Shown: in pieces, positions 1 to 64,000 of the stretch
Layout: the number at the start of each line of letters is the position of its first letter
How positions within the stretch are numbered: the first letter of the stretch is position 1
NCBI RefSeq assembly: GCF_000182745.2
Contig: NC_016027.1
Location: 2,517,001-2,581,000, forward strand
Reading direction: 5' to 3'
Source: Komagataeibacter medellinensis NBRC 3288
Lineage (GTDB): Bacteria > Pseudomonadota > Alphaproteobacteria > Acetobacterales > Acetobacteraceae
DNA: 64,000 nt
Translations under genes and position numbers: made by a program
The notes under the pieces: model-generated
Database searches by the model: none
Seen by the model: the letters and a program-made list of their open reading frames with translations, nothing else
What the model was told of the DNA's origin: nothing

Positions 1-1242
1 ACGAAGCTCGACTGGGCGGCCGTTGATCACTGGAACACCGAACATCCCCATGTCCATGTCATCGTGCGCGGCAAGGCGCAGGACGGCGAGGACCTGGTGA
101 TCTCGCGCGATTACATCCGTGAAGGCATGCGTGGCCGTGCGCAGGAACTCGTGACGCGCGAGCTCGGGATACGCAACGACATTGAAATCCGGCGTACAGT
201 CGAGCGTCAGGTCGAGGCGGATCGCTGGACACAACTCGATCGGCAGCTTCAGCGCGACGCAAGTGAGCATGGAATCATCGACATGCGTCCCACGCCCGAT
301 CGCCGGCCCGATACGTTCGAGGTGCTCAAGGTGGGTCGTCTCCGGCGTTTGGAAGGATTGGGGCTGGCGCAGCAGATCGAGCCGGGCCGCTGGGCGCTGG
401 AGGAACACGCAGAGGCGACGCTGCGCGAGATGGGGCAGCGCAACGACATCATCAAACGGATCCACCGCGGCCTCGCCGAGCAAGGCGTCGAGCGCCCGCA
501 ATGCTCGTGGGTGCTGGCCGGCGAGAAAACCGACCATCCCGTCATAGGCAAACTGGTCGGGCGCGGGCTCGATGACGAGTTGAAGGGGACAGCTTTCGCG
601 GTGGTGGATGGGATCGATGGGCGTACGCATCACGTTCACCTCCCTAGCCTGGAGGCGACAACGGATGCTTCCATGGGAGCAATCGTCGAACTGCGCCGGT
701 TCGAGGACGCAAAAGGGCGAGGGCGCGTGGTGCTGGCTGTGCGGTCGGACTTCACGCTGGAACAGCAGATCGAGGCCCAAGGAGCCACATGGCTGGACCG
801 GCAGGCAGTCGCGAAGGAGTCGCCTGCACTGGGTGGCGGCTTCGGGGCAGAGGTGCGTGACGCGATGCGCCAGCGTGTTGATCATCTGGAGCGCGACGGG
901 CTCGCCCATCGGGACGACGCGCGCGTGAGGTTTGAGCGTGGCTTGCTCACTACGCTCCGCGACCGGGAATTGAGGGCCGTTGGCGAGAAGTTCGCGCGGC
1001 GAGAGGGAAAGACGTTCGACTTGGTTGATGCCGGCGACAACGTGGCTGGTGTCTATCGACAGCGCCTGGCTCTCGCATCCGGAAGGTACGCAGTGATCGA
1101 CAACGGGCTAGGGTTTCAGCTTGTTCCGTGGACACTGTCCATTGAAAAACAGATCGGTAAGGCGGTCTCTGGTGTCGCTCAGAATAACGCATCTATCGCA
1201 TGGGAATTTTCGCAACGACGGGACGCTGGAATAGCGATGTAA
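1..1242 (+). CDS. Relaxase/mobilization protein with DUF3363 region (5' end outside window)
   Basis: The reading frame is open from base 1, so the N-terminus lies outside the window. At bases 43-63 it encodes HPHVHVIVRG, the third-histidine metal motif of HUH relaxases (VirD2/TraI type), which nick and carry DNA strands during conjugative transfer. The following ~380 residues, with an acidic and arginine-rich region and a C-terminal hydrophobic segment near GLGFQLVPW, match the usual tail of DUF3363 relaxases. The motif and layout are seen; the conjugative role is known for the family. An internal GTG at 64 is not the real start. Its neighbours are only IS debris, so the rest of the transfer operon would lie upstream. 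Confidence 0.85.
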   Translation, partial: TKLDWAAVDHWNTEHPHVHVIVRGKAQDGEDLVISRDYIREGMRGRAQELVTRELGIRNDIEIRRTVERQVEADRWTQLDRQLQRDASEHGIIDMRPTPDRRPDTFEVLKVGRLRRLEGLGLAQQIEPGRWALEEHAEATLREMGQRNDIIKRIHRGLAEQGVERPQCSWVLAGEKTDHPVIGKLVGRGLDDELKGTAFAVVDGIDGRTHHVHLPSLEATTDASMGAIVELRRFEDAKGRGRVVLAVRSDFTLEQQIEAQGATWLDRQAVAKESPALGGGFGAEVRDAMRQRVDHLERDGLAHRDDARVRFERGLLTTLRDRELRAVGEKFARREGKTFDLVDAGDNVAGVYRQRLALASGRYAVIDNGLGFQLVPWTLSIEKQIGKAVSGVAQNNASIAWEFSQRRDAGIAM

Positions 1243-1369
1243 GCTTTATCATAATCCGATTCATCTGGTTCATATCCTCTGGCGGCCAAGAAGGAGGACT
1301 GACTGTGACAGACAATATTGTTCAATCGATTATCAGAGTGAGTTTTTGAAACATGGAGGGTTTATCTCT

Positions 1370-1582
1370 ATGTCCGGCAGGGGCTATTGTTATGATAATG
1401 CCATCGTCGAGACCTTCTTCAAAACCTTGAAATCGGAACTTGTTTGGCGGGCGATCTTACTAGCCTGACAGGATGCCGAGACCACTATCGGTTGTTACAT
1501 CGACAGCTTCTATAATCCTGTCCGGCGCCGTTCGTCGCTCGACGTCATCAACCCTGCTGCATACGAAAGGCAGGCAATCTGA
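1370..1582 (+). pseudogene. IS3-family OrfB transposase fragment with internal stop
   Basis: Translation from 1370 gives SGRGYCYDNAIVETFFKTLK, the conserved third catalytic block of IS3-family integrase-core transposases. It is followed after an in-frame TGA (codon at 1466-1468) by YIDSFYNPVRRRSSLDVINP, the family C-terminus. Both halves are in one frame, so a single nonsense change plus loss of the N-terminal two thirds broke the gene. No intact ends were found; the upstream 1243-1369 stretch holds no gene. Confidence 0.8.
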
Positions 1583-1619
1583 TCTGAAAAAGCTCTCAAC
1601 TTTTACGAGATGAGTTCAT

Positions 1620-1937
1620 CAGGCCTATGTCGGCCATGTTCTCGTGCCGACGCTGAGCCCGGACGATGTCGGCGTGTTGGACAATCTACCCGCTCATACG
1701 ATTCCGGGCGCGCGAAAGGCCATCAAGCGAGCGGCCGCACAGATGAAGTTCCTGCCTCTTTGTAGTCGCGATTCCAACCCGATCGAAATGGAGTTCGCCA
1801 AGTTCAAGGCCCTTTTGCGGAGCAAGGCAGTAAGAACCATCTTAGCCCCGCAGGACGCCGCCGGATCAGTCTTGGATGCTTTCTCCCGTGACGAATGTGC
1901 CAACTTCTTCACCGCCGCAGGGTATGAATCAGAATAA
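1620..1937 (+). pseudogene. IS630-family transposase C-terminal fragment
   Basis: The frame encodes VGHVLVPTLSPDDVGVLDNL, then SNPIEMEFAKFKALLR and a C-terminus ending GYESE. This is the DDE core tail of IS630/Tc1-like transposases: the second Asp is in VLDNLPAH and the Glu is in NPIEMEFAKFK. The N-terminal half is missing and the sequence is fused to IS3 debris upstream. The call is secure as a family assignment; the copy cannot be functional. Confidence 0.8.
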
Positions 1938-1951
1938 GGTGGACGTGCTCT

Positions 1952-1972
1952 AGTAGCAGTTTTCTTTGGTTG
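1952..1972 (+). repeat. 21-bp exact repeat, copy 1
   Basis: These 21 bases (beginning AGTAGCAGTTTTC, ending TTTGGTTG) recur exactly at 56545-56565 on the same strand. This copy sits 14 bp after the stop of the IS630 fragment, so it is probably the IS630-type element end. The second copy lies beside IS3 debris. Confidence 0.5.
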
Positions 1973-2123
1973 TGTGCTCGAGAGGCGTGATCACGCTGGG
2001 AACCTGAGTAGCCGAATGGCAAGACAAGGCCAAACATACTTACATCCAAACATCCCATGTATTGACTCTGCGACCGCTTCGCATTTACGTTTGATCCAAC
2101 CTAATTCGTTGGACAAATTTTCA

Positions 2124-4355
2124 ATGACCCAATTGATATGCGAATGCCATCACACGAGCCATAAGCGCCGTTCTGGTAATATTTTTTATGACCGACGCAA
2201 TCCATTTTTCTGCATTCTGCTTGGATGCGGTGTGGCTCTACCCTGTATTGGCCAAGCCACTGAAGAGAAAACTCACGACAGAAAACCGAAAACAGAAACC
2301 ATCGAGGTGCGTGCGCAGTATCAGCACAAGGCGAAAGGATATGTTGCTTTCGACAGCAGTGCCGCCACCAAGACGGACACCCCACTCCGTGAAATTCCGC
2401 AGTCCATTTCCGTCGTCACGCGACAACAGATGGATGATCAGGTTACCCAAAACGTCGCGCAGGCATTGCGCTACACGGCAGGAGTTTATTCCGAGCCACG
2501 TAGTGACACGATATTCGATACAACATTTATGCGTGGGTTCGGTGGTTTTGCAACGTCGGCCAATTACGTGGGATTTCTGGACGGCATACAGTTACAACAG
2601 GGTCAAGGATGGGCCATTCCAACGGTAGATCCTTCAACTCTTGATCGGGTGGAAGTGCTGCGCGGCCCAGCTTCCGTGATGTACGGAGACGCCAGCCCCG
2701 GGGGCATCATCAACCTTGACAGCAAACTTCCGTCTCTTTCAGCCCCTCGACAGATTGCGGTCGAAAGCGGCAGTCGCAACAGGATACAGGGCACATTCGA
2801 TGTCGGCGGTGCCCTCACAGGCGATCAGACACTCCTCTATCGGATCAGCGGCCTGGGCCGACGGGTCGATACGCAGATGCGGGACGCAAAAGAGCAGCGA
2901 CTGGCTCTCACACCCACGCTGACGTGGAAAGCTACGCCACGAGTAAGCGTTGATTTCGTACTGAATGTCCAACGTGATCCGGACAATAACTTTGCAGGCT
3001 GGATCCCTGCAAAGGGGAGTGTTCTGCCTGGCCCGCACGGGCGCATCTCCACGAAATTCAATCCGAGCCAGTCAAACTACGATGGCTACAACCGAACACA
3101 GATCATGCCGGAATACCGGGTAAAATATCACTTTCTTCAGGGATGGAACCTACAGCAAACCGTTCGCTACGAATATTTGAATACGAGTTTCAAGGGACTT
3201 GCAGTCAATTTCTCCAATCCCTACGACACTAATGGAAATCTCAATCGTTACTCGTCTTGGTCACGTGCTGATCTCAACGGTGTGGTGGCTGACACACGTG
3301 TGGAAGGGCATGTGACATCAGGACCACTCCAGCACCGTATTCTTGCTGGCGTAACCTATGACCGCTCGGAATCCTCAATGCAGCAGTCCGCTTACGGGCT
3401 AGTCTCGGCACTTGACTATAGCGCGCCCGTCTATGATGCCAGCATCGTGCCTCCTTCCTTGGCCCAGAGCACAAGACAGGACTCACAACGTATCGGGGGA
3501 TACATACAGGACCAGATCAGGCTCGGTCACTGGTCCCTGCTTCTGGGAGGCCGTCATGACTGGCTTACCATAAGGACGTTCGATCGGCTTTCCGATACGA
3601 CAAGCACCCAACATGATTCAGCGTTTACCGGACGTGCCGGACTTGTCTATCTTTTTGAAAACGGATTATCACCCTACGTGAGTTATTCGACGTCGTTCCA
3701 GCCGGTCGTGGGCGTCGATTATGAGGGGAAAGCATTCCAGCCGACCCGGGCCAGTCAGGTTGAAGGCGGCATCAAATATCAGCCTGTCGGTTATAGCAGT
3801 TTCCTGACGATCGCTGCTTACGACATCAATGAACGACACGTCAGCACCACGGACCCGGCTCATCCCTACTACTCCGTCCAGCGCGGTGGCGTGCGGTCCT
3901 GGGGCGTCGAATTTGAAGCCCATGCGGCGCTCACGGACAATCTAGGACTGATTGCGTCCTACAGCTACACGGATCCGACTGTTACACATGATCCGGATAC
4001 AAGTTTGATCGGAAAGCGCCTTTATGCCGTGCCCAGACATATGGCGTCACTTTGGGCGAACTATGCCGTCACCTGGGGACATCTACAGGGCATCAACGTC
4101 AGTGGGGGCGTCCGATACGTGGGTTCAAGTGCGGGCGATGAAACCAACAGTTTTACGGTTCCCGGCGTAGTGCTATTCGACACGACACTGCGCTATGATC
4201 TCTCCCACCTGTCACCCAGCCTCCATGGATGGACCCTGATGTTCAACGGCACCAACCTGTTCGACCGGAAATATGTGTCATCATGCTTCTCGGCGGGAGG
4301 ATGTTTTTACGGAAACCGAAGGACATTCAAGACCAGTATTGCGTTTCGGTGGTGA
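2124..4355 (+). CDS. TonB-dependent siderophore receptor
   Basis: Outer-membrane receptor of the FhuA/FpvA/FoxA class, which imports ferric siderophores using TonB energy. The start at 2124 is chosen so that a hydrophobic signal segment (FFCILLGCGVALPCIGQA) lies ~32 residues in, although no strong ribosome site precedes it; the frame stays open back to 1974. A plug domain follows (residues ~60-170) with the siderophore-receptor signature PLREIPQSISVVTRQQMDDQ and the VEVLRGPASVMYGDASPGG block. Then comes a long barrel ending in aromatic FRW, as usual for BamA-recognised barrels. About 743 residues is normal length. No siderophore biosynthesis genes are nearby, so the ligand may be a xenosiderophore. 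A signal before 2124 for Fur control was not found. Confidence 0.9.
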   Translation: MTQLICECHHTSHKRRSGNIFYDRRNPFFCILLGCGVALPCIGQATEEKTHDRKPKTETIEVRAQYQHKAKGYVAFDSSAATKTDTPLREIPQSISVVTRQQMDDQVTQNVAQALRYTAGVYSEPRSDTIFDTTFMRGFGGFATSANYVGFLDGIQLQQGQGWAIPTVDPSTLDRVEVLRGPASVMYGDASPGGIINLDSKLPSLSAPRQIAVESGSRNRIQGTFDVGGALTGDQTLLYRISGLGRRVDTQMRDAKEQRLALTPTLTWKATPRVSVDFVLNVQRDPDNNFAGWIPAKGSVLPGPHGRISTKFNPSQSNYDGYNRTQIMPEYRVKYHFLQGWNLQQTVRYEYLNTSFKGLAVNFSNPYDTNGNLNRYSSWSRADLNGVVADTRVEGHVTSGPLQHRILAGVTYDRSESSMQQSAYGLVSALDYSAPVYDASIVPPSLAQSTRQDSQRIGGYIQDQIRLGHWSLLLGGRHDWLTIRTFDRLSDTTSTQHDSAFTGRAGLVYLFENGLSPYVSYSTSFQPVVGVDYEGKAFQPTRASQVEGGIKYQPVGYSSFLTIAAYDINERHVSTTDPAHPYYSVQRGGVRSWGVEFEAHAALTDNLGLIASYSYTDPTVTHDPDTSLIGKRLYAVPRHMASLWANYAVTWGHLQGINVSGGVRYVGSSAGDETNSFTVPGVVLFDTTLRYDLSHLSPSLHGWTLMFNGTNLFDRKYVSSCFSAGGCFYGNRRTFKTSIAFRW

Positions 4356-4624
4356 TTTTACTACCCGACTATGACCTCTGATACTTCCGTATCCGACATG
4401 CGTCTGTTTCATCAGCACCGGGGCGAGAAAAGACAAGACTCCGAATAGATGGGATGATAGGCTATCCAACAAACAAACAGACAGAACAGTACGAACTGAA
4501 TTGTCATTGACGGTTTGTTATATGAACTGAGAGTTCACATTAGATTCGAACACTTGGAGCGGGTCTTCCTAAAACCACGAAATGACGAGCTAAAATGTTT
4601 TAAAAGCAATGGAGAACAGTAGTC

Positions 4625-5323
4625 ATGCGGCCGATCGATCTCATGCCTAAATCTATCTCTGACCGTAACATTTACGAGTCACGCGTGATTGATGATTTTA
4701 TTCAATCGATTGGTTTCAATGGCTACTTGTATCATGCCTCAGGTTGTGTGCCAGAAATATTTCCTCGTTCTGTAACGGTGACGAACGGGGACGAGCAAAC
4801 ACTCGACTATTTTGCTTCACATTCGCCCATGTCGCCCGAACCGCTTTTTAAAAGCCAACAAAATGGCTTTCGAAATGTATACAGTGCCATTAAAGTAAGA
4901 AATAAAAAAGGACATACATACGAAGGCCGAATAGCGAGTCTGAAAGAAATTAAATATATTCCGTTACGGGTAATATCGGGGATTGCTGCCTATTTTCTGC
5001 TCTGGAGTAAGTCAAATATTGAACTGGATGTGACGGATTCAGCGGCACGGCGGATTTTATCAGTTTTTCATGGCATGCATGCTCAGATTATCGTTACGAC
5101 GACCGAGCAGCAGCGGGGTCTCGAGATGCCGCGGCTTACTCGAACAGAACAGAGAGTCCTACGTTGGACAGCAGAGGGCAAAACCGCTTCCGAAGCAGCA
5201 CAGATTCTCGGTGTTACCGAGCGGACCATTAATTTTCACGTCGCAAATCTTATTTCCAAACTTGATGCAAGCAATAAGACGCATGCAATATTTAAAGCTG
5301 TGTGTTTTGGAATTATTCTGTAA
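4625..5323 (+). CDS. LuxR-family regulator with autoinducer-type N-terminus (LuxR solo)
   Basis: The 232-residue protein has the length and layout of LuxR/TraR acyl-homoserine-lactone regulators: an N-terminal ligand-binding region (~1-165) and a C-terminal GerE helix-turn-helix. The latter reads LTRTEQRVLRWTAEGKTASE, then ILGVTERTINFHVANLISKL. The start at 4625 has GGAG 10 bases upstream. No luxI-type synthase is in the window, so this would be a solo receptor. The classical W-x3-Y ... D-P ligand residues are not clearly placed, and the ligand could be something other than a homoserine lactone. The region is A/T-rich compared with its neighbours. No adjacent gene is an obvious target; 4356-4624 and 5324-5584 hold no gene. 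Confidence 0.8.
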   Translation: MRPIDLMPKSISDRNIYESRVIDDFIQSIGFNGYLYHASGCVPEIFPRSVTVTNGDEQTLDYFASHSPMSPEPLFKSQQNGFRNVYSAIKVRNKKGHTYEGRIASLKEIKYIPLRVISGIAAYFLLWSKSNIELDVTDSAARRILSVFHGMHAQIIVTTTEQQRGLEMPRLTRTEQRVLRWTAEGKTASEAAQILGVTERTINFHVANLISKLDASNKTHAIFKAVCFGIIL

Positions 5324-5584
5324 CATAAAATTTGATAATTACGAAACGAAACACATATTACGAATATAGATATTTGTAGTATGTGGTTGGTATGGATTTT
5401 TATTATTGGTTGAGTAATAAACTAATGAGCTCCATGCTCATTGACGTATTGTAGAAAGATAAAAGCTGAACGTCGCTATACGGGCCGCAAAAGGTGACTT
5501 TCTTCTTAGATTTTTCGTAAGTGGCCGACAAGTGAGATCAAATCGCCGTAGCAAAAGGACGGCATTTGAGTTAGAAATCATCCT

Positions 5585-6292
5585 ATGTCCCAATCAACCT
5601 TACTTTCCCAACTTCCCCGTCGTTCCCTCGTCGATTGCGCGATTGATGCCATGCGGGAAAAAATCGAAAGCGGGGCCTGGCCCGTCGGAGAGCGTATCCC
5701 AAAAGAGACTGAACTTGCGGAGATGTTGCAGGTTGGGCGGAATACGGTGAGGGAGGCTATTCGTGTTCTGTCCCATGCTGACGTGCTGGAAGTCCGGCAG
5801 GGGGACGGAACTTATGTCCGCTTTGAACTTGACCCTGCCGCAGTTATGCGGCGTGTCACGCGATCCAGTCTCCGGGATCATTTTGAACTGCGTGTCATTC
5901 TGGAAACGGAAGCGGCCCGACTGGCTGCAGGACATCGGACCGCCAGGGATATTCGGAAGCTGGAGAAAACGCTCAAGGTGCGCGGAGAGTGGGCTGCGGG
6001 CGGTGATCTTGATCGGTTTCTCAAAGCGGATACGGCATTTCATCTGGCGGTCGCCGAAGCGACCCATAATGAAGCCCTGGTTGAACTTTATCGATACTTT
6101 CTTGTTGCAGCGCGTCAGGCAGGGCGTGCCGTCATGGAAGAGCATGGGCTGCCTGAACCCGGATACGCCGCCCATGAACGGATATTCCGGGCAATCGAGC
6201 AGGGAGATGGCACGCGCGCAGCTCGTGCGGCAAGCGCGGTCGTCCGACCGCTCGTGCAGGCCCTTTCCGATCATACCGGGAACAGGGACTGA
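5585..6292 (+). CDS. GntR/FadR-family transcriptional regulator (FCD domain)
   Basis: Residues ~10-80 form the GntR winged helix (AIDAMREKIESGAWPVGERI, then ELAEMLQVGRNTVREAIRVL and a wing GDGTYVR). Residues ~90-220 are an all-helical FCD ligand domain with the usual metal-type pattern: FELRVILETEAARLAA, DTAFHLAVAEATHNEAL and HERIFRAIEQGD (Asp/His, His, His). Such proteins usually sense small carboxylates. It is the terminal gene on this strand, converging with the small gene at 6311 at a gap of only 18 bp. No strong ribosome site precedes the ATG. The regulated target is not evident from position. Confidence 0.9.
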   Translation: MSQSTLLSQLPRRSLVDCAIDAMREKIESGAWPVGERIPKETELAEMLQVGRNTVREAIRVLSHADVLEVRQGDGTYVRFELDPAAVMRRVTRSSLRDHFELRVILETEAARLAAGHRTARDIRKLEKTLKVRGEWAAGGDLDRFLKADTAFHLAVAEATHNEALVELYRYFLVAARQAGRAVMEEHGLPEPGYAAHERIFRAIEQGDGTRAARAASAVVRPLVQALSDHTGNRD

Positions 6293-6310
6293 GCCGCGCG
6301 CCACGGTCAT

Positions 6311-6706
6311 CTACCTGCTGGCCAGAACATGGTGGGCAAGGATTTCGGCTTCTGCCTTCGACGCGGTGGCCATCTGAGGAACACCGAATGCGCGTTCCGC
6401 GCCCGGAAACATCTCTTCCAGAGCCGAACGTCGTGTCGCATCGGGCTCAATCAGGATCATGACCCTGCATAATCTGGAAAGGGGCTCGCGGTTTGTCTTA
6501 AGCCAGAGTCCTCGCTCCTTTCTGTCATCGTGATCCTCTTCTGGAGCAGGTGGGTAAATCAGGGCAAACGGGGTGTCGCGCTCCAGAAGGGCGGTCATCT
6601 CGCCTTTCCAGCTTGCCGCGTAACCCGGGACTACTTTGTCCGGATTCAGACAGACCAGTGGAAAACCGGTTGTATCGAATATTTTCGAAGCGTCAGAAGT
6701 AGTCAT
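6311..6706 (-). CDS. Conserved-looking hypothetical protein, 131 aa
   Basis: I do not recognise this family. The gene starts at ATG 6706 with GGAG eight bases upstream, lies 45 bp downstream of the LysR gene on the same strand, and could be its operon partner. The protein is soluble and mixed alpha/beta by eye. It opens with a Thr/Ser-rich stretch, has a central ALIYPPAPEEDHDDRKERGL segment and a helical C-terminus rich in Ala and Glu. There is no signal peptide or membrane helix. The good ribosome site and codon use like the neighbours argue that it is real. Confidence 0.6.
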   Translation of the reverse strand: MTTSDASKIFDTTGFPLVCLNPDKVVPGYAASWKGEMTALLERDTPFALIYPPAPEEDHDDRKERGLWLKTNREPLSRLCRVMILIEPDATRRSALEEMFPGAERAFGVPQMATASKAEAEILAHHVLASR

Positions 6707-6751
6707 GCCTATTCTCCATAAGATGTTAAAGAGGAGATCATCGGACCTTTT

Positions 6752-7708
6752 TTAATGAACGAAGACGTCTCCTCCCGGGGCCGTCTCATGTGAGCGGTTG
6801 CGCCATCCATTCGTCACAGTGAGAACTGTGCGGCGCAGCCATCGATGCACCACATCTGAATCGTGGCGGGGATGCCATGCCTGGAAGACGTTGACGGGTG
6901 TGAGCTTGAGCGGAAGGGGAAAAGCGTACAACCCAAGACGGTCCAGTGTGTCGCGCTCCATCGCGACATCGGGCACCGGGAGGATCAGATCAGTCCGGTG
7001 CAGGCCTTGCATCGCGGTGTAATACGAAGGGACGAGAAGGGCCACGTTCCGGCTGAGGCCGAATTCTTCCTGCAGCGCGTCATCAATGGGACCATGTCGC
7101 CGGCTGCGACGTGACACACTGATGTGGTCGTATTGAACCAGGGACTGGGGCGTGATCTCACCAAGCAGGATCGGATGGCCTGCGCGCACGACCGCATGAA
7201 ACCGGCTTTCGAATAGTGTCTGTCGCATAATTTCTGGACGGAGGTTTTCGGTTGCACCGATATACAGGTCGATCGCACCACGCCGCAGAGCATCGCTATC
7301 GTCTCCGTCGGTTTCACTGGCAAAAACAACGGCAGCATCTGGACAGTCTCCCCGCAGGGTCTGAAGCAGCTTCGTCGCGAATGGTCCCACGACGACATCT
7401 GCGGCCCGGATCGTGAAGATAGGTTTTATGCCCGTAAAATCCAGTTCCTCGTCTCTGCGCATCAGGTCATGCATGCCCGCGAGGATACGGCTGATGCGCG
7501 GCTGCATCTGGAGTGCGCGCGGGGTAGGCACCATGTTGCGGCCCATCTGTACAAGGATCGGATCATCGAAGGTTGCCCTGATCTTGGACAGGGTGCGGCT
7601 GATTGTCGCCGCGCTGACCTGAAGACGCTGGGCGGCACCCGTAACGCTCGATTCCTCAATCAGCACATTCATGGCGTGTAACAGGTTCAGGTCGTAGCCA
7701 CGCGTCAT
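6752..7708 (-). CDS. LysR-family regulator of efflux cassette 1
   Basis: The start is set at ATG 7708, where GGAGG stands nine bases upstream; the open frame extends to 7816 without support. The N-terminal helix-turn-helix (DLNLLHAMNVLIEESSVTGA, then LQVSAATISRTLSKIRATF) is the NodD/NahR branch of LysR (motif DLNLL). A periplasmic-binding-like effector domain follows (~95-300). It is transcribed divergently from the MFS gene at 7956 with a 247-bp shared control region, the classic arrangement for a regulator of the adjacent operon. A paralogue with the same divergent layout stands at 34751-35680. The effector is unknown; a phenolic or other aromatic compound would fit the subfamily. Confidence 0.9.
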   Translation of the reverse strand: MTRGYDLNLLHAMNVLIEESSVTGAAQRLQVSAATISRTLSKIRATFDDPILVQMGRNMVPTPRALQMQPRISRILAGMHDLMRRDEELDFTGIKPIFTIRAADVVVGPFATKLLQTLRGDCPDAAVVFASETDGDDSDALRRGAIDLYIGATENLRPEIMRQTLFESRFHAVVRAGHPILLGEITPQSLVQYDHISVSRRSRRHGPIDDALQEEFGLSRNVALLVPSYYTAMQGLHRTDLILPVPDVAMERDTLDRLGLYAFPLPLKLTPVNVFQAWHPRHDSDVVHRWLRRTVLTVTNGWRNRSHETAPGGDVFVH

Positions 7709-7955
7709 CAATAAAGTCCTCCCGCGCACTGAAGGCGGATCATACCCATCTGCTTGGTAGTATCCGAATAGATAGGAACATAGGATGTTCGTAACAAGTG
7801 ACCCTGCCAGAAGCATGAGGATGCTGCAATAATTTTATGCGTTCTCACCGTTACGGTTGATGAGAGTCATGTTTTCATATTTGAGTGTTCCCGATCCCGG
7901 TCTTTGCGATCACAGTCGCCGCAGACATCCCTATTGCAACTAAAAGAGGCGTCGT

Positions 7956-9605
7956 TTGACCCGGATCGACCTTCCCCTTGCGGAAGCGGTGGCTGCACCG
8001 ATACCTGCTGCGCCGTCGCCACCTCCACCGCCTCCTAAAGGTCCGGCGTTCGGCCTTCGTCTCGCCACCGGTCTGATCGGTGTGTTGCTGGCCGTGCTGC
8101 TGGCCGGTTTCAACGAGCATACAACCGAAATGGCACTGGCCGATATCAAGGGGCAACTCCATATCGGGCACGACGAGGGAACATGGATTATTGCCCTGTT
8201 CGAGGCCTTCAATATTTCAGCGATGGCCTTTGCGCCATGGTGTTCCGTGACGTTCTCTATACGACGTCTGACTATCGTCATGACAGGAATGGTTGGGGTG
8301 CTTGGGCTCGCGGCTCCTTTCATGCCGAACCTTGGCGCTCTTCTGATTCTGCGTACCCTGCAGGGGTTCGCCTGTGGCTGCCTGCCTCCCATGCTCATGA
8401 CGGTGGCGCTGCGCTTCCTCCCACCCAACATCAAGGTTTATGGTCTTGGCGCCTATGCGCTGACGGCGACGTTCGGTCCCAATCTCGGCGTGCCACTGGC
8501 CGGCTTCTGGTTCGAATATGTGGGCTGGCAGTTCCTATTCTGGCAGATCGTTCCGCTCTGCGTGATTTCGATGATCTGTGTGGCATGGGGGCTCCCGCAG
8601 GATCCGCTGCGGCTGGAGCGCTTCAGGCAGTTCGACTGGAGGGGACTGTTGACCGGTCTGCCTGCGATCTGCTCGCTGGTCATTGCTCTCGAACAGGGTG
8701 ACCGGCTCGACTGGTTCCGCTCACCGCTTATTACACATCTGTTCTGTGGTGGTGGCTTTCTGTTTATCCTTTTCATTATCAATGAATGGTTCCATCCACT
8801 GCCGTTCTTCCGGATTCAGTTGCTCAAACAGAGAAATGTCTCGGACTCCCTGCTGACCCTGGCGGCCGTCCTCGTTCTTTGTGTTGTCACCATAGAGATC
8901 CCCTCGGTTTACCTTGAAGAGGTGAGGGGATACCGGCCCATCCAGACTGCGCCCATCGCGCTGATTTTGGCAGTTCCCCAACTGGTCGCGCTGCCACTGG
9001 TGTCTGCGCTCTGTAATATTCGCAAAGTTGATTGCCGGATCGTCCTCATGGCCGGGCTGGCCATACAGGGGGCATCCTACTGGCTGGGGACATGGATCGA
9101 TTCAGACTGGGTGCGTGAGAATTTCTATATTGTCCAGCTGATGCAGGTCGTCAGCCAGCCGATGATGGTCATTTCGATCCTGATGCTGGCCACCATGGGG
9201 CTGGGACCAGCGGACGGCCCCTTCATCTCGGGCATGTTTAACATGACCAAGGGATTTGCCAATGCGATTGCGGCTGGAGTCATCGCGGCGCTTCTGCGCC
9301 GGCGGGAGCAATACCACTCCACCATGTTGCTGGATATCTACGGTTATAACCAGAATGCCCTTGACGGGATGGGCGATCCCACGAGTACGCTGCTGGCCCC
9401 CCACATCGCCGATCCTGATCGCCTGACGTGGAATACGCAGGTTCTTCTCCACGGCAAGGTCGCCGAACAATCCCTCGTACTGGCCTGCGCGGACATTTAT
9501 TACGTGATGATCGGGCTCTGCGCCGCTTTCATTGTCCTCAATTTGGTCCTGCCCCAGCGGGTTTATCCGCCACGAGCGCCGTCAGTCAGCACCCCGGCCA
9601 AATAA
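7956..9605 (+). CDS. DHA2-family MFS drug:H+ antiporter (EmrB/QacA type), cassette 1
   Basis: Inner-membrane exporter of ~549 residues with about 14 hydrophobic segments. The N-terminus is a Pro-rich cytoplasmic tail (PSPPPPPPKGP). TM1 carries GVLLAVLLAGFNEH, and a loop carries GHDEGTWIIALFEAFNISAM, the EmrB-type signature. The start is TTG at 7956 with AGAGG about eight bases upstream; no ATG fits. It is probably the pump of a tripartite system with the adaptor (10841) and outer-membrane factor (11904). It is closely similar along its whole length to the MFS protein at 35876. Substrate unknown. Confidence 0.9.
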   Translation: MTRIDLPLAEAVAAPIPAAPSPPPPPPKGPAFGLRLATGLIGVLLAVLLAGFNEHTTEMALADIKGQLHIGHDEGTWIIALFEAFNISAMAFAPWCSVTFSIRRLTIVMTGMVGVLGLAAPFMPNLGALLILRTLQGFACGCLPPMLMTVALRFLPPNIKVYGLGAYALTATFGPNLGVPLAGFWFEYVGWQFLFWQIVPLCVISMICVAWGLPQDPLRLERFRQFDWRGLLTGLPAICSLVIALEQGDRLDWFRSPLITHLFCGGGFLFILFIINEWFHPLPFFRIQLLKQRNVSDSLLTLAAVLVLCVVTIEIPSVYLEEVRGYRPIQTAPIALILAVPQLVALPLVSALCNIRKVDCRIVLMAGLAIQGASYWLGTWIDSDWVRENFYIVQLMQVVSQPMMVISILMLATMGLGPADGPFISGMFNMTKGFANAIAAGVIAALLRRREQYHSTMLLDIYGYNQNALDGMGDPTSTLLAPHIADPDRLTWNTQVLLHGKVAEQSLVLACADIYYVMIGLCAAFIVLNLVLPQRVYPPRAPSVSTPAK

Positions 9606-9622
9606 GCCATAGGATCGAAACC

Positions 9623-10765
9623 ATGTCAGACAGGATGCATCCCGTGTCACGCTCTACTCCTGAGTTTAAAAACATCCTATCACCCAATGAAAGTATCGAA
9701 GTATTCAGGACTGATCTTGAGCGGATTTATGGGAACATGCCCCAGGCTGGCGATATTGGGCAGGCCGGGAGCAAGGCGCTCGCCGATGCAGATTATCGTA
9801 GCCGGCACTGGCAGAGTAGCGAACCGGGCCCCTTGAGGCCGGGTAGTCTTGCTCATAAGCGGGCGGTGTCGCGCATGTTCCGCGATACGTTCAATCCGTA
9901 CCGGCCTTCCGTCATCGACTGGCCCCGGCTTGATCCTGATACATTGCGACGCATCACATCTCTGCCGATCTGGGGCATCGCGGTTGAAACCGAAGGCAAG
10001 GCGCGTCTCAGGATGGCGGCCTACGCTGCGACGATTGCCGACCCTGACATGAAGAATGCCATCGCCCGGAATGCGTGGGAGGAAAATCGCCATAAGGAAG
10101 TCCTCTCCCGGCTGGTGGAGGCCTATGGGATACCGATGGCCAAGGAGCCGCCGTACATCACCCCGCGTGACACGGAATGGGCCTATATGGTCACAGGTTT
10201 TTCCGAGTGCGTAGACAGCTTCTTTGCTTTCGGACTGTTCGAACTGGCAAAGCGCTCCGGGTTCTTTCCCGCCGAACTGGTCGAGACGTTCGAGCCGGTC
10301 ATGCAGGAAGAATGTCGCCATATTCTCCTGTTCGCCAACTGGCTGGCGTGGCATCGCGCCACGGTGCCGCTGTGGAAGCGCCCATGGTTCGAGGCCCGTG
10401 TGGTCGGTGTCTGGCTGTTCCTCGCATGGGAGCGGATCGGCATGGTCAGAAGTATGGATGCCGACGGAAATGTGCGCGAGCAGGACGCGAATTTCACCGT
10501 ATCGGGAGCAAAAGACGTGTCCAGCATCGACCTCAGCCTGCGGGAGCTTCTGGGCATCTGCCTCGTCGAAAACAACCGACGGTTTGCTGGGTATGACGTG
10601 AGATTGCGCCGACCCCGGATGATGCAGGGCCTCTCCCGATGCCTTCGCTACGTTCTTCCCCGTTCAAAGCCTCCCACAGTCGCCGCATCACGACCAAACC
10701 TGGTCGAGAAGATCGGTGGCATATGCTTTGCGGGTCTTCTCGTTCTTTACGCGTGGACGATGTGA
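9623..10765 (+). CDS. Ferritin-like diiron protein inside efflux operon
   Basis: A 380-residue protein starting at ATG 9623 with AGGA upstream, 17 bp after the MFS stop. It carries a ferritin-like set of iron ligands: Glu in AVETEGKARLR (~122), ExxH in EENRHKE (~152), Glu in SECVDSFF (~192) and ExxH in EECRHILLF (~228), which is the pattern E...ExxH...E...ExxH. The C-terminus has one hydrophobic segment (GGICFAGLLVLYAW), so it is probably membrane-anchored. The family is annotated only as ferritin-like domain proteins; the reaction is unknown and could be oxidation of the exported compound, or iron or peroxide handling. The paralogous cassette at 35.9-40 kb lacks this gene. Confidence 0.75.
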   Translation: MSDRMHPVSRSTPEFKNILSPNESIEVFRTDLERIYGNMPQAGDIGQAGSKALADADYRSRHWQSSEPGPLRPGSLAHKRAVSRMFRDTFNPYRPSVIDWPRLDPDTLRRITSLPIWGIAVETEGKARLRMAAYAATIADPDMKNAIARNAWEENRHKEVLSRLVEAYGIPMAKEPPYITPRDTEWAYMVTGFSECVDSFFAFGLFELAKRSGFFPAELVETFEPVMQEECRHILLFANWLAWHRATVPLWKRPWFEARVVGVWLFLAWERIGMVRSMDADGNVREQDANFTVSGAKDVSSIDLSLRELLGICLVENNRRFAGYDVRLRRPRMMQGLSRCLRYVLPRSKPPTVAASRPNLVEKIGGICFAGLLVLYAWTM

Positions 10766-10840
10766 CCCCGCTTTCCAACATCCTGCCTGCCTCGCTGACG
10801 CACCGGTTCAAGTACGCTGCCGAGGATTTCTGGAGCTGAA

Positions 10841-11917
10841 ATGTCACGTACACGAAATCTTATGCTGATCGGCGCAGGCGTCGTCGGTCTTGGCGCCACC
10901 GCCTGGTTCGCGGACCGCCTCATTCTCGGTGACGGTGTTCATGTCGAAACCAACGATGCTTACGTTACGGCTTACTCCACGCTGGTTGCCCCGAAGGTTT
11001 CGGGTCGTATCGATCAGGTGCAAGCACGGGACAACGAGCGGGTCCATACGGGTGAAGAACTCGCCCATATCGAGGACGATGATTACCGCGCCGCACTGAA
11101 AGTTGCGCAGGGGAACGTCGCGGTCGCGCGAGCAGATATCGCCAATCTGCAGGCTGAACTGAACAGACAGAACGCAGTCATCGCGGCAGCCGCCGCAACA
11201 GTGCAGGCCGACGAGGCAGCCCTCGAATTCGCCCGTCAGGATGAAGCGCGTTACCGGAATCTGTCCGCAGGAGGTGCTGGCACGGTCGAGCAGCGCCAGC
11301 GGACAGCATCCGGGACGCGGCAGATCGTCGCGACGTTGGCGAGGGATGAGGCTGGTGTCCAGGCCGCGAAAGACCAGGAGGCCGTCCTGACCGCACAACT
11401 TGACCGGGCAAAAGGAAGTCTCGTCCGGGCAGAGGGAGAATTGCGTCAGGCGGAACTGGATCTGTCCTACTGCACGATTCCTGCGCCCATCGATGGTGTC
11501 GTAGGTGTGCGTGGCGTACGCGTCGGCAATTACGTTCATGCCGGGACCGCGCTCATGGCCGTCGTGCCCGTGCAGGATGCCTTTGTTGTGGCGCATTTTC
11601 AGGAGACGCAGCTGACTCATGTGTTGCCGGGACAGAAAGCCACGGTATGGGTGGATACGTTCCCTGGTCATCCGCTCCGCGCCCATGTGGACAGCATACC
11701 GCCTGCGACCGGTGTCGCGTTTGCCCCCATCCAGCCGGACAATGCCACCGGGAACTTTACCAAGGTCGTCCAGCGTCTGCCGGTTCGTGTAACCTTTGAT
11801 CCCGGTCAGCCCCTGGCTGCTCGTGTGCGGGTGGGCATGTCCGTCGAGGTCCGCATCGATACGTCCTCAACGCCGGAAGGCAGCAAGGCCAGGGACGCGC
11901 GCTATGTCTGGCAGTAA
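10841..11917 (+). CDS. HlyD/EmrA-type membrane fusion protein, cassette 1
   Basis: Periplasmic adaptor anchored by an N-terminal helix (LMLIGAGVVGLGATAWFADR). Biotinyl-lipoyl halves surround a long coiled coil: TNDAYVTAYSTLVAPKVSGR, a hairpin of ~120 residues rich in Ala, Glu and Gln, then SYCTIPAPIDGVVGVRGVRV. A beta-barrel domain follows (VVAHFQETQLTHVLPGQKA). Together with the DHA2 pump and NodT-type channel it would form an EmrAB-TolC-like conduit. Its stop overlaps the start of the channel gene by 14 bp, and exactly the same overlap occurs in cassette 2. Confidence 0.9.
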   Translation: MSRTRNLMLIGAGVVGLGATAWFADRLILGDGVHVETNDAYVTAYSTLVAPKVSGRIDQVQARDNERVHTGEELAHIEDDDYRAALKVAQGNVAVARADIANLQAELNRQNAVIAAAAATVQADEAALEFARQDEARYRNLSAGGAGTVEQRQRTASGTRQIVATLARDEAGVQAAKDQEAVLTAQLDRAKGSLVRAEGELRQAELDLSYCTIPAPIDGVVGVRGVRVGNYVHAGTALMAVVPVQDAFVVAHFQETQLTHVLPGQKATVWVDTFPGHPLRAHVDSIPPATGVAFAPIQPDNATGNFTKVVQRLPVRVTFDPGQPLAARVRVGMSVEVRIDTSSTPEGSKARDARYVWQ

Positions 11918-13496
11918 GACGACGATCGCCACCGTGCGTCTATTACGTTCTCGCTTGGCCGCATGGCTGGCTCTCGGCCTACCCATAGCAGGATGCACGG
12001 TCGGACCTGATTACCATAAATCATCACCGGCCTCGCCAACATCCTGGCATCAGAGTGTCGTGTCCGCTGAAAGTCATCCGGTACAGGCGCCGCTCGATCC
12101 GGAATGGTGGAACATCTATAATGATCCCGTCCTGACCGCACTTGAACAGCAGGTGGCGGGAGCCAATCTTGACCTGCGTGCAGCAGCCTATCGCTTCGCC
12201 GAGAGCATGGCGGAGCGCAGGATTGCGAGCGCTGCCCAGTTCCCGCACGCTGAAGCCAATGCCTCCTATGCGCGGGAGCGGGCCAGTCCCAATGGTGTGC
12301 TGGGTCTGCTTGGCACCATGGAAGAGCAGGGTGCAGGGTCAATCGCGAGTGGAACGCAGGGATTCGGTCCCACACGCCTTCCGGGGGCCGCAGGCGCTTC
12401 ATCCTTCAACCTGCCGCAATATGGTATGAATGCCTCGTGGGAAGTGGATTTCTGGGGTCATGTCCGCCGACAGGTCGAGGCTGCGACAGCGGCCATGCGC
12501 GCGACCGAGGATATGCGGCGCGACGTGCTGGTATCGCTCATGGCGGAAACCGCGCAGGACTACCTCGAACTGCGGGGGGTGCAGGCCCAGATCGGGATTG
12601 TCGAAAATAACATAGGGATCGCGCGCCATAGCGTGCAACTAACGACTTTACGTTTTACTCAAGGGGCGGCGACCCGCCTGGATGTCGCAGATTCCACGGG
12701 CCAACTGTACAGTTTTGAATCCCGTCTTCCCGTTCTGAAAAGCCAGGAAGTGCATCTGATCAACGCGCTGAGTTTTCTGGTTGCACGCGAGCCGGGTGCT
12801 CTCACGGCGCAGCTTGGTAAACCTGCGCCGGTTCCGCCCGTGCCAGTGTCTGTGCCGGTTGGCCTGCCGTCCGAGCTGGCCGAACGGCGGCCGGACATCC
12901 GTATGGCTGAGGAGCGTTTGCACGCCGCGACGGCCAATATCGGTGTGGCCATCGCCGACTTCTTCCCACGTGTCACGCTGTCGGGAAGTCTGGATGTGCA
13001 GGCGCTCCAGTTCAGCGGGCTGGGGTCATGGGCATCGCGACAGTACGGGTTCGGACCGACAGCGACACTACCGATCTTCGAAGGTGGCCGACTGACGGGG
13101 CAGCTCCGCCTGCGCAAGGCGCAGCAGAGGGAGGCCGCTGTCATGCTTCAGCGCACAGTCCTGAAAGCCTGGCAGGAAATCGACGACGCCATGGCTGATC
13201 TCTCGGCGGCGCAGAACCAGAGGGATCGTCTCGCTGAAGCCGTCAAGGAAAACCAGATCGCCGTGCAAACGGCTCAGGCCCAGTATGTGCAAGGATCGTC
13301 CGACTTCCTGAACGTCCTGACCTTGCAGAATGCGCTTCTGGCGACCCAGAACCAGCTTGTGCAGGCCACAACCAACGTCTCCACCTCGGCGGCTCGTCTC
13401 TACCGTGCGCTCGGTGGGGGATGGGAGCGGCGGTTCCCGGTTGAGGGGCGCCGTTATGCGGCAGGCTCGTCATCAGCGGCAAAGGGGAAATCATGA
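11904..13496 (+). CDS. NodT/OprM-type outer-membrane efflux lipoprotein, cassette 1
   Basis: The start ATG 11904 gives a lipoprotein signal ending in the lipobox LPIAGC followed by TVGPDYHKS, the standard RND/NodT opening. Two repeated OEP regions follow, with the family marks WWNIYNDPVLTALEQQV, ASWEVDFWGHVRRQVE, ERRPDIRMAEERLHAATANI and PIFEGGRLTGQL. About 530 residues is slightly long because of an inserted Gly/Ser stretch near residues 120-160. It overlaps the adaptor gene by 14 bp and the following pirin gene by 4 bp (ATGA), so translation is coupled through the operon. Confidence 0.92.
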   Translation: MSGSKTTIATVRLLRSRLAAWLALGLPIAGCTVGPDYHKSSPASPTSWHQSVVSAESHPVQAPLDPEWWNIYNDPVLTALEQQVAGANLDLRAAAYRFAESMAERRIASAAQFPHAEANASYARERASPNGVLGLLGTMEEQGAGSIASGTQGFGPTRLPGAAGASSFNLPQYGMNASWEVDFWGHVRRQVEAATAAMRATEDMRRDVLVSLMAETAQDYLELRGVQAQIGIVENNIGIARHSVQLTTLRFTQGAATRLDVADSTGQLYSFESRLPVLKSQEVHLINALSFLVAREPGALTAQLGKPAPVPPVPVSVPVGLPSELAERRPDIRMAEERLHAATANIGVAIADFFPRVTLSGSLDVQALQFSGLGSWASRQYGFGPTATLPIFEGGRLTGQLRLRKAQQREAAVMLQRTVLKAWQEIDDAMADLSAAQNQRDRLAEAVKENQIAVQTAQAQYVQGSSDFLNVLTLQNALLATQNQLVQATTNVSTSAARLYRALGGGWERRFPVEGRRYAAGSSSAAKGKS

Positions 13497-14221
13497 TCAT
13501 ACTTCGTGCCGCCAGGGATATGGGGACGGTCACGCAACCTGGCGTGGTCATTCGCTGTCATTTCTCTTTCGCGGAATACCGCAATCCAGCTCACGTCCAC
13601 TGGGGGCAGATTCGTGCAATCAATACCGCTGTCTTCGAGCCGTTTGCCGAATTCCGGCTGGGAGAAGAGGAAGCGCGAGATATTGTCACAATTGTTCTCA
13701 AAGGCAATTTTTTTGCCGAAGTTGGCGGTCAGGCACCGCATCAGCTTCAAGAGGGCGATATCCATTTGCTCAGTGCAGGGCAGGGAATTCAGGAGGCGAA
13801 ATGGTGGGCCGCCAGTCCGGACTCTTCGTTCGTGCAGGTATGGCTGCTGCCGGACGAAGAGGGCGGGGTGCCGGAGAGTGTGGTTCATCACCGTCCGGTT
13901 CGGCATGGGCAAAATGCGCTCGCCATTCTGGCGAGCGGCTTCGCCGAGGATTCACCAGAAGACACCGATAGCGGACAAGCAGACGAACCAGTTCCGCTTC
14001 GTGCGTCTGCGCGGATCATGGGTATGATCCTGCAGTCGGGAGTTACGACGCACTACACCACAGGAGCGGGACGGCTGCTTTACCTCATCGTGCTTTCGGG
14101 CACGATAAAGATCAATGATCAGCCTATCAGTAGCGGGGCGGGTGCGGCAATTTATAACGAAATAGAGGTAAGACTTCAGGGCGAGACCAATCCCACCATC
14201 CTGTTGATTGATACGGCCTGA
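13493..14221 (+). CDS. Pirin-family bicupin lacking canonical metal ligands
   Basis: The double-cupin fold is evident from FSFAEYRNPAHVHWGQIRAI, GDIHLLSAGQGIQEAKWW and a C-terminal cupin (LLYLIVLSGTIKINDQPISS). In YhhW-type quercetinases the first cupin holds HPHxxxE and HSE metal ligands. Here the equivalents are EARDIVTIVL and GIQEAK, so all the usual His ligands are gone. The start overlaps the channel gene stop (ATGA), so it is made with the pump. A role without metal catalysis, such as ligand binding or regulation, is inferred. The pirin at 40269 keeps the full ligand set and offers an internal comparison. Confidence 0.8.
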   Translation: MIILRAARDMGTVTQPGVVIRCHFSFAEYRNPAHVHWGQIRAINTAVFEPFAEFRLGEEEARDIVTIVLKGNFFAEVGGQAPHQLQEGDIHLLSAGQGIQEAKWWAASPDSSFVQVWLLPDEEGGVPESVVHHRPVRHGQNALAILASGFAEDSPEDTDSGQADEPVPLRASARIMGMILQSGVTTHYTTGAGRLLYLIVLSGTIKINDQPISSGAGAAIYNEIEVRLQGETNPTILLIDTA

Positions 14222-14431
14222 AGACCTGAGTGTTTTCATGGGACACGTTAAAGTGATAGTTCGTTCAGAAACAAGTTGATTCATAAAGATAGGGGAATTT
14301 TGGGGTAGGACTACCAACGTGGGGCGCTATATATACAGACTCATCGGTTCGTGAAGTTCCGGTAACTTCGGTCAGCACGTCCCGAACAACTGACCCCGCT
14401 TATGGATCTATATTTTCGGGAGTACAGAATA

Positions 14432-15037
14432 ATGAAGACAACTCGTATCCCTCATCGAAGCATGTATTACGGTACGCCGGTCGCCTTGGTCTGTACGCAG
14501 AACAGCGACGGCTCGGAAAATCTGACGCCCATGTCGTCATCCTGGTCCCTCAGGGACTTCGTAGTGCTTGGCTTAGGATGTGCGTCTCAGGCTATGGAAA
14601 ATTTACGTCATCGGCCTCGACTGACGGTAAACCTTCCTTCTGCAGATATGTGGGAATCAATTGAGCGTATTGCAGTGTTTACAGGGAAAAATCCCGTTCC
14701 TGACCATAAAGCAACACACTTCTCTTATTGTCGGGACAAGTTTGAGGCTGCAGGGCTGACGCGGCTCACATCAACCGAAGGGGGTCCGTCACGCGTTGCC
14801 GAGTGTCCGATCCAGATTGAGGCCGTCGTGAATACAGTGACCGACGTTTCGGATAATCCAGAAGGGTTCTCCGTTATCATCGCAAAAGCCGTCGCGATGC
14901 ATGCTGCGGTCGGGATCCTTGATGAAACGTCTGGTCAGATTGATCCGGTAAAATGGGATCCTCTTATATTCAGTTACAAGACTTATCACGGTGTCGGATC
15001 TGAATTGGGTCGTATGGCCCGTGTCATAAGATCCTGA
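14432..15037 (+). CDS. Flavin reductase-like (FMN split-barrel) protein
   Basis: About 201 residues from ATG 14432 (GGGAG about 10 bases upstream; an in-frame ATG at 14402 is less supported). Seen: SMYYGTPVALVCTQNSDGSE near the N-terminus, then NLTPMSSSWSLRDFVVLGLG and ENLRHRPRLTVNLPS. These are the FMN-binding split-barrel pattern of flavin-reductase-like family proteins, which usually bind FMN and reduce it with NAD(P)H or act as flavoenzymes. It stands alone, 210 bp after the pirin gene and next to IS debris. A role as electron donor to a monooxygenase is possible but not shown. Confidence 0.75.
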   Translation: MKTTRIPHRSMYYGTPVALVCTQNSDGSENLTPMSSSWSLRDFVVLGLGCASQAMENLRHRPRLTVNLPSADMWESIERIAVFTGKNPVPDHKATHFSYCRDKFEAAGLTRLTSTEGGPSRVAECPIQIEAVVNTVTDVSDNPEGFSVIIAKAVAMHAAVGILDETSGQIDPVKWDPLIFSYKTYHGVGSELGRMARVIRS

Positions 15038-15073
15038 AGGGATCGCGCAGTGAGGTTTATTGTCACCCCGGCA

Positions 15074-15270
15074 TTAGAATATCAGAACATAAAGATATCG
15101 TTCCAAATCTCGTAACTGACTGATTTTATATCTGACTTCAAAAAGGTGTTCTGTCGCCAGCTTACGGACGTCTTTACTCGCGCGATGCTCACCTGATTGA
15201 AGCATAATCGCCCTGACTTCATGTGGCACGACCGTTGGATACTGGTTCTTGCCACTGTGGTCCTTGCTCT
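15074..15270 (-). pseudogene. Possible MerR-family regulator C-terminal remnant
   Basis: The minus-strand frame contains IMLQSGEHRASKDVRKLATE followed by HLFEVRYKISQLRDLERYL. This resembles the MerR dimerisation helix pattern (L..G....V..L...HL..V...I..L..LE..L). There is no DNA-binding domain; the upstream sequence is the IS5 remnant. I infer a truncated gene fused to an IS end. Confidence 0.35.
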
Positions 15271-15299
15271 GTGTTGGGAACAGAGCGGTATTTGTGCCC

Positions 15300-15435
15300 C
15301 CGCTTGCTATGCGGCAGCGCAAGACTCGGTCCAGGAAGAGGAAACGGCGCATACTTTAGGCGATATTACGCACCCTCGGCCTCATGGTACCATAGGTGAC
15401 GCCTATTTTTCGAACAGACCGTACCGTCTGTAATT
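15300..15435 (-). pseudogene. IS5-family transposase C-terminal remnant
   Basis: Read on the minus strand it gives QTVRSVRKIGVTYGTMRPRV, then NIA, a stop, and SMRRFLFLDRV. This aligns residue by residue with the end of the transposase at 30866-31645 (QTGLFIRTAGIIRATMRIGL, then NIVYNMRRFLFLERI). It marks the left side of the phenylacetyl-CoA cluster. The terminal repeat is not recognisable. Confidence 0.6.
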
Positions 15436-15513
15436 TCTGAATAGGAGGTAAGCAATCACAGATCCGAAGGCAAACACCTAGGGATTTCTAACACCATCCA
15501 CGTCTGACAGGCT

Positions 15514-16350
15514 CTAATTTAAATACCAAGCTTCCTCCACACACCTCGCAATGTTCAGTCGAGCCAATTCCTCAAGATGTGACAACAGTGTGAGGCGGAC
15601 GGCCTCGTGTTTATGCTTGTCAGCTAGTCTGTAGGCACGCAGCGCGAGTGCATCGAGCGTTAAAGGCCTCTTGGTTAATAACGCCCGGATTTCGTCTAGA
15701 CGCTCAATACGACGGCACAATAGTGCTCTAACGACCAACTGCGGTTCATGAAGCGGTGGCCCATGCGCCGGAAGCAAAAGGGCGTCTTTACGTGACAGCA
15801 CAAGTTTTAGGCTCTCCATATATAGCCTAAGATTTCCCTCAGGAGCCGGAGGTACAACGGATGTCGACCACCCCATTATATGATCACCGGTAAAAAGAAC
15901 GCCATTTTGCGTAGCAAAACAGATATGATCTAGTGTATGACCCGGAGTGCCTATGGCTTGAAGGCCCCCAATGACGTCTCCGTCTTCCAGCCGAATTATC
16001 TCCAACTGTTCATTTGCAAGACTGTTCTTGTGAACAGCAACCGGAGCTCCCGTCTGTTCCTGAAGCTCCCGTGCGCCTCCGTAATGATCGGCATGCCAAT
16101 GGGTAATCAAAATATACTCAATATTCCCTCCTGTCGCATTAAGTATTGAATTGATATGTCCGGGATGATCGCTTCCTGGATCAATTACAATTGTACCTGT
16201 CTCGGTCTGAATAAGCCACGTGTTAGTTCCATGATAAGTCATAGGACCGCAGTCCGTGGTCACGATGCGCCGTATTCCTGTCGTAACACACAGTGGCTCA
16301 CCCTTCGGCGGAGGAGGCTCATAGACTTTCCATGCATTTCTATTTGACAT
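15514..16350 (-). CDS. Metallo-beta-lactamase-fold hydrolase (LACTB2-like)
   Basis: About 278 residues from ATG 16350 (GGAG 12 bases upstream; other in-frame ATGs at 16374 and 16383). Zinc motifs are complete: THWHADHYGG (HxHxDH), a further His in GTPGHTLDHICF, Asp in LFTGDHIMGW and His in LLPAHGPP. The C-terminal helical domain (RRIERLDEIRALLTKRPLTL) is typical of the LACTB2/hydroxyacylglutathione-hydrolase-like group. Substrates in the family are esters, thioesters or RNA. It is transcribed divergently from the paa-type operon across a 315-bp control region, so a thioester- or ester-cleaving role in the same pathway is plausible but inferred. Confidence 0.85.
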   Translation of the reverse strand: MSNRNAWKVYEPPPPKGEPLCVTTGIRRIVTTDCGPMTYHGTNTWLIQTETGTIVIDPGSDHPGHINSILNATGGNIEYILITHWHADHYGGARELQEQTGAPVAVHKNSLANEQLEIIRLEDGDVIGGLQAIGTPGHTLDHICFATQNGVLFTGDHIMGWSTSVVPPAPEGNLRLYMESLKLVLSRKDALLLPAHGPPLHEPQLVVRALLCRRIERLDEIRALLTKRPLTLDALALRAYRLADKHKHEAVRLTLLSHLEELARLNIARCVEEAWYLN

Positions 16351-16665
16351 GATACATGATGCTCCGTAGCACATAAATATCAATTAACGTCCAAGAAACT
16401 GCTTTCCGAGGTACGGGCATCATCCCCTATGCCGAAAAGCTACACATTATTATTCATGCAACTACGTTGCGACACCAACCTATACATAAAATTTCAACAA
16501 AAAAACCGTAAGAAATTACAGTATTTTTTTTGTCCATCCATGTGGCATCCTCGTTAACGATGGGCGCGGAAGGAGGCAGCGTCAGCATTAATGCTATAGT
16601 GCTGCCGAACCCTTTCTCAGCGCCTCCATAACGAGCGAAACGTACGATACGTGGAGTACTTTGCC
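16351..16665. promoter_or_regulatory. Divergent control region of the phenylacetyl-CoA cluster
   Basis: No gene is seen in these 315 bases. They separate the minus-strand hydrolase from paaG and must hold both promoters. The middle (16440-16540) is A/T-rich with A and T runs. No clear palindromic operator or PaaR-type site was recognised, and no regulator gene adjoins. Confidence 0.4.
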
Positions 16666-17448
16666 ATGGCAGATTGGTCGATCGATAACCCACATGCTGG
16701 CGTTGCGCGCATACGCATCACGCGAGGTGCCCGACGTAACAGTTTCACCAGTCGGCTTCTGCACGAGCTTGCTGAAAAAATAGAAGTATTGTCAGGATCG
16801 CCCGATATCAAAGTCCTTATTCTTTGTGGAGAAGAAACGTGTTTTTCGTCAGGTCATGATCTTCACGACCTCGGTATGGTTGAAGGGCATGATACCAGAG
16901 ACTTTGGGCTTGTCGTTATTGAAGACTATCTGCCACTAATTTCTGTCCTGAACAAATTTAACGGAGCAACCATATGTGCGGCCCGTGGCATGGTTGTTGG
17001 CTCAGCAGTAGGAGTTATGCTTGCGTGCGACATCGTATTACTTGGGGATACATGTCAGATCAGCCTTCCATTTTCGCGTCTTCACCTAATCCCTGATGGT
17101 GGACTGACATATTTTCTGACCCGAGCCATTGGAAGGGTCCGAGCGCTTGGTATGGCGCTTACCGGTCAGCCCCTGTCCGCGCACGAAGCAGCAGAAGCTG
17201 GGATGGCCTGGAAAGTCCGCGATGATAACGAGGTCGACGGTTTTGCTATTACTCTGGCGGAGAAGCTCTCATTAGTAGATAACCAAGCTCTTGCAGCAAC
17301 GCGCAAACTAATTGACGGATCTTATAACGGTGACCTTGAAGCGGCTATTCTAAAAGAAGCCGTCGGCCAGAAAATACGACAGCAGTCTACTGCAACATGC
17401 CAGGCTATAGATGCGTTCGTAAACAAACCAAAGAAAAAACATTCGTAG
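16666..17448 (+). CDS. paaG: Enoyl-CoA isomerase, PaaG-like (epoxide-to-oxepin-CoA isomerase)
   Basis: The start ATG 16666 follows GGAG by nine bases. The crotonase fold shows the oxyanion-hole segments EETCFSSGHDLHDLG (~57-70) and AARGMVVGSAVGVMLACDIV (~106-124). SRLHLIPDGGLTYFL closely parallels PaaG, including the single catalytic Asp (D144 here). PaaG converts the 1,2-epoxide of phenylacetyl-CoA to the seven-membered oxepin-CoA. 260 residues is normal. It opens the operon, 16 bp before paaK. Other crotonases are possible, but context and the RVRALGMALTGQPLSAHEAA block favour PaaG. Confidence 0.85.
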   Translation: MADWSIDNPHAGVARIRITRGARRNSFTSRLLHELAEKIEVLSGSPDIKVLILCGEETCFSSGHDLHDLGMVEGHDTRDFGLVVIEDYLPLISVLNKFNGATICAARGMVVGSAVGVMLACDIVLLGDTCQISLPFSRLHLIPDGGLTYFLTRAIGRVRALGMALTGQPLSAHEAAEAGMAWKVRDDNEVDGFAITLAEKLSLVDNQALAATRKLIDGSYNGDLEAAILKEAVGQKIRQQSTATCQAIDAFVNKPKKKHS

Positions 17449-17464
17449 TGGGCCGGAGGCTACC

Positions 17465-18793
17465 ATGAACGTTGACTCTCCTTCCGTCAGCCAGCGCGAC
17501 GAGCAACGCCTGCTGCATGTCTCACGCGATGAGCTTCTCGATCACCAGTCACGACGACTTCGCAATATTGTGTCGTGGGCCTACGAACGAGTCCCCTATT
17601 ATCGAGGGATGTTTCAAGAACACGGCATAGGGCCGCAAGACATTCGCGATATTGAGGATCTTACTAAACTACCTCTTCTTACGAAGGACGCCTTTCGTGC
17701 GACCTATCCATTTGGACTATTCGCTGTACCGCAAAGTCAGCTAACACGCATCCATGCCTCATCAGGCACAACTGGAAAGCCAACTGTCGTAGGCTATACC
17801 GCTGAGGACTTGTCCACGTGGGCCAACCTGATGGCGAGATCGTTGACGGTTGCCGGCGCGCGCCGAGGTGATACTGTTCAAATCGCTTTCAATTATGGGC
17901 TATTCACAGGCGGGCTTGGCGCACATTACGGGGCCGAAGCTGCTGGGTGCGTAGTAGTGCCTGCATCAACTGGCAATACAGACCGTCAGGTTGATTTAAT
18001 TCTAGATTTGGGACCAAAGGTCATACTCTGCACACCAAGCTATCTTCGCGTGCTTCTAACCGCGATGGCTGCTCGTGGAATCACGAAAGAACAATGTTCA
18101 CTGAAGGTGGCAGTGCTAGGAGCGGAGCAATGGTCGGAAAACTTTCGTAACCGGATAATTACCGACTTCCCATATAATATCACACCCGTAAATATTTATG
18201 GTCTATCTGAAATAATGGGCCCAGGGGTCGCCTGTGAAAACGGAGAAACCTTGGATGGGCTGACACTATGGGAAGACCATTTTCTGGCTGAAATCATCGA
18301 TCCGAAAACTTTGCGTCCGGTTCCATCGGGCGAACTCGGTGAATTGGTAATTACCTGCTTAACGAAGGAAGCCCTACCAATTGTGCGGTATCGAACAGGC
18401 GATCTCACCCGTCTATTGCCGCCAACTTGGTCTACGTTTCAAAGGATCGATCGCATTTCGGGGCGTGCGGACGACATGTTTATCGTCAGGGGGCTGAATA
18501 TCTTTCCGAGTACCATAGAAGAAATTATCTGCCAGTTTCCAGAGTTAGGTACTGACTACCAGATACATCTATCGCGGCCAATGCACCTTGATGAAATGGA
18601 GCTTCACTGTGAGTCATCCTACCCTCTTGCTTCTGCAACTTCTACGAATGACATTGCTGATAGGCTTACAAAACTCGTACAGATGAAAACCGGAGTAAGC
18701 TCGAAAGTAAAGATCTGCGCGCCTGGCATTCTCGCAAATCTCGGCGGCTCTAAGGTCAAGCGTATTTTCGATAGCCGCATGGGAAAAATCTAG
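17465..18793 (+). CDS. paaK: Phenylacetate-CoA ligase
   Basis: Activates phenylacetate with ATP and CoA to phenylacetyl-CoA. The 442-residue protein has the PaaK-type opening (LRNIVSWAYERVPYYRGMF), the AMP-binding P-loop HASSGTTGKPTVVGY (~98-112), VNIYGLSEIMGPGVACENGE, RYRTGDLTR and the C-terminal PaaK domain with ADDMFIVRGLNIFPSTIEEI. GGAGG precedes the ATG. It sits between paaG and paaA, 51 bp before paaA. Confidence 0.95.
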   Translation: MNVDSPSVSQRDEQRLLHVSRDELLDHQSRRLRNIVSWAYERVPYYRGMFQEHGIGPQDIRDIEDLTKLPLLTKDAFRATYPFGLFAVPQSQLTRIHASSGTTGKPTVVGYTAEDLSTWANLMARSLTVAGARRGDTVQIAFNYGLFTGGLGAHYGAEAAGCVVVPASTGNTDRQVDLILDLGPKVILCTPSYLRVLLTAMAARGITKEQCSLKVAVLGAEQWSENFRNRIITDFPYNITPVNIYGLSEIMGPGVACENGETLDGLTLWEDHFLAEIIDPKTLRPVPSGELGELVITCLTKEALPIVRYRTGDLTRLLPPTWSTFQRIDRISGRADDMFIVRGLNIFPSTIEEIICQFPELGTDYQIHLSRPMHLDEMELHCESSYPLASATSTNDIADRLTKLVQMKTGVSSKVKICAPGILANLGGSKVKRIFDSRMGKI

Positions 18794-18844
18794 TGTGCTC
18801 AGCTTTCGATTGAGACCCGCATCGCTACATGAGGGAATTCTGTC

Positions 18845-19885
18845 ATGACTATTAATCAACTTTCTAACTTGCCGAATAAATCAGTTATGTCACCTCTCGA
18901 CGAGCCCTCAATGGCCAATGTGTCCGACATCCAAATTCAGAGCAAGGAGGACGTGTTCGACGCTTATGTCGCACACGGCGGGAGAGTGGAAGCAAGTCAC
19001 TGGATGCCAGATGCATACCGTAAGACCTTAATAAGGCAAGTGAGTCAACACGCCCATTCAGAGATAGTGGGAATGTTACCCGAAGCAAATTGGCTAATTT
19101 CTGCACCGTCACTTGAGCGAAAGCAAATATTAATCGCGAAGGTGCAGGATGAGGCCGGGCACGGGCTTTATCTCTATTCCGTAGCAGAAACCCTCGGGGC
19201 AAAGCGAAAGGACCTAACCGACGCGCTTATTGACGGGCGTGCTAAGTATAGCTCCGTGTTTAATTACCCTTCGTTGACGTGGGCAGACGTTGGTACAATC
19301 GGGTGGCTTGTAGACGGGGCAGCTATTCTTAATCAAGTCACTCTCTGTGAAACGTCGTATGGCCCATATGCGCGTGCGATGATCAGAATATGCCGCGAGG
19401 AATCCTTTCACCAACGTCAGGGATTCGAAGCTCTCTATCGGATGTTTGCCGAGGGAACTGACGCCCAACGATCCATGATCCAGGATTCTATAAACCGTTG
19501 GTGGGCTCCTTCTCTTATGATGTTCGGACCACCAGACACAGACAGTAATAACAGTGCGCAGTCGATGAAATGGGGGATAAAAATTAAGACGAATGACACG
19601 CTTCGGCAGGAATTCGTCAACACGATTGCAAAACAATCTCGGATCATCGGCGTCACAATACCGGATCCGAGTCTGAAATGGTGTCCCGTTTCCGGAAATT
19701 ACGTATTTACCCAACCAGATTGGGAGGAGTTCTACGAAGTCATTGGCGGCAGGGGAATGTGTAACCAGGATCGACTGGAAAATATACGACGCGCGCGTGA
19801 CGATAATGAGTGGGTAATGGATGCCGCAGAGAAATACGAGGCGCAGCAGGGTAATTATGCGGCAGGAGATCCGAACCATGCCTGA
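18845..19885 (+). CDS. paaA: Phenylacetyl-CoA 1,2-epoxidase catalytic subunit A
   Basis: Diiron monooxygenase subunit that epoxidises the aromatic ring of phenylacetyl-CoA. Iron-binding motifs are intact: [20 protein letters not shown] (ExxH) and [13 protein letters not shown] (ExxH). The [20 protein letters not shown] opening matches PaaA. The annotated start gives ~35 residues more than the usual protein; an internal ATG at 18887 or 18911 is possible. It overlaps paaB by 8 bp. It forms the PaaABCE multicomponent complex with the next genes. Confidence 0.96.
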
Positions 19886-20153
19886 ATTATGGGAAGTGTT
19901 TATCCGCCCAAAAAATGGAATCGATTTTCGCCATTGTGGCAGTGTCCGCGCAGCCGACCCAGAATTAGCTCTTCAGGCCGCAAGAGATCTCTATACGCGT
20001 CGTCAGGAGGCTATCGCGATTTGGGTCGTAAAGTCGAAAAATATCCATGCGCTAGATCCTGACATCCGGGACGTTTATTTCGCCTCGGCTGACGAGCATC
20101 CCGAACGTTACGCTGGATATTACTCTCTCCCCGAGGGCGTCGAAGATATCTAG
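19878..20153 (+). CDS. paaB: Phenylacetyl-CoA epoxidase subunit B
   Basis: 91 residues from ATG 19878, with AGGAGA upstream inside the paaA end. The sequence shows the PaaB pattern: [20 protein letters not shown], then [20 protein letters not shown] and a C-terminal segment of Tyr and Glu residues. PaaB bridges the PaaAC heterodimers in the complex and has no cofactor. Normal length. Confidence 0.95.
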
Positions 20154-20163
20154 GAGAACGGCT

Positions 20164-20919
20164 GTGCTTGAAGACAAAAAAAATCAGTTGCCGAAGAGCG
20201 CTGCGTTTACACTGACACTGGCCGACAGTTGTTTCATTCAAACCCAGCGTCTTTGTCAATGGTGTGGGCAAGCACCATCTCTGGAAGAGGAAATGGCAAT
20301 CTCGAATATTGCTTTGGACACACTCAGCTATGCAAGGTATCTATACCAAGAGACGATCAACCGAGTAGAACTTCCCGAGACGCCAGATACGCTGGTTTTT
20401 AAGCGCGATGCCCGACAATATCGAAATTTTCGGTTTATTGAGCTTCCGCAATATTCTTTTGCTGATCTGGTATTGAGGAATCTAATTTTTTCCTCGTTTC
20501 TGCAAAATATGTTTCAACGCAACAAGATTGCCGATGAGAAGTTCTATTCATTTTCAGAAAAGGCCATTGTGGAAATCCAGTACCACGTCGACCATGCTCA
20601 CAACTGGATACGCCGTTTGTCCGTTGGCACGGCCATTGCGAAACAACGGATCCAATCCGCTTTAGATATCGTCTGGCCCCACACAAGAGAACTATCCTTG
20701 TTCTCAGAAGAGTTTGATGTCACAGATCACCTACAATCACAAACTCGGTGTTCGTGGCATCATCGTGCAACTGATTTGTTGCGTGAGGTTGGCCTTGCCT
20801 TGCCCTCTCTGCCTGACAGGTACAGGTGTGGATACGACGGCTATCATACAGAACACCTTGGGCGCCTGATTTCAGAAACCCAGTCGGTTTATCGGGAATT
20901 TCCTGGAGGAATCTGGTGA
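20164..20919 (+). CDS. paaC: Phenylacetyl-CoA epoxidase structural subunit C
   Basis: 251 residues starting at GTG 20164 with GGAGA nine bases upstream. It is a ferritin-like helical subunit that stabilises PaaA without a diiron centre. Family marks: LADSCFIQTQRLCQWCGQAP, EEEMAISNIALDTLSYARYL and KAIVEIQYHVDHAHNWIRRL. Its TGA overlaps the paaD ATG by one base (TGATG), pointing to coupled translation. Confidence 0.94.
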   Translation: MLEDKKNQLPKSAAFTLTLADSCFIQTQRLCQWCGQAPSLEEEMAISNIALDTLSYARYLYQETINRVELPETPDTLVFKRDARQYRNFRFIELPQYSFADLVLRNLIFSSFLQNMFQRNKIADEKFYSFSEKAIVEIQYHVDHAHNWIRRLSVGTAIAKQRIQSALDIVWPHTRELSLFSEEFDVTDHLQSQTRCSWHHRATDLLREVGLALPSLPDRYRCGYDGYHTEHLGRLISETQSVYREFPGGIW

Positions 20920-21455
20920 TGACCGGTGTAACGCACGAATTTAAGTCTAGCCATTGGAGCTCGGCGCAATCTGCCGAGAGAGTTTGGCAGATACTTTCAG
21001 ATGTTCGCGATCCCGAACTTCAAGTCGTTTCTGTTGTCGAACTGGGCATGATTGCCGACGTAACGATTAACGAAATGGGATCAGTGCATGTCGGCCTCAA
21101 ACCGAGTTATCTTGGCTGTCCCGCCTTACGTTATATAGAAGAATCCATCATTCGTGCCTTAAATTCGGCTGGTATACCCTCAGCAGTAGTTCATAGAGTG
21201 CTTTCTCCCGGATGGTCTCCATCGGACATCAGTGAGGCTGGGGCAGAGAAACTTCGGGCGGAGGGTATTCACATATCATCCCCAAGCACCGTTCCGGCAC
21301 AAAAACATCCAAGGGAGCAATCACTAGCACCAAAGTGTCCCGCATGCGGGAGCGATAATCTTATCATAACTTCGTCCTTTGGAGCCTCCCCCTGTCTTCA
21401 AATGGCTCGGTGTGAGGTGTGCGGTGAACCGCAGGCGGTCTTTCGTTGCAGATAA
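20919..21455 (+). CDS. paaD: Phenylacetyl-CoA epoxidase assembly factor PaaD
   Basis: The start is ATG 20919 with GGAGG eleven bases upstream. The N-terminal MIP18/DUF59 fold (LSDVRDPELQVVSVVELGMI) is followed by a Cys-rich tail CPACGSDNL...CLQMARCEVCGEPQ. This is the usual PaaD architecture, thought to serve Fe-S or diiron maturation of the epoxidase. 178 residues is typical. Confidence 0.94.
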   Translation: MTGVTHEFKSSHWSSAQSAERVWQILSDVRDPELQVVSVVELGMIADVTINEMGSVHVGLKPSYLGCPALRYIEESIIRALNSAGIPSAVVHRVLSPGWSPSDISEAGAEKLRAEGIHISSPSTVPAQKHPREQSLAPKCPACGSDNLIITSSFGASPCLQMARCEVCGEPQAVFRCR

Positions 21456-21488
21456 GAATGCCGTTGGATCTTGATAGGAGCAGTAGTG

Positions 21489-22577
21489 ATGACGCGAATG
21501 ACAACCACGATCGTCCAGGAGGCGGTAAGAGAAGCGGAAAATTCGATTCAATTTTCTCTCGACCCACAGCATCTACCGTTTTCGATGAATGCGGTACGCC
21601 CAGGTCATTTCGTTACTATTCGTAAATTGGGGGCAAATTCGACGCAAGGGAGATCCTATTCGGTCGCAAGTGGCATAGGTGACGACAAGGTGACCTTTGG
21701 TATTCGTGCAAGCGGACGGGCAGGGGTATCTACTTCCCTCGTCGAAGAAATTAGATCTGGATACAAACTCGAGGTGTCTAACTTACTGGGCAATGTTCTC
21801 GCAACTGACTATGAAATACAAAACGCGAGAGAGGTATTAGCAATCTGTGCGGGGAGCGGCATTACTCCTGCAATGAGCTTAATGAAATCGGTATTTAAAA
21901 GTAACCCATATGCAAATATTACTCTACTCTACATTAATCGCTCGCCACAGACCGTGATGTTTCTGGATGCACTCTGTTCATTGAAGGATATTTATAACAG
22001 CCGTTTCTCCATTTTGAACCGATTTACGCGTACCGGCTATGACGATGGAAAAGATATCCGCCAGGGGCGAATTACCGAGCCTGCAATTCAAGCGCTAGTA
22101 AAGGCTTGTGTGCATCCGGAAGCGTTGCCCGACATTGCGGTGACCTGTTGCCCTCCCGCGCTCCACAGTCCGTTCGAAACGGAACTCCTTGCTGCGGGCA
22201 TCCCTGCTTCGGCAGTCCGCACTGAAGGATTTGGTGGTTCAACGCTCACGGTCAAGGACGAAAAAGATGCTAGCCGAGCAGAGTCGGGAAGCGAGGTTGT
22301 CGTAACGGTCCTGCATGGAGGCATCCAGTATATCGTCCCAGTGGACCCTAATGGTGAGACACTGCTACAGGCAGCCCTTCGTGCGGGGGTGGTTCTGCCG
22401 CATTCATGTAGGACCGGTGTTTGTAAAACATGTCGTGCGGTGGTGACACATTCGGAGGAAGATTATCATACCACGCACCAAGGAGTGGACGTTGTGCTGG
22501 CATGCCAATACCGCCCTACTGCTTCCTGCACTGTCTCGTGTGATGATGCACTGGGAATCCGTCAATCGTTAGCATGA
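21489..22577 (+). CDS. paaE: Phenylacetyl-CoA epoxidase reductase subunit
   Basis: Passes electrons from NAD(P)H through FAD and a [2Fe-2S] cluster to PaaA. The start ATG 21489 has GGAG nine bases upstream. Domains: FAD-binding barrel with GRSYSVASG (~56), NAD(P)-binding CAGSGITPAMSLMK (~123), and a C-terminal plant-type ferredoxin with PHSCRTGVCKTCRAVV and a distant VLACQ Cys. It is the last gene before the 100-bp insertion element at 22598. Confidence 0.96.
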   Translation: MTRMTTTIVQEAVREAENSIQFSLDPQHLPFSMNAVRPGHFVTIRKLGANSTQGRSYSVASGIGDDKVTFGIRASGRAGVSTSLVEEIRSGYKLEVSNLLGNVLATDYEIQNAREVLAICAGSGITPAMSLMKSVFKSNPYANITLLYINRSPQTVMFLDALCSLKDIYNSRFSILNRFTRTGYDDGKDIRQGRITEPAIQALVKACVHPEALPDIAVTCCPPALHSPFETELLAAGIPASAVRTEGFGGSTLTVKDEKDASRAESGSEVVVTVLHGGIQYIVPVDPNGETLLQAALRAGVVLPHSCRTGVCKTCRAVVTHSEEDYHTTHQGVDVVLACQYRPTASCTVSCDDALGIRQSLA

Positions 22578-22597
22578 AGTTAGAGAAACATTTATCT

Positions 22598-22697
22598 GGC
22601 GGGTTCGAAAAACCCCTATTTAAGGCTTTTTGTCCGCAACAATATCAATGAGTTATGATTTCATAATCGACTCAAAAGAGGGTTTTTCGAACCCTCC
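22598..22697. mobile_element. 100-bp MITE-like element with 4-bp target duplication
   Basis: Both ends carry GGGTTCGAAAAACCC / GGGTTTTTCGAACCC-type inverted repeats. The flanks repeat ATCT (22594-22597 and 22698-22701), consistent with a transposition target duplication. The outer end matches the right end of the IS5-family copy at 31758-31776, which reads AGGGTTCTTCGAACCCTCC, so the IS5 transposase could have mobilised it. It carries no open frame. It sits between paaE and the MaoC gene and may alter transcription there. Confidence 0.7.
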
Positions 22698-22723
22698 ATC
22701 TTATATCTTGCGAGGAGTCTCCA

Positions 22724-23212
22724 ATGCATCCCTTCGAAATACCCTTCTCAGAAATCTCGCAACTTGTGGAATTCACCACTCATGGCCGCACACTTACCGA
22801 AACCGATATCGTGATGTTTTCTGGTATTTCTGGAGATTATTTCTACCTGCATACAGATGAGATGGCCTCTAAAAAAACCGTGTTCAATGGACGTATCGCC
22901 CACGGATACTTAATATTGGCCATCATTTCGGGACTAATTAGTTTGCCGCGTCAGGGGAGCGTCGTCGTAAATTATGGAATTGATAGACTACGCTTTCTCA
23001 AGCCTGTCGTTCCAGGTAACACATTGCGTGCAAAAATGAGATGCGTTGGCACAGAACAGAAGGCGCGTCGTAAAGGGCTCCCCTCGGGAGGTGTTGTTAC
23101 ATGGGAGGTCACTGCTCTCAACGAGGAAAATGCTGAAGTTATGTCAATGAATATGCTTACCTACGTTAGCGACGAATTTGCGTCAGGCTGCAACGCAGGG
23201 TCCTCTGATTAG
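22724..23212 (+). CDS. MaoC-fold hydrolase matching the C-terminal half of PaaZ (oxepin-CoA hydrolase), stand-alone
   Basis: 162 residues, hot-dog fold. GRTLTETDIVMFSGISGDYF followed by YLHTDEMA and RIAHGYLILAIISGL closely parallels the PaaZ C-terminal R-hydratase domain. The catalytic Asp38 and His43 sit in the GDYFYLHTD segment. The block VVNYGIDRLRFLKPVVPGNT also matches PaaZ. In PaaZ this domain hydrolyses oxepin-CoA to a reactive semialdehyde, which the fused aldehyde dehydrogenase oxidises. That dehydrogenase is absent here and in the whole window. GAGGAG precedes the ATG. By analogy the semialdehyde would cyclise to a seven-membered carbocycle; this is inference. Confidence 0.85.
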   Translation: MHPFEIPFSEISQLVEFTTHGRTLTETDIVMFSGISGDYFYLHTDEMASKKTVFNGRIAHGYLILAIISGLISLPRQGSVVVNYGIDRLRFLKPVVPGNTLRAKMRCVGTEQKARRKGLPSGGVVTWEVTALNEENAEVMSMNMLTYVSDEFASGCNAGSSD

Positions 23213-23335
23213 TCTTCCTCGAAATACTGGTAATATTAACAGTAGATCGGAATCACGTGGTTTGTGAAACTGCCATACTATAAGTGCCATCCTAGTCGAT
23301 TCTGGCGTCTTTTCTGGGCACTTCGGAGAAAAACA

Positions 23336-23761
23336 ATGGCTACATCCTTCCAGACAAGAATTCCCGTCCGTTATAGGGATACGGACTCAATGGGGCATGT
23401 TAGCAGTCCTGTGTACTATGATTATCTTCAGCATGCTTATCTTGAATACATGTTCGCACTACTCGGCCTTCCCCGCTCCGAAAAACTACCGCAGATCATG
23501 GTTAAGACATCTTGTGAATACGTAGCTCCGGCATTCTTCGGGGATGTCCTTATCATCGAAAGCAAGGTCACGGGCTTCGGGAACAAAAGTTTCGAAATGG
23601 AGCACATCTTTTATAAAGATACGGATGAACGCCCTGTCATCGCCCGTACTTATTCCAAACATGTCATGTTCGATTATGACCGAAACACAACTGTCCCCGT
23701 AAGTGCGGAATTTCGAGACGAAGTTAACGCTTTCCAAGATGCGGTCGAGTTAACGGTGTGA
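23336..23761 (+). CDS. 4HBT/YbgC-like acyl-CoA thioesterase (TdaD-like position)
   Basis: 141 residues from ATG 23336 (GGAG upstream; the open frame reaches 23264 without support). It shows the hot-dog thioesterase signature RYRDTDSMGHVSSPVYYDYL with the catalytic-type Asp, and PQIMVKTSCEYVAPAFFGDV. The family hydrolyses acyl-CoA thioesters. In the tropodithietic acid cluster a comparable thioesterase (TdaD) stands next to an acyl-CoA-dehydrogenase-like enzyme, as it does here. Seventeen bases separate it from the next gene. Confidence 0.85.
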   Translation: MATSFQTRIPVRYRDTDSMGHVSSPVYYDYLQHAYLEYMFALLGLPRSEKLPQIMVKTSCEYVAPAFFGDVLIIESKVTGFGNKSFEMEHIFYKDTDERPVIARTYSKHVMFDYDRNTTVPVSAEFRDEVNAFQDAVELTV

Positions 23762-23778
23762 CGTGAAAGGGAAGCGTC

Positions 23779-24915
23779 ATGGAGTGGCAAGGGAACGGAC
23801 AGTCAATCTACGACCGTTACAAACGTCTGGGCATCAAGCTTAGGACAAGGGACGGTATAGCCCCCCATCAATTTGATCAAGACGGGTGGGATGCCCTGCG
23901 CGAAGAAGGGCTCTGGGAGTTGATCTGCCCTGAAGGTAGAAAAGCAGACAATAGCTGCTGGTGGCAATTTACTGCGGCGCTAGATGGACTTTCGTCAGCA
24001 ATCGGATCCTCTGGTTTACTTTTGTCCATAATCGCTCAGGCAGGTATTGTGCGGGGGCTCGACAGGTGGGGCTCCGACGCGCAACGGGAAAAATACCTTG
24101 AGGCTGTCCGGACCGGTAAGCTTAGCGCAACAGGTATCGCTGAACCAACCACAGGAACCGATGTTCGAGATGTTCACACACTACTAACGCCATTCGGGAA
24201 CGGTTATAAGCTGAATGGATCGAAATTTAATATTGCGCATGCGCCTGTCGCTGATTTTTTCCTAATCGTATGCAAGCAAGAAACGGGAGCAGTAAGTCTC
24301 GTCTTCCTCGACCGCGGAACTCCGGGTTTAGTGACAGGAAATTATGATCTCAAGTTAGGCAATAAAAATCTCCCCACCGGTCCGATTGCTTTGGACGACG
24401 TGTATGTTTCTCCCGAGCAAATTCTCGGTAACGTAGACCGGGGACTGCGCCAGCTCATCGATATAGTTACCTTAGGCAGGGTTTATTATGGTTTAGTCGC
24501 CTCTAATTTACTACGTCCTTTCCTCACATCCGCAATAGAGTATGCAGAAACGAGGGTGAGTTTTGGCTCGCCCATCATTGAGCACCAGCACATCCAACGA
24601 CGTCTGACCGACATCATTACGCGGATCGAGAGATCCCGATGGACAGCACTTGGTGCTCTCGGGCGACTATTTTCGGAACACCCTCAGTCGCTGCTCGATT
24701 GCTCCATAGCAAAGGTCGTTGGTGCAGACGACGTCATTAGCAACGGGCTCGAATTGATGAAGCTGTATGGTAGCCTCGGCTATCATATAGGACCCGTTTC
24801 CTCAGTGCTCCAGGACGCGCTCGGCTTCGCCAGTGTGGGGGGTACTGAGGAGATGCACCGGAAGAACATCATGAATCAGATTCTACGGCTGAAGAAGAAA
24901 ACTACGAACGATTAA
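23779..24915 (+). CDS. Acyl-CoA-dehydrogenase-like flavoprotein (TdaE-like position)
   Basis: 378 residues with the complete ACAD fold: N-terminal helical domain, FAD/substrate loop KLSATGIAEPTTGTDVRDVH (~113-132), beta domain, and a C-terminal four-helix domain with GRVYYGLVASNLLRPFL and RVSFGSPIIEHQHIQRRL. The usual YEGT catalytic Glu position of short- and medium-chain enzymes reads SVGGTEEMHR (~352-361), so the normal base is not there. TdaE, the flavoprotein dioxygenase of tropone biosynthesis, is an ACAD homologue, and the neighbours match. The reaction (ring oxidation rather than alpha,beta-dehydrogenation) is inferred. Confidence 0.8.
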   Translation: MEWQGNGQSIYDRYKRLGIKLRTRDGIAPHQFDQDGWDALREEGLWELICPEGRKADNSCWWQFTAALDGLSSAIGSSGLLLSIIAQAGIVRGLDRWGSDAQREKYLEAVRTGKLSATGIAEPTTGTDVRDVHTLLTPFGNGYKLNGSKFNIAHAPVADFFLIVCKQETGAVSLVFLDRGTPGLVTGNYDLKLGNKNLPTGPIALDDVYVSPEQILGNVDRGLRQLIDIVTLGRVYYGLVASNLLRPFLTSAIEYAETRVSFGSPIIEHQHIQRRLTDIITRIERSRWTALGALGRLFSEHPQSLLDCSIAKVVGADDVISNGLELMKLYGSLGYHIGPVSSVLQDALGFASVGGTEEMHRKNIMNQILRLKKKTTND

Positions 24916-24950
24916 ACTCCGGCGCTTTTTGGCGTTTTGGGAGGCAAAGT

Positions 24951-25931
24951 ATGCCACAATTCGTTGACGACAGGCTTAACGAGTTTCTGCAGAGCGACGG
25001 GGGCTCAATAGCCCATCTCGGTCCTTCAGGATCGTTCTCGCATGAAGTATGCAGTTCAATCAGTTCGCGCGTGCGTCCCGAACCACGACGGACATTCGGG
25101 GATGTGATTGACGCAGTTGTCACTCAGAACGTCGATTACGGGCTAATCCCAATTTATAACACAATTGCAGGACAAATAATCGCAGGATGGAGCGCGCTTC
25201 TGGACAGCGGAGTGATCGCCGTTGGCGCGTATGTCCACCGCATTAGCCTCGCGTTACTTGCACGTGAAGGAGCGACACTATCTACGATTCGTCGCGTCGT
25301 GTCCCATTCTGCCGCGTTGAGGCAGTCTAGCCATTGGCAGCGGCGCATGCTCATTGGAGCGCAGGTGTCACATAGTACTGCGGCGGGCGCCGCATTAGTC
25401 TCGAGAACGAGATCTCGAGAGTTGGCGGCCATAGGCTCGCCTAACCTTGCAGATCGTTACAATCTCTCGCTGGTTGCACACGATATTGCCAACGATGTGG
25501 ACAATGAAACTACCTTTCTGTTGATTCAAAGACAAAATGACACGGCGGCGACAGATAATAAATTTCAAAGGACATCTCAGATCTGCTGCCCGGTCTCGCC
25601 GAATGTGCTGCTTTCAAGGGTTGCGCCTGAGGGAGAGAGGGCAAACGAACGTGAGAGGTTACGATCGCAAATAAGTTTCACTTGCCGTTCGGGCAGGGCA
25701 CTCGAGATCTTCTTGAAAAACGAAGATGGGTCCACAAATGAGACACTAATTCATGGCTGTTCAGTTCGAACGGAAGGTCGTTATCTAGGTCATATCCCAG
25801 TGGCTGCCACCAATGTCGACCGCCTTTATCGCGCATTTGGTTTCCAGAGTAATTTCTTAAGAGACCATTTTTTGGGGAATATACCAAAAGACAATTCATA
25901 TATAGTTATATACTCAAGGGTTCTTCAATAA
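24951..25931 (+). CDS. Prephenate-dehydratase-like protein (TdaC-like position), altered active site
   Basis: 326 residues with GGAGG upstream. PDT-fold landmarks are in order: AHLGPSGSFSHEVC (~21-34), DYGLIPIYNTIAGQI (normal PIENS altered), VVSHSAALRQSSHW, the HSTAAGAALV segment, and a final NETTFLLI where PheA-type enzymes have TRF. The region after ~220 could be a decayed ACT domain, without a recognisable ESRP phenylalanine-binding motif. Prephenate dehydratase makes phenylpyruvate. TdaC of the tropodithietic acid cluster is a PDT homologue. The changed motif leaves open whether it still dehydrates prephenate or acts on another cyclic intermediate. Confidence 0.8.
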   Translation: MPQFVDDRLNEFLQSDGGSIAHLGPSGSFSHEVCSSISSRVRPEPRRTFGDVIDAVVTQNVDYGLIPIYNTIAGQIIAGWSALLDSGVIAVGAYVHRISLALLAREGATLSTIRRVVSHSAALRQSSHWQRRMLIGAQVSHSTAAGAALVSRTRSRELAAIGSPNLADRYNLSLVAHDIANDVDNETTFLLIQRQNDTAATDNKFQRTSQICCPVSPNVLLSRVAPEGERANERERLRSQISFTCRSGRALEIFLKNEDGSTNETLIHGCSVRTEGRYLGHIPVAATNVDRLYRAFGFQSNFLRDHFLGNIPKDNSYIVIYSRVLQ

Positions 25932-25960
25932 TTTTTGGGCTGAATTTGTAACCAGAAATA

Positions 25961-25990
25961 CAATATAATAAAATACAATTTATTATATTG
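25961..25990. promoter_or_regulatory. Perfect 12-bp inverted repeat upstream of the decarboxylase gene
   Basis: CAATATAATAAA and TTTATTATATTG face each other around ATACAA, 88 bp before the decarboxylase start and 30 bp after the preceding stop. It contains only A/T-rich DNA and no T-run follows, so an operator is more likely than a terminator. Confidence 0.45.
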
Positions 25991-26077
25991 ATGTCGATTT
26001 TTAACACGCGTTCCCGCGGAGGGTCACGTAATGGGCGCTCTGATATCTCGCGATCGAGGATAAAAAAGGAAACAGAC

Positions 26078-27760
26078 ATGCCCGCGCAATCAATCGGAAA
26101 CACACTCATAGATATATTTGTCGAGGCCGGAATCAAACGTATCTATGGGGTGCCCGGTGACTATAATCTTCGCTTTCTTGAGCTTCTCGAAAGTGATGGC
26201 CGTATTGAATTTATCGGAACATGCAACGAACTTAATGCCTGTTACGCGGCAGATGGAGACGCCCGAATCAGTGGCTTTGCTGTGGTCACGGTAACCTATG
26301 GCGTTGGTGATCTAGGCCTCCTTAGTGCCATTGCTGGTGCTTATGCGGAGAATGTGCCGGTCCTTGTTCTCTCAGGCGCACCTCCGGAGTACGCGTCTAG
26401 ATCCGGAGCCCTCCTTCATCACACCCTCGCGGATGGCAACTATACAAACGTTCTTAAGGCGTTCGAGCAATTTACCTCAGCCCAGAGTACTCTCACCGCC
26501 CAAAACGCTGGAACCGAATTGCTACGACTCATCAAAGTCGCATGGACTATGAAGCTTCCAGTTTATGCACAACTTCCATCCGATATAGTTGACGCACCTA
26601 GCGAGCGAAACACTCCCACGCCGAATTATTGTTTTCCAAGTTCTGATAAAACAATACTTTCAAATGTCATAAATTTTTTCGTCCATCGCTTAGAGCGTGC
26701 TCACTCCCCCGTCATTTTAATTGATGCCCTTGCGGACCGTTATGGGGTAGTTTCTGACATTCTCCGGATCATCGAAAAATGGAGCTTGCCCTATGCCGTT
26801 ATGCCGACAGCAAAAGGGACTTGTCCCGAGGATAGTTCCCTCTATTTGGGGGTATATTTCGGGCAAAAATCACGTAACGGGTTGTTCGAACTCATCGGTC
26901 AATCGGATCTCGTCATAGGCATCGGTGTCCGTTTCGTGGATTCAACGTCTGCGTGGTTCTCGCAACGTATTCGGGCGGACGCGTGGGTCAATATTGAAGC
27001 GACACAAGTTGTCTCTTTCAAACAGTCCTTTGAGAATGTCGAAATCACAGAATTAGTTTCTACATGGCTCAAATGGGATACTGATCGGCACCCAAGGTCT
27101 ACCAATTCTTCGCAGTCGGTTTCGATCAAACCACAGGTCAACATAGTCTGGGGGCAGCATTACTTCTGGAGCCAAATCGAAGCGTTTATTGAGCCACACG
27201 ATATAATTATTGCGGATAACGGCACGTCGCTTGCGGGCGTGAATGCTCTTAAATTACCAGAAGGATGTAGCATTGTTTCCCAACCTATATGGGGAGCGAT
27301 TGGCTATACATGTCCCGCGCTACTCGGCACGCTACTTGCTGCACCGCATAGACGCCAGTTGCTCTTCATTGGGGATGGAGCATTTCAACTTACTGGGCAA
27401 GAAATTTCCACCATGCTGAGGCGAGGTGCGGCGCCAATTATCTTCCTCATCAATAATAGAGGTTATACGATAGAACGAATGATCCTTGGACCAAACGCAC
27501 ATTTTAATGATATAGCCGCGTGGAGCTATGAAGACCTGCTACACGGTTTCGGCGGAAAAGAGTGTGGCAAATTTATAAAGGTCGGCGATATATCGGGTCT
27601 CCAGAAAGTTCTTCAGAATCCATCAAACGGTGATAGATTGCTTCTAATCGAAGTCTCGTTTGATCCACTTGACGGACCACCTGGTCTCAGCGAATTTGGC
27701 AAGATGGCTCGAGACTATGACTACCCTACGTCCTACGGCATGTCGTCAGTTAAGTCATGA
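26078..27760 (+). CDS. Thiamine-diphosphate 2-oxoacid decarboxylase (phenylpyruvate/indolepyruvate type)
   Basis: 561 residues from ATG 26078 (AAGGA upstream; earlier frame extension to 25988 is unsupported). It belongs to the pyruvate/indolepyruvate/phenylpyruvate decarboxylase family. The activating Glu51 is in TCNELNACYAADG, the His pair H114-H115 in LLHHTLADGNY, and the ThDP/Mg motif is GDGAFQLTGQEIS ... INNRGYTIE. HHTLADGNY resembles aryl-pyruvate decarboxylases more than pyruvate decarboxylase. With the PDT-like and PaaK genes it would supply phenylacetaldehyde and so phenylacetate; an aldehyde dehydrogenase is not in the cluster. The stop is only ~20 bp from IS5 DNA. Confidence 0.85.
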   Translation: MPAQSIGNTLIDIFVEAGIKRIYGVPGDYNLRFLELLESDGRIEFIGTCNELNACYAADGDARISGFAVVTVTYGVGDLGLLSAIAGAYAENVPVLVLSGAPPEYASRSGALLHHTLADGNYTNVLKAFEQFTSAQSTLTAQNAGTELLRLIKVAWTMKLPVYAQLPSDIVDAPSERNTPTPNYCFPSSDKTILSNVINFFVHRLERAHSPVILIDALADRYGVVSDILRIIEKWSLPYAVMPTAKGTCPEDSSLYLGVYFGQKSRNGLFELIGQSDLVIGIGVRFVDSTSAWFSQRIRADAWVNIEATQVVSFKQSFENVEITELVSTWLKWDTDRHPRSTNSSQSVSIKPQVNIVWGQHYFWSQIEAFIEPHDIIIADNGTSLAGVNALKLPEGCSIVSQPIWGAIGYTCPALLGTLLAAPHRRQLLFIGDGAFQLTGQEISTMLRRGAAPIIFLINNRGYTIERMILGPNAHFNDIAAWSYEDLLHGFGGKECGKFIKVGDISGLQKVLQNPSNGDRLLLIEVSFDPLDGPPGLSEFGKMARDYDYPTSYGMSSVKS

Positions 27761-27833
27761 GTGAGGCACGTCGGGGTTGTACTTTGTGTCTGCGTGTACT
27801 GACTGTTTTCCGTTTTATGGTGGAGACAGACAG

Positions 27834-28393
27834 ATGCGGCGCTATAGTTTACGCGATAACCAGTGGCAGCGGATAAAGGATCTTCTTCCCGTTCGAGAAG
27901 GCTATGTCGGCGACACTGCGGCGGACAACCGTCTGTTAATGGAGGCGGTCCTGTATCGCTACCGCGCGGGCATTCCATGGCGCGACCTTCCTGCCCGTCT
28001 CGGCGACTGGAAAAACGTGCACCGGCGTCTGCGCCGCTGGTGTTAAAGCAGTGTCATTGAACGGATATTTCGTTATCTGGGTGCTGATCACGACAGCGAA
28101 TACATGATGATCGACAGCACAATTGTCCGGGCGCATCAGCATAATGCCGGAGCTCTCAAAAAAGGGCTACGGATGAGGCCATCGGACGATCACGAGGCGG
28201 GTTGACGACAAAGATCCATGCCGCCTGCGACGCTCTGGGCAATCCGGTGGAACTGGGCATCACACCGGGGTAGGATGTCGATATCACCCAGGCGGAACCG
28301 CTTGTGGAAAACATCAACCCGGATGCTTTCCTTGCTGACAAGGCGTATGACGCGGACATGTTGATCGATCGGCTGGTACAGCGCGGGATTACT
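27834..28393 (+). pseudogene. IS5-family (IS427-like) transposase, broken and truncated
   Basis: The first frame (27834-28046) encodes YSLRDNQWQRIKDLLPVREG ... YRAGIPWRDLPARLGDW. After a stop, further frames give YMMIDSTIVRAHQHNAGALK, LTTKIHAACDALGNPVELGI and NPDAFLADKAYDADMLIDRL. These are the DDE core in pieces, with internal stops. It ends abruptly at the IS481 terminal repeat at 28394, and the C-terminus is missing. It begins just after the decarboxylase gene. Confidence 0.8.
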
Positions 28394-28493
28394 TGTCAGG
28401 TTGTGAGATGGGATGGTTGCCGTCCTCCCCGAACGGCATCGCAGTGTGCCAACGTGGTGGTTGGTAACGCAACCACGGAAGAGAGGACGGCAG

Positions 28494-29522
28494 ATGACGG
28501 ATACAATGATTGGGGTGGATCTGGCAAAGACAGTCTTCCAGATTCACGCGGCATCGCTGACGGGCGAATTGCTGTTCCGCAAGAAGGTCCGTCGCCCGCA
28601 GTTTCTGCAGTTTATGGCGAGCCAACCGCCGGCACTTGTAGTGATGGAGGCGTGTGGCAGCGCCCATTACTGGGCGCGGGAACTGATGAACGTGGGGCAC
28701 GAGGTGAAACTGATCGCACCGCAATATGTCCGCCCGTTCGTCAAGCGCCAGAAGAATGACGCCGCCGACGCGGAAGCGATCGTGATCGCGGCCCGCCAGC
28801 CGGAGATGCGTTTCGTGGTGCCGAAGAGCGAGGAGCAGCAGGCGCGTGCTGTTCTGTTCCGCTGCCGCGACCGGCTGGTCCATCAACGGACCGAACTCGT
28901 CAATGCACTGCGCGCGACGCTTTATGAGTTCGGCCTGATCGTGCCAAAGGGCATTGCTCATCTCAAACGCATGGAGGAATTCATCGAAGATGAGAGCGTG
29001 TCGCTCCCGACGATCGTCCGGAAGGAGTGCCGCGATCTTCTGGAGCAGATTGATGAGCATTCAGCTCGGATCATGGAAAAGACCCGCGCCATGGCCGGGC
29101 TTTCGGAAGAAAGCGGTGTGGCGCAGCGTTTGGAAACGATGCCTGGTGTCGGACCGTTGACCGCACTGGCCGTTGAGGCCTTTGCCCCTTCTATGGAGAG
29201 CTTCCGTAGTGGCCGCGATTTCGCGGCATGGCTCGGCCTTGTCCCCCGGCAGTTTTCGTCCGGCGGCAAGGAGCGGCTGGGCCGGGTTTCGAAGGCCGGT
29301 CAGGCCGATATCCGACGTTTGCTGATCATCGGCGCCATGACGCGCGTGAACTGGGCGAGCCGCAAGCCGCCGCTGCCCGGCACCTGGCTGGCACGGATGC
29401 TGGCCCGCAAACCCCGTATGCTTGTGGCGATTGCCCTGGCGAACAAGATGGCGCGGACAATCTGGGCCATGCTGACGAAGCAGGAGAATTATCGGGATCC
29501 GGTTCCGTCCGCCGCAGCATGA
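28494..29522 (+). CDS. IS110-family transposase (DEDD recombinase)
   Basis: 342 residues from ATG 28494. The N-terminal RuvC-like DEDD domain has IGVDLAKTVFQIH, VVMEACGSAHYWAREL and RQKNDAADAEAIVI. The C-terminal transposase_20 domain has LETMPGVGPLTALAVEAF, a Ser-bearing region and DFAAWLGLVPRQFSSGGKER. Complete with no frameshift, so this copy may be active. It lies inside an IS481 element. Confidence 0.93.
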   Translation: MTDTMIGVDLAKTVFQIHAASLTGELLFRKKVRRPQFLQFMASQPPALVVMEACGSAHYWARELMNVGHEVKLIAPQYVRPFVKRQKNDAADAEAIVIAARQPEMRFVVPKSEEQQARAVLFRCRDRLVHQRTELVNALRATLYEFGLIVPKGIAHLKRMEEFIEDESVSLPTIVRKECRDLLEQIDEHSARIMEKTRAMAGLSEESGVAQRLETMPGVGPLTALAVEAFAPSMESFRSGRDFAAWLGLVPRQFSSGGKERLGRVSKAGQADIRRLLIIGAMTRVNWASRKPPLPGTWLARMLARKPRMLVAIALANKMARTIWAMLTKQENYRDPVPSAAA

Positions 29523-29778
29523 GATGACCTCAACTGCGCGCGGGCGGAATCGGTAAGGGGGTGTGAGAAGGCGACGACCCATATGGGCGCATGATCGAGC
29601 CGATCCGGATCGGGAAAACCAACTGACGTCTTGGTGCCCTTGAGCACGTTTGTGAGATTTGGACCTGATCCGCAGATCACCATATCGGCCAGCGGCTTCT
29701 GAAAGCGCCGCGTTCAAAGGCCTGACAGAAGACCGCAGTCGATCACTCGTTCAAAAGGTCAGATACTTCTTGCACTAC
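29523..29778 (+). ncRNA. Candidate bridge-RNA region of the IS110-family element
   Basis: These 256 bases between the transposase stop and the right subterminal repeat hold no gene. In IS1111-type members of the IS110 family a structured bridge RNA that guides target and donor recognition is encoded in the right non-coding end. The location fits; the fold and guide loops were not verified. Confidence 0.35.
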
Positions 29779-29871
29779 GGACGGCAACCACAGAAGACGT
29801 CATTGGGATGATGTAGCGTGGGCGATACCGCGTTATGCTTCGTTGTTTTCTTCCGTTTGCAGGGAGACCGA

Positions 29872-30870
29872 ATGATCCTTCAGATCCACCCACAGGCACG
29901 CACGACACCGGCTGTCCGGGCTGAGATAGCTCGTTCGTCAGAACCGACATCCGTGCTCGCCAGACGCTACGGGATCAGCGATGAAACAGTCCGCAAGTGG
30001 CGCAGGCGTGGTTCGGACGCCTGTCAGGACCGCAGCAGCCGTCCCTGGAGGCTGGCCTGGAAAGCCTCGGAGGAGGAGCGCGCCATTGTCTGTCAGCTTC
30101 GGCGTTCTACCGGTTTTGGTCTGGATGATCTGACCTTTGTCTTACGGCATTTCCTGCCGCATCTGAACCGGGACAATATCTGGCGGATACTGAAAGACGC
30201 CGGATTGAACAGGCTGCCTCCTGTTCCAAAGGCCGGACCAGTTCGGGGACAGGGAAAGTTCCGCGATTACGATCCCGGTTATGTCCATATCGATGTGAAA
30301 CATCTGCCAAAATTACAGACAGCAGATGGGGACCGGCGGAAACGTTTTCTGTATGTCGCCATCGATCGCTGTTCCCGTTCAGTGCACCTGGCTGTTTATG
30401 ACGCGGAAAATGCGGATAATTCCGTTGATTTCCTCAATGCCGTCAAATCGGCCTTTCCTTTCCGGATCACCCATATCCTGACCGATCGTGGCTCCTGCTT
30501 TACAGCGGACGCCTTCGAAAAAGCCTGTCATGACATGGGAATCGACCGACGCCGGACCAAGGCTTACTCCCCTCAGACCAATGGAATGGTGGAACGCTTC
30601 AATGGCCGTGTCGCTACAGAAGTACTGCACGTCTGTGTCTCAAACCATGAAGATCTGGAAATTCTGCTCAGAGGCTTCTGTTTCGCCTACAATCATCGCC
30701 CGCAGCGTGTTCTGGGCGGCATCGCTCCCGCCCAATGCATCATCTCATGGCTTGAAAAACATCCCGCGTCACGTAATCAAGACTATATCAAACCGGCTGG
30801 TCGTGACATCATGAAACAGGTCGACGAAATCCTTGATTACGCCAATGACGTCTCACAACCTGACACCTAA
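29872..30870 (+). CDS. IS481-family transposase
   Basis: 332 residues from ATG 29872, with GGGAGA upstream. An N-terminal helix-turn-helix (SVLARRYGISDETVRKWRRR) precedes an integrase core: HIDVKHLPKL (D), ILTDRGSCFTADAFE (D), and KAYSPQTNGMVERFNGRVAT (E). Complete and intact. The stop codon lies past the terminal repeat in flanking DNA, so the C-terminus is set by the insertion site. Confidence 0.93.
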   Translation: MILQIHPQARTTPAVRAEIARSSEPTSVLARRYGISDETVRKWRRRGSDACQDRSSRPWRLAWKASEEERAIVCQLRRSTGFGLDDLTFVLRHFLPHLNRDNIWRILKDAGLNRLPPVPKAGPVRGQGKFRDYDPGYVHIDVKHLPKLQTADGDRRKRFLYVAIDRCSRSVHLAVYDAENADNSVDFLNAVKSAFPFRITHILTDRGSCFTADAFEKACHDMGIDRRRTKAYSPQTNGMVERFNGRVATEVLHVCVSNHEDLEILLRGFCFAYNHRPQRVLGGIAPAQCIISWLEKHPASRNQDYIKPAGRDIMKQVDEILDYANDVSQPDT

Positions 30871-31645
30871 CGCCAAAACGGTCTGGCTGTTCCGTGAACG
30901 CCTGACCCAGGCGGGTGCGATTGAAAGACTGTTTGACCGCTTTGACGCGACCCTGCGCAACGCCGGATATTTGCCAATGTCGGGCCAGATCCTGGACGCA
31001 ACGCTGGTGGCTGCTCCAAAGCAGCGCAATACGAATGCCGAGAAGGCAGATCTCCGGGCAGGACGTATTCCCGAAGATTGGCAGGACAAGCCGGCAAAGC
31101 TGTCGCACAAGGATCGTCGTGCGCGCTGGACGCTGAAGTTCACGAAAGCAAAACGGCAGGATGACGGAACGATCCCCGCAACGGATCTCGCTATCCCGTT
31201 CTTTGGATACAAATCCCACGTCTCCATCGACCGGAAGTTTCGGTTCATCCGGAAATGGAAGACGATGGATGCCGCCGCCAGTGATGGCGCGCGATTGAGA
31301 GAGGGGCTACTGGATAAAACCAATACGGCCTCAACTGTGTGGGCTGACACGGCGTATCGCTCAAAAGCCAATGAGGACTTCATGGAAAAGCAGGGCTTTG
31401 TCTCAAAGGTTCATCGCAAAAAGCCGCATCTCAAGCCTATGCCCCTGCACATCCAGAAATCAAATGCTGGAAAGTCAGTGATACGCTCGCGTGTCGAGCA
31501 CGTTTTTGCCGATCAGAAGTCACAGACCGGACTATTCATCCGAACTGCTGGCATCATACGGGCCACCATGAGGATCGGGCTGGCCAATATCGTCTACAAT
31601 ATGCGACGGTTCCTCTTTCTGGAACGGATCAGTGCCACAGCATAG
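30866..31645 (+). pseudogene. IS5-family (IS1031-like) transposase, 5'-truncated
   Basis: The frame begins at the IS481 right end (PNAKTVWLFRERLTQAGAIE) and runs to NIVYNMRRFLFLERISATA. It keeps the DDE features ILDATLVAAPKQRNT, FGYKSHVSID and VWADTAYRSKANEDF, with RSRVEHVFADQKSQ near the end. The first ~90 residues (N-terminal DUF772 region) are missing, replaced by the IS481 end. The remaining frame is uninterrupted and could be read from within the IS481 element. Confidence 0.85.
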
Positions 31646-31757
31646 CAATCCAGAGCAGGAAGCCTTCTCTCTGCTCAAAACGCAGATCTGATGCCATCGC
31701 AGAAACCATCAATCAGTACGCCAAAACTCGAAAAATACGAGCCAACCTTGCCAAATA

Positions 31758-31776
31758 AGGGTTCTTCGAACCCTCC
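31758..31776 (+). repeat. IS5-family element right terminal repeat
   Basis: AGGGTTCTTCGAACCCTCC stands 112 bp after the truncated transposase. The equivalent position after the broken copy at 63 kb carries CGGTTCTTCGATCCCTCC (63972-63989), and both ends of the 100-bp element at 22598 are similar. The 31777-31938 stretch holds no gene. Confidence 0.6.
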
Positions 31777-31938
31777 ACATTCAAAAGAGCACGATTTTAG
31801 CCTCTTTATCTCTTCAATATAAGAGAATGAGGCGGATCGGGTGATGATGAAAGAAGAGTATCGTTCCGTAAGTGCTGGTAGTCATTTTATGGCAACTGAC
31901 GAAAAACTGGCTATAAAATACGGATTCACAGCGGTGGT

Positions 31939-32526
31939 TTATGCGGGAAAAGATTCGTTGAATTCCGTGATTTTCCATCCATCAATGCTTTTATTGAAAT
32001 AATTTGGCTGTCCATGTTGGCTATTAAGCCAGAGGCCGGTCAATTTTTCGGAGATTTCTTGGAATACGACGTCATGTCCAACCAAGACAATTCTGGATTT
32101 ATTGTCCTGTATTCTCTCCATTTTGGTGAAAAAAGAATTACATCTTTTTTGTATTTCTTCCCAGGATTCCCCATATTTCGAAATGATTTTTACAAGTTGT
32201 TGTTTTTCATTTATTCCGTGCTCAATCATAACATTTTTGATCGATTTTCCATCGAGTTTGCCGAAATCGCATTCAGTCAGATTTTCTTCTATTTCAATCA
32301 TTTCAAGTCGGTCGGGAAATGCTAGTCTTGCTGTCTCAATGGCTCGTTGTAGTGGGCTGACCAACACCCTGGTTACCGATAAATTCTTGAGTTTTTGTGC
32401 TGCCTGGTATGCTTGCTGTCGTCCGGTATCATTTAGAGGAATGTTACTCCTACCCTGCAGTAAACCTGACTTGTTCCAGTCTGTTTCACCATGACGAAGA
32501 AAAACAAATGGCTGAAGATTTTCCAT
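31939..32526 (-). CDS. Histidine phosphatase family protein (phosphoglycerate-mutase-like)
   Basis: 195 residues from ATG 32526 with AGGAG seven bases upstream; the in-frame ATG at 32556 is not needed. Catalytic motif FVFLRHGETDWN (~8-19), SPLQRAIETA, the acid-base Glu in ENLTECDFG and the second His in VLVGHDVVFQ are all present. The branch covers GpmB/CobC-like phosphatases of varied substrates. The gene is clearly A/T-rich compared with its neighbours, a sign of transfer. It has no functional link to the ArsR gene 314 bp away; 32527-32840 holds no gene. Confidence 0.88.
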   Translation of the reverse strand: MENLQPFVFLRHGETDWNKSGLLQGRSNIPLNDTGRQQAYQAAQKLKNLSVTRVLVSPLQRAIETARLAFPDRLEMIEIEENLTECDFGKLDGKSIKNVMIEHGINEKQQLVKIISKYGESWEEIQKRCNSFFTKMERIQDNKSRIVLVGHDVVFQEISEKLTGLWLNSQHGQPNYFNKSIDGWKITEFNESFPA

Positions 32527-32840
32527 AACGAACTCCTGTTTCACTATGTGTATCATAATAAAATTGATTTTGATGTTTTGGTTGCAGATTTGTACGGAGA
32601 GATGGAGCTCCTTATCTAATGCAGAATATTACCTTTCAAGTTGTTCTTGGGGGGACAAATAAATACAAATGTGACAGTCTCGTTAGAAAGAAGGATAGTC
32701 CAGGTTTGGGAATTTGAGCAGGCATGATGGCATTCGAGCAGAATGTGTTGTTTATCCGCAAGTAATTCTGTTGAATATTTTCATAGGATACAGAAAATCA
32801 CGTAATTGACTTAAATTTCAGGGCTGCATAAGAATAGGGT

Positions 32841-33203
32841 ATGCACACCAATCATCCCAAACGCGACGATATCCGGCTTGAGAGTGTACTGATGGCATTT
32901 GCAAATCCACTGCGACTGGCGGCTGTATGGACTATTGCTCAAGGTGACGGATATCCCAGCTGTAGCGTGCTGTCACATATTCCAAAATCCACCATGAGTC
33001 ATCATTGGCGTATCCTGCGAGATAGCGGCGTTGTCTGGCAGCGCCAGATGGGACGGGAATACCGGCTGTCTTTGCGACGAGACGATCTGGACTATCGTTT
33101 CCCGGGGCTTCTGGATTCTATCTTGGCCCCGCTCACCATTGATGCACTGACTCACAACATGATCGTTGCATATAATGGGGAAGGGCAGAAGGTCGAGATA
33201 TGA
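32841..33203 (+). CDS. ArsR-type winged-helix transcriptional regulator
   Basis: 120 residues. The helix-turn-helix MAFANPLRLAAVWTIAQGDG ... SVLSHIPKSTMSHHWRILRD, then a wing GREYRLSLRRDDL, is the ArsR/HTH_20 pattern. No Cys pair for metal sensing is seen in the recognition helix, so it is probably a non-metal member. It faces the minus-strand CynX-type MFS gene, which it may control, since such pairs are common; the link is inferred. Confidence 0.82.
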   Translation: MHTNHPKRDDIRLESVLMAFANPLRLAAVWTIAQGDGYPSCSVLSHIPKSTMSHHWRILRDSGVVWQRQMGREYRLSLRRDDLDYRFPGLLDSILAPLTIDALTHNMIVAYNGEGQKVEI

Positions 33204-33337
33204 TATTCGGTCCGACGCATTATATCATCGGAGCGTTGCTATGGACCCGTGCATAACAGGGAAGGGGTATTTCGAACCTGTGTTGTTGCATCGTGTGCGC
33301 ATAGAAGAGGAGGGCGTCTATATATTGTAGCCATTTA

Positions 33338-34543
33338 CTAACATGATTTACCAATTGTTCGCGCTCGACCGGCTAGTGTCGCAAAGATCATAGCCAGCAT
33401 GCTTGATGCAACCAGTAGCCATAGGGAGGCACTCCAATTGCCGGTCGCGTCATGAAGCACGCCGATCAGCAATGGTCCGGCAGCAGCTCCCACATAACCA
33501 ATGAATTGTGCCATTCCTGAAAGGACTGCAGCTTGATGATGATTATGTGTTCGGAGGCCGAATAGGGACAGGCTTGTGACCATCGCAACACCGGCACCGA
33601 GGCCGGCACAAATGAGCCACACTAAAGAAAGGCTGGGCATAAGTACTAAGCCGCTTGTCCCTGCCAAAAGTAAAAGCCCGCAGATGAAACCCAGTAATCG
33701 CTGATCGTTCAACCTCTGAAGCAGGGGCGCACAGCCGAGGTTTGTCGCAACAGCAACCACCTGAAAAACGAGCAACATGAGACCGGCGGAAGAGAGGGGT
33801 ATGCCACGACTGGCTGCATAGGATGCAAACCAGTCGACAAGTGAGTAAAATACCAGAGAATGAAAAGCGAAAAAGAGGGATACCTGCCAGCCGATCGGAT
33901 GACGCCATGGGGAGGTGAATGTCTGGTCGTTTGTGGCGGCTGAGGAAAGGTAATGTTGTCGTGTGCGAAACTGCGGCAGCCACATGAGAAGCGCGCCAAA
34001 TGAGAGGAGGGCCCATATTCCGATTGCCCAGCGCCAGCTTAACCCAGGGATGCGTGCAATCGGCTCAGCTATCCCGGCAGACAAACCTGCCATTGCTGCC
34101 ATTGAGGCAGCATAGAGACCGATAAGGCCTGCGGCGCGTGTCGGAAAATCGCGTTTCACCAAACCCGGGAGGAGAACATTCCCAAAAGCGATCCCAGCAC
34201 TGAGGAGGAGAGTGCCAAACCAGATTGAACCAGGCAGATCCAGAGATCGCGTGACTGTGCCAACCAGAATGGCCATGACCGATACGCCAAGAATGCGTTC
34301 GAGACCATGTAGTCGTCCTACAGCTGGGGCCACAAGGGACAGGAGGGCAAAGATCAGTAACGGCAGAGAATTCAGTAGTCCGGCCGTCGTGCCGCTGAGA
34401 TGAAGCTCATTCTGAATAGCCGGAAGTACGGGACCCAGACTTGTGATAGGCGCACGGAGGTTGGCACCGATAAGAATGATGCCGAGATACAGGCTTGAAA
34501 AGCCTACGGTCGAAGGGCGGGGGGCCGAAAAGGGAGTTGGCAC
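33338..34543 (-). CDS. MFS transporter, CynX/NimT family
   Basis: 401 residues with ~12 hydrophobic segments. The start SSLYLGIILIGANLRAPITS is diagnostic of CynX/NimT (cyanate/nitroimidazole-type) transporters. Further marks are LPLLIFALLSLVAPAVGRLH and GNVLLPGLVKRDFPTRAAGL. The substrate within the family ranges from cyanate to nitroimidazoles and antibiotics; no cyanase is nearby. It stands alone between the ArsR gene and efflux cassette 2. The upstream 34544-34750 holds no gene. Confidence 0.88.
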   Translation of the reverse strand: MPTPFSAPRPSTVGFSSLYLGIILIGANLRAPITSLGPVLPAIQNELHLSGTTAGLLNSLPLLIFALLSLVAPAVGRLHGLERILGVSVMAILVGTVTRSLDLPGSIWFGTLLLSAGIAFGNVLLPGLVKRDFPTRAAGLIGLYAASMAAMAGLSAGIAEPIARIPGLSWRWAIGIWALLSFGALLMWLPQFRTRQHYLSSAATNDQTFTSPWRHPIGWQVSLFFAFHSLVFYSLVDWFASYAASRGIPLSSAGLMLLVFQVVAVATNLGCAPLLQRLNDQRLLGFICGLLLLAGTSGLVLMPSLSLVWLICAGLGAGVAMVTSLSLFGLRTHNHHQAAVLSGMAQFIGYVGAAAGPLLIGVLHDATGNWSASLWLLVASSMLAMIFATLAGRARTIGKSC

Positions 34544-34750
34544 GTCAACATCCTATACACGCCATCTTCCTTGGTTTCAGAACATGACGACAAGAATGCG
34601 TTGGTTGACGTTAACGCTTACGCGGCGACCGTAACATGGGCTTGCCGTCTGAAATCGTCCCTACATGTCGTTAAGGGATGTGTCAATCTGTCAGAGTGTT
34701 TCTGTTGTTTGCAGTCGTTCGGTTATGATTACGGTCCCGCTCAGGCTTAT

Positions 34751-35680
34751 TCACCTTTCCAGACGACGACGGACAACATTTGTGATGGCGGTGCGTAACC
34801 AACGATGCACGGGATCGGTGTCGAGGCGAGGGTGCCATGCCTGAAAAACCTCCAGCGGTTCCACCATCACGGGTATCTCGAACGCGATGAGTCCAACAGC
34901 GGCGATGGATAAGCCACTTTCTACAATATCAGGCATGGAAAAAATCAGATCTGTATGCGTAATTCCATGTAATGCCGCGTAGTGTGACGGCATGACCAGA
35001 GCGATATTGCGTTCCAGGCCATACCCCTGGTCCAGAGCGACATCTATCGGTCCCCTGCGGCGCCCTTTACGGGAAACCACGACATGATTGTAACGTGTAA
35101 ATGCTTCGGGTGTGATTTCACCGTCAAGAATCGGGTGACCATTACGGACGACACCTCGAAACTTTGTAGAAAAAAGTTTCTGCCGTCGGATATCCTGCTG
35201 AAGTTCACGGGTAGCTCCTATGAAAAGGTCCACGGTGCCCTTGCGAAGGGCCTCGCTATCGTGTCCCTCACTTTCGGGGGCAAAGCGTAAGTGGCATCCT
35301 GGGCATGTCCGCGTCAGTTCCTGCATGAGCGGACCTGAGAAAACGCTTGTCACCACGTCATTCGCCCGGATCGTAAAGGAAGGAGTGAGTTTCGTGAAAT
35401 CTACCTCTTCCTGCCTGGAGAGCGCCCGTGCGCTCGCCAGAACAGTGGCGACCTGCGCCTGAAGCTCCATAGCTCTCGGGGTGAGAACCATTCTGCGCCC
35501 TGACAGGACCAGGATTGGATCGGAAAATGCCTCGCGGATACGCGCAAGAAAACGGCTGATTGTCGCACTACTGACCTTCATTCGCCGTGCTACGCCGATA
35601 ACGCTCTGTTCTTCAAGGAGAAGGGCAAGAACATACAACAGGTTGAGGTCGTAATCCTGCTTCACTGAACCATGCTCCAT
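34751..35680 (-). CDS. LysR-family regulator of efflux cassette 2
   Basis: Paralogue of the regulator at 6752: the helix-turn-helix DYDLNLLYVLALLLEEQSVI, then MKVSSATISRFLARIREAF, and the effector domain match along their length. It is divergent from the MFS gene at 35876 (195-bp shared region). ATG 35680 has a weak site; GTG 35665 has GGAG nine bases upstream and may be the true start. By analogy it responds to a substrate of its pump. Confidence 0.9.
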   Translation of the reverse strand: MEHGSVKQDYDLNLLYVLALLLEEQSVIGVARRMKVSSATISRFLARIREAFSDPILVLSGRRMVLTPRAMELQAQVATVLASARALSRQEEVDFTKLTPSFTIRANDVVTSVFSGPLMQELTRTCPGCHLRFAPESEGHDSEALRKGTVDLFIGATRELQQDIRRQKLFSTKFRGVVRNGHPILDGEITPEAFTRYNHVVVSRKGRRRGPIDVALDQGYGLERNIALVMPSHYAALHGITHTDLIFSMPDIVESGLSIAAVGLIAFEIPVMVEPLEVFQAWHPRLDTDPVHRWLRTAITNVVRRRLER

Positions 35681-35875
35681 GTCTTGTTTGTTTTGCTCAC
35701 TGGTGGGGCGATACTTAATTAAAATAGCAGTTTCAAGGCTATCAGAATATCAAATGTAAATGCTATACGTTACAGAATATGAAATGCTGAATTGCAGGTT
35801 CTGGCGCTTCCCAGTGGGGTAGGCTTGTGAGCATTATCTTTTATATTTTCTATCAGCCTCAACTATGGACGTAAG

Positions 35876-37513
35876 ATGACCTCATCGGCACAAACTGCCG
35901 TGCCAACCGATAGTAGGCTGCATCCTTCTCCGCTGACGTTGCCTGTGGTACCGGCACTCAATGGGCGGTTGTTGGTTGGTCTGCTGGGGGTTTTGCTAGC
36001 TGTTCTACTCGCGGGCTTTAACGAGCATGTAACGGAAATCGGCCTGAATGATATTCGTGGCCAGATGGGCATCGGCCATGATGAGGGGACGTGGGTTATT
36101 GCTCTGTTTGAAGCCTGCAATATTTCTGCAATGGCTTTTGCTCCTTGGTTTGCTGTTACGTTTTCTGTTCGCCGCCTGACAATAGCCATGACGGCAACTG
36201 TCGGTATATTGGGGGCGCTTGCCCCTTTTATGCCCGATCTCGCGTGTCTGCTGATCTTGCGCTGTGTGCAGGGGTTTGCCAGTGGGGCACTTCCCCCCAT
36301 GCTGATGACTGTAGCGCTCCGCTTTCTTCCCCCTCCTATCAAGATCTATGGGCTTGGAGCCTACGCCCTGACCGCAACATTTGGTCCCAATCTGGCGACA
36401 CCTCTGACAGGGTTCTGGTTTGAGTATGTTGGCTGGCAGTTCCTGTTCTGGCAGATCGTTCCTCTGTGTGTCGTAACGATTATCTGCGTGGCCTGGGGGC
36501 TACCACAGGATCCGATGAGACTGGAGCGATTCAGGCGGTTTGACTGGTTCGGGTTGATGACCGGTCTGCCCGGCATATGTTGTCTTGTCATCGCGTTGCA
36601 GCAGGGGGATCGGCTTGATTGGTTCCGCTCTCCTGTCATCACCCATCTGACGTGTGTGGGTGTGTTTCTTTTTGCAGTCTTCATCGTCAATGAGTGGCAT
36701 CATTCGCTTCCATTTTTTCGTATCCAGTTGCTCAAACAACGCAATATAGCGGATGCCTTGCTTACGCTTTTCGGGGTTCTGGTGTTGAGTGTGGTAACGG
36801 TTTCTGTTCCATCGCATTATCTGACTGCGGTAAAATCCTATCGTCCAATTCAGACGACGCCTTTCTCTCTGCTGATAGCGATTCCCCAGTTGCTCGCGCT
36901 CCCGCTGGTGGCAGCCATATGCAATATCCGCCGGATCGACTGTCGACATGTTCTTATGGCCGGTCTGGGTCTGATGGGTCTTTCATACTGGCTGGGAACC
37001 TGGATATGTGCAGACTGGGTCCGCGATAATTTTTATCCCATCGCGCTGCTGACTGTATTCGCGCAGCCTATGGTCATCATTCCGGTTCTGATGCTTGCGA
37101 CCATGGGGCTCGGACCTACCGATGGGCCCTTCATCTCCGGTATGGTCAACATGACCAAGGGTATGGCGAGCGCTGTCGCAGATGGACTTCTTGACGCATT
37201 GTTCCGGCGCCGGGAGCAATACCATTCCTCCATGTTGCTGGATCACATGGGCCATATACAGTTTTCTCTTCCTCCTTTCGATGCTGTACGCCAGAGCCTG
37301 TTCGATCCTCACCTTGTTGACCCAGGCAGCGTGAACTCGGCCGCTATGTCCCTCTTTCATCGCGAGGTCGGGATGCAATCGCTCATTCTTGCCTGTGCCG
37401 ATATCTATGTCGTGATGATTGGCGTTTGCACGCTTCTTATCGGCCTCAATCTTGTTCTGCCCAGCAGGGTGTATCCGCCGCGCGCAGCGGCACCGCTCTC
37501 TCGTCAATCCTAA
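35876..37513 (+). CDS. DHA2-family MFS drug:H+ antiporter, cassette 2
   Basis: 545 residues, ~14 membrane segments, near-parallel to the protein at 7956: GLLGVLLAVLLAGFNEHVTE, GHDEGTWVIALFEACNISAM, KTAFGPNL-type loop (ATFGPNLATPL), and the C-terminal PSRVYPPRAA. It sits directly before the adaptor gene (14 bp), whereas cassette 1 has the ferritin-like gene in that gap. Substrate unknown. Confidence 0.9.
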   Translation: MTSSAQTAVPTDSRLHPSPLTLPVVPALNGRLLVGLLGVLLAVLLAGFNEHVTEIGLNDIRGQMGIGHDEGTWVIALFEACNISAMAFAPWFAVTFSVRRLTIAMTATVGILGALAPFMPDLACLLILRCVQGFASGALPPMLMTVALRFLPPPIKIYGLGAYALTATFGPNLATPLTGFWFEYVGWQFLFWQIVPLCVVTIICVAWGLPQDPMRLERFRRFDWFGLMTGLPGICCLVIALQQGDRLDWFRSPVITHLTCVGVFLFAVFIVNEWHHSLPFFRIQLLKQRNIADALLTLFGVLVLSVVTVSVPSHYLTAVKSYRPIQTTPFSLLIAIPQLLALPLVAAICNIRRIDCRHVLMAGLGLMGLSYWLGTWICADWVRDNFYPIALLTVFAQPMVIIPVLMLATMGLGPTDGPFISGMVNMTKGMASAVADGLLDALFRRREQYHSSMLLDHMGHIQFSLPPFDAVRQSLFDPHLVDPGSVNSAAMSLFHREVGMQSLILACADIYVVMIGVCTLLIGLNLVLPSRVYPPRAAAPLSRQS

Positions 37514-37527
37514 ACCGGAGATTTCAT

Positions 37528-38601
37528 GTGCCGACCCGGCGTTTCTTAAGTCTTGCCGCTGTCATAGCGGGTCTTGGTGTCACGGCTTTCGCCGTGGACC
37601 GATTGGTAATGGAGCATCAGGGAAGTGTTACGACAAATGACGCTTATATCCATGCTTATTTCACACTTGTCGCACCTAAGGTCTCAGGTCGGATCGATCA
37701 AGTTGAGGCACAGGATAACCAGCACGTGAAAGCAGGCGAGACGCTGGCTCACATTCAGGACTGGGACTTTCAGGCTTCCCTCAGGATAGCCCGGGCTAAT
37801 GTGGCATCCGCTCAGTCGGATATTGATAATTTGAGCGCGACCCTCAAACGGCAGCAACCTCTTATCGCCGCGGCGCACGCGTCGGTTGAGTCTGATAAGG
37901 CTGCTCTTGCCTTTGCTAGGCTGGATGAGGCGCGTTATCGCGATTTGTCTGCAGGTGGAGCAGGAACTGTTGAGCAACGTCAACGTACAGCAACACAGGC
38001 AAAACAGACTCTTGCGCTTCTTGCTCGTGATGAGGCAGAGGCTTCAGCGGCGGAGCAGCAGGTTCCTGTCATTCAAGCGCAACTTGAGCGTGCCAGAGCG
38101 GCATTACAGCGTGCGCAAGGGGAAGAAAAGCAGGCTGAACTCAACCTGTCATACTGCACGATAACGGCACCAATTGATGGCGTGGTTGGCGCGCGCGGTG
38201 TTCGTGTGGGGGCCTATGTTCATGTTGGTACTGCGCTCCTGGGCGTTATTCCCGTTCAGGATGCTTTTGTGGTCGCCAATTTTCAGGAAACACAATTAAC
38301 TCACGTAATGCCCGGGCAACGGGCTACAGTCTGGGTTGATACTTTTCCGGGGCATCACCTGCGGGCTCATGTTGATAGCGTGGCGCGCGCGACCGGGGTC
38401 GCATTTTCTCCGATCCAGCCAGACAACGCGACGGGGAACTTTACCAAGGTGGTGCAGCGTCTCCCGGTCCGCATTGTGTTTGATCCGGGCCAGCCTCTTG
38501 CTGCGCGAGTGAGTGTTGGCATGTCGGTTGAAGTGAGAATCGATACAGAGACGAAAGCTGACGGCCCTCATGCATCGGATGATCGCTATGAATGGCGTTA
38601 A
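37528..38601 (+). CDS. HlyD/EmrA-type membrane fusion protein, cassette 2
   Basis: The start is GTG 37528 with GGAG nine bases upstream; an ATG two bases earlier is out of frame. Anchor helix FLSLAAVIAGLGVTAFAVDR, lipoyl halves TNDAYIHAYFTLVAPKVSGR and SYCTITAPIDGVVGARGVRV, coiled-coil hairpin between, barrel VVANFQETQLTHVMPGQRA. It is closely similar to the adaptor at 10841. It overlaps the next gene by 14 bp, as in cassette 1. Confidence 0.9.
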   Translation: MPTRRFLSLAAVIAGLGVTAFAVDRLVMEHQGSVTTNDAYIHAYFTLVAPKVSGRIDQVEAQDNQHVKAGETLAHIQDWDFQASLRIARANVASAQSDIDNLSATLKRQQPLIAAAHASVESDKAALAFARLDEARYRDLSAGGAGTVEQRQRTATQAKQTLALLARDEAEASAAEQQVPVIQAQLERARAALQRAQGEEKQAELNLSYCTITAPIDGVVGARGVRVGAYVHVGTALLGVIPVQDAFVVANFQETQLTHVMPGQRATVWVDTFPGHHLRAHVDSVARATGVAFSPIQPDNATGNFTKVVQRLPVRIVFDPGQPLAARVSVGMSVEVRIDTETKADGPHASDDRYEWR

Positions 38602-40039
38602 GCGACTGGGTTTTGCGCTGTTGGGACTAATGGTGAGTGCCTGCACCGTTGGGCCCGATTTTCATGATCCACGGATGCCTTCTGGAGATAGATGGCATGA
38701 AAGTCTGCCTGCATCTTCCAGCAAGGCGGATATGAAAAGGATCAATCCCCAATGGTGGGAAGTGTATCACGATCCTATTTTAGATGATCTTGAACGACAG
38801 GTTGCGGCAAAAAACCTCGATTTGCGGGCAGCAAGTTTCCGATACGCTCAAAGTCAGGCAGAACGAAAGATAGCAGGAGCTGCACAGTTTCCCTCCCTTA
38901 ATGGAAATGCCTACTATCAACGCAATCAGATCAGCGCCAATGGCGTAAGGTCGGTGCTTGGTACCCCAATCGGCATGACTCATCCCACGCCAGCGTTCAA
39001 TCTCCCGACTTATGGACTGAGTGCTTCATGGGAGGTCGATCTATGGGGGCATGTCAGGCGCTCTGTGGAGAGTGCGCGGGCTGCGATGGATGTTACCGAC
39101 GAAATGCGTCGTGATGTCATCGTCTCACTCATGGCTGAAGCTGCCAGAGACTATATTGAATTGCGTGCAGTGCAGGCCGAAATGGCAATTATACGTCAGA
39201 ATCTCGCAGTTGCGCGACGGAGCGTGGAGTTGACGACTCTTCGATTCACAAAAGGGGTTACGACCACGCTTGATGTAGATGACTCCGAGGCACTTTATCA
39301 CACCTTTAATGCACGGCTACCGGTATTACGTAATCAGCAGGTTCATCTTATCAATGCTCTGAGTTTTTTGATCGCACGTGAACCAGGAGCATTAACGGCA
39401 TTACTTGAGGCGCCGCATCCCATTCCTTCAGTGCCTTCGGTTATCGATATCGGTGTCCCTTCGGAACTGGCTGATCGGCGTCCTGATATCCGGATGGCAG
39501 CTGCAAAACTACATGTTGCAACAGCAAATATTGGTGTGGCAATCGCAGATTTTCTGCCGCGCGTGACCCTGTCGGGAACATTGGACATGCAGGCGATGTA
39601 TTTCAGCAAGTTGGGGAATTGGGCTTCGCGTCAATATGGGTTTGGACCGACAATGACGGTGCCCCTTTTTGAAGGAGGCAGGCTCCGAGGGCAGTTGATG
39701 CTGCGAAAAGCCCAGCAACAGGAAGCTTTCATCACGTATCAGCGGACAACCCTGAATGCCTGGCATGAGATTGACGATGCGCTGGCCAGTTTTAGTGCAG
39801 CCCAGCAGCAACGTGATGAATTACGTCAGGCCGTGGCGCACGATAATGCCGCAGTAAATACAGCCCAGAGACAGTATGCGGCGGGAGCTGCTGATTTTCT
39901 TAATGTCCTGACCTTGCAATCCCAGCTTCTGGCTGCCGAAAATCAGCTTATTCAGTCGGAAGCGAGTGTATCGACCTCTGTTGCCCAGCTTTATCGGGCG
40001 CTGGGGGGAGGCTGGGAGGGGACTTTTCCTTTGCAGTGA
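38588..40039 (+). CDS. NodT/OprM-type outer-membrane efflux lipoprotein, cassette 2
   Basis: The start ATG 38588 is chosen because it reproduces the 14-bp overlap of cassette 1; in-frame ATGs at 38570 and 38579 are possible. Lipobox LMVSAC then TVGPDFHDP. OEP repeats include QWWEVYHDPILDDLERQV, ASWEVDLWGHVRRSVE, DRRPDIRMAAAKLHVATANI and PLFEGGRLRGQL. About 483 residues, shorter than cassette 1 because it lacks the Gly/Ser insert. Confidence 0.92.
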   Translation: MNGVKRLGFALLGLMVSACTVGPDFHDPRMPSGDRWHESLPASSSKADMKRINPQWWEVYHDPILDDLERQVAAKNLDLRAASFRYAQSQAERKIAGAAQFPSLNGNAYYQRNQISANGVRSVLGTPIGMTHPTPAFNLPTYGLSASWEVDLWGHVRRSVESARAAMDVTDEMRRDVIVSLMAEAARDYIELRAVQAEMAIIRQNLAVARRSVELTTLRFTKGVTTTLDVDDSEALYHTFNARLPVLRNQQVHLINALSFLIAREPGALTALLEAPHPIPSVPSVIDIGVPSELADRRPDIRMAAAKLHVATANIGVAIADFLPRVTLSGTLDMQAMYFSKLGNWASRQYGFGPTMTVPLFEGGRLRGQLMLRKAQQQEAFITYQRTTLNAWHEIDDALASFSAAQQQRDELRQAVAHDNAAVNTAQRQYAAGAADFLNVLTLQSQLLAAENQLIQSEASVSTSVAQLYRALGGGWEGTFPLQ

Positions 40040-40234
40040 ACATCACACGTGGCAGCATCAGTGCTGCTACTGTAAGAGAATAACCAAGTAAATCGCGGAC
40101 TTATTCCATGTTTATGATAAAATATTTTGAATCTATTTTGTTGTTTTAGGTAAATGAAGAGTAAGAAAGACCTTAAGCTTCTTTTTTCACTCATGATGAT
40201 ATTAATGGGTTGAGGAAAATTAATAAAGCTGAGA

Positions 40235-40270
40235 GGAGGGTTTTCGAACCCTCCCCGTACTCTTTTTTTT
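40235..40270 (+). terminator. Hairpin with TTCG loop after cassette 2
   Basis: GGAGGGTT - TTCG - AACCCTCC is an 8-bp stem with a stable tetraloop. A run of eight T begins eight bases later (40263-40270). The spacer before the T-run is longer than usual. The core TTCGAACCCTCC also occurs at IS5 ends in this window, so a decayed IS end is an alternative. Confidence 0.5.
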
Positions 40271-40970
40271 ATAGCCTTGTATCAACAAGCACTATTTCAG
40301 AATCTTGATGTGCAAGGATTGTGAGGGTATCTTTCTCTGAGATGGCAGCACCATCACCCTCTCTGATCATCTGACCTTCAATTTCCACGGTGCCGCGGGC
40401 AACGACCAGATACGCCAGCCTTTCTATGCCAAGATGGTAATCGGTATTCTCTTCTCTTATTAATGTTGCTCCCAAGACGCGTGCATCTGTGCGAATTGGA
40501 AGAGCATCACCGTCGTTTTCGTAACCGGATGCGAGTATGATAAACTTGCCAGCACGATCGGTTTTCGGAAACACCCGGGTTCCCCACGACGGTGCATATC
40601 CGGATCGGGTCGGTATGATCCATATCTGGAATATCCGGGTTGTGACATCCTCAAGATTATACTCGCTATGCTTGATTCCGGTACCAGCAGACATAACCTG
40701 AACGTCACCTGCGATGGTACGTCCCTTATTGCCCAGGTTGTCCTGGTGGGTGATGGCGCCTTCCCGGACATAGGTTATGATTTCCATATTCTCATGGGGA
40801 TGCATGCCGAAACCGGACCCCGGCGCAATAGCGTCATCGTTCCAGACGCGGAGAGCACCCCAATTCATCCGGCTAGGATTATAGTAGTTGGCAAACGAGA
40901 AATGGTGCCGTGTATCTAGCCAGCCATGATTGGCGTGCCCTAGCTGTGAGTAAGGACGAACTTCGATCAT
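40269..40970 (-). CDS. Pirin-family protein with complete metal site (YhhW-like)
   Basis: 233 residues from ATG 40970; the frame runs open to 41120 without support. The first cupin keeps all ligands: GFGMHPHENMEIITYVREGA (HxH...E) and GDVQVMSAGTGIKHSEYN (His, Glu). HHFSFANYYNPSRMNWGALR is the family opening. Related YhhW has quercetin 2,3-dioxygenase activity. It is divergent from the LysR gene at 41133, a common pairing. The near-palindrome at 41054-41072 lies between them. Confidence 0.9.
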   Translation of the reverse strand: MIEVRPYSQLGHANHGWLDTRHHFSFANYYNPSRMNWGALRVWNDDAIAPGSGFGMHPHENMEIITYVREGAITHQDNLGNKGRTIAGDVQVMSAGTGIKHSEYNLEDVTTRIFQIWIIPTRSGYAPSWGTRVFPKTDRAGKFIILASGYENDGDALPIRTDARVLGATLIREENTDYHLGIERLAYLVVARGTVEIEGQMIREGDGAAISEKDTLTILAHQDSEIVLVDTRL

Positions 40971-41053
40971 GATGGTTTTTCCAGATGGAGGTGACGATAT
41001 GTGGATGGTGTCAAAAAATAGCCGCCCGGCGTTACTGTCGTAAATGGCAATAG

Positions 41054-41072
41054 TGGAAAGATACGGTTTCTC
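41054..41072. promoter_or_regulatory. Imperfect GAAAC-N5-GTTTC site
   Basis: TGGAAAGATACGGTTTCTC in the pirin/LysR divergent region matches the perfect sites at 42802-42816 and 43828-43842 in nine of ten half-site bases. Confidence 0.4.
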
Positions 41073-41132
41073 TTTCTTGGCGCAATGAGTATGTCGAGAT
41101 ATAACTGGACGATCAGCCAAGGGGGGAGTTGT

Positions 41133-42053
41133 ATGAGACTGCCGGATTTTGAAGCATGGGCTATTTTCGCAAAAGTGGCGGAACTTGGTTCTTTTGCGCG
41201 TGCGGCAGAAGAAATACAGCTCTCCAAGCCGACTGTCTCAAAGGCGGTCAGTCGTCTTGAACAGACGTTAGGTATTGCGCTGTTCAATCGGAATTCTCGT
41301 CACATTTCCCTTACTGAGACCGGGAGGGCCCTTCTTGGCTATGCCAATCGTATTGTTACCGAAGCTGAAGCTGCTGAAGCAGAAGCTCGTGGTGATATGC
41401 AACGCCCTTCTGGCCGTATTCGCATTACCGCACCAGTGACATTTGGTATCCGCCATCTTGCCCCCGTCTTGCCGGAATTTATGCGGCGCTATCCTGAGAT
41501 TGATCTGAATATCAGTTTCAGCGATGCAATTGTAGATGTGGTGGCTGACGGATATGATATCGCGTTACGTATCTCCGCTCTTGCTGATTCCTCTTTGCGC
41601 GCACGAAGATTATGCGATGTTGGTCTCTTTCTGGTGGCATCATCGGCATGGCTGAATACTGTCGGCCGACCTGAACATCCACGAGATCTGGAGGACTGTA
41701 AAAGCTTCGTTTATACGAATACCGCTGCTCCAGGAATGATTCGTCTCCGAAAGAAGAATTCAGGTAAAGAATTTGTCCTGCCACAAACGTCTAGGTTCCG
41801 TGCGGACAATGCTGAAGCGTTCCTGCCCTCTTTAGAGGAGGGGCTAGGCTACGGATTATTTCCCGAATTTATGGTTTCAGATGGATTGCAGGAAGCAAGA
41901 CTGGAACGAATTCTTCCAGAATGGGAAGGGCCTGTCATAAGTCTATACCTGATTACCCCTCCAAGCCCGATGCGACCTAACCGTGTCAAAGCCTTGATAG
42001 ATTATCTGATAAAGGCTTTTGAGCATCCACCATGGGTAAAAACCGAGAGGTAG
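41133..42053 (+). CDS. LysR-family regulator (aromatic/electrophile-response type)
   Basis: The start ATG 41133 has GGGGGGAG six bases upstream; the earlier frame to 41085 is unsupported. Helix-turn-helix FEAWAIFAKVAELGSFARAA, then IQLSKPTVSKAVSRLEQTLG; effector domain with GRIRITAPVTFGIRHLAPVL. This is the AaeR/DmlR-like branch. It is divergent from pirin and convergent with WrbA. It is a candidate regulator of the GAAAC-N5-GTTTC sites around these genes; not shown. Confidence 0.9.
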   Translation: MRLPDFEAWAIFAKVAELGSFARAAEEIQLSKPTVSKAVSRLEQTLGIALFNRNSRHISLTETGRALLGYANRIVTEAEAAEAEARGDMQRPSGRIRITAPVTFGIRHLAPVLPEFMRRYPEIDLNISFSDAIVDVVADGYDIALRISALADSSLRARRLCDVGLFLVASSAWLNTVGRPEHPRDLEDCKSFVYTNTAAPGMIRLRKKNSGKEFVLPQTSRFRADNAEAFLPSLEEGLGYGLFPEFMVSDGLQEARLERILPEWEGPVISLYLITPPSPMRPNRVKALIDYLIKAFEHPPWVKTER

Positions 42054-42069
42054 CCTGAACCGGACAAAG

Positions 42070-42100
42070 AGCCTTCCTGAAGAAGAGTATCGGGAAGGCT
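42070..42100. terminator. Hairpin between converging LysR and wrbA
   Basis: AGCCTTCC (42070-42077) pairs with GGAAGGCT (42093-42100), and short T and A tracts flank it on both sides. Its position between two converging stops fits a bidirectional terminator. Confidence 0.5.
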
Positions 42101-42107
42101 TTGATAA

Positions 42108-42761
42108 TCAGGCTAGTTTTTTAGTAATGCCGGCCACATGCTGACCGAGAAATTTCGCCCCATCGAGTTCATTGCTGCTTGGCTGACGTGATCCGTCACC
42201 TGCAGCAATCGTCGTGACGCCATAAGGTGAGCCGCCAGTGACTTCGTCAACTTTAAGCTGACCCTGGAAGCTGTAAGGAAGGCCGCTGATAACCATACCG
42301 TGGTGCAAAAGGTTGGACATCAGAGAGTACAGGGTTGTTTCCTGACCACCATGCTGGGAAGCCGTGGAGGTGAAGACCGCACCAACCTTGCCAATCAGTG
42401 TGCCCTTGAGCCACAGACCGCCTGTCTGGTCCCAGAAGTTTGCCATCTGAGCAGGGAGGCGGCCAAACCGCGTCGGAGCTCCTATGATAATGGCATCATA
42501 ATTAACCAGATCATCCGTGGTCGCGATGGGAGCGCTTTGCTCCGTCTTAAAGTGATGCGATTTCGCAACATCCTCAGGCACCAATTCAGGTACTCTTTTT
42601 ACATCGGCTTCAAGGCCTGCTTCACGGACCCCTTCTGCAATTGCGTTGGCCATCGTTTCGATGTGACCGTAAGATGAGTAATAGAGAACGAGAACTTTTG
42701 GCATTTTTACGTCTTTCTCAGGTGATGAAAACAATGTCTTTAAGGAGTTCAGAAACCCCAT
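42108..42761 (-). CDS. wrbA: NAD(P)H:quinone oxidoreductase WrbA
   Basis: Flavodoxin-like FMN enzyme that reduces quinones by two electrons and so limits redox cycling. [20 protein letters not shown] is the FMN phosphate loop. [20 protein letters not shown] and [20 protein letters not shown] are WrbA signatures. The start ATG 42761 has AGGAG eight bases upstream. It gives 19 residues before the usual MPKVLVLYY start; the extension could be a short amphipathic helix. The perfect GAAAC-N5-GTTTC site lies 41 bp upstream. Confidence 0.93.
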
Positions 42762-42799
42762 GATGATAACTCCTGTACGATTATCAAACATCCTAAAGT

Positions 42800-42818
42800 T
42801 GGAAACATTCTGTTTCTG
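42800..42818. promoter_or_regulatory. GAAAC-N5-GTTTC palindrome upstream of wrbA
   Basis: TGGAAACATTCTGTTTCTG lies 41 bp before the wrbA start. The same half-sites and spacing recur upstream of YceI and the RND operon. Probable operator. Confidence 0.5.
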
Positions 42819-42990
42819 GATTTAGCATGTAAGGATCTGAGAACCCTATTGTTGTTCGTAATGTCGATATCAGGACAGATTTTGAGAACGACCAATGATC
42901 CGTAAATGTCTTTTTGCAAGCAGCTCAGTCACGCCACGCGAGCGAGAATGCCTGCGCAGTTGCAACATCTCGCGCAGTCAGGGCTGATAT

Positions 42991-43032
42991 CCCCAGTTGT
43001 AATCATTCACTGAAGGATGATCACAACTGGGG
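42991..43032. terminator. Long hairpin between yceI-like gene and wrbA
   Basis: CCCCAGTTGT and ATCAT pair with ATGAT and ACAACTGGGG around a ten-base loop, with one mismatch. It lies ~50 bp after the YceI stop. No T-run follows, so termination is only probable. The rest of 42819-43078 holds no gene. Confidence 0.45.
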
Positions 43033-43078
43033 TATTCTAACTGTTTGGACCAACTGCGTGCAGAGGTGGCTGCAAGCG

Positions 43079-43696
43079 TTAGTCCTGCTTTTCGAATGCG
43101 CCAGCAATGCGCAGAGTCACATCGTCAGACACGTAAGGCACATACATCTTCACACCGAAGTCACTGCGCTTGATGGTGCCTGTGGCTTCAAAACCAGTGG
43201 TATATTTTTTGTCCAGTGCGTTCACGCCAGCACCGATGAAGTGAACCTTCAGTGTTTCAGGCTTTGTCACGCCATGGAGGGTTAGGTTCCCTGTTACGAT
43301 GGCATCGTTGCGGCCAGTCAGATGAACTGACGTGGACTCAAACGTGGCATTGGGGAATTTGGCAGCGTCGAACCACTGATCGCTCTTGAGTTCATCATTA
43401 AGCTTGGCGCTGGTGGTCTGTACGGAGTCTACAGGGATGGTAACAGACAGCTTGGAGGCGGCTGGGTGTTGCGCATCCAGTGTCAATGTGCCGGACACAT
43501 TGGAGAATACGCCCTGATAATTTGTAAAGCCAAAATGCAGCACGGAGAAGCCAACCTGTGTGTGGCCCGGTTCAACGTTATAGGTGCCAGATTGAGACTG
43601 GGCTGCGTTGGTGACAACCTGCGCGGACGCGGGGTTACCTGCCAGAAGCCCGATTGCCATGGCTGCAGCGGAAACAAAAGAAAGACCGTATTTCAT
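43079..43696 (-). CDS. YceI-family periplasmic protein
   Basis: 205 residues from ATG 43696 (GGAG eight bases upstream). Signal peptide FVSAAAMAIGLLAGNPASA then QV. The lipocalin-like YceI domain shows GTYNVEPGHTQVGFSVLHFG, NDELKSDQWFDAAKFPNATF and NLTLHGVTKPETLKVHF. The family binds polyprenoid or other amphiphiles in the periplasm. It is divergent from the RND operon, and the palindrome at 43826 lies between them. Confidence 0.92.
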   Translation of the reverse strand: MKYGLSFVSAAAMAIGLLAGNPASAQVVTNAAQSQSGTYNVEPGHTQVGFSVLHFGFTNYQGVFSNVSGTLTLDAQHPAASKLSVTIPVDSVQTTSAKLNDELKSDQWFDAAKFPNATFESTSVHLTGRNDAIVTGNLTLHGVTKPETLKVHFIGAGVNALDKKYTTGFEATGTIKRSDFGVKMYVPYVSDDVTLRIAGAFEKQD

Positions 43697-43825
43697 AAGT
43701 ATAACTCCAAATAGACGATTAATACCCGGTGTAGTCTTAGATTGTTCTAGGAGGCTATCAATTCGACGCCTGTTCAACATATCAAATTTATTACAGCTGT
43801 ATTTTCAATAAATAAATGCAAACGT

Positions 43826-43844
43826 TGGAAACATATGGTTTCAA
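43826..43844. promoter_or_regulatory. GAAAC-N5-GTTTC palindrome between yceI-like gene and RND operon
   Basis: TGGAAACATATGGTTTCAA sits 132 bp before the YceI start and 156 bp before the adaptor start. Half-sites are identical to those at 42802-42816. The remainder of this 303-bp intergenic stretch (43697-43999) holds no gene. Confidence 0.5.
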
Positions 43845-43999
43845 AATTTTCTCTATTGTGAGAGGCGTCCAGTCTTGGACTGCATCTGCGGGGTCTGCCA
43901 GGTGGGAGGGCCTGAAAGATGACGCTTGGCAGTGAACGAAAAACATAATATTCAATGTTCAATAAAATAGTTAAACGCTGACTGAAAGGACCATGGCTC

Positions 44000-45130
44000 G
44001 TGACATCGCGCACGTTTTCTAATGCCTGCATCGCAGGTCTCCTTCTTCTTCTGCCTTCGTGTGGCAAGAAAAACGCGGACGCGAATGCTCCTTCAGTGAC
44101 GGATGTCCATGTCATGCGGGCGCACGAGCAGTCCGTAGATCTGACAGGATATGTTCCCGGACGCGCCGCAGCTTATCGACAGGCCGAAATCCGGCCGCAG
44201 GTCAGCGGTGTTCTTGAAAAGCGCCTGTTTGTTGAGGGGACTGATGTCAAGACGGGCCAGCAGCTCTATCAAATTTATCCGGTTCCCTATGAAGCTGCCC
44301 TAGCGCAGGCAAAGGCTGATCTGGCTCATGGAGAGGCGGAACGCGTTGCAGCAGACGCACGAAAAGCACGGTTCACCCATTTGTCCGGGATTAACGCCGT
44401 CAGTCATCAGGACTATGACGATGCCGTCTCCTCTGCGGCTCAGGCAGCGGCGGATATTGCGAGCGCGAAAGCGGAGATCATGTCCGCTCAGGTTAATCTT
44501 GATTATTCGCGTGTTTATTCCCCAATTTCCGGGCGTATCAGCCGCACGCTCGTTACGGAAGGCGCATTGGTGACGGCAAATCAGACCACACCTCTGGCGA
44601 CGGTCACGCAGTTGGACCCGATTTATGTCGATCTGACCGTTACAGGTGAGGCGGTGTCGCGCCTGCGCGAATCCCTGATGAATGAGAAGCGTGACCATAC
44701 TTCGACTGGGGCTGGCCAGGTCGATGTCGTCCTCGATACGGGACGCCCTTATACGTCACCAGGCCGAATTGATCTTCTCGAAGTAATGGTCGATCCGGGA
44801 ACCGGAATGACCACGCTGCGAACAACATTCCAGAATCCGGATGCAATGTTGCTTCCGGGCATGTTTGTGCATGCAACTCTGCATTATGGTCGGCGAAAAG
44901 CTTTTCTTGTCCCACAGAACGTTGTGCTGCGAGACCTGCACGCCGACCCTTATGTCCTGATTGCCGGATCTGACGGTAAGGCTGTCCTAAGGAAAGTAAA
45001 AATTATTCAGGATAGCGGTAATTCATGGGTGATTACTGATGGTGTTTCTGACGGTGATCGTATCATTACTGAAAAACTCCAAACCTTGCAGCCCGGCGAT
45101 TCGATACATCTTCTTAACGAACCGGCCTGA
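44000..45130 (+). CDS. RND efflux membrane fusion lipoprotein (AcrA/MexA type)
   Basis: 376 residues from GTG 44000 (AAGGA about ten bases upstream; the ATG at 43993 is out of frame). The lipoprotein signal ends LLPSC. Domains: YRQAEIRPQVSGVLEKRLFV lipoyl half, short coiled coil, NLDYSRVYSPISGRISRTLV second half, beta barrel with PIYVDLTVTGEAVSRLR, and a membrane-proximal domain. First gene of a three-gene RND operon. Confidence 0.93.
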   Translation: MTSRTFSNACIAGLLLLLPSCGKKNADANAPSVTDVHVMRAHEQSVDLTGYVPGRAAAYRQAEIRPQVSGVLEKRLFVEGTDVKTGQQLYQIYPVPYEAALAQAKADLAHGEAERVAADARKARFTHLSGINAVSHQDYDDAVSSAAQAAADIASAKAEIMSAQVNLDYSRVYSPISGRISRTLVTEGALVTANQTTPLATVTQLDPIYVDLTVTGEAVSRLRESLMNEKRDHTSTGAGQVDVVLDTGRPYTSPGRIDLLEVMVDPGTGMTTLRTTFQNPDAMLLPGMFVHATLHYGRRKAFLVPQNVVLRDLHADPYVLIAGSDGKAVLRKVKIIQDSGNSWVITDGVSDGDRIITEKLQTLQPGDSIHLLNEPA

Positions 45131-45154
45131 CGGACAGTTGCGGAGTTTTATGTG

Positions 45155-48100
45155 ATGTCAGATTTCTTTATCCGAAGGCCAATTTTTGCCTGGGTCGTTG
45201 CTCTTCTAATCTCGCTTCTGGGCGTTATTGCGCTCATGACCCTACCTATTGGCCAATATCCCAGTATCGCACCTCCACCAGTTACCGTCAGTGTTACTTA
45301 TCCAGGTGCCTCCGCTGAAACAGTGTTGAAAACTGTTGTGCAGCCCATTGAAGAGCAGATGTATGGTCTTGATGGGCTGGAATATATCTCATCGTCTGCG
45401 CAGCAGGATGGCACAGCGCAGGTGGTGCTGACCTTTATTCAGGGCACGGATCCAAATATCGCCCAGGTGCAGGTGCAAAACCGCATGACAGTGGCGCAGG
45501 CACTCCTGCCGCCAGATGTGGTTGCCCAGGGCGTGAAAATTACCAAGGCAACCAAGAGTTTTACTCTGATCGCCATGTTGGTAAGTGAGGATAACCGGCT
45601 CGATTCCTATGCTCTGGGGGATTTTGTCGCTAACCATCTTCAGGAACCGGTTACGCGGGTCACGGGTATTGGTGACTACACCTTCTTCGGTTCAGAATAT
45701 GCAATGCGCATATGGGTCAAACCGGAGAAACTGACCAGCTACGGGATGACTGTAACGGATGTTCGCAACGCGGTTACAAATCAGAACTTTCAGGTTTCAT
45801 CCGGTGAGATTGGCGCGCTGCCAAGCCCGGATGAACAGGTGCTTGACGCCGTCATTTTGGGGCCGCAGCGTCTGACCACACCGGAGGATTTCCAGAATAT
45901 CCTTTTGAAGGTCAACCCGGACGGCACACAGGTTCGTCTGCGTGATGTTGCGCGTGTGGAACTAGGGGCACAAAGTTTCCAGCCAAAGGGTCTCGTAGAT
46001 GGGCACCCTGCTGCCGGTCTTGCCCTCAATCTCGCGCCTGGTGCCAACCAGATTCAGACAGTCTCCACCGTAAAGGCGCTGTTTGATCGTGCTGCGTCGT
46101 CCTTTCCCGCAGGCGTGCACGTTGTTTATGCTTATGACACAGCGCCGTTCGTCATGGAGTCCATGCACGAGGTTGTAGAGACACTGGTTATTGCGATCGG
46201 TCTTGTGGTCGTGGTGATGTATGTGTTCCTGCAGAATTTTCGTGCCACTCTGATTCCCACCATTGCCGTGCCCGTCGTGTTGCTTGGAACTTTCGCCGTA
46301 ATTCAGGCGTCGGGCTTCATGCTCAACACCCTGACAATGCTGGCGCTGGTACTGGCAATTGGTCTGCTGGTGGACGACGCAATCGTTGTGGTTGAGAACG
46401 TCGAACGTCTGATGGCGGAAGAAAATCTTTCACCCGCCGACGCGACAAGCCGATCAATGAAGGAAATTACAGGTGCGCTGTTTGGCATCACAATGGTGCT
46501 GTCAGTGGTTTTCCTGCCCATGGCGTTCTTCGGTGGCTCTGCAGGCATCATTTACCGCCAGTTCTCCATCACCATCATTGCGGCCATGACGCTTTCGGTC
46601 ATTACCGCCATTACGTTCACGCCGGCGTTGTGTGCCACTATTTTGCGTCCATCCCACGGTCAGGCGACGAAGGGTCCATTCGGCTGGTTTAACCGGTCAT
46701 TCGACGCGTTGCTTGAGTATTATGGTCGTATCGTGGTGCGTCTGAATGCGACACCGCTTGCATGGGGGGGGTATTTGTTTCTGAGCGTTGCCGCTGTGCT
46801 ATGCTTTTTTAAGCTTTCTGAAGGTTTCTTGCCTGATGAAGATCAGGAAGTCGTCTTCGTGCAGGTTCAATCGCCGCTCAACAGTTCGGCGCATGTCACG
46901 GAACGTGTGCAGAAAGATATTCGTGAATATGTCCAGGCACACGATAAAGGTGCTGTAGAAAATGTCCTGACGGTGTTTGGCTTCCATTTTGGCGGACGCA
47001 GTCAAAGTGCAGGTTTTATCGCAGTCAAGCTCAAGCATATTGATGAGCGTACGGGTGCCGTTCGTACAGCGCAGGACATAGCGTCTGATATTAACGGGCA
47101 TTTTGCGACGTATGGGGTAGCCCAGGTTGTTGCGTTTCTTCCTCCACCCGTCATTGAACTCGGCAATGCCAGTGGTTTTGATTTTGAGCTGACCAATCCA
47201 GGGGGAATTCCCTACGAGCAGTTTTCTCAGGCCAAGGACCAGCTCATTGCCATGGCGCGGAAAGATCCGAGGCTTGTTGCTGTCCGTCTGAATGGACTGG
47301 ATGACGCACCACAATGGCATTTGAACGTTCTGAGGGAGCGCGCCAATGCTTATTCGGTTTCCAATAGCGATATCAATGATACGATCGGGAGCGCCTTCGG
47401 TTCTGCCTATATCAACCAATTCAATATGAGTGGCCGTGCCAAAAAAGTCTTTCTTCAGGGGGAGATGGATTCGAGGTTGCAGCCCCGCGACCTAGAGAAA
47501 TGGTTTGTACGCAATACACAGGGCCAGATGGTGCCGCTCACTGCTTTTACCGATCCAAAGTGGGAAATTGGGGCCCAGAAGCAGGATGTCTACAATGGTG
47601 TTCCCGCTTTCGAAATTCTGGGTGCGCCAGCGGCAGGCATAAGCAGTAGCGAGGCAATGAAGATCATGGAAGATTATGCGGCAAAGCTGCCGGTAGGGCT
47701 ATCGCACGAGTGGTCTTCTATCTCCTATGAACAGCAGCAGAGTGCAGGGCAATCCGGGAAACTTTATGCTGTTTCATTGATTGTCGTTATCCTCTGTCTG
47801 GCAGGACTTTATGAGAGCTGGTCAATTCCTGTTGCTGTCATGCTCGTGATTCCACTCGGAATTCTTGGTGCTGCACTCGCTACTTTCCTGCGCGGTCTGG
47901 CAAACGATATCTATTTCCAAGTCGGCCTGCTTACAACAGTCGGTCTGGCCACCAAAAATGCAATTCTTATCGTGGAGTTCGCGAAGATGCACTATGATGC
48001 GGGTGCAACATTGGCTGATGCAGCTTTGATCGCGGCAAAAGAACGTCTGCGTCCCATCCTGATGACATCTTTTGCCTTCATTGTTGGTACTCTGCCGCTG

Positions 48101-48298
48101 GCACTCGCCACAGGGGCAGGTTCGGCTGCGCATATTGCCATCGGCACAGCGGTTGTCGGTGGTATGACTGGTGCGACAGTGCTGGCTGTGTTGTTCGTGC
48201 CTAAATTCTTTGTTTCGGTTCTGACCCTGTTCCGGGTTCAGCGCAATGCTCCAGATAAGCCTCCCGTCAGCACAGCGGAAGAAGGGGGGGCGCACTGA
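45155..48298 (+). CDS. RND multidrug efflux permease (AcrB/MexB, HAE-1)
   Basis: 1047 residues. ATG 45155 has GGAG nine bases upstream; GTG 45152 is the alternative. Twelve membrane segments and two large periplasmic loops. N-terminus SDFFIRRPIFAWVVALLISL; proton relay GLLVDDAIVVVENVERLM in TM4; GLATKNAILIVEFAK in TM10. Exports hydrophobic or amphiphilic compounds with protons entering. Its stop overlaps the outer-membrane gene by one base (TGATG). Confidence 0.97.
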   Translation: MSDFFIRRPIFAWVVALLISLLGVIALMTLPIGQYPSIAPPPVTVSVTYPGASAETVLKTVVQPIEEQMYGLDGLEYISSSAQQDGTAQVVLTFIQGTDPNIAQVQVQNRMTVAQALLPPDVVAQGVKITKATKSFTLIAMLVSEDNRLDSYALGDFVANHLQEPVTRVTGIGDYTFFGSEYAMRIWVKPEKLTSYGMTVTDVRNAVTNQNFQVSSGEIGALPSPDEQVLDAVILGPQRLTTPEDFQNILLKVNPDGTQVRLRDVARVELGAQSFQPKGLVDGHPAAGLALNLAPGANQIQTVSTVKALFDRAASSFPAGVHVVYAYDTAPFVMESMHEVVETLVIAIGLVVVVMYVFLQNFRATLIPTIAVPVVLLGTFAVIQASGFMLNTLTMLALVLAIGLLVDDAIVVVENVERLMAEENLSPADATSRSMKEITGALFGITMVLSVVFLPMAFFGGSAGIIYRQFSITIIAAMTLSVITAITFTPALCATILRPSHGQATKGPFGWFNRSFDALLEYYGRIVVRLNATPLAWGGYLFLSVAAVLCFFKLSEGFLPDEDQEVVFVQVQSPLNSSAHVTERVQKDIREYVQAHDKGAVENVLTVFGFHFGGRSQSAGFIAVKLKHIDERTGAVRTAQDIASDINGHFATYGVAQVVAFLPPPVIELGNASGFDFELTNPGGIPYEQFSQAKDQLIAMARKDPRLVAVRLNGLDDAPQWHLNVLRERANAYSVSNSDINDTIGSAFGSAYINQFNMSGRAKKVFLQGEMDSRLQPRDLEKWFVRNTQGQMVPLTAFTDPKWEIGAQKQDVYNGVPAFEILGAPAAGISSSEAMKIMEDYAAKLPVGLSHEWSSISYEQQQSAGQSGKLYAVSLIVVILCLAGLYESWSIPVAVMLVIPLGILGAALATFLRGLANDIYFQVGLLTTVGLATKNAILIVEFAKMHYDAGATLADAALIAAKERLRPILMTSFAFIVGTLPLALATGAGSAAHIAIGTAVVGGMTGATVLAVLFVPKFFVSVLTLFRVQRNAPDKPPVSTAEEGGAH

Positions 48299-49785
48299 TG
48301 TCGAGGCAGCTTTCCTTTTCATCACTGGTCTTCCTGCTTCTTGGAGGATGTACCATGATTCCGCATTACGAACGGCCAGCCAGCCCGGTTGGCAAGACTT
48401 GGCCGAATGGGTCTGCCTATCGTAATACCAAAGGCGTCTCGTCAGATGCCGTGAAATCCGATGCTGCATGGCGCGACTTTTATCGTGATCCACTTCTTCA
48501 ATCTCTTATTGCAGAAGCGCTGGAGAACAACCGTGACTATCGTGTTGCCATTCAGCAGATCGAAACAGCTGGTGCGCAGTTTGATATTGAAAATGCGAGT
48601 CTGTTTCCGTCATTGACGGGGAATGCATCAGGAAATATCCAGAAATATGCTGCTCGAACCATGCGGTTTCCCCATACACCAGCTTCTCAGGGGTCTATTT
48701 ACCAAAGGCAGTATGGTGTCGGTTTCGGCGTTTCCTCTTATGAGATTGATCTATGGGGGCGCATCAGGAGTGCTTCCCGGTCGGCATTTGATCATTACAT
48801 GAGTGACGTCTATACGCGTGAGAGCGTGAATATTACGCTCAAAGCAAGCGTCGCTACGACAGTTCTTAACTGGGTGGCCAACAATGAAGGATATCAACTC
48901 ACATCAGATATTCTGAAAAGCTGGCAGAAAAGTTACGATCTCGTCCTTGAAGCGCGTAAAAGCGGTTCGTCGAGCGACCTTGATGTGGCGGAGGCAGAGG
49001 AGGCGCTGCGTGAAGCTGAAAAGCAACTGGAGATCTATGACCGTCAGCGGGCTCAGGCCCTCAATCAGCTGGAACTTCTGGTAGGAAGGCCTCTGACGGA
49101 CGCTCAGAAAAATGCACTGGAAGGAAAGAAAGCTCTTGCTGACATAGTGGACTTTCCGGATGTTCCAGAAGGTCTCCCGTCTGATCTCATCAGTAGGCGT
49201 CCGGATATTCTTGCCGCAGAGCATACGCTTCTGGCCGCAAATGACGATATTGGGGAGGCTCGGGCTGAGTTCTTTCCGAAGATCCAGATTACTGCGTCAA
49301 ATGGTACAGCAAGTAGTGGCATCAAACGCCTTTTCCGATCCGGAATGGGGGCATGGGATGTCGCCCCGCAGATCACACTTCCGATTTTTGACGAAGGTCG
49401 ATTGACGGCCCAACTCAAACAATCGAAAGCAAACAAGCGTATGGAGATTGCCCGCTACGAAAAATCAATCCAGACAGGTTTTAGAGAAGTAGCAGACGCG
49501 CTTGCTGCCAGAGAGACTTATGTTCGGGAAACGACGGCGCAGGATTGTTTTGTTTCGGCTTCACAGCGGCAATACCGGCTTTCTCGTGCGCGTTTTGAAA
49601 TGGGGTCAGACAGTTATCTGCAAACACTTGTTGCCCAGAGAACTTATCTCAACGCCGTGACGGAAGGGATTTCTATCCATCTCGGTCAGCGTTCAAACGC
49701 TGTTACGCTCTATAAGGTATTAGGGGGTGGCTGGGAGAATGAGACGCCAAAGCGCCCATTCCGTATCGGTGAGCATATTCTATAA
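48298..49785 (+). CDS. RND outer-membrane channel lipoprotein (OprM type)
   Basis: 495 residues. Lipobox VFLLLGGC then TMIPHYERPASPV. OEP marks: WRDFYRDPLLQSLIAEALEN, VSSYEIDLWGRIRSASRSAF, SRRPDILAAEHTLLAANDDI and PIFDEGRLTAQLKQSK. It completes the tripartite pump with the two preceding genes. 49786-50057 downstream holds no gene. Confidence 0.95.
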   Translation: MSRQLSFSSLVFLLLGGCTMIPHYERPASPVGKTWPNGSAYRNTKGVSSDAVKSDAAWRDFYRDPLLQSLIAEALENNRDYRVAIQQIETAGAQFDIENASLFPSLTGNASGNIQKYAARTMRFPHTPASQGSIYQRQYGVGFGVSSYEIDLWGRIRSASRSAFDHYMSDVYTRESVNITLKASVATTVLNWVANNEGYQLTSDILKSWQKSYDLVLEARKSGSSSDLDVAEAEEALREAEKQLEIYDRQRAQALNQLELLVGRPLTDAQKNALEGKKALADIVDFPDVPEGLPSDLISRRPDILAAEHTLLAANDDIGEARAEFFPKIQITASNGTASSGIKRLFRSGMGAWDVAPQITLPIFDEGRLTAQLKQSKANKRMEIARYEKSIQTGFREVADALAARETYVRETTAQDCFVSASQRQYRLSRARFEMGSDSYLQTLVAQRTYLNAVTEGISIHLGQRSNAVTLYKVLGGGWENETPKRPFRIGEHIL

Positions 49786-50057
49786 GCTTGTCTGACAGAC
49801 AGCATTATAGGATGGCTTGCTGTGCCGACATTTCTATGGGGTTCAGAATGTTTGGCTTCATCATGCGAAGAGGCTTGGAGCGGATAAAATGTTGTGAGTC
49901 CAAGTCTTGTTTTTCTTGAGGGCGCGTTGGGATCAAATTACGAATGTCTGATCATCAACTCTGCCATTGGATATTGAAATTGATGTAATCTGTGCTTGCA
50001 AATGGATTTTAATAATCTAAATGGCTGGTGATTGAGCTAACGATGGGACCATCCTTG

Positions 50058-50669
50058 ATGTTGAAGAACAAAAATGAGCGTGATGAAGCTGTTAGGACGC
50101 AGATTGTTGAGCAGGCACGCTTATTGTTTGAGCGTTACGGGCAGTCAAAGACAACCATGTCCGATATTGCGGAAGCGGCAGGTATGTCACCCGCACACAT
50201 TTATAATTTTTTCAAAGGAAAAAATGAAATTATAGATGCCGTTGGTGATCAGGTTTTTTCTTCCTTCGCCAAAAAAATAAAAAAAGAGATTGACACAAAA
50301 AAAGATCTTTTTGAAAAAATAGCCACGATATTTCTGTTTATTTATAAGCATAACCGTGATCACGCTCTTCCAAAAGATGATGGGCTATGTATTAAAATTT
50401 GTGAGGGGATTGACGGTTGGGATTTTGAAAAGAAATTTGAGGGATTTGTCCTCAAAACAGTTTCTGATATCATAAAACAAGCTGCCGAGCCCGATATTTC
50501 GGGGGATAAAGTCCGAAATGATGCCAGAACTATTCTCGACTGTATGTTTTTCGGCGCTGTTTATACCGAAATATTCCGATCTCTTTCAGCGAAAGAGCAT
50601 GAACAACGCGTCAGATACCAGCTTGAATTTATTCGATCCGCGCTTCTTCAGAGGGGATATGTCGTTTAG
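50058..50669 (+). CDS. TetR-family regulator, probably of the RND operon
   Basis: About 203 residues from ATG 50058; GTG 50028 and ATG 50043 are in-frame alternatives. Helix-turn-helix QARLLFERYGQSKTTMSDIA, then GMSPAHIYNFFKGKNEIIDA. The C-terminal ligand domain is Lys-rich and A/T-rich in codons, unlike the pump genes. Its position after the pump operon suggests control of it, but the pump may equally use the palindrome-binding regulator. Confidence 0.88.
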   Translation: MLKNKNERDEAVRTQIVEQARLLFERYGQSKTTMSDIAEAAGMSPAHIYNFFKGKNEIIDAVGDQVFSSFAKKIKKEIDTKKDLFEKIATIFLFIYKHNRDHALPKDDGLCIKICEGIDGWDFEKKFEGFVLKTVSDIIKQAAEPDISGDKVRNDARTILDCMFFGAVYTEIFRSLSAKEHEQRVRYQLEFIRSALLQRGYVV

Positions 50670-50749
50670 TAAAGTTACGCTCGCTCCTGGAATTTCAGAA
50701 TGTGTCTTTATGGCGTGATCTATTTGCACGTTTGACGTATTAGAAGAAT

Positions 50750-50778
50750 GTGCACCGGCATATTCTCTGCTGGTGCAC
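50750..50778. terminator. Hairpin after tetR
   Basis: GTGCACCGGCA pairs with TGCTGGTGCAC around TATTCTC (one G-U pair), 80 bp past the tetR stop. Only a weak T-rich tail follows. The rest of the 50670-51001 gap shows no gene. Confidence 0.4.
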
Positions 50779-51001
50779 CAGTCTCTTGAGGAGGAGCAAT
50801 ACTCAGTGTGCCTTGGGCCTATAATGGCTCGTAGCCGCTACACGAGGGCTCCGGACTGCAAATTGGGCGCATCCATGGGACATGATCTGGGTATTTTCGG
50901 CCTGTTTAAATTGTCTGTTGTGGTTCGCAGAGTGAATTAAGTTGAAAAACGTAGCATCTTGAATTAGTCGAGTATCTTGAGCATCACATTCAGGCATAGG
51001 A

Positions 51002-51889
51002 TTATGCTGACCCAAGGCGACCCGCCATAAAGTCAACAAAAGCTCGGATTTTGGGTAATGACTGTCTATTGGACGGCCACAGGATGCCGACGTCTCTTCT
51101 GTCATGAATATATTCGTCCAGAACGGGGATGAGCTGCTTTGCCTTTATCTTTTCATGCACCATGAAGTCTGGAAGCAGGGCGATACCAAGTCCGTTTTCT
51201 ACCATACTTAGCAATGAGTTTATATTGTTGGAAACCGAAGATGTGGGCAGGTCCGGACTGATTAGTTCACCATTAGTCAGAAATGGCCATGGGGCCAGTT
51301 TTCCGCTGCTGGGATAACGATATCTCAGGCAGAGATGTGTCTGGAGATCATCAGGGCTGACTGGCAGGCCCCGGAGGGAAGCGTAGTCTGGTGCTGCGAC
51401 AAGTCTATGATGAAATCCGCTAAGTCTGCGCATCATGAGACGCGAATCATCAACAGAACCAATCCGCATGACAGCATCAAACCCTTCCTCTACCAGATTG
51501 ACCAACCGGTCACTGAAATCGAGATCCAGTTCGATTTCTGGGTAGCGTTTCTGAAAAGCAACAATATGTGGCATCAATTCAGTACCCAGATTAGGGAAAC
51601 CGATGCGTAATCGTCCTTTGGGTTCTGCGGTGACTGCGCTTAATTCTTCTCTGGCTGCATCAAACTCTGCAAAAATGCGATAGCAATGAAAGAGAAATTT
51701 TTCTCCTTCAGCCGTCAAACTGATGGCGCGTGTGGAACGGTGAAAAAGACGAGCACCTAGTTCCTGCTCGAGCTTGGCTATTGTTCGGCCAATCGCTGAT
51801 GAGGAGAGGCCAATCCGTCGACCGGCTTCCTTGAAACTGCTTGTTTCTGCCGCTTGCACGAAGGCTTCCAGGGCTCCAAAATGTGTCAT
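51002..51889 (-). CDS. LysR-family regulator of the adjacent OYE gene
   Basis: About 295 residues from ATG 51889, the position that places the helix-turn-helix at the usual distance (FGALEAFVQAAETSSFKEAG, then IGLSSSAIGRTIAKLEQELG); an ATG at 51934 is in frame. The effector domain has GRLRIGFPNLGTELMPHIVA. Divergent from the ene-reductase gene at 52085 over 195 bp, the usual LysR/OYE pairing in electrophile defence. Confidence 0.9.
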   Translation of the reverse strand: MTHFGALEAFVQAAETSSFKEAGRRIGLSSSAIGRTIAKLEQELGARLFHRSTRAISLTAEGEKFLFHCYRIFAEFDAAREELSAVTAEPKGRLRIGFPNLGTELMPHIVAFQKRYPEIELDLDFSDRLVNLVEEGFDAVMRIGSVDDSRLMMRRLSGFHHRLVAAPDYASLRGLPVSPDDLQTHLCLRYRYPSSGKLAPWPFLTNGELISPDLPTSSVSNNINSLLSMVENGLGIALLPDFMVHEKIKAKQLIPVLDEYIHDRRDVGILWPSNRQSLPKIRAFVDFMAGRLGSA

Positions 51890-52084
51890 GGTATGATTGC
51901 GCTTTGTTCCGTTATGTTCGGATAATTGTCCCATTTATCGCAAGCATGACAAGGGGTAGAAGAAACACGTATTATTCTGAACCAGCAAGATGAATGATGC
52001 CGGATAGATATATTCCTCAAAGCGACTTCAATCTGTCGATGGGATACCGGGCATTCAGTTTTGCTATAAAAAGTGGAGTTAATC

Positions 52085-53194
52085 ATGGCCTCTCCCTCTC
52101 TGTTCAAGCCGTTTACCCTCAAGGACATTGCACTGCGTAATCGTATCGCCATTCCCCCGATGTGCCAGTATATGGCCACGGATGGGGTCGTGAATGACTG
52201 GCACCATATTCACTATGGTGCCTTGGCTCGGGGTGGGGCTGGGCTGGTCGTTGTCGAAGCGACAGCCGTCGCTCCGGAAGGTCGCATTACCCCAAAGTGT
52301 GCCGGTCTGTGGAATGATGAGCAGGCACAGGCTTTTGTTCCTGTTGTCAAGGCCATCAAGGACGCTGGCGCCGTTCCTGGTATTCAGATTGCGCATGCCG
52401 GACGTAAGGCGAATGCCAACCGTCCATGGGAGGGAGATGACCATATTCCTGAAAATGACCCCCGTGCCTGGCAGACGATCGCGCCTTCTGCCATCGCTTT
52501 TGGTAAGCATCTGCCCCGGACGCCTAAAGCCATGACTCTTGAAGATATAAAGCGTGTGCAGCAGAATTTTGTTGATGCGGCGCGACGTGCTCTTGAGGCT
52601 GGCTTCGAGTGGATTGAACTCCATTTTGCTCATGGTTATCTGGCGCAGAGTTTCTTTTCTGAGCATAGCAATCAGCGAACCGACGCCTATGGTGGAAGCT
52701 TGGAAAACCGCAGTCGTTTTCTGGTCGAAACTCTCGCGGCAGTCAGAAAAGTGTGGCCGGAACATTTGCCTTTGACGGTCCGCTTCGGAGTTATTGAGTT
52801 CGATGGTCGTGACGAACAGACTTTTGCTGAGTCCATGGAACTGGTGAAGCGCTTCAAGACCGAAGGACTGGATCTGCTCAGCGTGAGTATTGGGTTCACC
52901 ATTCCTGAAGTGAATATTCCGTGGGGCCCCGGCTTCATGGCGCCTATTGCTGGGCGTGTCCGTGAAGAAGTGGGTCTTCCGGTGACGTCAGCATGGGGGT
53001 TTGAAGTGCCTGCTGTGGCAGAGCAGGCCGCTGCGGAACACAGGTTGGATCTTGTCTCAGTTGGGCGCGCCCTTCTTGCTAATCCGCACTGGCCCTACGC
53101 AGCCGCAAAGGCCTTGCGCGCGGATCGACCCGCCTGGGTTTTGCCTGCTCCTTATGCCCGTTGGCTTGAACGCTATAGTCTTGGCCAGTTCTGA
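52085..53194 (+). CDS. Old-yellow-enzyme family NADH:flavin oxidoreductase (YqjM type)
   Basis: 369 residues from ATG 52085 (GGAG six bases upstream). FMN barrel with NRIAIPPMCQYMATDGVVND, where Cys27 is the redox-sensing residue of thermophilic-like OYEs. QIAHAGRKANANRPWEG and ELHFAHGYLAQSFFSEHSN hold the His residues for substrate binding. Reduces activated alkenes, quinones or N-ethylmaleimide-type electrophiles. Monocistronic by layout; possible weak hairpins at 53199-53222 and 53268-53298 follow. Confidence 0.94.
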   Translation: MASPSLFKPFTLKDIALRNRIAIPPMCQYMATDGVVNDWHHIHYGALARGGAGLVVVEATAVAPEGRITPKCAGLWNDEQAQAFVPVVKAIKDAGAVPGIQIAHAGRKANANRPWEGDDHIPENDPRAWQTIAPSAIAFGKHLPRTPKAMTLEDIKRVQQNFVDAARRALEAGFEWIELHFAHGYLAQSFFSEHSNQRTDAYGGSLENRSRFLVETLAAVRKVWPEHLPLTVRFGVIEFDGRDEQTFAESMELVKRFKTEGLDLLSVSIGFTIPEVNIPWGPGFMAPIAGRVREEVGLPVTSAWGFEVPAVAEQAAAEHRLDLVSVGRALLANPHWPYAAAKALRADRPAWVLPAPYARWLERYSLGQF

Positions 53195-53387
53195 GGTGCC
53201 AGACGTTATCTGATACCGTCTGGCTACCCGCAAGGTTGAGCCCAAACGCATTTTAGATCGGGTCGTGCTGCCTGTTTCTTTTTCAAAGGAACAGGCAGTT
53301 GCCGTATGGAGCGTGTGGGCCGTTGGCTGATTATGAGAGGGTAGAAGAGCGATTGCAGTCTTACAAAAAGGCTGATCTGGAGGCTAT

Positions 53388-54044
53388 GTGGATCTATTCG
53401 GCGAAATAAGACATCTCAAATTGAATGGAGGAACGGTCGTCTATGATCCTCGTCCATCTCTTGGACTGTCTCCCGATCTGTTGATGAAGAGACTGAGTTC
53501 AGAGCTGGTCTGGGAGCAGCACAAAGTCCGGCTTCATGATACTGTAATAGATCAGCCTCGTTTGAGTGGCTGGCATGGGGATATCGTTCATACATATACC
53601 ACGCTGGCGCATAATCTTCACCCAGAGCCTTGGAGCCCTGTGCTCAAGCAGCTCCGGCAACGTGTTTCAGAGCTGGCGAAAGCTCCCTTTAACTCTATGC
53701 TGGCCAATCTCTATCGGAACGGCGCAGACAGCATAGGCTGGCATAGCGATAACGAAGAGGGACTGGGAACTGAACCAACGATTGCTTTGATCAGCCTCGG
53801 TGCAGAGAGAAAGTTTTCGTTGAGACGGTGGGACGATCATCGCAGCAGGTGTGACATTATTCTTGAGCATGGCAGCTTGCTTATCATGAGTGGCATGACG
53901 CAGAGGTACTGGCAACATGCTGTCCCCAGAACAAGTGCGGTGACAGGGGCCAGAATAAGCCTCACGTTCCGACAGATTGATCCAGTATCAGGCCGCTCTC
54001 TGAAGTCGGTCACCCACAAAGAACAATCAGGGACGGATCCGTGA
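53388..54044 (+). CDS. AlkB-like 2-oxoglutarate/Fe(II) dioxygenase
   Basis: 218 residues from GTG 53388 with GGAGG close upstream. Iron triad: WHSDNEEG (H119, D121) and WQHAVP (H177). 2-oxoglutarate binding Arg in GARISLTFR. The FNSMLANLYRNGADSIGWHS block is that of ALKBH2/3-like and bacterial AlkB2 proteins, which repair methylated bases or act on RNA. Single gene between OYE and the epimerase; 53195-53387 has no gene. Confidence 0.9.
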   Translation: MDLFGEIRHLKLNGGTVVYDPRPSLGLSPDLLMKRLSSELVWEQHKVRLHDTVIDQPRLSGWHGDIVHTYTTLAHNLHPEPWSPVLKQLRQRVSELAKAPFNSMLANLYRNGADSIGWHSDNEEGLGTEPTIALISLGAERKFSLRRWDDHRSRCDIILEHGSLLIMSGMTQRYWQHAVPRTSAVTGARISLTFRQIDPVSGRSLKSVTHKEQSGTDP

Positions 54045-54093
54045 TCAATAAGAGTGACGTTGCTGACTGCTATTTTTTATGGGAAGAGGTAAG

Positions 54094-54990
54094 ATGAGGC
54101 TGTTTGTTACGGGGGCCAGTGGTTATATTGGCGGCTCCTTTGCTGCTGAAGCTGTTCGCAGGGGACACGACGTACGAGGGCTGGTTCGCTCCGCCGAGAA
54201 AGCGGCGGCCTGTGCAGCGTTGGGCATGGTGCCTGTTCAAGGAACGTTGGCGGATCGTGATCTTCTCATAGAAGAAGCCCAAAGAGCAGATGTGGTCGTT
54301 AATGCGGCAAGCAGTGATGAGCGGGATGCAGTTGATACCTTTCTCGCGGCGCTTTCAGGTTCCGGTAAAGCCTTCTTGCATACGAGTGGCAGCAGTCTGG
54401 TCGCTGATCATGCTGAAGGTGAAGCGAGCGAGGCTATTTTCGACGAGCGCCATATGCCGCTGCCTGTGGCAGAAAAAGCTCCGCGAGTTGCTCTCGATCA
54501 CGCGATCCTGACAACACCTGGAATACGGTCAATCATTCTGTGTAATTCACTGATCTATGGAAAGGCTCTGGGGCCGACGGCTCATAGTGTCCAGCTTCCC
54601 CTTCTGGTAGACTACGCGCGGGAGAATGGCTGCGCCCGCTATATTGGCAAAGGTCTTAACCGCTGGTCGACAGTCCATATAGCAGATGTCGTGGACCTGT
54701 ATTTCCTAGCGCTTGAACAGGCTCCGCCGGCAACATTTGTATTTGTTGAGAGTGGAGAGGCATCCTTTCGGGATATGGCGCAGTCTATTGCCAATGCATT
54801 GAGGCTTGGTGAGGCAACCTCCATGACGGTTGAGGCCGCCATAAAACGCTGGGGGCGTCAGAGGGCTCTGTATTCCCTGGCGTCTAACAGTCGGGTGCGC
54901 AGCCTCTACTCGCGGGCATGGGGATGGAAGCCGAACAGTGCAGATATTCACACATGGATTCTAAATAATATTTCAGCAGAAAATCCGTAA
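54094..54990 (+). CDS. NAD(P)-dependent epimerase/dehydratase-like protein (extended SDR)
   Basis: 298 residues from ATG 54094 (GAGG six bases upstream). Rossmann motif LFVTGASGYIGGSFAAEAVR, then HDVRGLVRSAEKAAACAALG and VVVNAASSDERDAVDTFLAA. A Tyr at ILCNSLIYGKAL is in the SDR catalytic region, but the YxxxK pattern is not canonical, so it may be an atypical SDR of NmrA-like or reductase type. RWSTVHIADVVDLYFLALEQ is typical of this group. Substrate unknown. Confidence 0.85.
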   Translation: MRLFVTGASGYIGGSFAAEAVRRGHDVRGLVRSAEKAAACAALGMVPVQGTLADRDLLIEEAQRADVVVNAASSDERDAVDTFLAALSGSGKAFLHTSGSSLVADHAEGEASEAIFDERHMPLPVAEKAPRVALDHAILTTPGIRSIILCNSLIYGKALGPTAHSVQLPLLVDYARENGCARYIGKGLNRWSTVHIADVVDLYFLALEQAPPATFVFVESGEASFRDMAQSIANALRLGEATSMTVEAAIKRWGRQRALYSLASNSRVRSLYSRAWGWKPNSADIHTWILNNISAENP

Positions 54991-55066
54991 GAGAAAGAGG
55001 GTACATCTGAATTTCGGCTTTACCACTCCGTCATATACGAGTCAGGAAGCTGGCGTCAGAGCTATC

Positions 55067-55150
55067 TTACTCGTCAAGGTCATGGTTGCGAATCCGTAGC
55101 AGCCTCAAGGCATTAAGAGTGACGAGGGCAGTAGCGCCAGTATGCTTCAC
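55067..55150 (-). pseudogene. Heavy-metal P-type ATPase C-terminal stub
   Basis: The minus strand reads NVKHTGATALVTLNALRLLR, then IRNHDLDE and a stop, the usual last ~28 residues of P1B-type ATPases (CadA/ZntA/CopA). No catalytic domain remains. Upstream DNA has no match. Confidence 0.55.
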
Positions 55151-55215
55151 GTTGCGGGCCCCCAGGGTGTGGGAGTGGTGAAAGTGAAGAGGTCCGACCG
55201 GCAAGGGGGGGCAGG

Positions 55216-55635
55216 CTAAGGTTCCTTCCGCAATGCTGTGGGCAAGCCTGACGACCAGTGCACCCTGCCATCGCGAAGCGCTTCCAGGGCTGTCTGACCC
55301 GCAAGTTCAGGATGAGATTGCATCAGGAAGCGGTAAATGGTCCATCCGCTGTCGCCCAGCGTATCGAAAAGTGCGGGCGGGACAGGGAAGGGCTGTCCCG
55401 TCGCGTCGATCTGCCAGGCCGGATAGCGCGCTTCTCGTGGTGAGGATTCTGGCAGAACGAGGACAGCATGGGCCTGTTCCAGATCATGCAGGTCTGAGAC
55501 AGTCAGGCCAAGACGATGGGCAAAAATCTCTCCCGTCAGCATGTCCGGCCCTGACAGAATGGTGGCTGTCAGGTGGCGACCCCGTTCTTCTGCGCGGGCG
55601 AAAGCGTCACTTCGTGTTCGTGGCCTGTCTGTCAT
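55216..55635 (-). CDS. Xre/MbcA/ParS-like small protein (possible antitoxin-type regulator)
   Basis: 139 residues. An N-terminal helical segment (TGEIFAHRLGLTVSDLHDLE) looks like a helix-turn-helix. The C-terminal FDTLGDSGWTIYRFLMQSHP ... ALEALRDGRV resembles the toxin-binding DUF2384 domain. No RES- or mycobacterial MbcT-type toxin adjoins it. A plus-strand frame covers the same DNA but has no recognisable domain. Tentative call. Confidence 0.55.
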   Translation of the reverse strand: MTDRPRTRSDAFARAEERGRHLTATILSGPDMLTGEIFAHRLGLTVSDLHDLEQAHAVLVLPESSPREARYPAWQIDATGQPFPVPPALFDTLGDSGWTIYRFLMQSHPELAGQTALEALRDGRVHWSSGLPTALRKEP

Positions 55636-55776
55636 GAATGCTGTCTTTTTGTCTTTCAGGGAGAGAGGAGAGCGGTCCCATCATGGGGCGGACGGAAGAT
55701 CTACTGTATCATCCGGCCCGCTTGTATGCATTCGGTGCGTAGAGCCCTAAAAATACGGGACATCAACGTCCAAATG

Positions 55777-55797
55777 GGATATACATAATATATATCC
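55777..55797. promoter_or_regulatory. Probable VapBC operator
   Basis: GGATATA and TATATCC face each other around CATAATA, 17 bp before the vapB start. VapB-type antitoxins usually bind such palindromes to repress their own operon. Confidence 0.5.
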
Positions 55798-55814
55798 ATG
55801 GGGAGAAATAGCCG

Positions 55815-56039
55815 ATGCTGACCCGTACGACACTCTTTCTATCCAACCGCTCGCAGGCAGTGCGCCTGCCGAAGATGGTCGCCTTCGGGGAGCAGGTGCG
55901 TGACGTCGTCATTGTGTCCGAAGGTTCACGACGCATCATCGCCCCCGCTGACGCAGCGTGGGATGATTTCTTTGCGGCTCCCGGCGTGGATCTGGGGGAG
56001 CGGAACCAGCCGGCCATGCAGGAACGTGAGGCGCTCTGA
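55815..56039 (+). CDS. vapB: VapB-type antitoxin (AbrB/SpoVT fold)
   Basis: 74 residues, GGGGAGA upstream. TLFLSNRSQAVRLPKMVAFG is the AbrB-like swapped-hairpin DNA-binding domain. The C-terminal WDDFFAAPGVDLGERNQ is the toxin-neutralising tail of the VagC/VapB group. Its stop abuts the vapC start without gap. Confidence 0.92.
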   Translation: MLTRTTLFLSNRSQAVRLPKMVAFGEQVRDVVIVSEGSRRIIAPADAAWDDFFAAPGVDLGERNQPAMQEREAL

Positions 56040-56450
56040 ATGCTGCGTTATCTGCTGGATACGAACCTCTGTATCCGGGTATTGCGGGATCGACCACAAG
56101 GGCTGCGTCCAAGGTTCAACAGCTGTGCGGAGGAACTCTGCATCTCGGACGTGGTTCTGTATGAGCTGCTTTATGGCGCAGAACGCTCGTCCGATCCCGT
56201 GCGCACAAGGCGTGAAGTCGAGCGCTTCGCGGCAAGGCTGGCGGTCCTGCCATTCGACAGTGAAGCAGCCGCCCATACGGCAGACATTCGGGCCGAACTT
56301 GAACGGAATGGCCGTATCATAGGTCCGTATGATCTCATGATTGCCGGGCATGCCCGGAGCAGAGGGCTGATTGTTGTGACCGGCAATCTGCGGGAATTTC
56401 AGCGGGTGGAGGGTCTTCGAACCGAGGACTGGCTGACTGACACGGTCTGA
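56040..56450 (+). CDS. vapC: VapC toxin, PIN-domain ribonuclease
   Basis: 136 residues. PIN acidic residues: D7 in RYLLDTNL, E42 in LYELLYGAER, D98 in IGPYDLMIAGHA, and the terminal VTGNLREFQRVEGL. VapC toxins cleave tRNA or rRNA and arrest translation when VapB is lost. Gene order and adjacency are standard for VapBC. Intact. Confidence 0.94.
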   Translation: MLRYLLDTNLCIRVLRDRPQGLRPRFNSCAEELCISDVVLYELLYGAERSSDPVRTRREVERFAARLAVLPFDSEAAAHTADIRAELERNGRIIGPYDLMIAGHARSRGLIVVTGNLREFQRVEGLRTEDWLTDTV

Positions 56451-56544
56451 CCGGGAAAGGTGCGGCGAGACAGAATATCGATAAAAACGATTATTTATCA
56501 ATCAACTATGTCATGCAGCGAGCCTCTCCACGAACCCGCTGACA

Positions 56545-56565
56545 AGTAGCAGTTTTCTTTGGTTG
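56545..56565 (+). repeat. 21-bp exact repeat, copy 2
   Basis: Identical to 1952-1972, where it adjoins IS630 debris. Here it follows vapC by ~95 bp and precedes a strong terminator. Confidence 0.5.
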
Positions 56566-56610
56566 CAGGCCCCCGCAACCATCTGAACTTGCGATGCGAA
56601 CGCGTCATGA

Positions 56611-56644
56611 ACCCCAGTCCCGAAACGGACTGGGGTTTTTGTTT
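56611..56644 (+). terminator. Strong rho-independent terminator
   Basis: ACCCCAGTCC, loop CGAAAC, GGACTGGGGT, then TTTTGTTT. The ten-base stem is perfect. It could end vapBC transcription or a short RNA starting upstream; no gene is seen in 56451-56610. Confidence 0.85.
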
Positions 56645-56752
56645 GTCCGCTGCCCGAAGCGACCGTCAGGATGCAGGTAAGGTCGCTTCGGACGTCGATC
56701 TGGAGGCCCTTGTCGGATGGCGTCAGGATGATCGCCTCGATCAACGATTTAC

Positions 56753-56935
56753 AATGCTGCTGTCGAAACAGTTTTCAAAAGTCTGAAGGCGGAACGGCTC
56801 TGGAGACAGAACTGGTCAACCCGTCGCGAGGCTACGGCCGCCATCTTCCAGTATATCAATGGGTTCTACAATCCACGCTGACGCCATTCATACCTGCGCA
56901 GCATCAGCCTCCTCGCGTTCAAAGCAAGGGGGGCT
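56753..56935 (+). pseudogene. IS3-family OrfB transposase remnant
   Basis: The frame reads NAAVETVFKSLKAERLWRQN, then ATAAIFQYINGFYNPR, an in-frame TGA (56879-56881) and RHSYLRSISLLAFKARG. This is the C-terminal fourth of IS3 transposases. It differs in sequence from the fragment at 1370. Between it and the next gene (56936-57257) there is only A/T-rich non-coding DNA. Confidence 0.75.
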
Positions 56936-57257
56936 AATCACTTCCTGACCGCTACAAAACCGTTACAAGTCCAGTGTGAGAAACACACTTCATCATCACA
57001 TATCATAATCAATAAGAAATGTTCGTGATGAAAAGTGAACGGAGATCATGTCATGTTGCTTTTCTGTAAACGTACCCACGTTTTTTCATGGCCATGACCT
57101 GAGCACATGGTAAGAAATTAATAATGTAACATATTGATATTACGTTATTTTAAAGAAATAATTATCATTTGTGATTTTGATATAACAAGGGAACCCATCA
57201 ATCCGTTTCGATAAATTTATGATTTGCTATAGAAATTACTGAGTATATCTTATTTCT

Positions 57258-58193
57258 ATGAGCGATAATCAGGAACTTGATGTTATTCTGCTACGGTCGT
57301 TTCTCGCCGTTTCCGAAACGTTGCATTTTACGTCCGCCGCGCAGATGCGGGGTGTTACGCAATCGACCATCAGCCAACATATCAACCGGCTGGAGCAGGC
57401 AGTTGGCGCGTCGTTACTGCATCGCACCACTAAGCAGGTGGAACTGACACCGCAAGGCATGCAGATGGTGAGTTTTGCCCAGAACATCATCCACGCGCAG
57501 GGAATGGCCATGGATTACTTCCGCAGTGGTACCCTGCGCGTGGAACTGCGTTTGGGCATTGCAGAAGATATGGTAGTCTCCCGTTTTCCTGAAATGCTCA
57601 AGCGCTTTCGCCGCCTGTACCCCCATGTCGAGGTGCGGCTGACCGTCGGCCTTAGCCGGGAACTTTATAACCTGCTTGATGCCGGTGCGCTCGACCTGAT
57701 CTGCACCAAGCGCAAGGAGGGCGACGAACGTGGCATACCGTTATGGCGTGAGCGGCTGCAATGGCTGGGGGGCGGCAATTTTGACACGTTGGTCGAAGGG
57801 GCCGTGCCTCTGGTCCTGTTTTCGGGCAACAGCATTACTCGTGTAGCGGCTATTGCTGCCATGAATAAGGTCGGCCGGGCATGGCGTGCCTCTTTCATGA
57901 GTTCGAACCTCGGGGCGCTCGTGGCAGCCGTCCGGTCCGGTTACGGCGTGTTCGCCCAATCGGGTTTGCTGGTCAGTCAGGAAATCGTGCCCGTTCCCGC
58001 CAGTGCGGATCTTCCTCCTCTGCCTGATGTTGATTTTGTTATGGTTGGCGCGACGGAGCAGCTTGAAGGCGCTAGCCGCGACCTGGCCGACCTGATTATC
58101 GAGAACATCGAAGGACTTGCTCCCCCGGGAAGCCGCATCATTGCTGGCACATCCCCTTGCGGGTCCGAGGCGCGTAAAGTAACGGCAATTTAG
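57258..58193 (+). CDS. LysR-family regulator upstream of hydroxyacid uptake genes
   Basis: 311 residues. Helix-turn-helix LLRSFLAVSETLHFTSAAQM, then TQSTISQHINRLEQAVGASL; effector domain GTLRVELRLGIAEDMVVSRF. Unlike the other LysR genes here it lies on the same strand as its likely targets. The palindrome ATTAAGTA-AA-TACTTAAT stands between it and the receptor. Confidence 0.92.
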   Translation: MSDNQELDVILLRSFLAVSETLHFTSAAQMRGVTQSTISQHINRLEQAVGASLLHRTTKQVELTPQGMQMVSFAQNIIHAQGMAMDYFRSGTLRVELRLGIAEDMVVSRFPEMLKRFRRLYPHVEVRLTVGLSRELYNLLDAGALDLICTKRKEGDERGIPLWRERLQWLGGGNFDTLVEGAVPLVLFSGNSITRVAAIAAMNKVGRAWRASFMSSNLGALVAAVRSGYGVFAQSGLLVSQEIVPVPASADLPPLPDVDFVMVGATEQLEGASRDLADLIIENIEGLAPPGSRIIAGTSPCGSEARKVTAI

Positions 58194-58212
58194 ATTTTTT
58201 ATACTTCCATTC

Positions 58213-58230
58213 ATTAAGTAAATACTTAAT
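58213..58230. promoter_or_regulatory. Perfect palindrome before the TonB receptor
   Basis: ATTAAGTA and TACTTAAT separated by AA, 18 bp upstream of the receptor ATG, in a position suited to a repressor or LysR operator. Confidence 0.5.
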
Positions 58231-58248
58231 AATAACAAGGATATAAAG

Positions 58249-60588
58249 ATGGTACCAAGCTTTTCCGCATCCTGGCGTCGACGGCTATTCTTGCATACGT
58301 CCTTTGTCGTGCTGGTCTCTCCCGTCATGTCCCTGGCTGCGACACTTACTACACCGACCAAGGTGGCGCATCGCGTACCGCTTGCGACTACTCCGGCACA
58401 TTCTGCTGTTCATGCTCCGGTCCGCCTGTCGCCAGCGGCACCGGAATCGATCAAGGTTTCCTCGCAGAAAATGCATTTCATGCGTCAGCAGCACGTAGCG
58501 GATTCAGCAACGCATATCGACCACCAGGAACTGGTGAACCGTAACGTGCGCCAGATGACCGATATCGTACGCGTCGCCCCGAATCTGACCATACAGCCTT
58601 CCTTTGGCAGTGCCGGGCTCAACTTTGCCCTGCGCGGTGTCGGGTTGATGGACTTTACACAGAACAACACGCCATCGGTCATGCCCTATGTGGATGGAGT
58701 AGCTTATCCCATCAGCATCATGACATCGGGCATGCTGTTTGACATGGACAGCATCTCCGTCAACCCTGGGCCGGGTGGCTATACTCATGGACAAATGACA
58801 ACGGGCGGCGAGATCAATTTCCATACCGCCGATCCGACCGAGCAGTTCCATGCCGGCATTACGGAAGATATTGCCAGCTATGATCGGAACCGCGTAACGG
58901 GCTTTATATCCGGTCCTATTTCACGCTCCGTTCTATTCCGTATCTCGGGGCAGTCCATGACGGGGGGCGGCTACCAGCACAGCGCTTCGGGCGAAAGGTT
59001 TGGCAATGCCAATCTCGGTGCCCTACGCGCGAAACTGCGCTGGAACATTGATGATAACACGCATCTTGATATCGGGGGCCACTGGACAACTGATCAGTCG
59101 GAAGCCGCATCAGGCCACAACCTGTACAATAGCTACGGCGTGCCGATCAATTCCGATCTCATGCAGACCAGTTGGGGCCTTGACCCACGTTTTGCAAAAA
59201 TCATCGGCATCGACGGCAGCAACACCAAGCCCCGTGAAGACAACATGTTCTGGGGGGCCAACATTCGCTTTACCAAGGATTTCACATGGGGGCGTCTGAC
59301 CACGCTCAGCGCCTATGAATCCGTTGACGAACATGAACTGTCCAATCAGACGGATTCTGTCTTATCCTACGGCAACATGTTCCGCAACAATCAGAGCAAT
59401 GTGTTCTCGCAGGAAGTAAAGCTTGAATCCATTAATCCCGCAGCACGTTTCCACTGGACGGCAGGCATGTATTACAGCCGCACCGAACAGGCGCAGAACT
59501 TCTGGTATGATTCATCAGATCGTCCCGGTACCACGCCGCTGAACAAGACATCCTATACCGAAGGCATGCAGACTTTTAACCAGTACGTGGAATTGTCCTA
59601 TCGCATACTGCCCAAGCTGCGCCTGATCGGCTCGATTACCCATGAATCCGATGACCGGCATATCCGCAACGTTACCAGCACGAATTACAACCTCAATACC
59701 GGTGCGATTGAAGGCACGCCCACCAATTTTGGTGATGCGGGGGCCCTGGCTAATGAGTTCTCGGGCCATGTGGGCCTGCAGTACCAGTTCAGACCCAACA
59801 TCATGGGCTATGCCATGTTCAGCCGCGGCTTCAAGCCGGGCGGGTTTAGCGCCAACATTACCGAACTGGCCTCGCAGATCAAACCGTTCAAGCCCGAACA
59901 GGTCATCACTTATGAAGGTGGGTTCAAGACAACCTTCTTCAAGAACAAATTGCGCTTCAACGGGGCCGGTTTCTATTATGACTATCGTGACCAGCAGATT
60001 GTCAGCACCGTGCTCGTGCCGCCGTTCGGCGCGCTGTCTGGTTATGTGAACGCACCGCGTTCTTATATCTATGGCGCGGAATTCGATGTTGAGGCCCATC
60101 CCATCCATGGTCTGTCGCTGACGCAGAATTTCGGCTACCAGCATGGTGTCTACAGCCAGTTCCAGTCCCTTAACCGTACGGCTACCACCAACCAGTTTAC
60201 ACAGACAGGCGTATGGTCGGCCATTAATACCAATTACGACAATTACTCCATGGGGTTGGCCAACCTGACTCTGAGCGGGGCGGCAACCTATTCATGGCAT
60301 GTGTTGCGTGACTACCAGATGACGTTCGATGTCGATTATAGCTATCGTGGCGCGCAGACCCAGCCTCAGCATATCGGTGATAGCGGCATCTACCGTGCCC
60401 CCGCCTACTTCCTGGTCAACAGCTTCCTGACCTTCGCATCACCCAAGCAGCACTGGTCGGCTACCGTTTATGCACAGAACCTGGCCGATCGTCACTACTG
60501 GTTGTCAGGTGGCACGCAGGCTACCTTTTATGGTGTCATTCCCGGCATGCCCCGCTTCGTGGGTGCACGCCTGAACTATACCTATTAA
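58249..60588 (+). CDS. TonB-dependent outer-membrane receptor
   Basis: 779 residues, AAGGA eight bases before ATG. A signal peptide near SFVVLVSPVMSLAA, then an unusually long His/Pro/Ala-rich linker before the plug (VRQMTDIVRVAPNLTIQPSF, FALRGVGLMDFTQNNTPSVM). The barrel ends GARLNYTY. It lacks the siderophore-specific plug signature seen in the receptor at 2124 and is of the general OMR type. Followed by a carboxylate symporter and a hydroxyacid dehydrogenase, so it may import a carboxylate-containing or complexed substrate. Inferred. Confidence 0.92.
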   Translation: MVPSFSASWRRRLFLHTSFVVLVSPVMSLAATLTTPTKVAHRVPLATTPAHSAVHAPVRLSPAAPESIKVSSQKMHFMRQQHVADSATHIDHQELVNRNVRQMTDIVRVAPNLTIQPSFGSAGLNFALRGVGLMDFTQNNTPSVMPYVDGVAYPISIMTSGMLFDMDSISVNPGPGGYTHGQMTTGGEINFHTADPTEQFHAGITEDIASYDRNRVTGFISGPISRSVLFRISGQSMTGGGYQHSASGERFGNANLGALRAKLRWNIDDNTHLDIGGHWTTDQSEAASGHNLYNSYGVPINSDLMQTSWGLDPRFAKIIGIDGSNTKPREDNMFWGANIRFTKDFTWGRLTTLSAYESVDEHELSNQTDSVLSYGNMFRNNQSNVFSQEVKLESINPAARFHWTAGMYYSRTEQAQNFWYDSSDRPGTTPLNKTSYTEGMQTFNQYVELSYRILPKLRLIGSITHESDDRHIRNVTSTNYNLNTGAIEGTPTNFGDAGALANEFSGHVGLQYQFRPNIMGYAMFSRGFKPGGFSANITELASQIKPFKPEQVITYEGGFKTTFFKNKLRFNGAGFYYDYRDQQIVSTVLVPPFGALSGYVNAPRSYIYGAEFDVEAHPIHGLSLTQNFGYQHGVYSQFQSLNRTATTNQFTQTGVWSAINTNYDNYSMGLANLTLSGAATYSWHVLRDYQMTFDVDYSYRGAQTQPQHIGDSGIYRAPAYFLVNSFLTFASPKQHWSATVYAQNLADRHYWLSGGTQATFYGVIPGMPRFVGARLNYTY

Positions 60589-60636
60589 ACGCCTGACAGG
60601 ACTGTAAACGCATCCATATGTTGCAAGGATAATGGC

Positions 60637-61929
60637 TTGAGCGACCTGAATACGTCTTCCCCCGCCGCCCGTCGCTATCGGTTGCCGGGTATGTTCATGC
60701 AGGTTGTCATCGCCAGTGTGCTGGGACTGGGTCTGGGGCTGATCGACCCTGCTCTTGCCATGCAGACACACTGGACGACGGACATCTTCCTGCGCCTGAT
60801 CGTTATGGCGGTAGGTCCGCTTCTGTTCTGCATTGTCGTTATGGGTATCGTGGGGGCAGGTTCGCTGCGCACTGTCGGGCGCATGGGGATCAAGGCATTG
60901 GTGTATTTCGAGGTCATGACCACGTTTGCGCTGGTCATGGCGGTCGGGATCGGCATGCTGGTACAACCGGGGCGCGCGATCGTGTTTACGCCAACGCTCG
61001 AGGATGCGCAGATGGTCGCTTCCTACGCGCAGAATGCCCACCTGCTGCATGAAGGCGGCATTACCGCTTTCATTCTCTCGCTCATTCCCCATTCGCCTAC
61101 CGATGCATTCGCGCAGGCCAATGTGCTGCAGATCCTGTTCTTCGCCATCCTGTTCGGCTGCTGCCTCAGCCTGATCGGGGAGGCAGGTGCGCCATTGGTC
61201 AGACTGGTTGACGCGCTTGCGGTGCTGTTTGCGCGTATGATGCGACTGATCATCGCCCTGGCTCCTCTGGGTGTTTTCGGGGCCATGGCAACCACGACCG
61301 CGCATTATGGCATGAACGCCATCATGCACCTTGCCGCGTTCGTGGGACTGTATTTCGTGGTCATCGCACTGTTCATCATCATCGCACTAGGGGGATGCCT
61401 GCGACTTTCTGGTGTGAATCCATGGCGTTTCCTGCGCTATTTCCGTGAGGAACTGGCCATTGTCTTCACCACCACCACATCAGATGCCGTGCTGCCGAGC
61501 GTAATGGAAAAACTCAGGCGCATGGGGGTCGATCCGCAGGTTGTAGGGCTGGTAGTGCCGGCGGGTTATTCCTTCAACCTTGATGCGCTGTCCATCTATC
61601 TTGGCCTTGCCGTCGTCTTTCTGGCGCAGGCGACCGGCACACATCTTTCGGCATGGCAGATGGTCATCATGCTGACCACCGCCCTTTTCACATCAAAAGG
61701 CGCGCATGGTGTGCCGGGCATTGCCATTGTGGTGCTTGCGGCCACCCTTGCTGCCATTCCGTCCATTCCCGTAGCCAGTCTGGTCATGCTGCTGGCGGTG
61801 GACTGGTTTATCGGCATTGCGCGTGCGGTGGGTAATCTGGCTGGCAACTGCGTGGCGCCGATTGTCATAGGCGCGTGGGAAGGACGGCTGGACCGCAAAA
61901 AAATGGCACGGGTTCTGGCGCAGGACTGA
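60637..61929 (+). CDS. Dicarboxylate/amino-acid:cation symporter (DAACS, DctA/GltP family)
   Basis: 430 residues from TTG 60637 with AAGGA upstream. Membrane segments and two hairpins typical of the family. TTTTSDAVLPSVMEKLRRMG is the Ser-rich reentrant loop, GYSFNLDALSIYLGLAVVFL parallels the usual GYSFNLDGT motif, and a later VMLLAVDWFIGIARAVGNLA block parallels DRFMDMxRTxxN with changes. The substrate could be a C4-dicarboxylate or hydroxyacid. Forms an operon-like row with the receptor and the dehydrogenase. Confidence 0.9.
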   Translation: MSDLNTSSPAARRYRLPGMFMQVVIASVLGLGLGLIDPALAMQTHWTTDIFLRLIVMAVGPLLFCIVVMGIVGAGSLRTVGRMGIKALVYFEVMTTFALVMAVGIGMLVQPGRAIVFTPTLEDAQMVASYAQNAHLLHEGGITAFILSLIPHSPTDAFAQANVLQILFFAILFGCCLSLIGEAGAPLVRLVDALAVLFARMMRLIIALAPLGVFGAMATTTAHYGMNAIMHLAAFVGLYFVVIALFIIIALGGCLRLSGVNPWRFLRYFREELAIVFTTTTSDAVLPSVMEKLRRMGVDPQVVGLVVPAGYSFNLDALSIYLGLAVVFLAQATGTHLSAWQMVIMLTTALFTSKGAHGVPGIAIVVLAATLAAIPSIPVASLVMLLAVDWFIGIARAVGNLAGNCVAPIVIGAWEGRLDRKKMARVLAQD

Positions 61930-61962
61930 GCCATCATTACAGCCTTTGCAGGAAAGAGTGAT

Positions 61963-62994
61963 ATGAGCAAAATTTTTTATGCCAGCGCCGATATTCTGGA
62001 AGCCAGAACCCGAAATGCTCTGCTTGAGGCTGGTGCCTCGATAGAAACCGCTGAAGCCACGACGCAGGCCCTGCTTTATGCCTCCCGCATTGGGGTGGAC
62101 AGTCACGGCGTACGTCTGGTCACGCATTACGCAGCCATGTTGCGCGCAGGAAGACTGAACGGGACGCCTGCGCCGAAGGAGCATCGCACCGCCCCTGCGA
62201 CAGCGCTGCTGGATGCGGATGATGGACTGGGTCATTACGCCTGCTACCACGCCATGCAACTGGCCATTGAAATGGCGACGCAGACCGGTATAGGTGCTGT
62301 GGGGGTGAGCCGTTCATCGCATTGCGGAGCGGCGGGCGCCTATGCCCTCAAGGCAGCGGAAGCGGGCATGGTAGGAATCATGACCAGTAATTCCGATGCC
62401 AACGTAACACTATTCAGAGGCACTCACGCATTCCACGGTACAAACCCCATTGCCATGGCGGCCCCGGTTGAGGGCCAGATGCCTTGGCTGCTAGATATGG
62501 CAACGTCATCCATCCCATTCAACCGTGTGCGTCTATACCGTTCGCTCGGACTCCCCCTGCCTGCCGATGTTGCGGCAGATGCCGAAGGTCACATGACGCA
62601 GGATGCCATGCAGGCATCAATGCTGTTGCCGCTTGGGGGAGAAAGCTATGGCTTCAAGGGTGCCGGGCTGGCTGGCATGGTCAGCATTCTGTCCGCGGTG
62701 TTGACAGGCGCGATGATCGATCCCCGCATGATCCAGATGACGGATACGTCCGATTTTGCCACGCCGCGCAATGTTGGCCATTTCTGCATCGTACTGGATC
62801 CCGCGCGCTTTGTAGGACGTGAAGGGTTTGACAGGGCGTTGAAGGACTATCTGACTATGCTGCGTGCTACCCCCTCCACCATAGCCGGGGAGAGCGTGAT
62901 GGCACCCGGTGACCGGGAATGGACAACGATGGAAGAGCGCAAACGTACAGGTATTCCCGTTGATCCAGATACGCGTGACTTCCTGAAACTGTAA
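61963..62994 (+). CDS. LDH2/malate-dehydrogenase-type NAD(P)-dependent oxidoreductase
   Basis: 343 residues. The family (YlbC, YiaK, AllD, ComC, archaeal MDH) oxidises 2-hydroxyacids. Marks: ASRIGVDSHGVRLVTHYAAM with the catalytic His, GVSRSSHCGAAGAYALKAAE, GTNPIAMAAPVEGQMPWLLD, and GYKG-type block GGESYGFKGAGLAGMVSILS. GAAAGAG precedes the ATG. Position after the DAACS symporter points to use of an imported hydroxyacid such as malate, lactate or ureidoglycolate. Confidence 0.92.
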   Translation: MSKIFYASADILEARTRNALLEAGASIETAEATTQALLYASRIGVDSHGVRLVTHYAAMLRAGRLNGTPAPKEHRTAPATALLDADDGLGHYACYHAMQLAIEMATQTGIGAVGVSRSSHCGAAGAYALKAAEAGMVGIMTSNSDANVTLFRGTHAFHGTNPIAMAAPVEGQMPWLLDMATSSIPFNRVRLYRSLGLPLPADVAADAEGHMTQDAMQASMLLPLGGESYGFKGAGLAGMVSILSAVLTGAMIDPRMIQMTDTSDFATPRNVGHFCIVLDPARFVGREGFDRALKDYLTMLRATPSTIAGESVMAPGDREWTTMEERKRTGIPVDPDTRDFLKL

Positions 62995-63064
62995 GGTTTT
63001 GCCTAAACTAGATTTTGGCGGTTTACGCGGCATAGCAGGCGGGTTTCTTTGATATTGACGGGCA

Positions 63065-63088
63065 CCCTGCCCGGTTAAGCGGGCAGGG
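63065..63088. repeat. Perfect 9-bp hairpin downstream of the dehydrogenase
   Basis: CCCTGCCCG and CGGGCAGGG around GTTAAG. No T-run follows on either strand, so intrinsic termination is doubtful. Confidence 0.45.
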
Positions 63089-63123
63089 CGATCAGTTCAA
63101 AGCGTTTTCCCGGACTATGGATT

Positions 63124-63850
63124 TTGAGGTGTTCTGTCCTGATCCGGAAGCTGTTCGAGCGCTTTGACGCTATCCTGCGGAACGCCGGTTATCTGTCGAT
63201 GTCAGGCCAGATCCTGGATGGCATGCCGGTGGCGGCGCCAAAGCAGCGCAATACCCATGGGGAGAAAGCCGCTCTTCGGAAAGGCCGGATCCCCGAAGGC
63301 TGGGAAGACAGGTCGGCAAGGCTGGCCCACAAGGACAGGCACGTCCGCTGGACGCTGGAGTTCATGAAGGCAACGCGGCAGGAGGACCGTCCACGGGCTT
63401 CGCTATCTCGTTCTTTGACTACAGATCGCATGTTTCCATCAATCGAAAGTGTCGGCTGATCTGGAAATGGAAAGCGATGGATGCCGCCGCCAGTGATGGC
63501 ACCAGGCTGCGCGAGGATCTGTTGGACAAAACCAATACGGCCTTAAGTGTCCGGGCCAACATCGCGTATCGCTCGAAAGCCAATGAAGACTTCATGGACA
63601 AAGAGGGTTTCGTCTCGAAGGTCCACGGAAAAAAGCCGCATCTCTGGCCCATGCCCCGGCATATCCAGCGGTCCAGCGCGGAGAAGCCGGTGATCCGATC
63701 CCGCATCGAGCCTGTTTTTGCCGCTCAGAAATCGCAGATGGGTCTGTTCGTCTGGACCGTGGGTATGACCTGGGTCACCATGAAGATCGGGCAGGCCAAT
63801 ATCGTCTACACCATGCGCTGTTTCCTCTTTCCCGAGAGGGGAATGCCACA
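63124..63850 (+). pseudogene. IS5-family (IS1031-like) transposase, 5'-truncated and frameshifted
   Basis: Frame 1 (63124-63459) gives LFERFDAILRNAGYLSMSGQ and VAAPKQRNTHGEKAALRKGR. Frame 2 (from 63477) gives MDAAASDGTRLREDLLDKTN and IVYTMRCFLFPERG. The two align to successive parts of the copy at 30866. The first ~100 residues are absent, and a second shift removes the normal stop. Right end repeat at 63972-63989 followed by ATCT. Confidence 0.8.
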
Positions 63851-63971
63851 GCGTAGTCATTCCCAATGGCGACAGCGCCCGGTCTGCGCAAAGCACACAT
63901 CGAAAGTCACCCCGGGGACCGTCAGTCAGAACGAAAAAAGCCTGAAATCATAGGTCGGATACATCAATCAA

Positions 63972-63989
63972 CGGTTCTTCGATCCCTCC
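63972..63989 (+). repeat. IS5-family right terminal repeat, second copy
   Basis: CGGTTCTTCGATCCCTCC resembles 31758-31776 and stands at the same distance from its transposase end. It is followed by ATCT, the same tetranucleotide that flanks the 100-bp element at 22598. Confidence 0.55.
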
Positions 63990-64000
63990 ATCTTGGATTG

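Follow-up and report, generated by a model that had tools for sequence, protein, structure and literature searches.

A predicted tropolone-type biosynthetic cluster of apparently foreign origin in an acetic acid bacterium

Genes at the locus

We analysed a stretch of 64,000 nucleotides of the Komagataeibacter medellinensis NBRC 3288 genome (the window). Genes for paaG, paaK, paaABCDE, a hydratase, a thioesterase, an ACAD-like protein, a prephenate-dehydratase (PDT)-like protein and a decarboxylase lie together at 16651-27760 on the + strand, with all frames open. Domain matches agree with this gene set and order, as named earlier from the letters of the DNA (the sequence-only reading), and with its remark that paaF, paaH, paaJ and a PaaZ aldehyde dehydrogenase (ALDH) domain are absent from the interval. 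It had passed over a gene of metallo-beta-lactamase fold, encoded on the - strand at 15514-16383, where the interval begins on the left.

The paaG-like gene (16651..17448, +; start perhaps the ATG at 16666) is predicted to encode a 1,2-epoxyphenylacetyl-CoA isomerase (ECH_1, 127 bits), and its top NCBIfam match is TIGR02280 PaaG (152 bits, below the cut-off of 345). It is followed by paaK (17465..18793, +) for phenylacetate-CoA ligase, a TpoF homologue (TIGR02155, 524 bits, below the cut-off of 646) that matched the PaaK/TpoF proteins beside TdaE in six Pseudomonas loci at 45-49% over 398-435 residues. Within the phenylacetyl-CoA epoxidase PaaABC(D)E, subunits A to D pass the NCBIfam equivalog cut-offs: PaaA, the catalytic subunit (18845..19885, +; TIGR02156, 456 bits, cut-off 280), PaaB (19821..20153, +, start probably 19878; TIGR02157, 101.6 bits, cut-off 85.5), PaaC (20164..20919, +; TIGR02158, 173.7 bits, cut-off 133.4) and PaaD (20826..21455, +, true start probably later; TIGR02159, 112.8 bits, cut-off 108.2, matched from residue 60). 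The paaE-like reductase (21471..22577, +; Fer2 and NAD_binding_1) scored 183.5 bits to TIGR02160, below the cut-off of 420.8. For PaaE, PaaG and PaaK the best match is in each case the respective PAA family, at a score under that family's cut-off.

The gap between paaE and the hydratase gene (22597..22698) holds two copies of GGGTTCGAAAAACCC in inverted orientation, which can form a hairpin, and a promoter-like site at 22630-22659; it may mark a boundary between two transcription units. Promoter-like sites in the region showed no excess over shuffles. Since comparable elements separate genes in other parts of the window, the gap element is probably a common terminator-type hairpin. The next gene (22724..23212, +) encodes a PaaZ-type enoyl-CoA hydratase that stands alone, without an ALDH domain (MaoC, 98 bits; TIGR02278 matched only at positions 518-662 of 664). 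It resembles the hydratase encoded at the TdaE locus L036 of Janthinobacterium (46% over 150 residues), and its D38-H43-G61, counted by eye, are spaced as D33-H38-G56 in TrlA (PMC11110157). Searched against the flank of the P. donghuensis locus L028 it gave no match; by its domain it may be equivalent to TpoN.

The thioesterase of the 4HBT family (23264..23761, +) has its longest frame from 23264, but the true start is probably the ATG at 23336, as read before. The TdaD-like identity proposed for it was borne out, at ~60% to TdaD/TpoD (61% to Phaeobacter inhibens TdaD and 60% to the B. arboris homologue). After 17 bp follows the predicted flavoprotein oxygenase gene tdaE/tpoE (23779..24915, +). 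This pairing is not a matter of chance, because TdaD lies immediately upstream of TdaE in 25 of the 56 other TdaE-type loci and inside the examined flank in 34 of 56. The TdaE assignment draws on plasmid matches, a tree and diagnostic columns. The best 40 among the plasmid matches listed were all Phaeobacter TdaE (48-51%), and identity to the main TdaE clade was 46-58%. In the tree, 54 TdaE rows including the window protein split from four outgroup ACADs with support of 100/100, which places the suggested TdaE-like ACAD inside the TdaE clade; its nearest relatives are those of Sphaerotilaceae (Roseateles, Pelomonas, Mitsuaria; support 98/95). The protein keeps 35 of 37 TdaE-diagnostic columns, which were derived within this analysis, and carries Gly354 where four of four ACADs have Glu. 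This Glu is the ACAD catalytic residue.

The PDT-domain gene (24951..25931, +; PF00800, 137.7 bits) had been taken for a tdaC-like gene. We rejected this assignment: BLASTP against the TdaC proteins of Tritonibacter and of P. inhibens gave no meaningful match, and the TRF motif, important in catalytic prephenate dehydratase, is changed to TTF. The genome's own PheA keeps TRF, as do all 16 loci in which a PDT was matched at E 1e-8 (55 loci searched). The C-terminal part of the protein was not confidently modelled (model m2fc1327441e4). The last gene (25988..27760, +; start probably 26078) encodes a TPP-dependent arylpyruvate-type decarboxylase, a TpoG homologue (TIGR03393, 413 bits, below the cut-off of 946). 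It matched the decarboxylases found next to TdaE in six Pseudomonas loci at 41-43% over 547-552 residues. The scores of PaaG, PaaE, PaaK and the decarboxylase under strict family cut-offs, and the departure of the PDT protein from TRF, were counted against the best explanation set out below.

Relatives of the cluster and its flanking genes

The cluster holds the tropolone (tpo-type) set of TpoD, TpoE, TpoF (PaaK) and TpoG (decarboxylase) homologues together, as does the tpo cluster of Pseudomonas donghuensis HYS (L028). According to the available text of PMC11481866, tpo-type clusters make 7-hydroxy- and 3,7-dihydroxytropolone, and TpoD, E, F, G and N mutants gave no product. A phenylpyruvate-to-phenylacetate supply, which the sequence-only reading did not know from described tropone clusters, thus has a precedent there in the essential TpoG and TpoF. 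The published cluster has an ECH, TpoN, with a similar LysR and tripartite efflux set close by. In P. donghuensis, paaEDCBA and paaG sit in a separate cluster 2 (PMC10454607, in the text available), whereas here paaABCDE and paaG lie within the cluster, which also adds the PDT-domain gene, has another gene order and comes with no lower route that we could find. The nearest precedent is Pseudomonas sp. ACM7, for which the same available text of PMC11481866 reports six extra PAA genes in the cluster.

The Phaeobacter inhibens tropodithietic acid cluster (tdaA-F, L011) shares TdaD (61%) and TdaE (48-51%) with the window, but its PaaZ2 has a dysfunctional ALDH domain and its paa genes lie elsewhere in the genome (PMC8283759), whereas the hydratase here is alone. 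In a second TdaE group from Burkholderia, Trinickia and Paraburkholderia (L054-L065, L067, L068; B. arboris L013), TdaE is 35-40% to the window's, the TdaD of L013 (60%) lies 13.4 kb from TdaE, and several loci have prephenate dehydratase genes; unlike in the window cluster, neither PaaK nor the decarboxylase nor paaABCDE was matched in the flanks examined. The Sphaerotilaceae loci (L023, L024, L026) have the tdaD-tdaE order found here, followed in L023 by a short frame that is PDT/ACT-like by eye, but no match to paa genes or the decarboxylase in flanks of up to 10 kb. We know of no characterisation of these loci. The Streptomyces trl cluster likewise has an ECH standing alone, for which a rerouting of the PAA route has been proposed, plus precursor-supply genes, but uses TrlE/TrlCD monooxygenases and PaaY-like TrlF, not TdaE/TdaD (PMC11110157). 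As far as the literature was searched, three points are new: the host is an acetic acid bacterium; homologues of TpoF and TpoG occur outside Pseudomonas, contrary to a published statement and in company with complete epoxidase genes; and TdaDE accompany a full upper paa route where no lower route can be seen.

To the left of paaG, the divergent LACTB2-like metallo-hydrolase (15514..16383, -; best PDB match 4ad9) is a second, diverged copy, at 41-44% to the copy present in the other 18 genus genomes searched and 42% to the genome's own second copy. It had no match in 56 TdaE loci, and a role as accessory or self-protection gene is speculative. The flavin-reductase-like protein (14402..15037, +; PF01613), a possible accessory, matched one of 56 loci, Paraburkholderia phenazinium L030 (54% over 195 residues, 3.9 kb from TdaE). 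A possible regulator and export module (6752..13496) comprises a LysR gene (6752-7816, -; 43-45% in five of six Pseudomonas loci and in L030), an EmrB-type MFS (7956-9605), a ferritin-like protein identified by eye (about 9623-10765), an EmrA-type adaptor (10841-11917) and a NodT-type outer-membrane protein (11796-13496), the efflux genes being 45-58% over most of their length in six Pseudomonas loci and L030. It possibly belongs to the cluster, although an equally similar MFS sits on an A. pasteurianus plasmid. The LuxR-family gene with a GerE domain (4625..5323, +) is a weak candidate for cluster regulation; its 61-62% match to regulators close to tdaD in L013 and L054 spans only 61-62 residues of the DNA-binding domain, and it is 27% over 206-221 residues in L023, L024 and L026.

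Genome context and origin

No PaaZ fusion was found genome-wide. Thiolase_C, the thiolase domain searched for, gave no match, in a search that was positive in 12 of 14 controls. There was no convincing 3-hydroxyacyl-CoA dehydrogenase either: three 3HCDH_N matches of 20-22 bits over 34-40 of 180 positions were at or barely above the 22-bit cut-off, with the search positive in 14 of 14 controls. Besides PaaG the genome has one crotonase, and it has eight aldehyde-dehydrogenase-type places. A degradative catabolon of PaaZ ALDH with PaaF, PaaH and PaaJ or equivalents was thus not encountered genome-wide, and judged from these genes degradation of phenylacetate by the host is very unlikely.

TdaE is present in one of 397 family genomes, and the GC content of the cluster is 0.49 compared with about 0.60 in 14 own loci; from this distribution and composition we infer that the cluster is foreign and was acquired horizontally. 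PaaA and PaaC occur only in this cluster, and paaA/C in one of 19 genus genomes. The block also occurs in A. persici JCM 25330 with zero substitutions over 12.2 kb. The second A. persici genome has three single-base indels in the block, which, unless they are sequencing errors, shorten the frame of paaK and let that of paaB continue into paaC, a point against the best explanation below.

Proposed route and its alternatives

On these data the cluster was most probably gained by horizontal transfer and is a self-contained set of genes for making a tropolone-type compound. Of the tropone/tropolone inference made earlier, the ACAD in the TdaE clade and the lack of a complete paaF/H/J/Z set elsewhere, at sequence level, have stood; TdaC and the novelty of the decarboxylase have not. 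Phenylpyruvate from the shikimate pathway would be decarboxylated by the 25988 gene product to phenylacetaldehyde, which a non-clustered aldehyde dehydrogenase would convert to phenylacetate. The absence of a phenylacetaldehyde dehydrogenase gene from the cluster counts against this explanation. PaaK would then form phenylacetyl-CoA, PaaABC(D)E would epoxidise it, PaaG would yield oxepin-CoA and the stand-alone hydratase would open the ring, a step that may need more than the hydratase, since purified stand-alone TrlA was inactive on oxepin-CoA in vitro (PMC11110157). As no dedicated aldehyde dehydrogenase follows the hydratase, the semialdehyde would condense spontaneously to 2-hydroxycyclohepta-1,4,6-triene-1-carboxyl-CoA. 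This would be dehydrogenated and epoxidised by TdaE, CoA would be removed by TdaE and/or TdaD, and the epoxytropone carboxylate would decarboxylate to tropolone, perhaps hydroxylated later. The chemical steps are known from homologues in papers; that the strain runs them, and the product, are deduced from the genes.

The end product could instead be a hydroxylated tropolone (7-hydroxy- or 3,7-dihydroxytropolone) serving as iron scavenger, which we consider possible but rather unlikely. The closest full gene set is of the Pseudomonas type that makes these compounds (PMC11481866, in its available text), and TonB siderophore receptor, flavin-reductase-like and, by eye, ferritin-like genes lie nearby. 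However, the Pseudomonas pathway has no assigned hydroxylase, so none is recognisable here, no Fur-box-like site was found by the consensus applied, and the TonB receptor matched in only one of 56 TdaE loci. It is improbable that the cluster was recently acquired and is silent or decaying: the TdaE branch is long (0.9), transposase genes lie directly downstream, the PDT motif is altered and the second A. persici genome has indels, but all frames are open here, 103 of 108 near-invariant TdaE positions are kept and two strains show no substitutions across 12.2 kb.

A sulfur-free product, as expected by the sequence-only reading, is likely. One of the tropodithietic acid or ditropolonyl sulfide type is highly improbable, even though TdaD and TdaE are common to such clusters and the hydratase has its closest matches in two loci that bear TdaB, Janthinobacterium L036 and Duganella L034 (45-46%). 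TdaB was not found genome-wide, in a search without positive control, and TdaA, TdaB, TdaC, TdaF and M23-peptidase had no match in L018, the locus collinear with the window cluster; several of them were matched in Phaeobacter, Tritonibacter and Pseudovibrio loci. The combination of TdaB, TdaC and TdaF typical of a tropodithietic acid cluster is therefore missing, TdaF having been checked at L018. An ordinary phenylacetate degradation cluster with generic enzymes for the lower steps is scarcely credible, despite the complete paaABCDE-G-K set, the aldehyde-dehydrogenase-type places, the other crotonase and the listing of Acetobacter among carrier genera in the available text of a survey of degradation clusters (PMC13186573), given the thiolase and 3-hydroxyacyl-CoA dehydrogenase results and the lack of a known role there for TdaD and TdaE.

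Tropolones are metal-chelating antimicrobials. Beyond the tropolone-type assignment, a further reading, possible but rather unlikely and slightly lowered in odds because the LuxR similarity is confined to the DNA-binding domain, is that the paa epoxidase route in this host is wholly anabolic, fed by the shikimate pathway for a secondary metabolite only, in a host unable to degrade phenylacetate. The island would then also supply export functions, with LysR and EmrAB-NodT sets to either side, and an extra metallo-hydrolase to protect the host from the chelator. A. persici is known as a gut bacterium of Drosophila and from work on fruit and vinegar, and according to the available text of PMC10112789 flies became more resistant to paraquat through a metabolite of A. 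persici that was reported as unidentified; a link to the cluster product is speculation. Bacterial tropones have been portrayed as arising when a catabolic by-product is salvaged (PMC8283759, PMC7497051). An upper paa route with no detectable catabolic lower route would illustrate how a hybrid pathway turns into one used for biosynthesis alone. It would also provide, in compact natural form, a cluster that takes phenylpyruvate almost all the way to the tropone ring.

Gene layout and the TdaE and TdaD homologues

The interval 16651-27760 contains twelve genes, all on one strand, in which Pfam and NCBIfam identified paaG, paaK, paaA, paaB, paaC, paaD and paaE, followed by a MaoC hydratase, a 4HBT thioesterase, an ACAD-like protein, a PDT-domain protein and a TPP decarboxylase. 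The genes overlap or are spaced by at most 56 bp, with the sole exception of a 146-bp gap between paaE and the hydratase gene. Within this gap lie a promoter-like site and a pair of hairpin-type elements, inverted relative to each other, so the cluster may be divided there into two transcription units. Sigma-70-like sites and terminators showed no excess over shuffled sequence, and no Fur-type iron box was found with the one consensus applied. An element close to GGGTTCGAANAACCC recurs, mostly in intergenic positions (22601-22615, 22680-22694, 31759-31773, 33265-33279 and 40237-40251), with 9 window matches at up to 3 mismatches against 1.6 expected; it is probably a common terminator-type hairpin. 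A divergent metallo-hydrolase gene on the minus strand (15514-16383) precedes the twelve-gene run. It is a second, diverged LACTB2-like copy that shares the low GC content of the cluster. Each of the 18 further genus genomes searched contains a relative at 41-44% identity, and the source genome has one such relative in addition.

The sequence-only reading had called the ACAD-like protein (from 23779) TdaE-like and the thioesterase TdaD-like, and both assignments held. The best 40 plasmid matches listed for the ACAD-like protein were all Phaeobacter TdaE (48-51% identity), and only 62 plasmid records matched at E 1e-60 (58 Phaeobacter, 3 Tritonibacter and 1 Burkholderia). A scan of one genome per species (84,980 species), requiring one of two conserved TdaE peptides, yielded 53 loci. 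A 58-row tree was computed from 52 of these, P. inhibens TdaE, the window protein and four ordinary ACADs chosen among the weaker plasmid matches; one locus, L070, with ~30% identity over part of the protein, was left out. All TdaE rows, including the window protein, were separated from the four ACADs with support of 100/100. The window protein grouped with three Sphaerotilaceae proteins (98/95) on a long branch of its own (0.9). AU tests rejected neither a grouping with alphaproteobacterial TdaEs (p 0.149) nor one with Pseudomonas TdaEs (p 0.128). The window protein shares 46-58% identity with members of the main TdaE group and 35-40% with those of a second group, drawn from Burkholderia, Paraburkholderia and Trinickia. 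Columns were counted as diagnostic if at least 37 of the 38 main-group rows agreed and none of the four ACADs shared the residue; the window protein retains 35 of these 37. Of 108 near-constant columns overall it retains 103, compared with 40-49 in the ACADs and 71-79 in the second group. For the thioesterase, identity reaches 61% with TdaD of P. inhibens and 60% with its homologue in B. arboris.

Genome-wide degradative genes and the PDT-domain protein

The reading as a cluster for phenylacetate catabolism was rejected on genome-wide profile searches; the earlier remark had been that the sequence lacks paaF, paaH, paaJ and the PaaZ aldehyde dehydrogenase domain. The source assembly comprises 3.51 Mb in 8 contigs and is 99.98% complete. 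The hydratase part of the PaaZ family profile was matched in the cluster only, and no PaaZ fusion was found; the profile also met eight aldehyde-dehydrogenase-type places across the genome, all far under the cut-off. Thiolase_C had no match genome-wide in a search that was positive in 12 of 14 controls. The three 3HCDH_N matches were stubs of 20-22 bits covering 34-40 of 180 positions, at or barely above the cut-off, and ECH_1 matched PaaG and one other gene. Acyl-CoA_dh_1 identified TdaE and two weaker proteins, and PaaA and PaaC were confined to the cluster. Given these search results, phenylacetyl-CoA handled by the cluster enzymes would have no visible entry to central metabolism.

The PDT-domain protein (from 24951) had also been described as TdaC-like, a claim that failed, as BLASTP against TdaC of Tritonibacter and P. 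inhibens gave nothing meaningful. P. inhibens TdaC had no Pfam match at threshold, and Tritonibacter TdaC reached only 26 bits with the PDT model; the window protein scored 137.7 bits with PF00800. Over 178 residues it shares 26% identity with PheA of the same genome, and its TRF motif reads TTF. Among the 55 TdaE loci searched, all 16 that gave a PDT match at E 1e-8 have TRF, as does the genome's own PheA. The AlphaFold model is confident for approximately residues 17-190 only; from residue 201 onwards the blocks have pLDDT values of 35-60. The protein may be a supply enzyme that is altered or no longer active.

Foreign origin and flanking genes

The cluster block is acquired. A single genome carried TdaE among 100 relatives, and likewise among 397 family genomes; the two sets overlap, and the one is the source genome. 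Of 19 genus genomes, one had paaA and paaC. GC content is 0.491 in the cluster versus 0.604 pooled from 14 of the genome's own loci (51.6 kb in total, a non-random sample). Three transposase-domain genes lie at 28413-31645. An identical TdaE (100%) is present in Acetobacter persici JCM 25330, whose locus is collinear with window positions 13777-30605 at 99.2%; on this ground the host is taken to be A. persici or a very close relative. Across 15514-27760 (12.2 kb) the two differ by zero substitutions and three single-base indels, at positions matching 17863, 20135 and 23642; these shift frames in the A. persici locus and may be either errors of the draft assembly or genuine disruptions. At the left end of the window (64-1242 and 1397-1953), a DUF3363 frame, probably relaxase-related, and brief matches of 84-86% identity to plasmids of Kozakia baliensis hint that this end could be plasmid-derived.

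Left of the cluster lie genes for a TonB siderophore receptor, a LuxR regulator, a LysR regulator and an EmrB/EmrA/NodT efflux set, all of which are only candidates for cluster membership. Two paralogous sets of EmrB-EmrA-NodT with a divergent LysR gene flank the cluster (6752-13496 and 34751-40039), with set-to-set identities of 70% for EmrB, 68% for EmrA, 60% for NodT and 52% for LysR. The efflux genes have counterparts of 45-58% identity over most of their length in six Pseudomonas loci and that of Paraburkholderia phenazinium. The case for EmrB as cluster-specific is weakened by A. pasteurianus plasmid copies at about 57% identity, one such protein being equally close (57.7%). The LuxR regulator is a weak candidate: its 61-62% identity in the B. 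arboris locus and in L054, a locus of the second TdaE group, spans only 61-62 residues of the DNA-binding domain. A ferritin-like protein with EExxH-type motifs, recognized by eye, is encoded between EmrB and EmrA (9623-10765). It had no match in Pfam, NCBIfam or PDB, has relatives of at most 66% identity on 13 Burkholderia-group replicons, and is possibly a di-iron oxygenase. At 5585-6706, a GntR-type regulator adjoins a small conserved protein on the opposite strand (6311-6706). The small protein occurs in 12 of 56 TdaE loci, yet also in 69 plasmid records, and was not used as evidence; two of the 15 plasmid records listed place it under a feature named GntR regulator.

Comparison with other TdaE loci and published clusters

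The comparison covered a further 56 TdaE-type loci. The genome scan supplied 52 of them (L019-L070, with L070 included) and plasmids the remaining four (L011 and L013-L015), with some species represented more than once; flanks were at most 15 kb and mostly 10 kb. Queried with the window proteins by tblastn at E 1e-12, 34 loci carried TdaD, directly upstream of TdaE in 25. PaaK and the decarboxylase were each found in six loci, the hydratase in five, the PDT protein in two, and PaaG and PaaC in one each; PaaA, PaaB, PaaD and PaaE were found in none of the fetched flanks. A looser threshold (E 1e-4) added PaaA in L029, a PaaE-like match in L025, the hydratase in L052 and PDT in seven further loci. 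The six loci with PaaK and the decarboxylase beside TdaE are all from Pseudomonas. In one Pseudomonas locus (L029, sp. T1-3-2), two diverged PF05138 (PaaA/PaaC family) frames lie between the tpoF and tpoG homologues, at 12599-14021 of that locus.

TdaE chemistry has been shown in PMC8283759, where the paa genes of the Phaeobacter and Burkholderia examples lie elsewhere in the genome. PMC11110157 describes the trl route, identifies the stand-alone hydratase's catalytic residues and reports purified TrlA to be inactive. Acetobacter is among the phenylacetate-cluster genera of PMC13186573, in whose available text the words tropone and tropolone are absent. Judged by titles and abstract openings, no report of tropone biosynthesis in acetic acid bacteria was found in open-licence PubMed Central.

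The proposal of a tropone/tropolone biosynthetic cluster is taken up here in the form of a dedicated, acquired tropolone-type cluster, for which we consider a pathway as far as the TdaE product likely; the final product is put forward with less confidence. Pseudomonas sp. ACM7 has six extra PAA genes within its cluster (PMC11481866), and the main text of that study does not mention Acetobacter. Set against that study, the present cluster contradicts the published restriction of TpoF and TpoG homologues to Pseudomonas and widens the clustering until it takes in the whole upper route.
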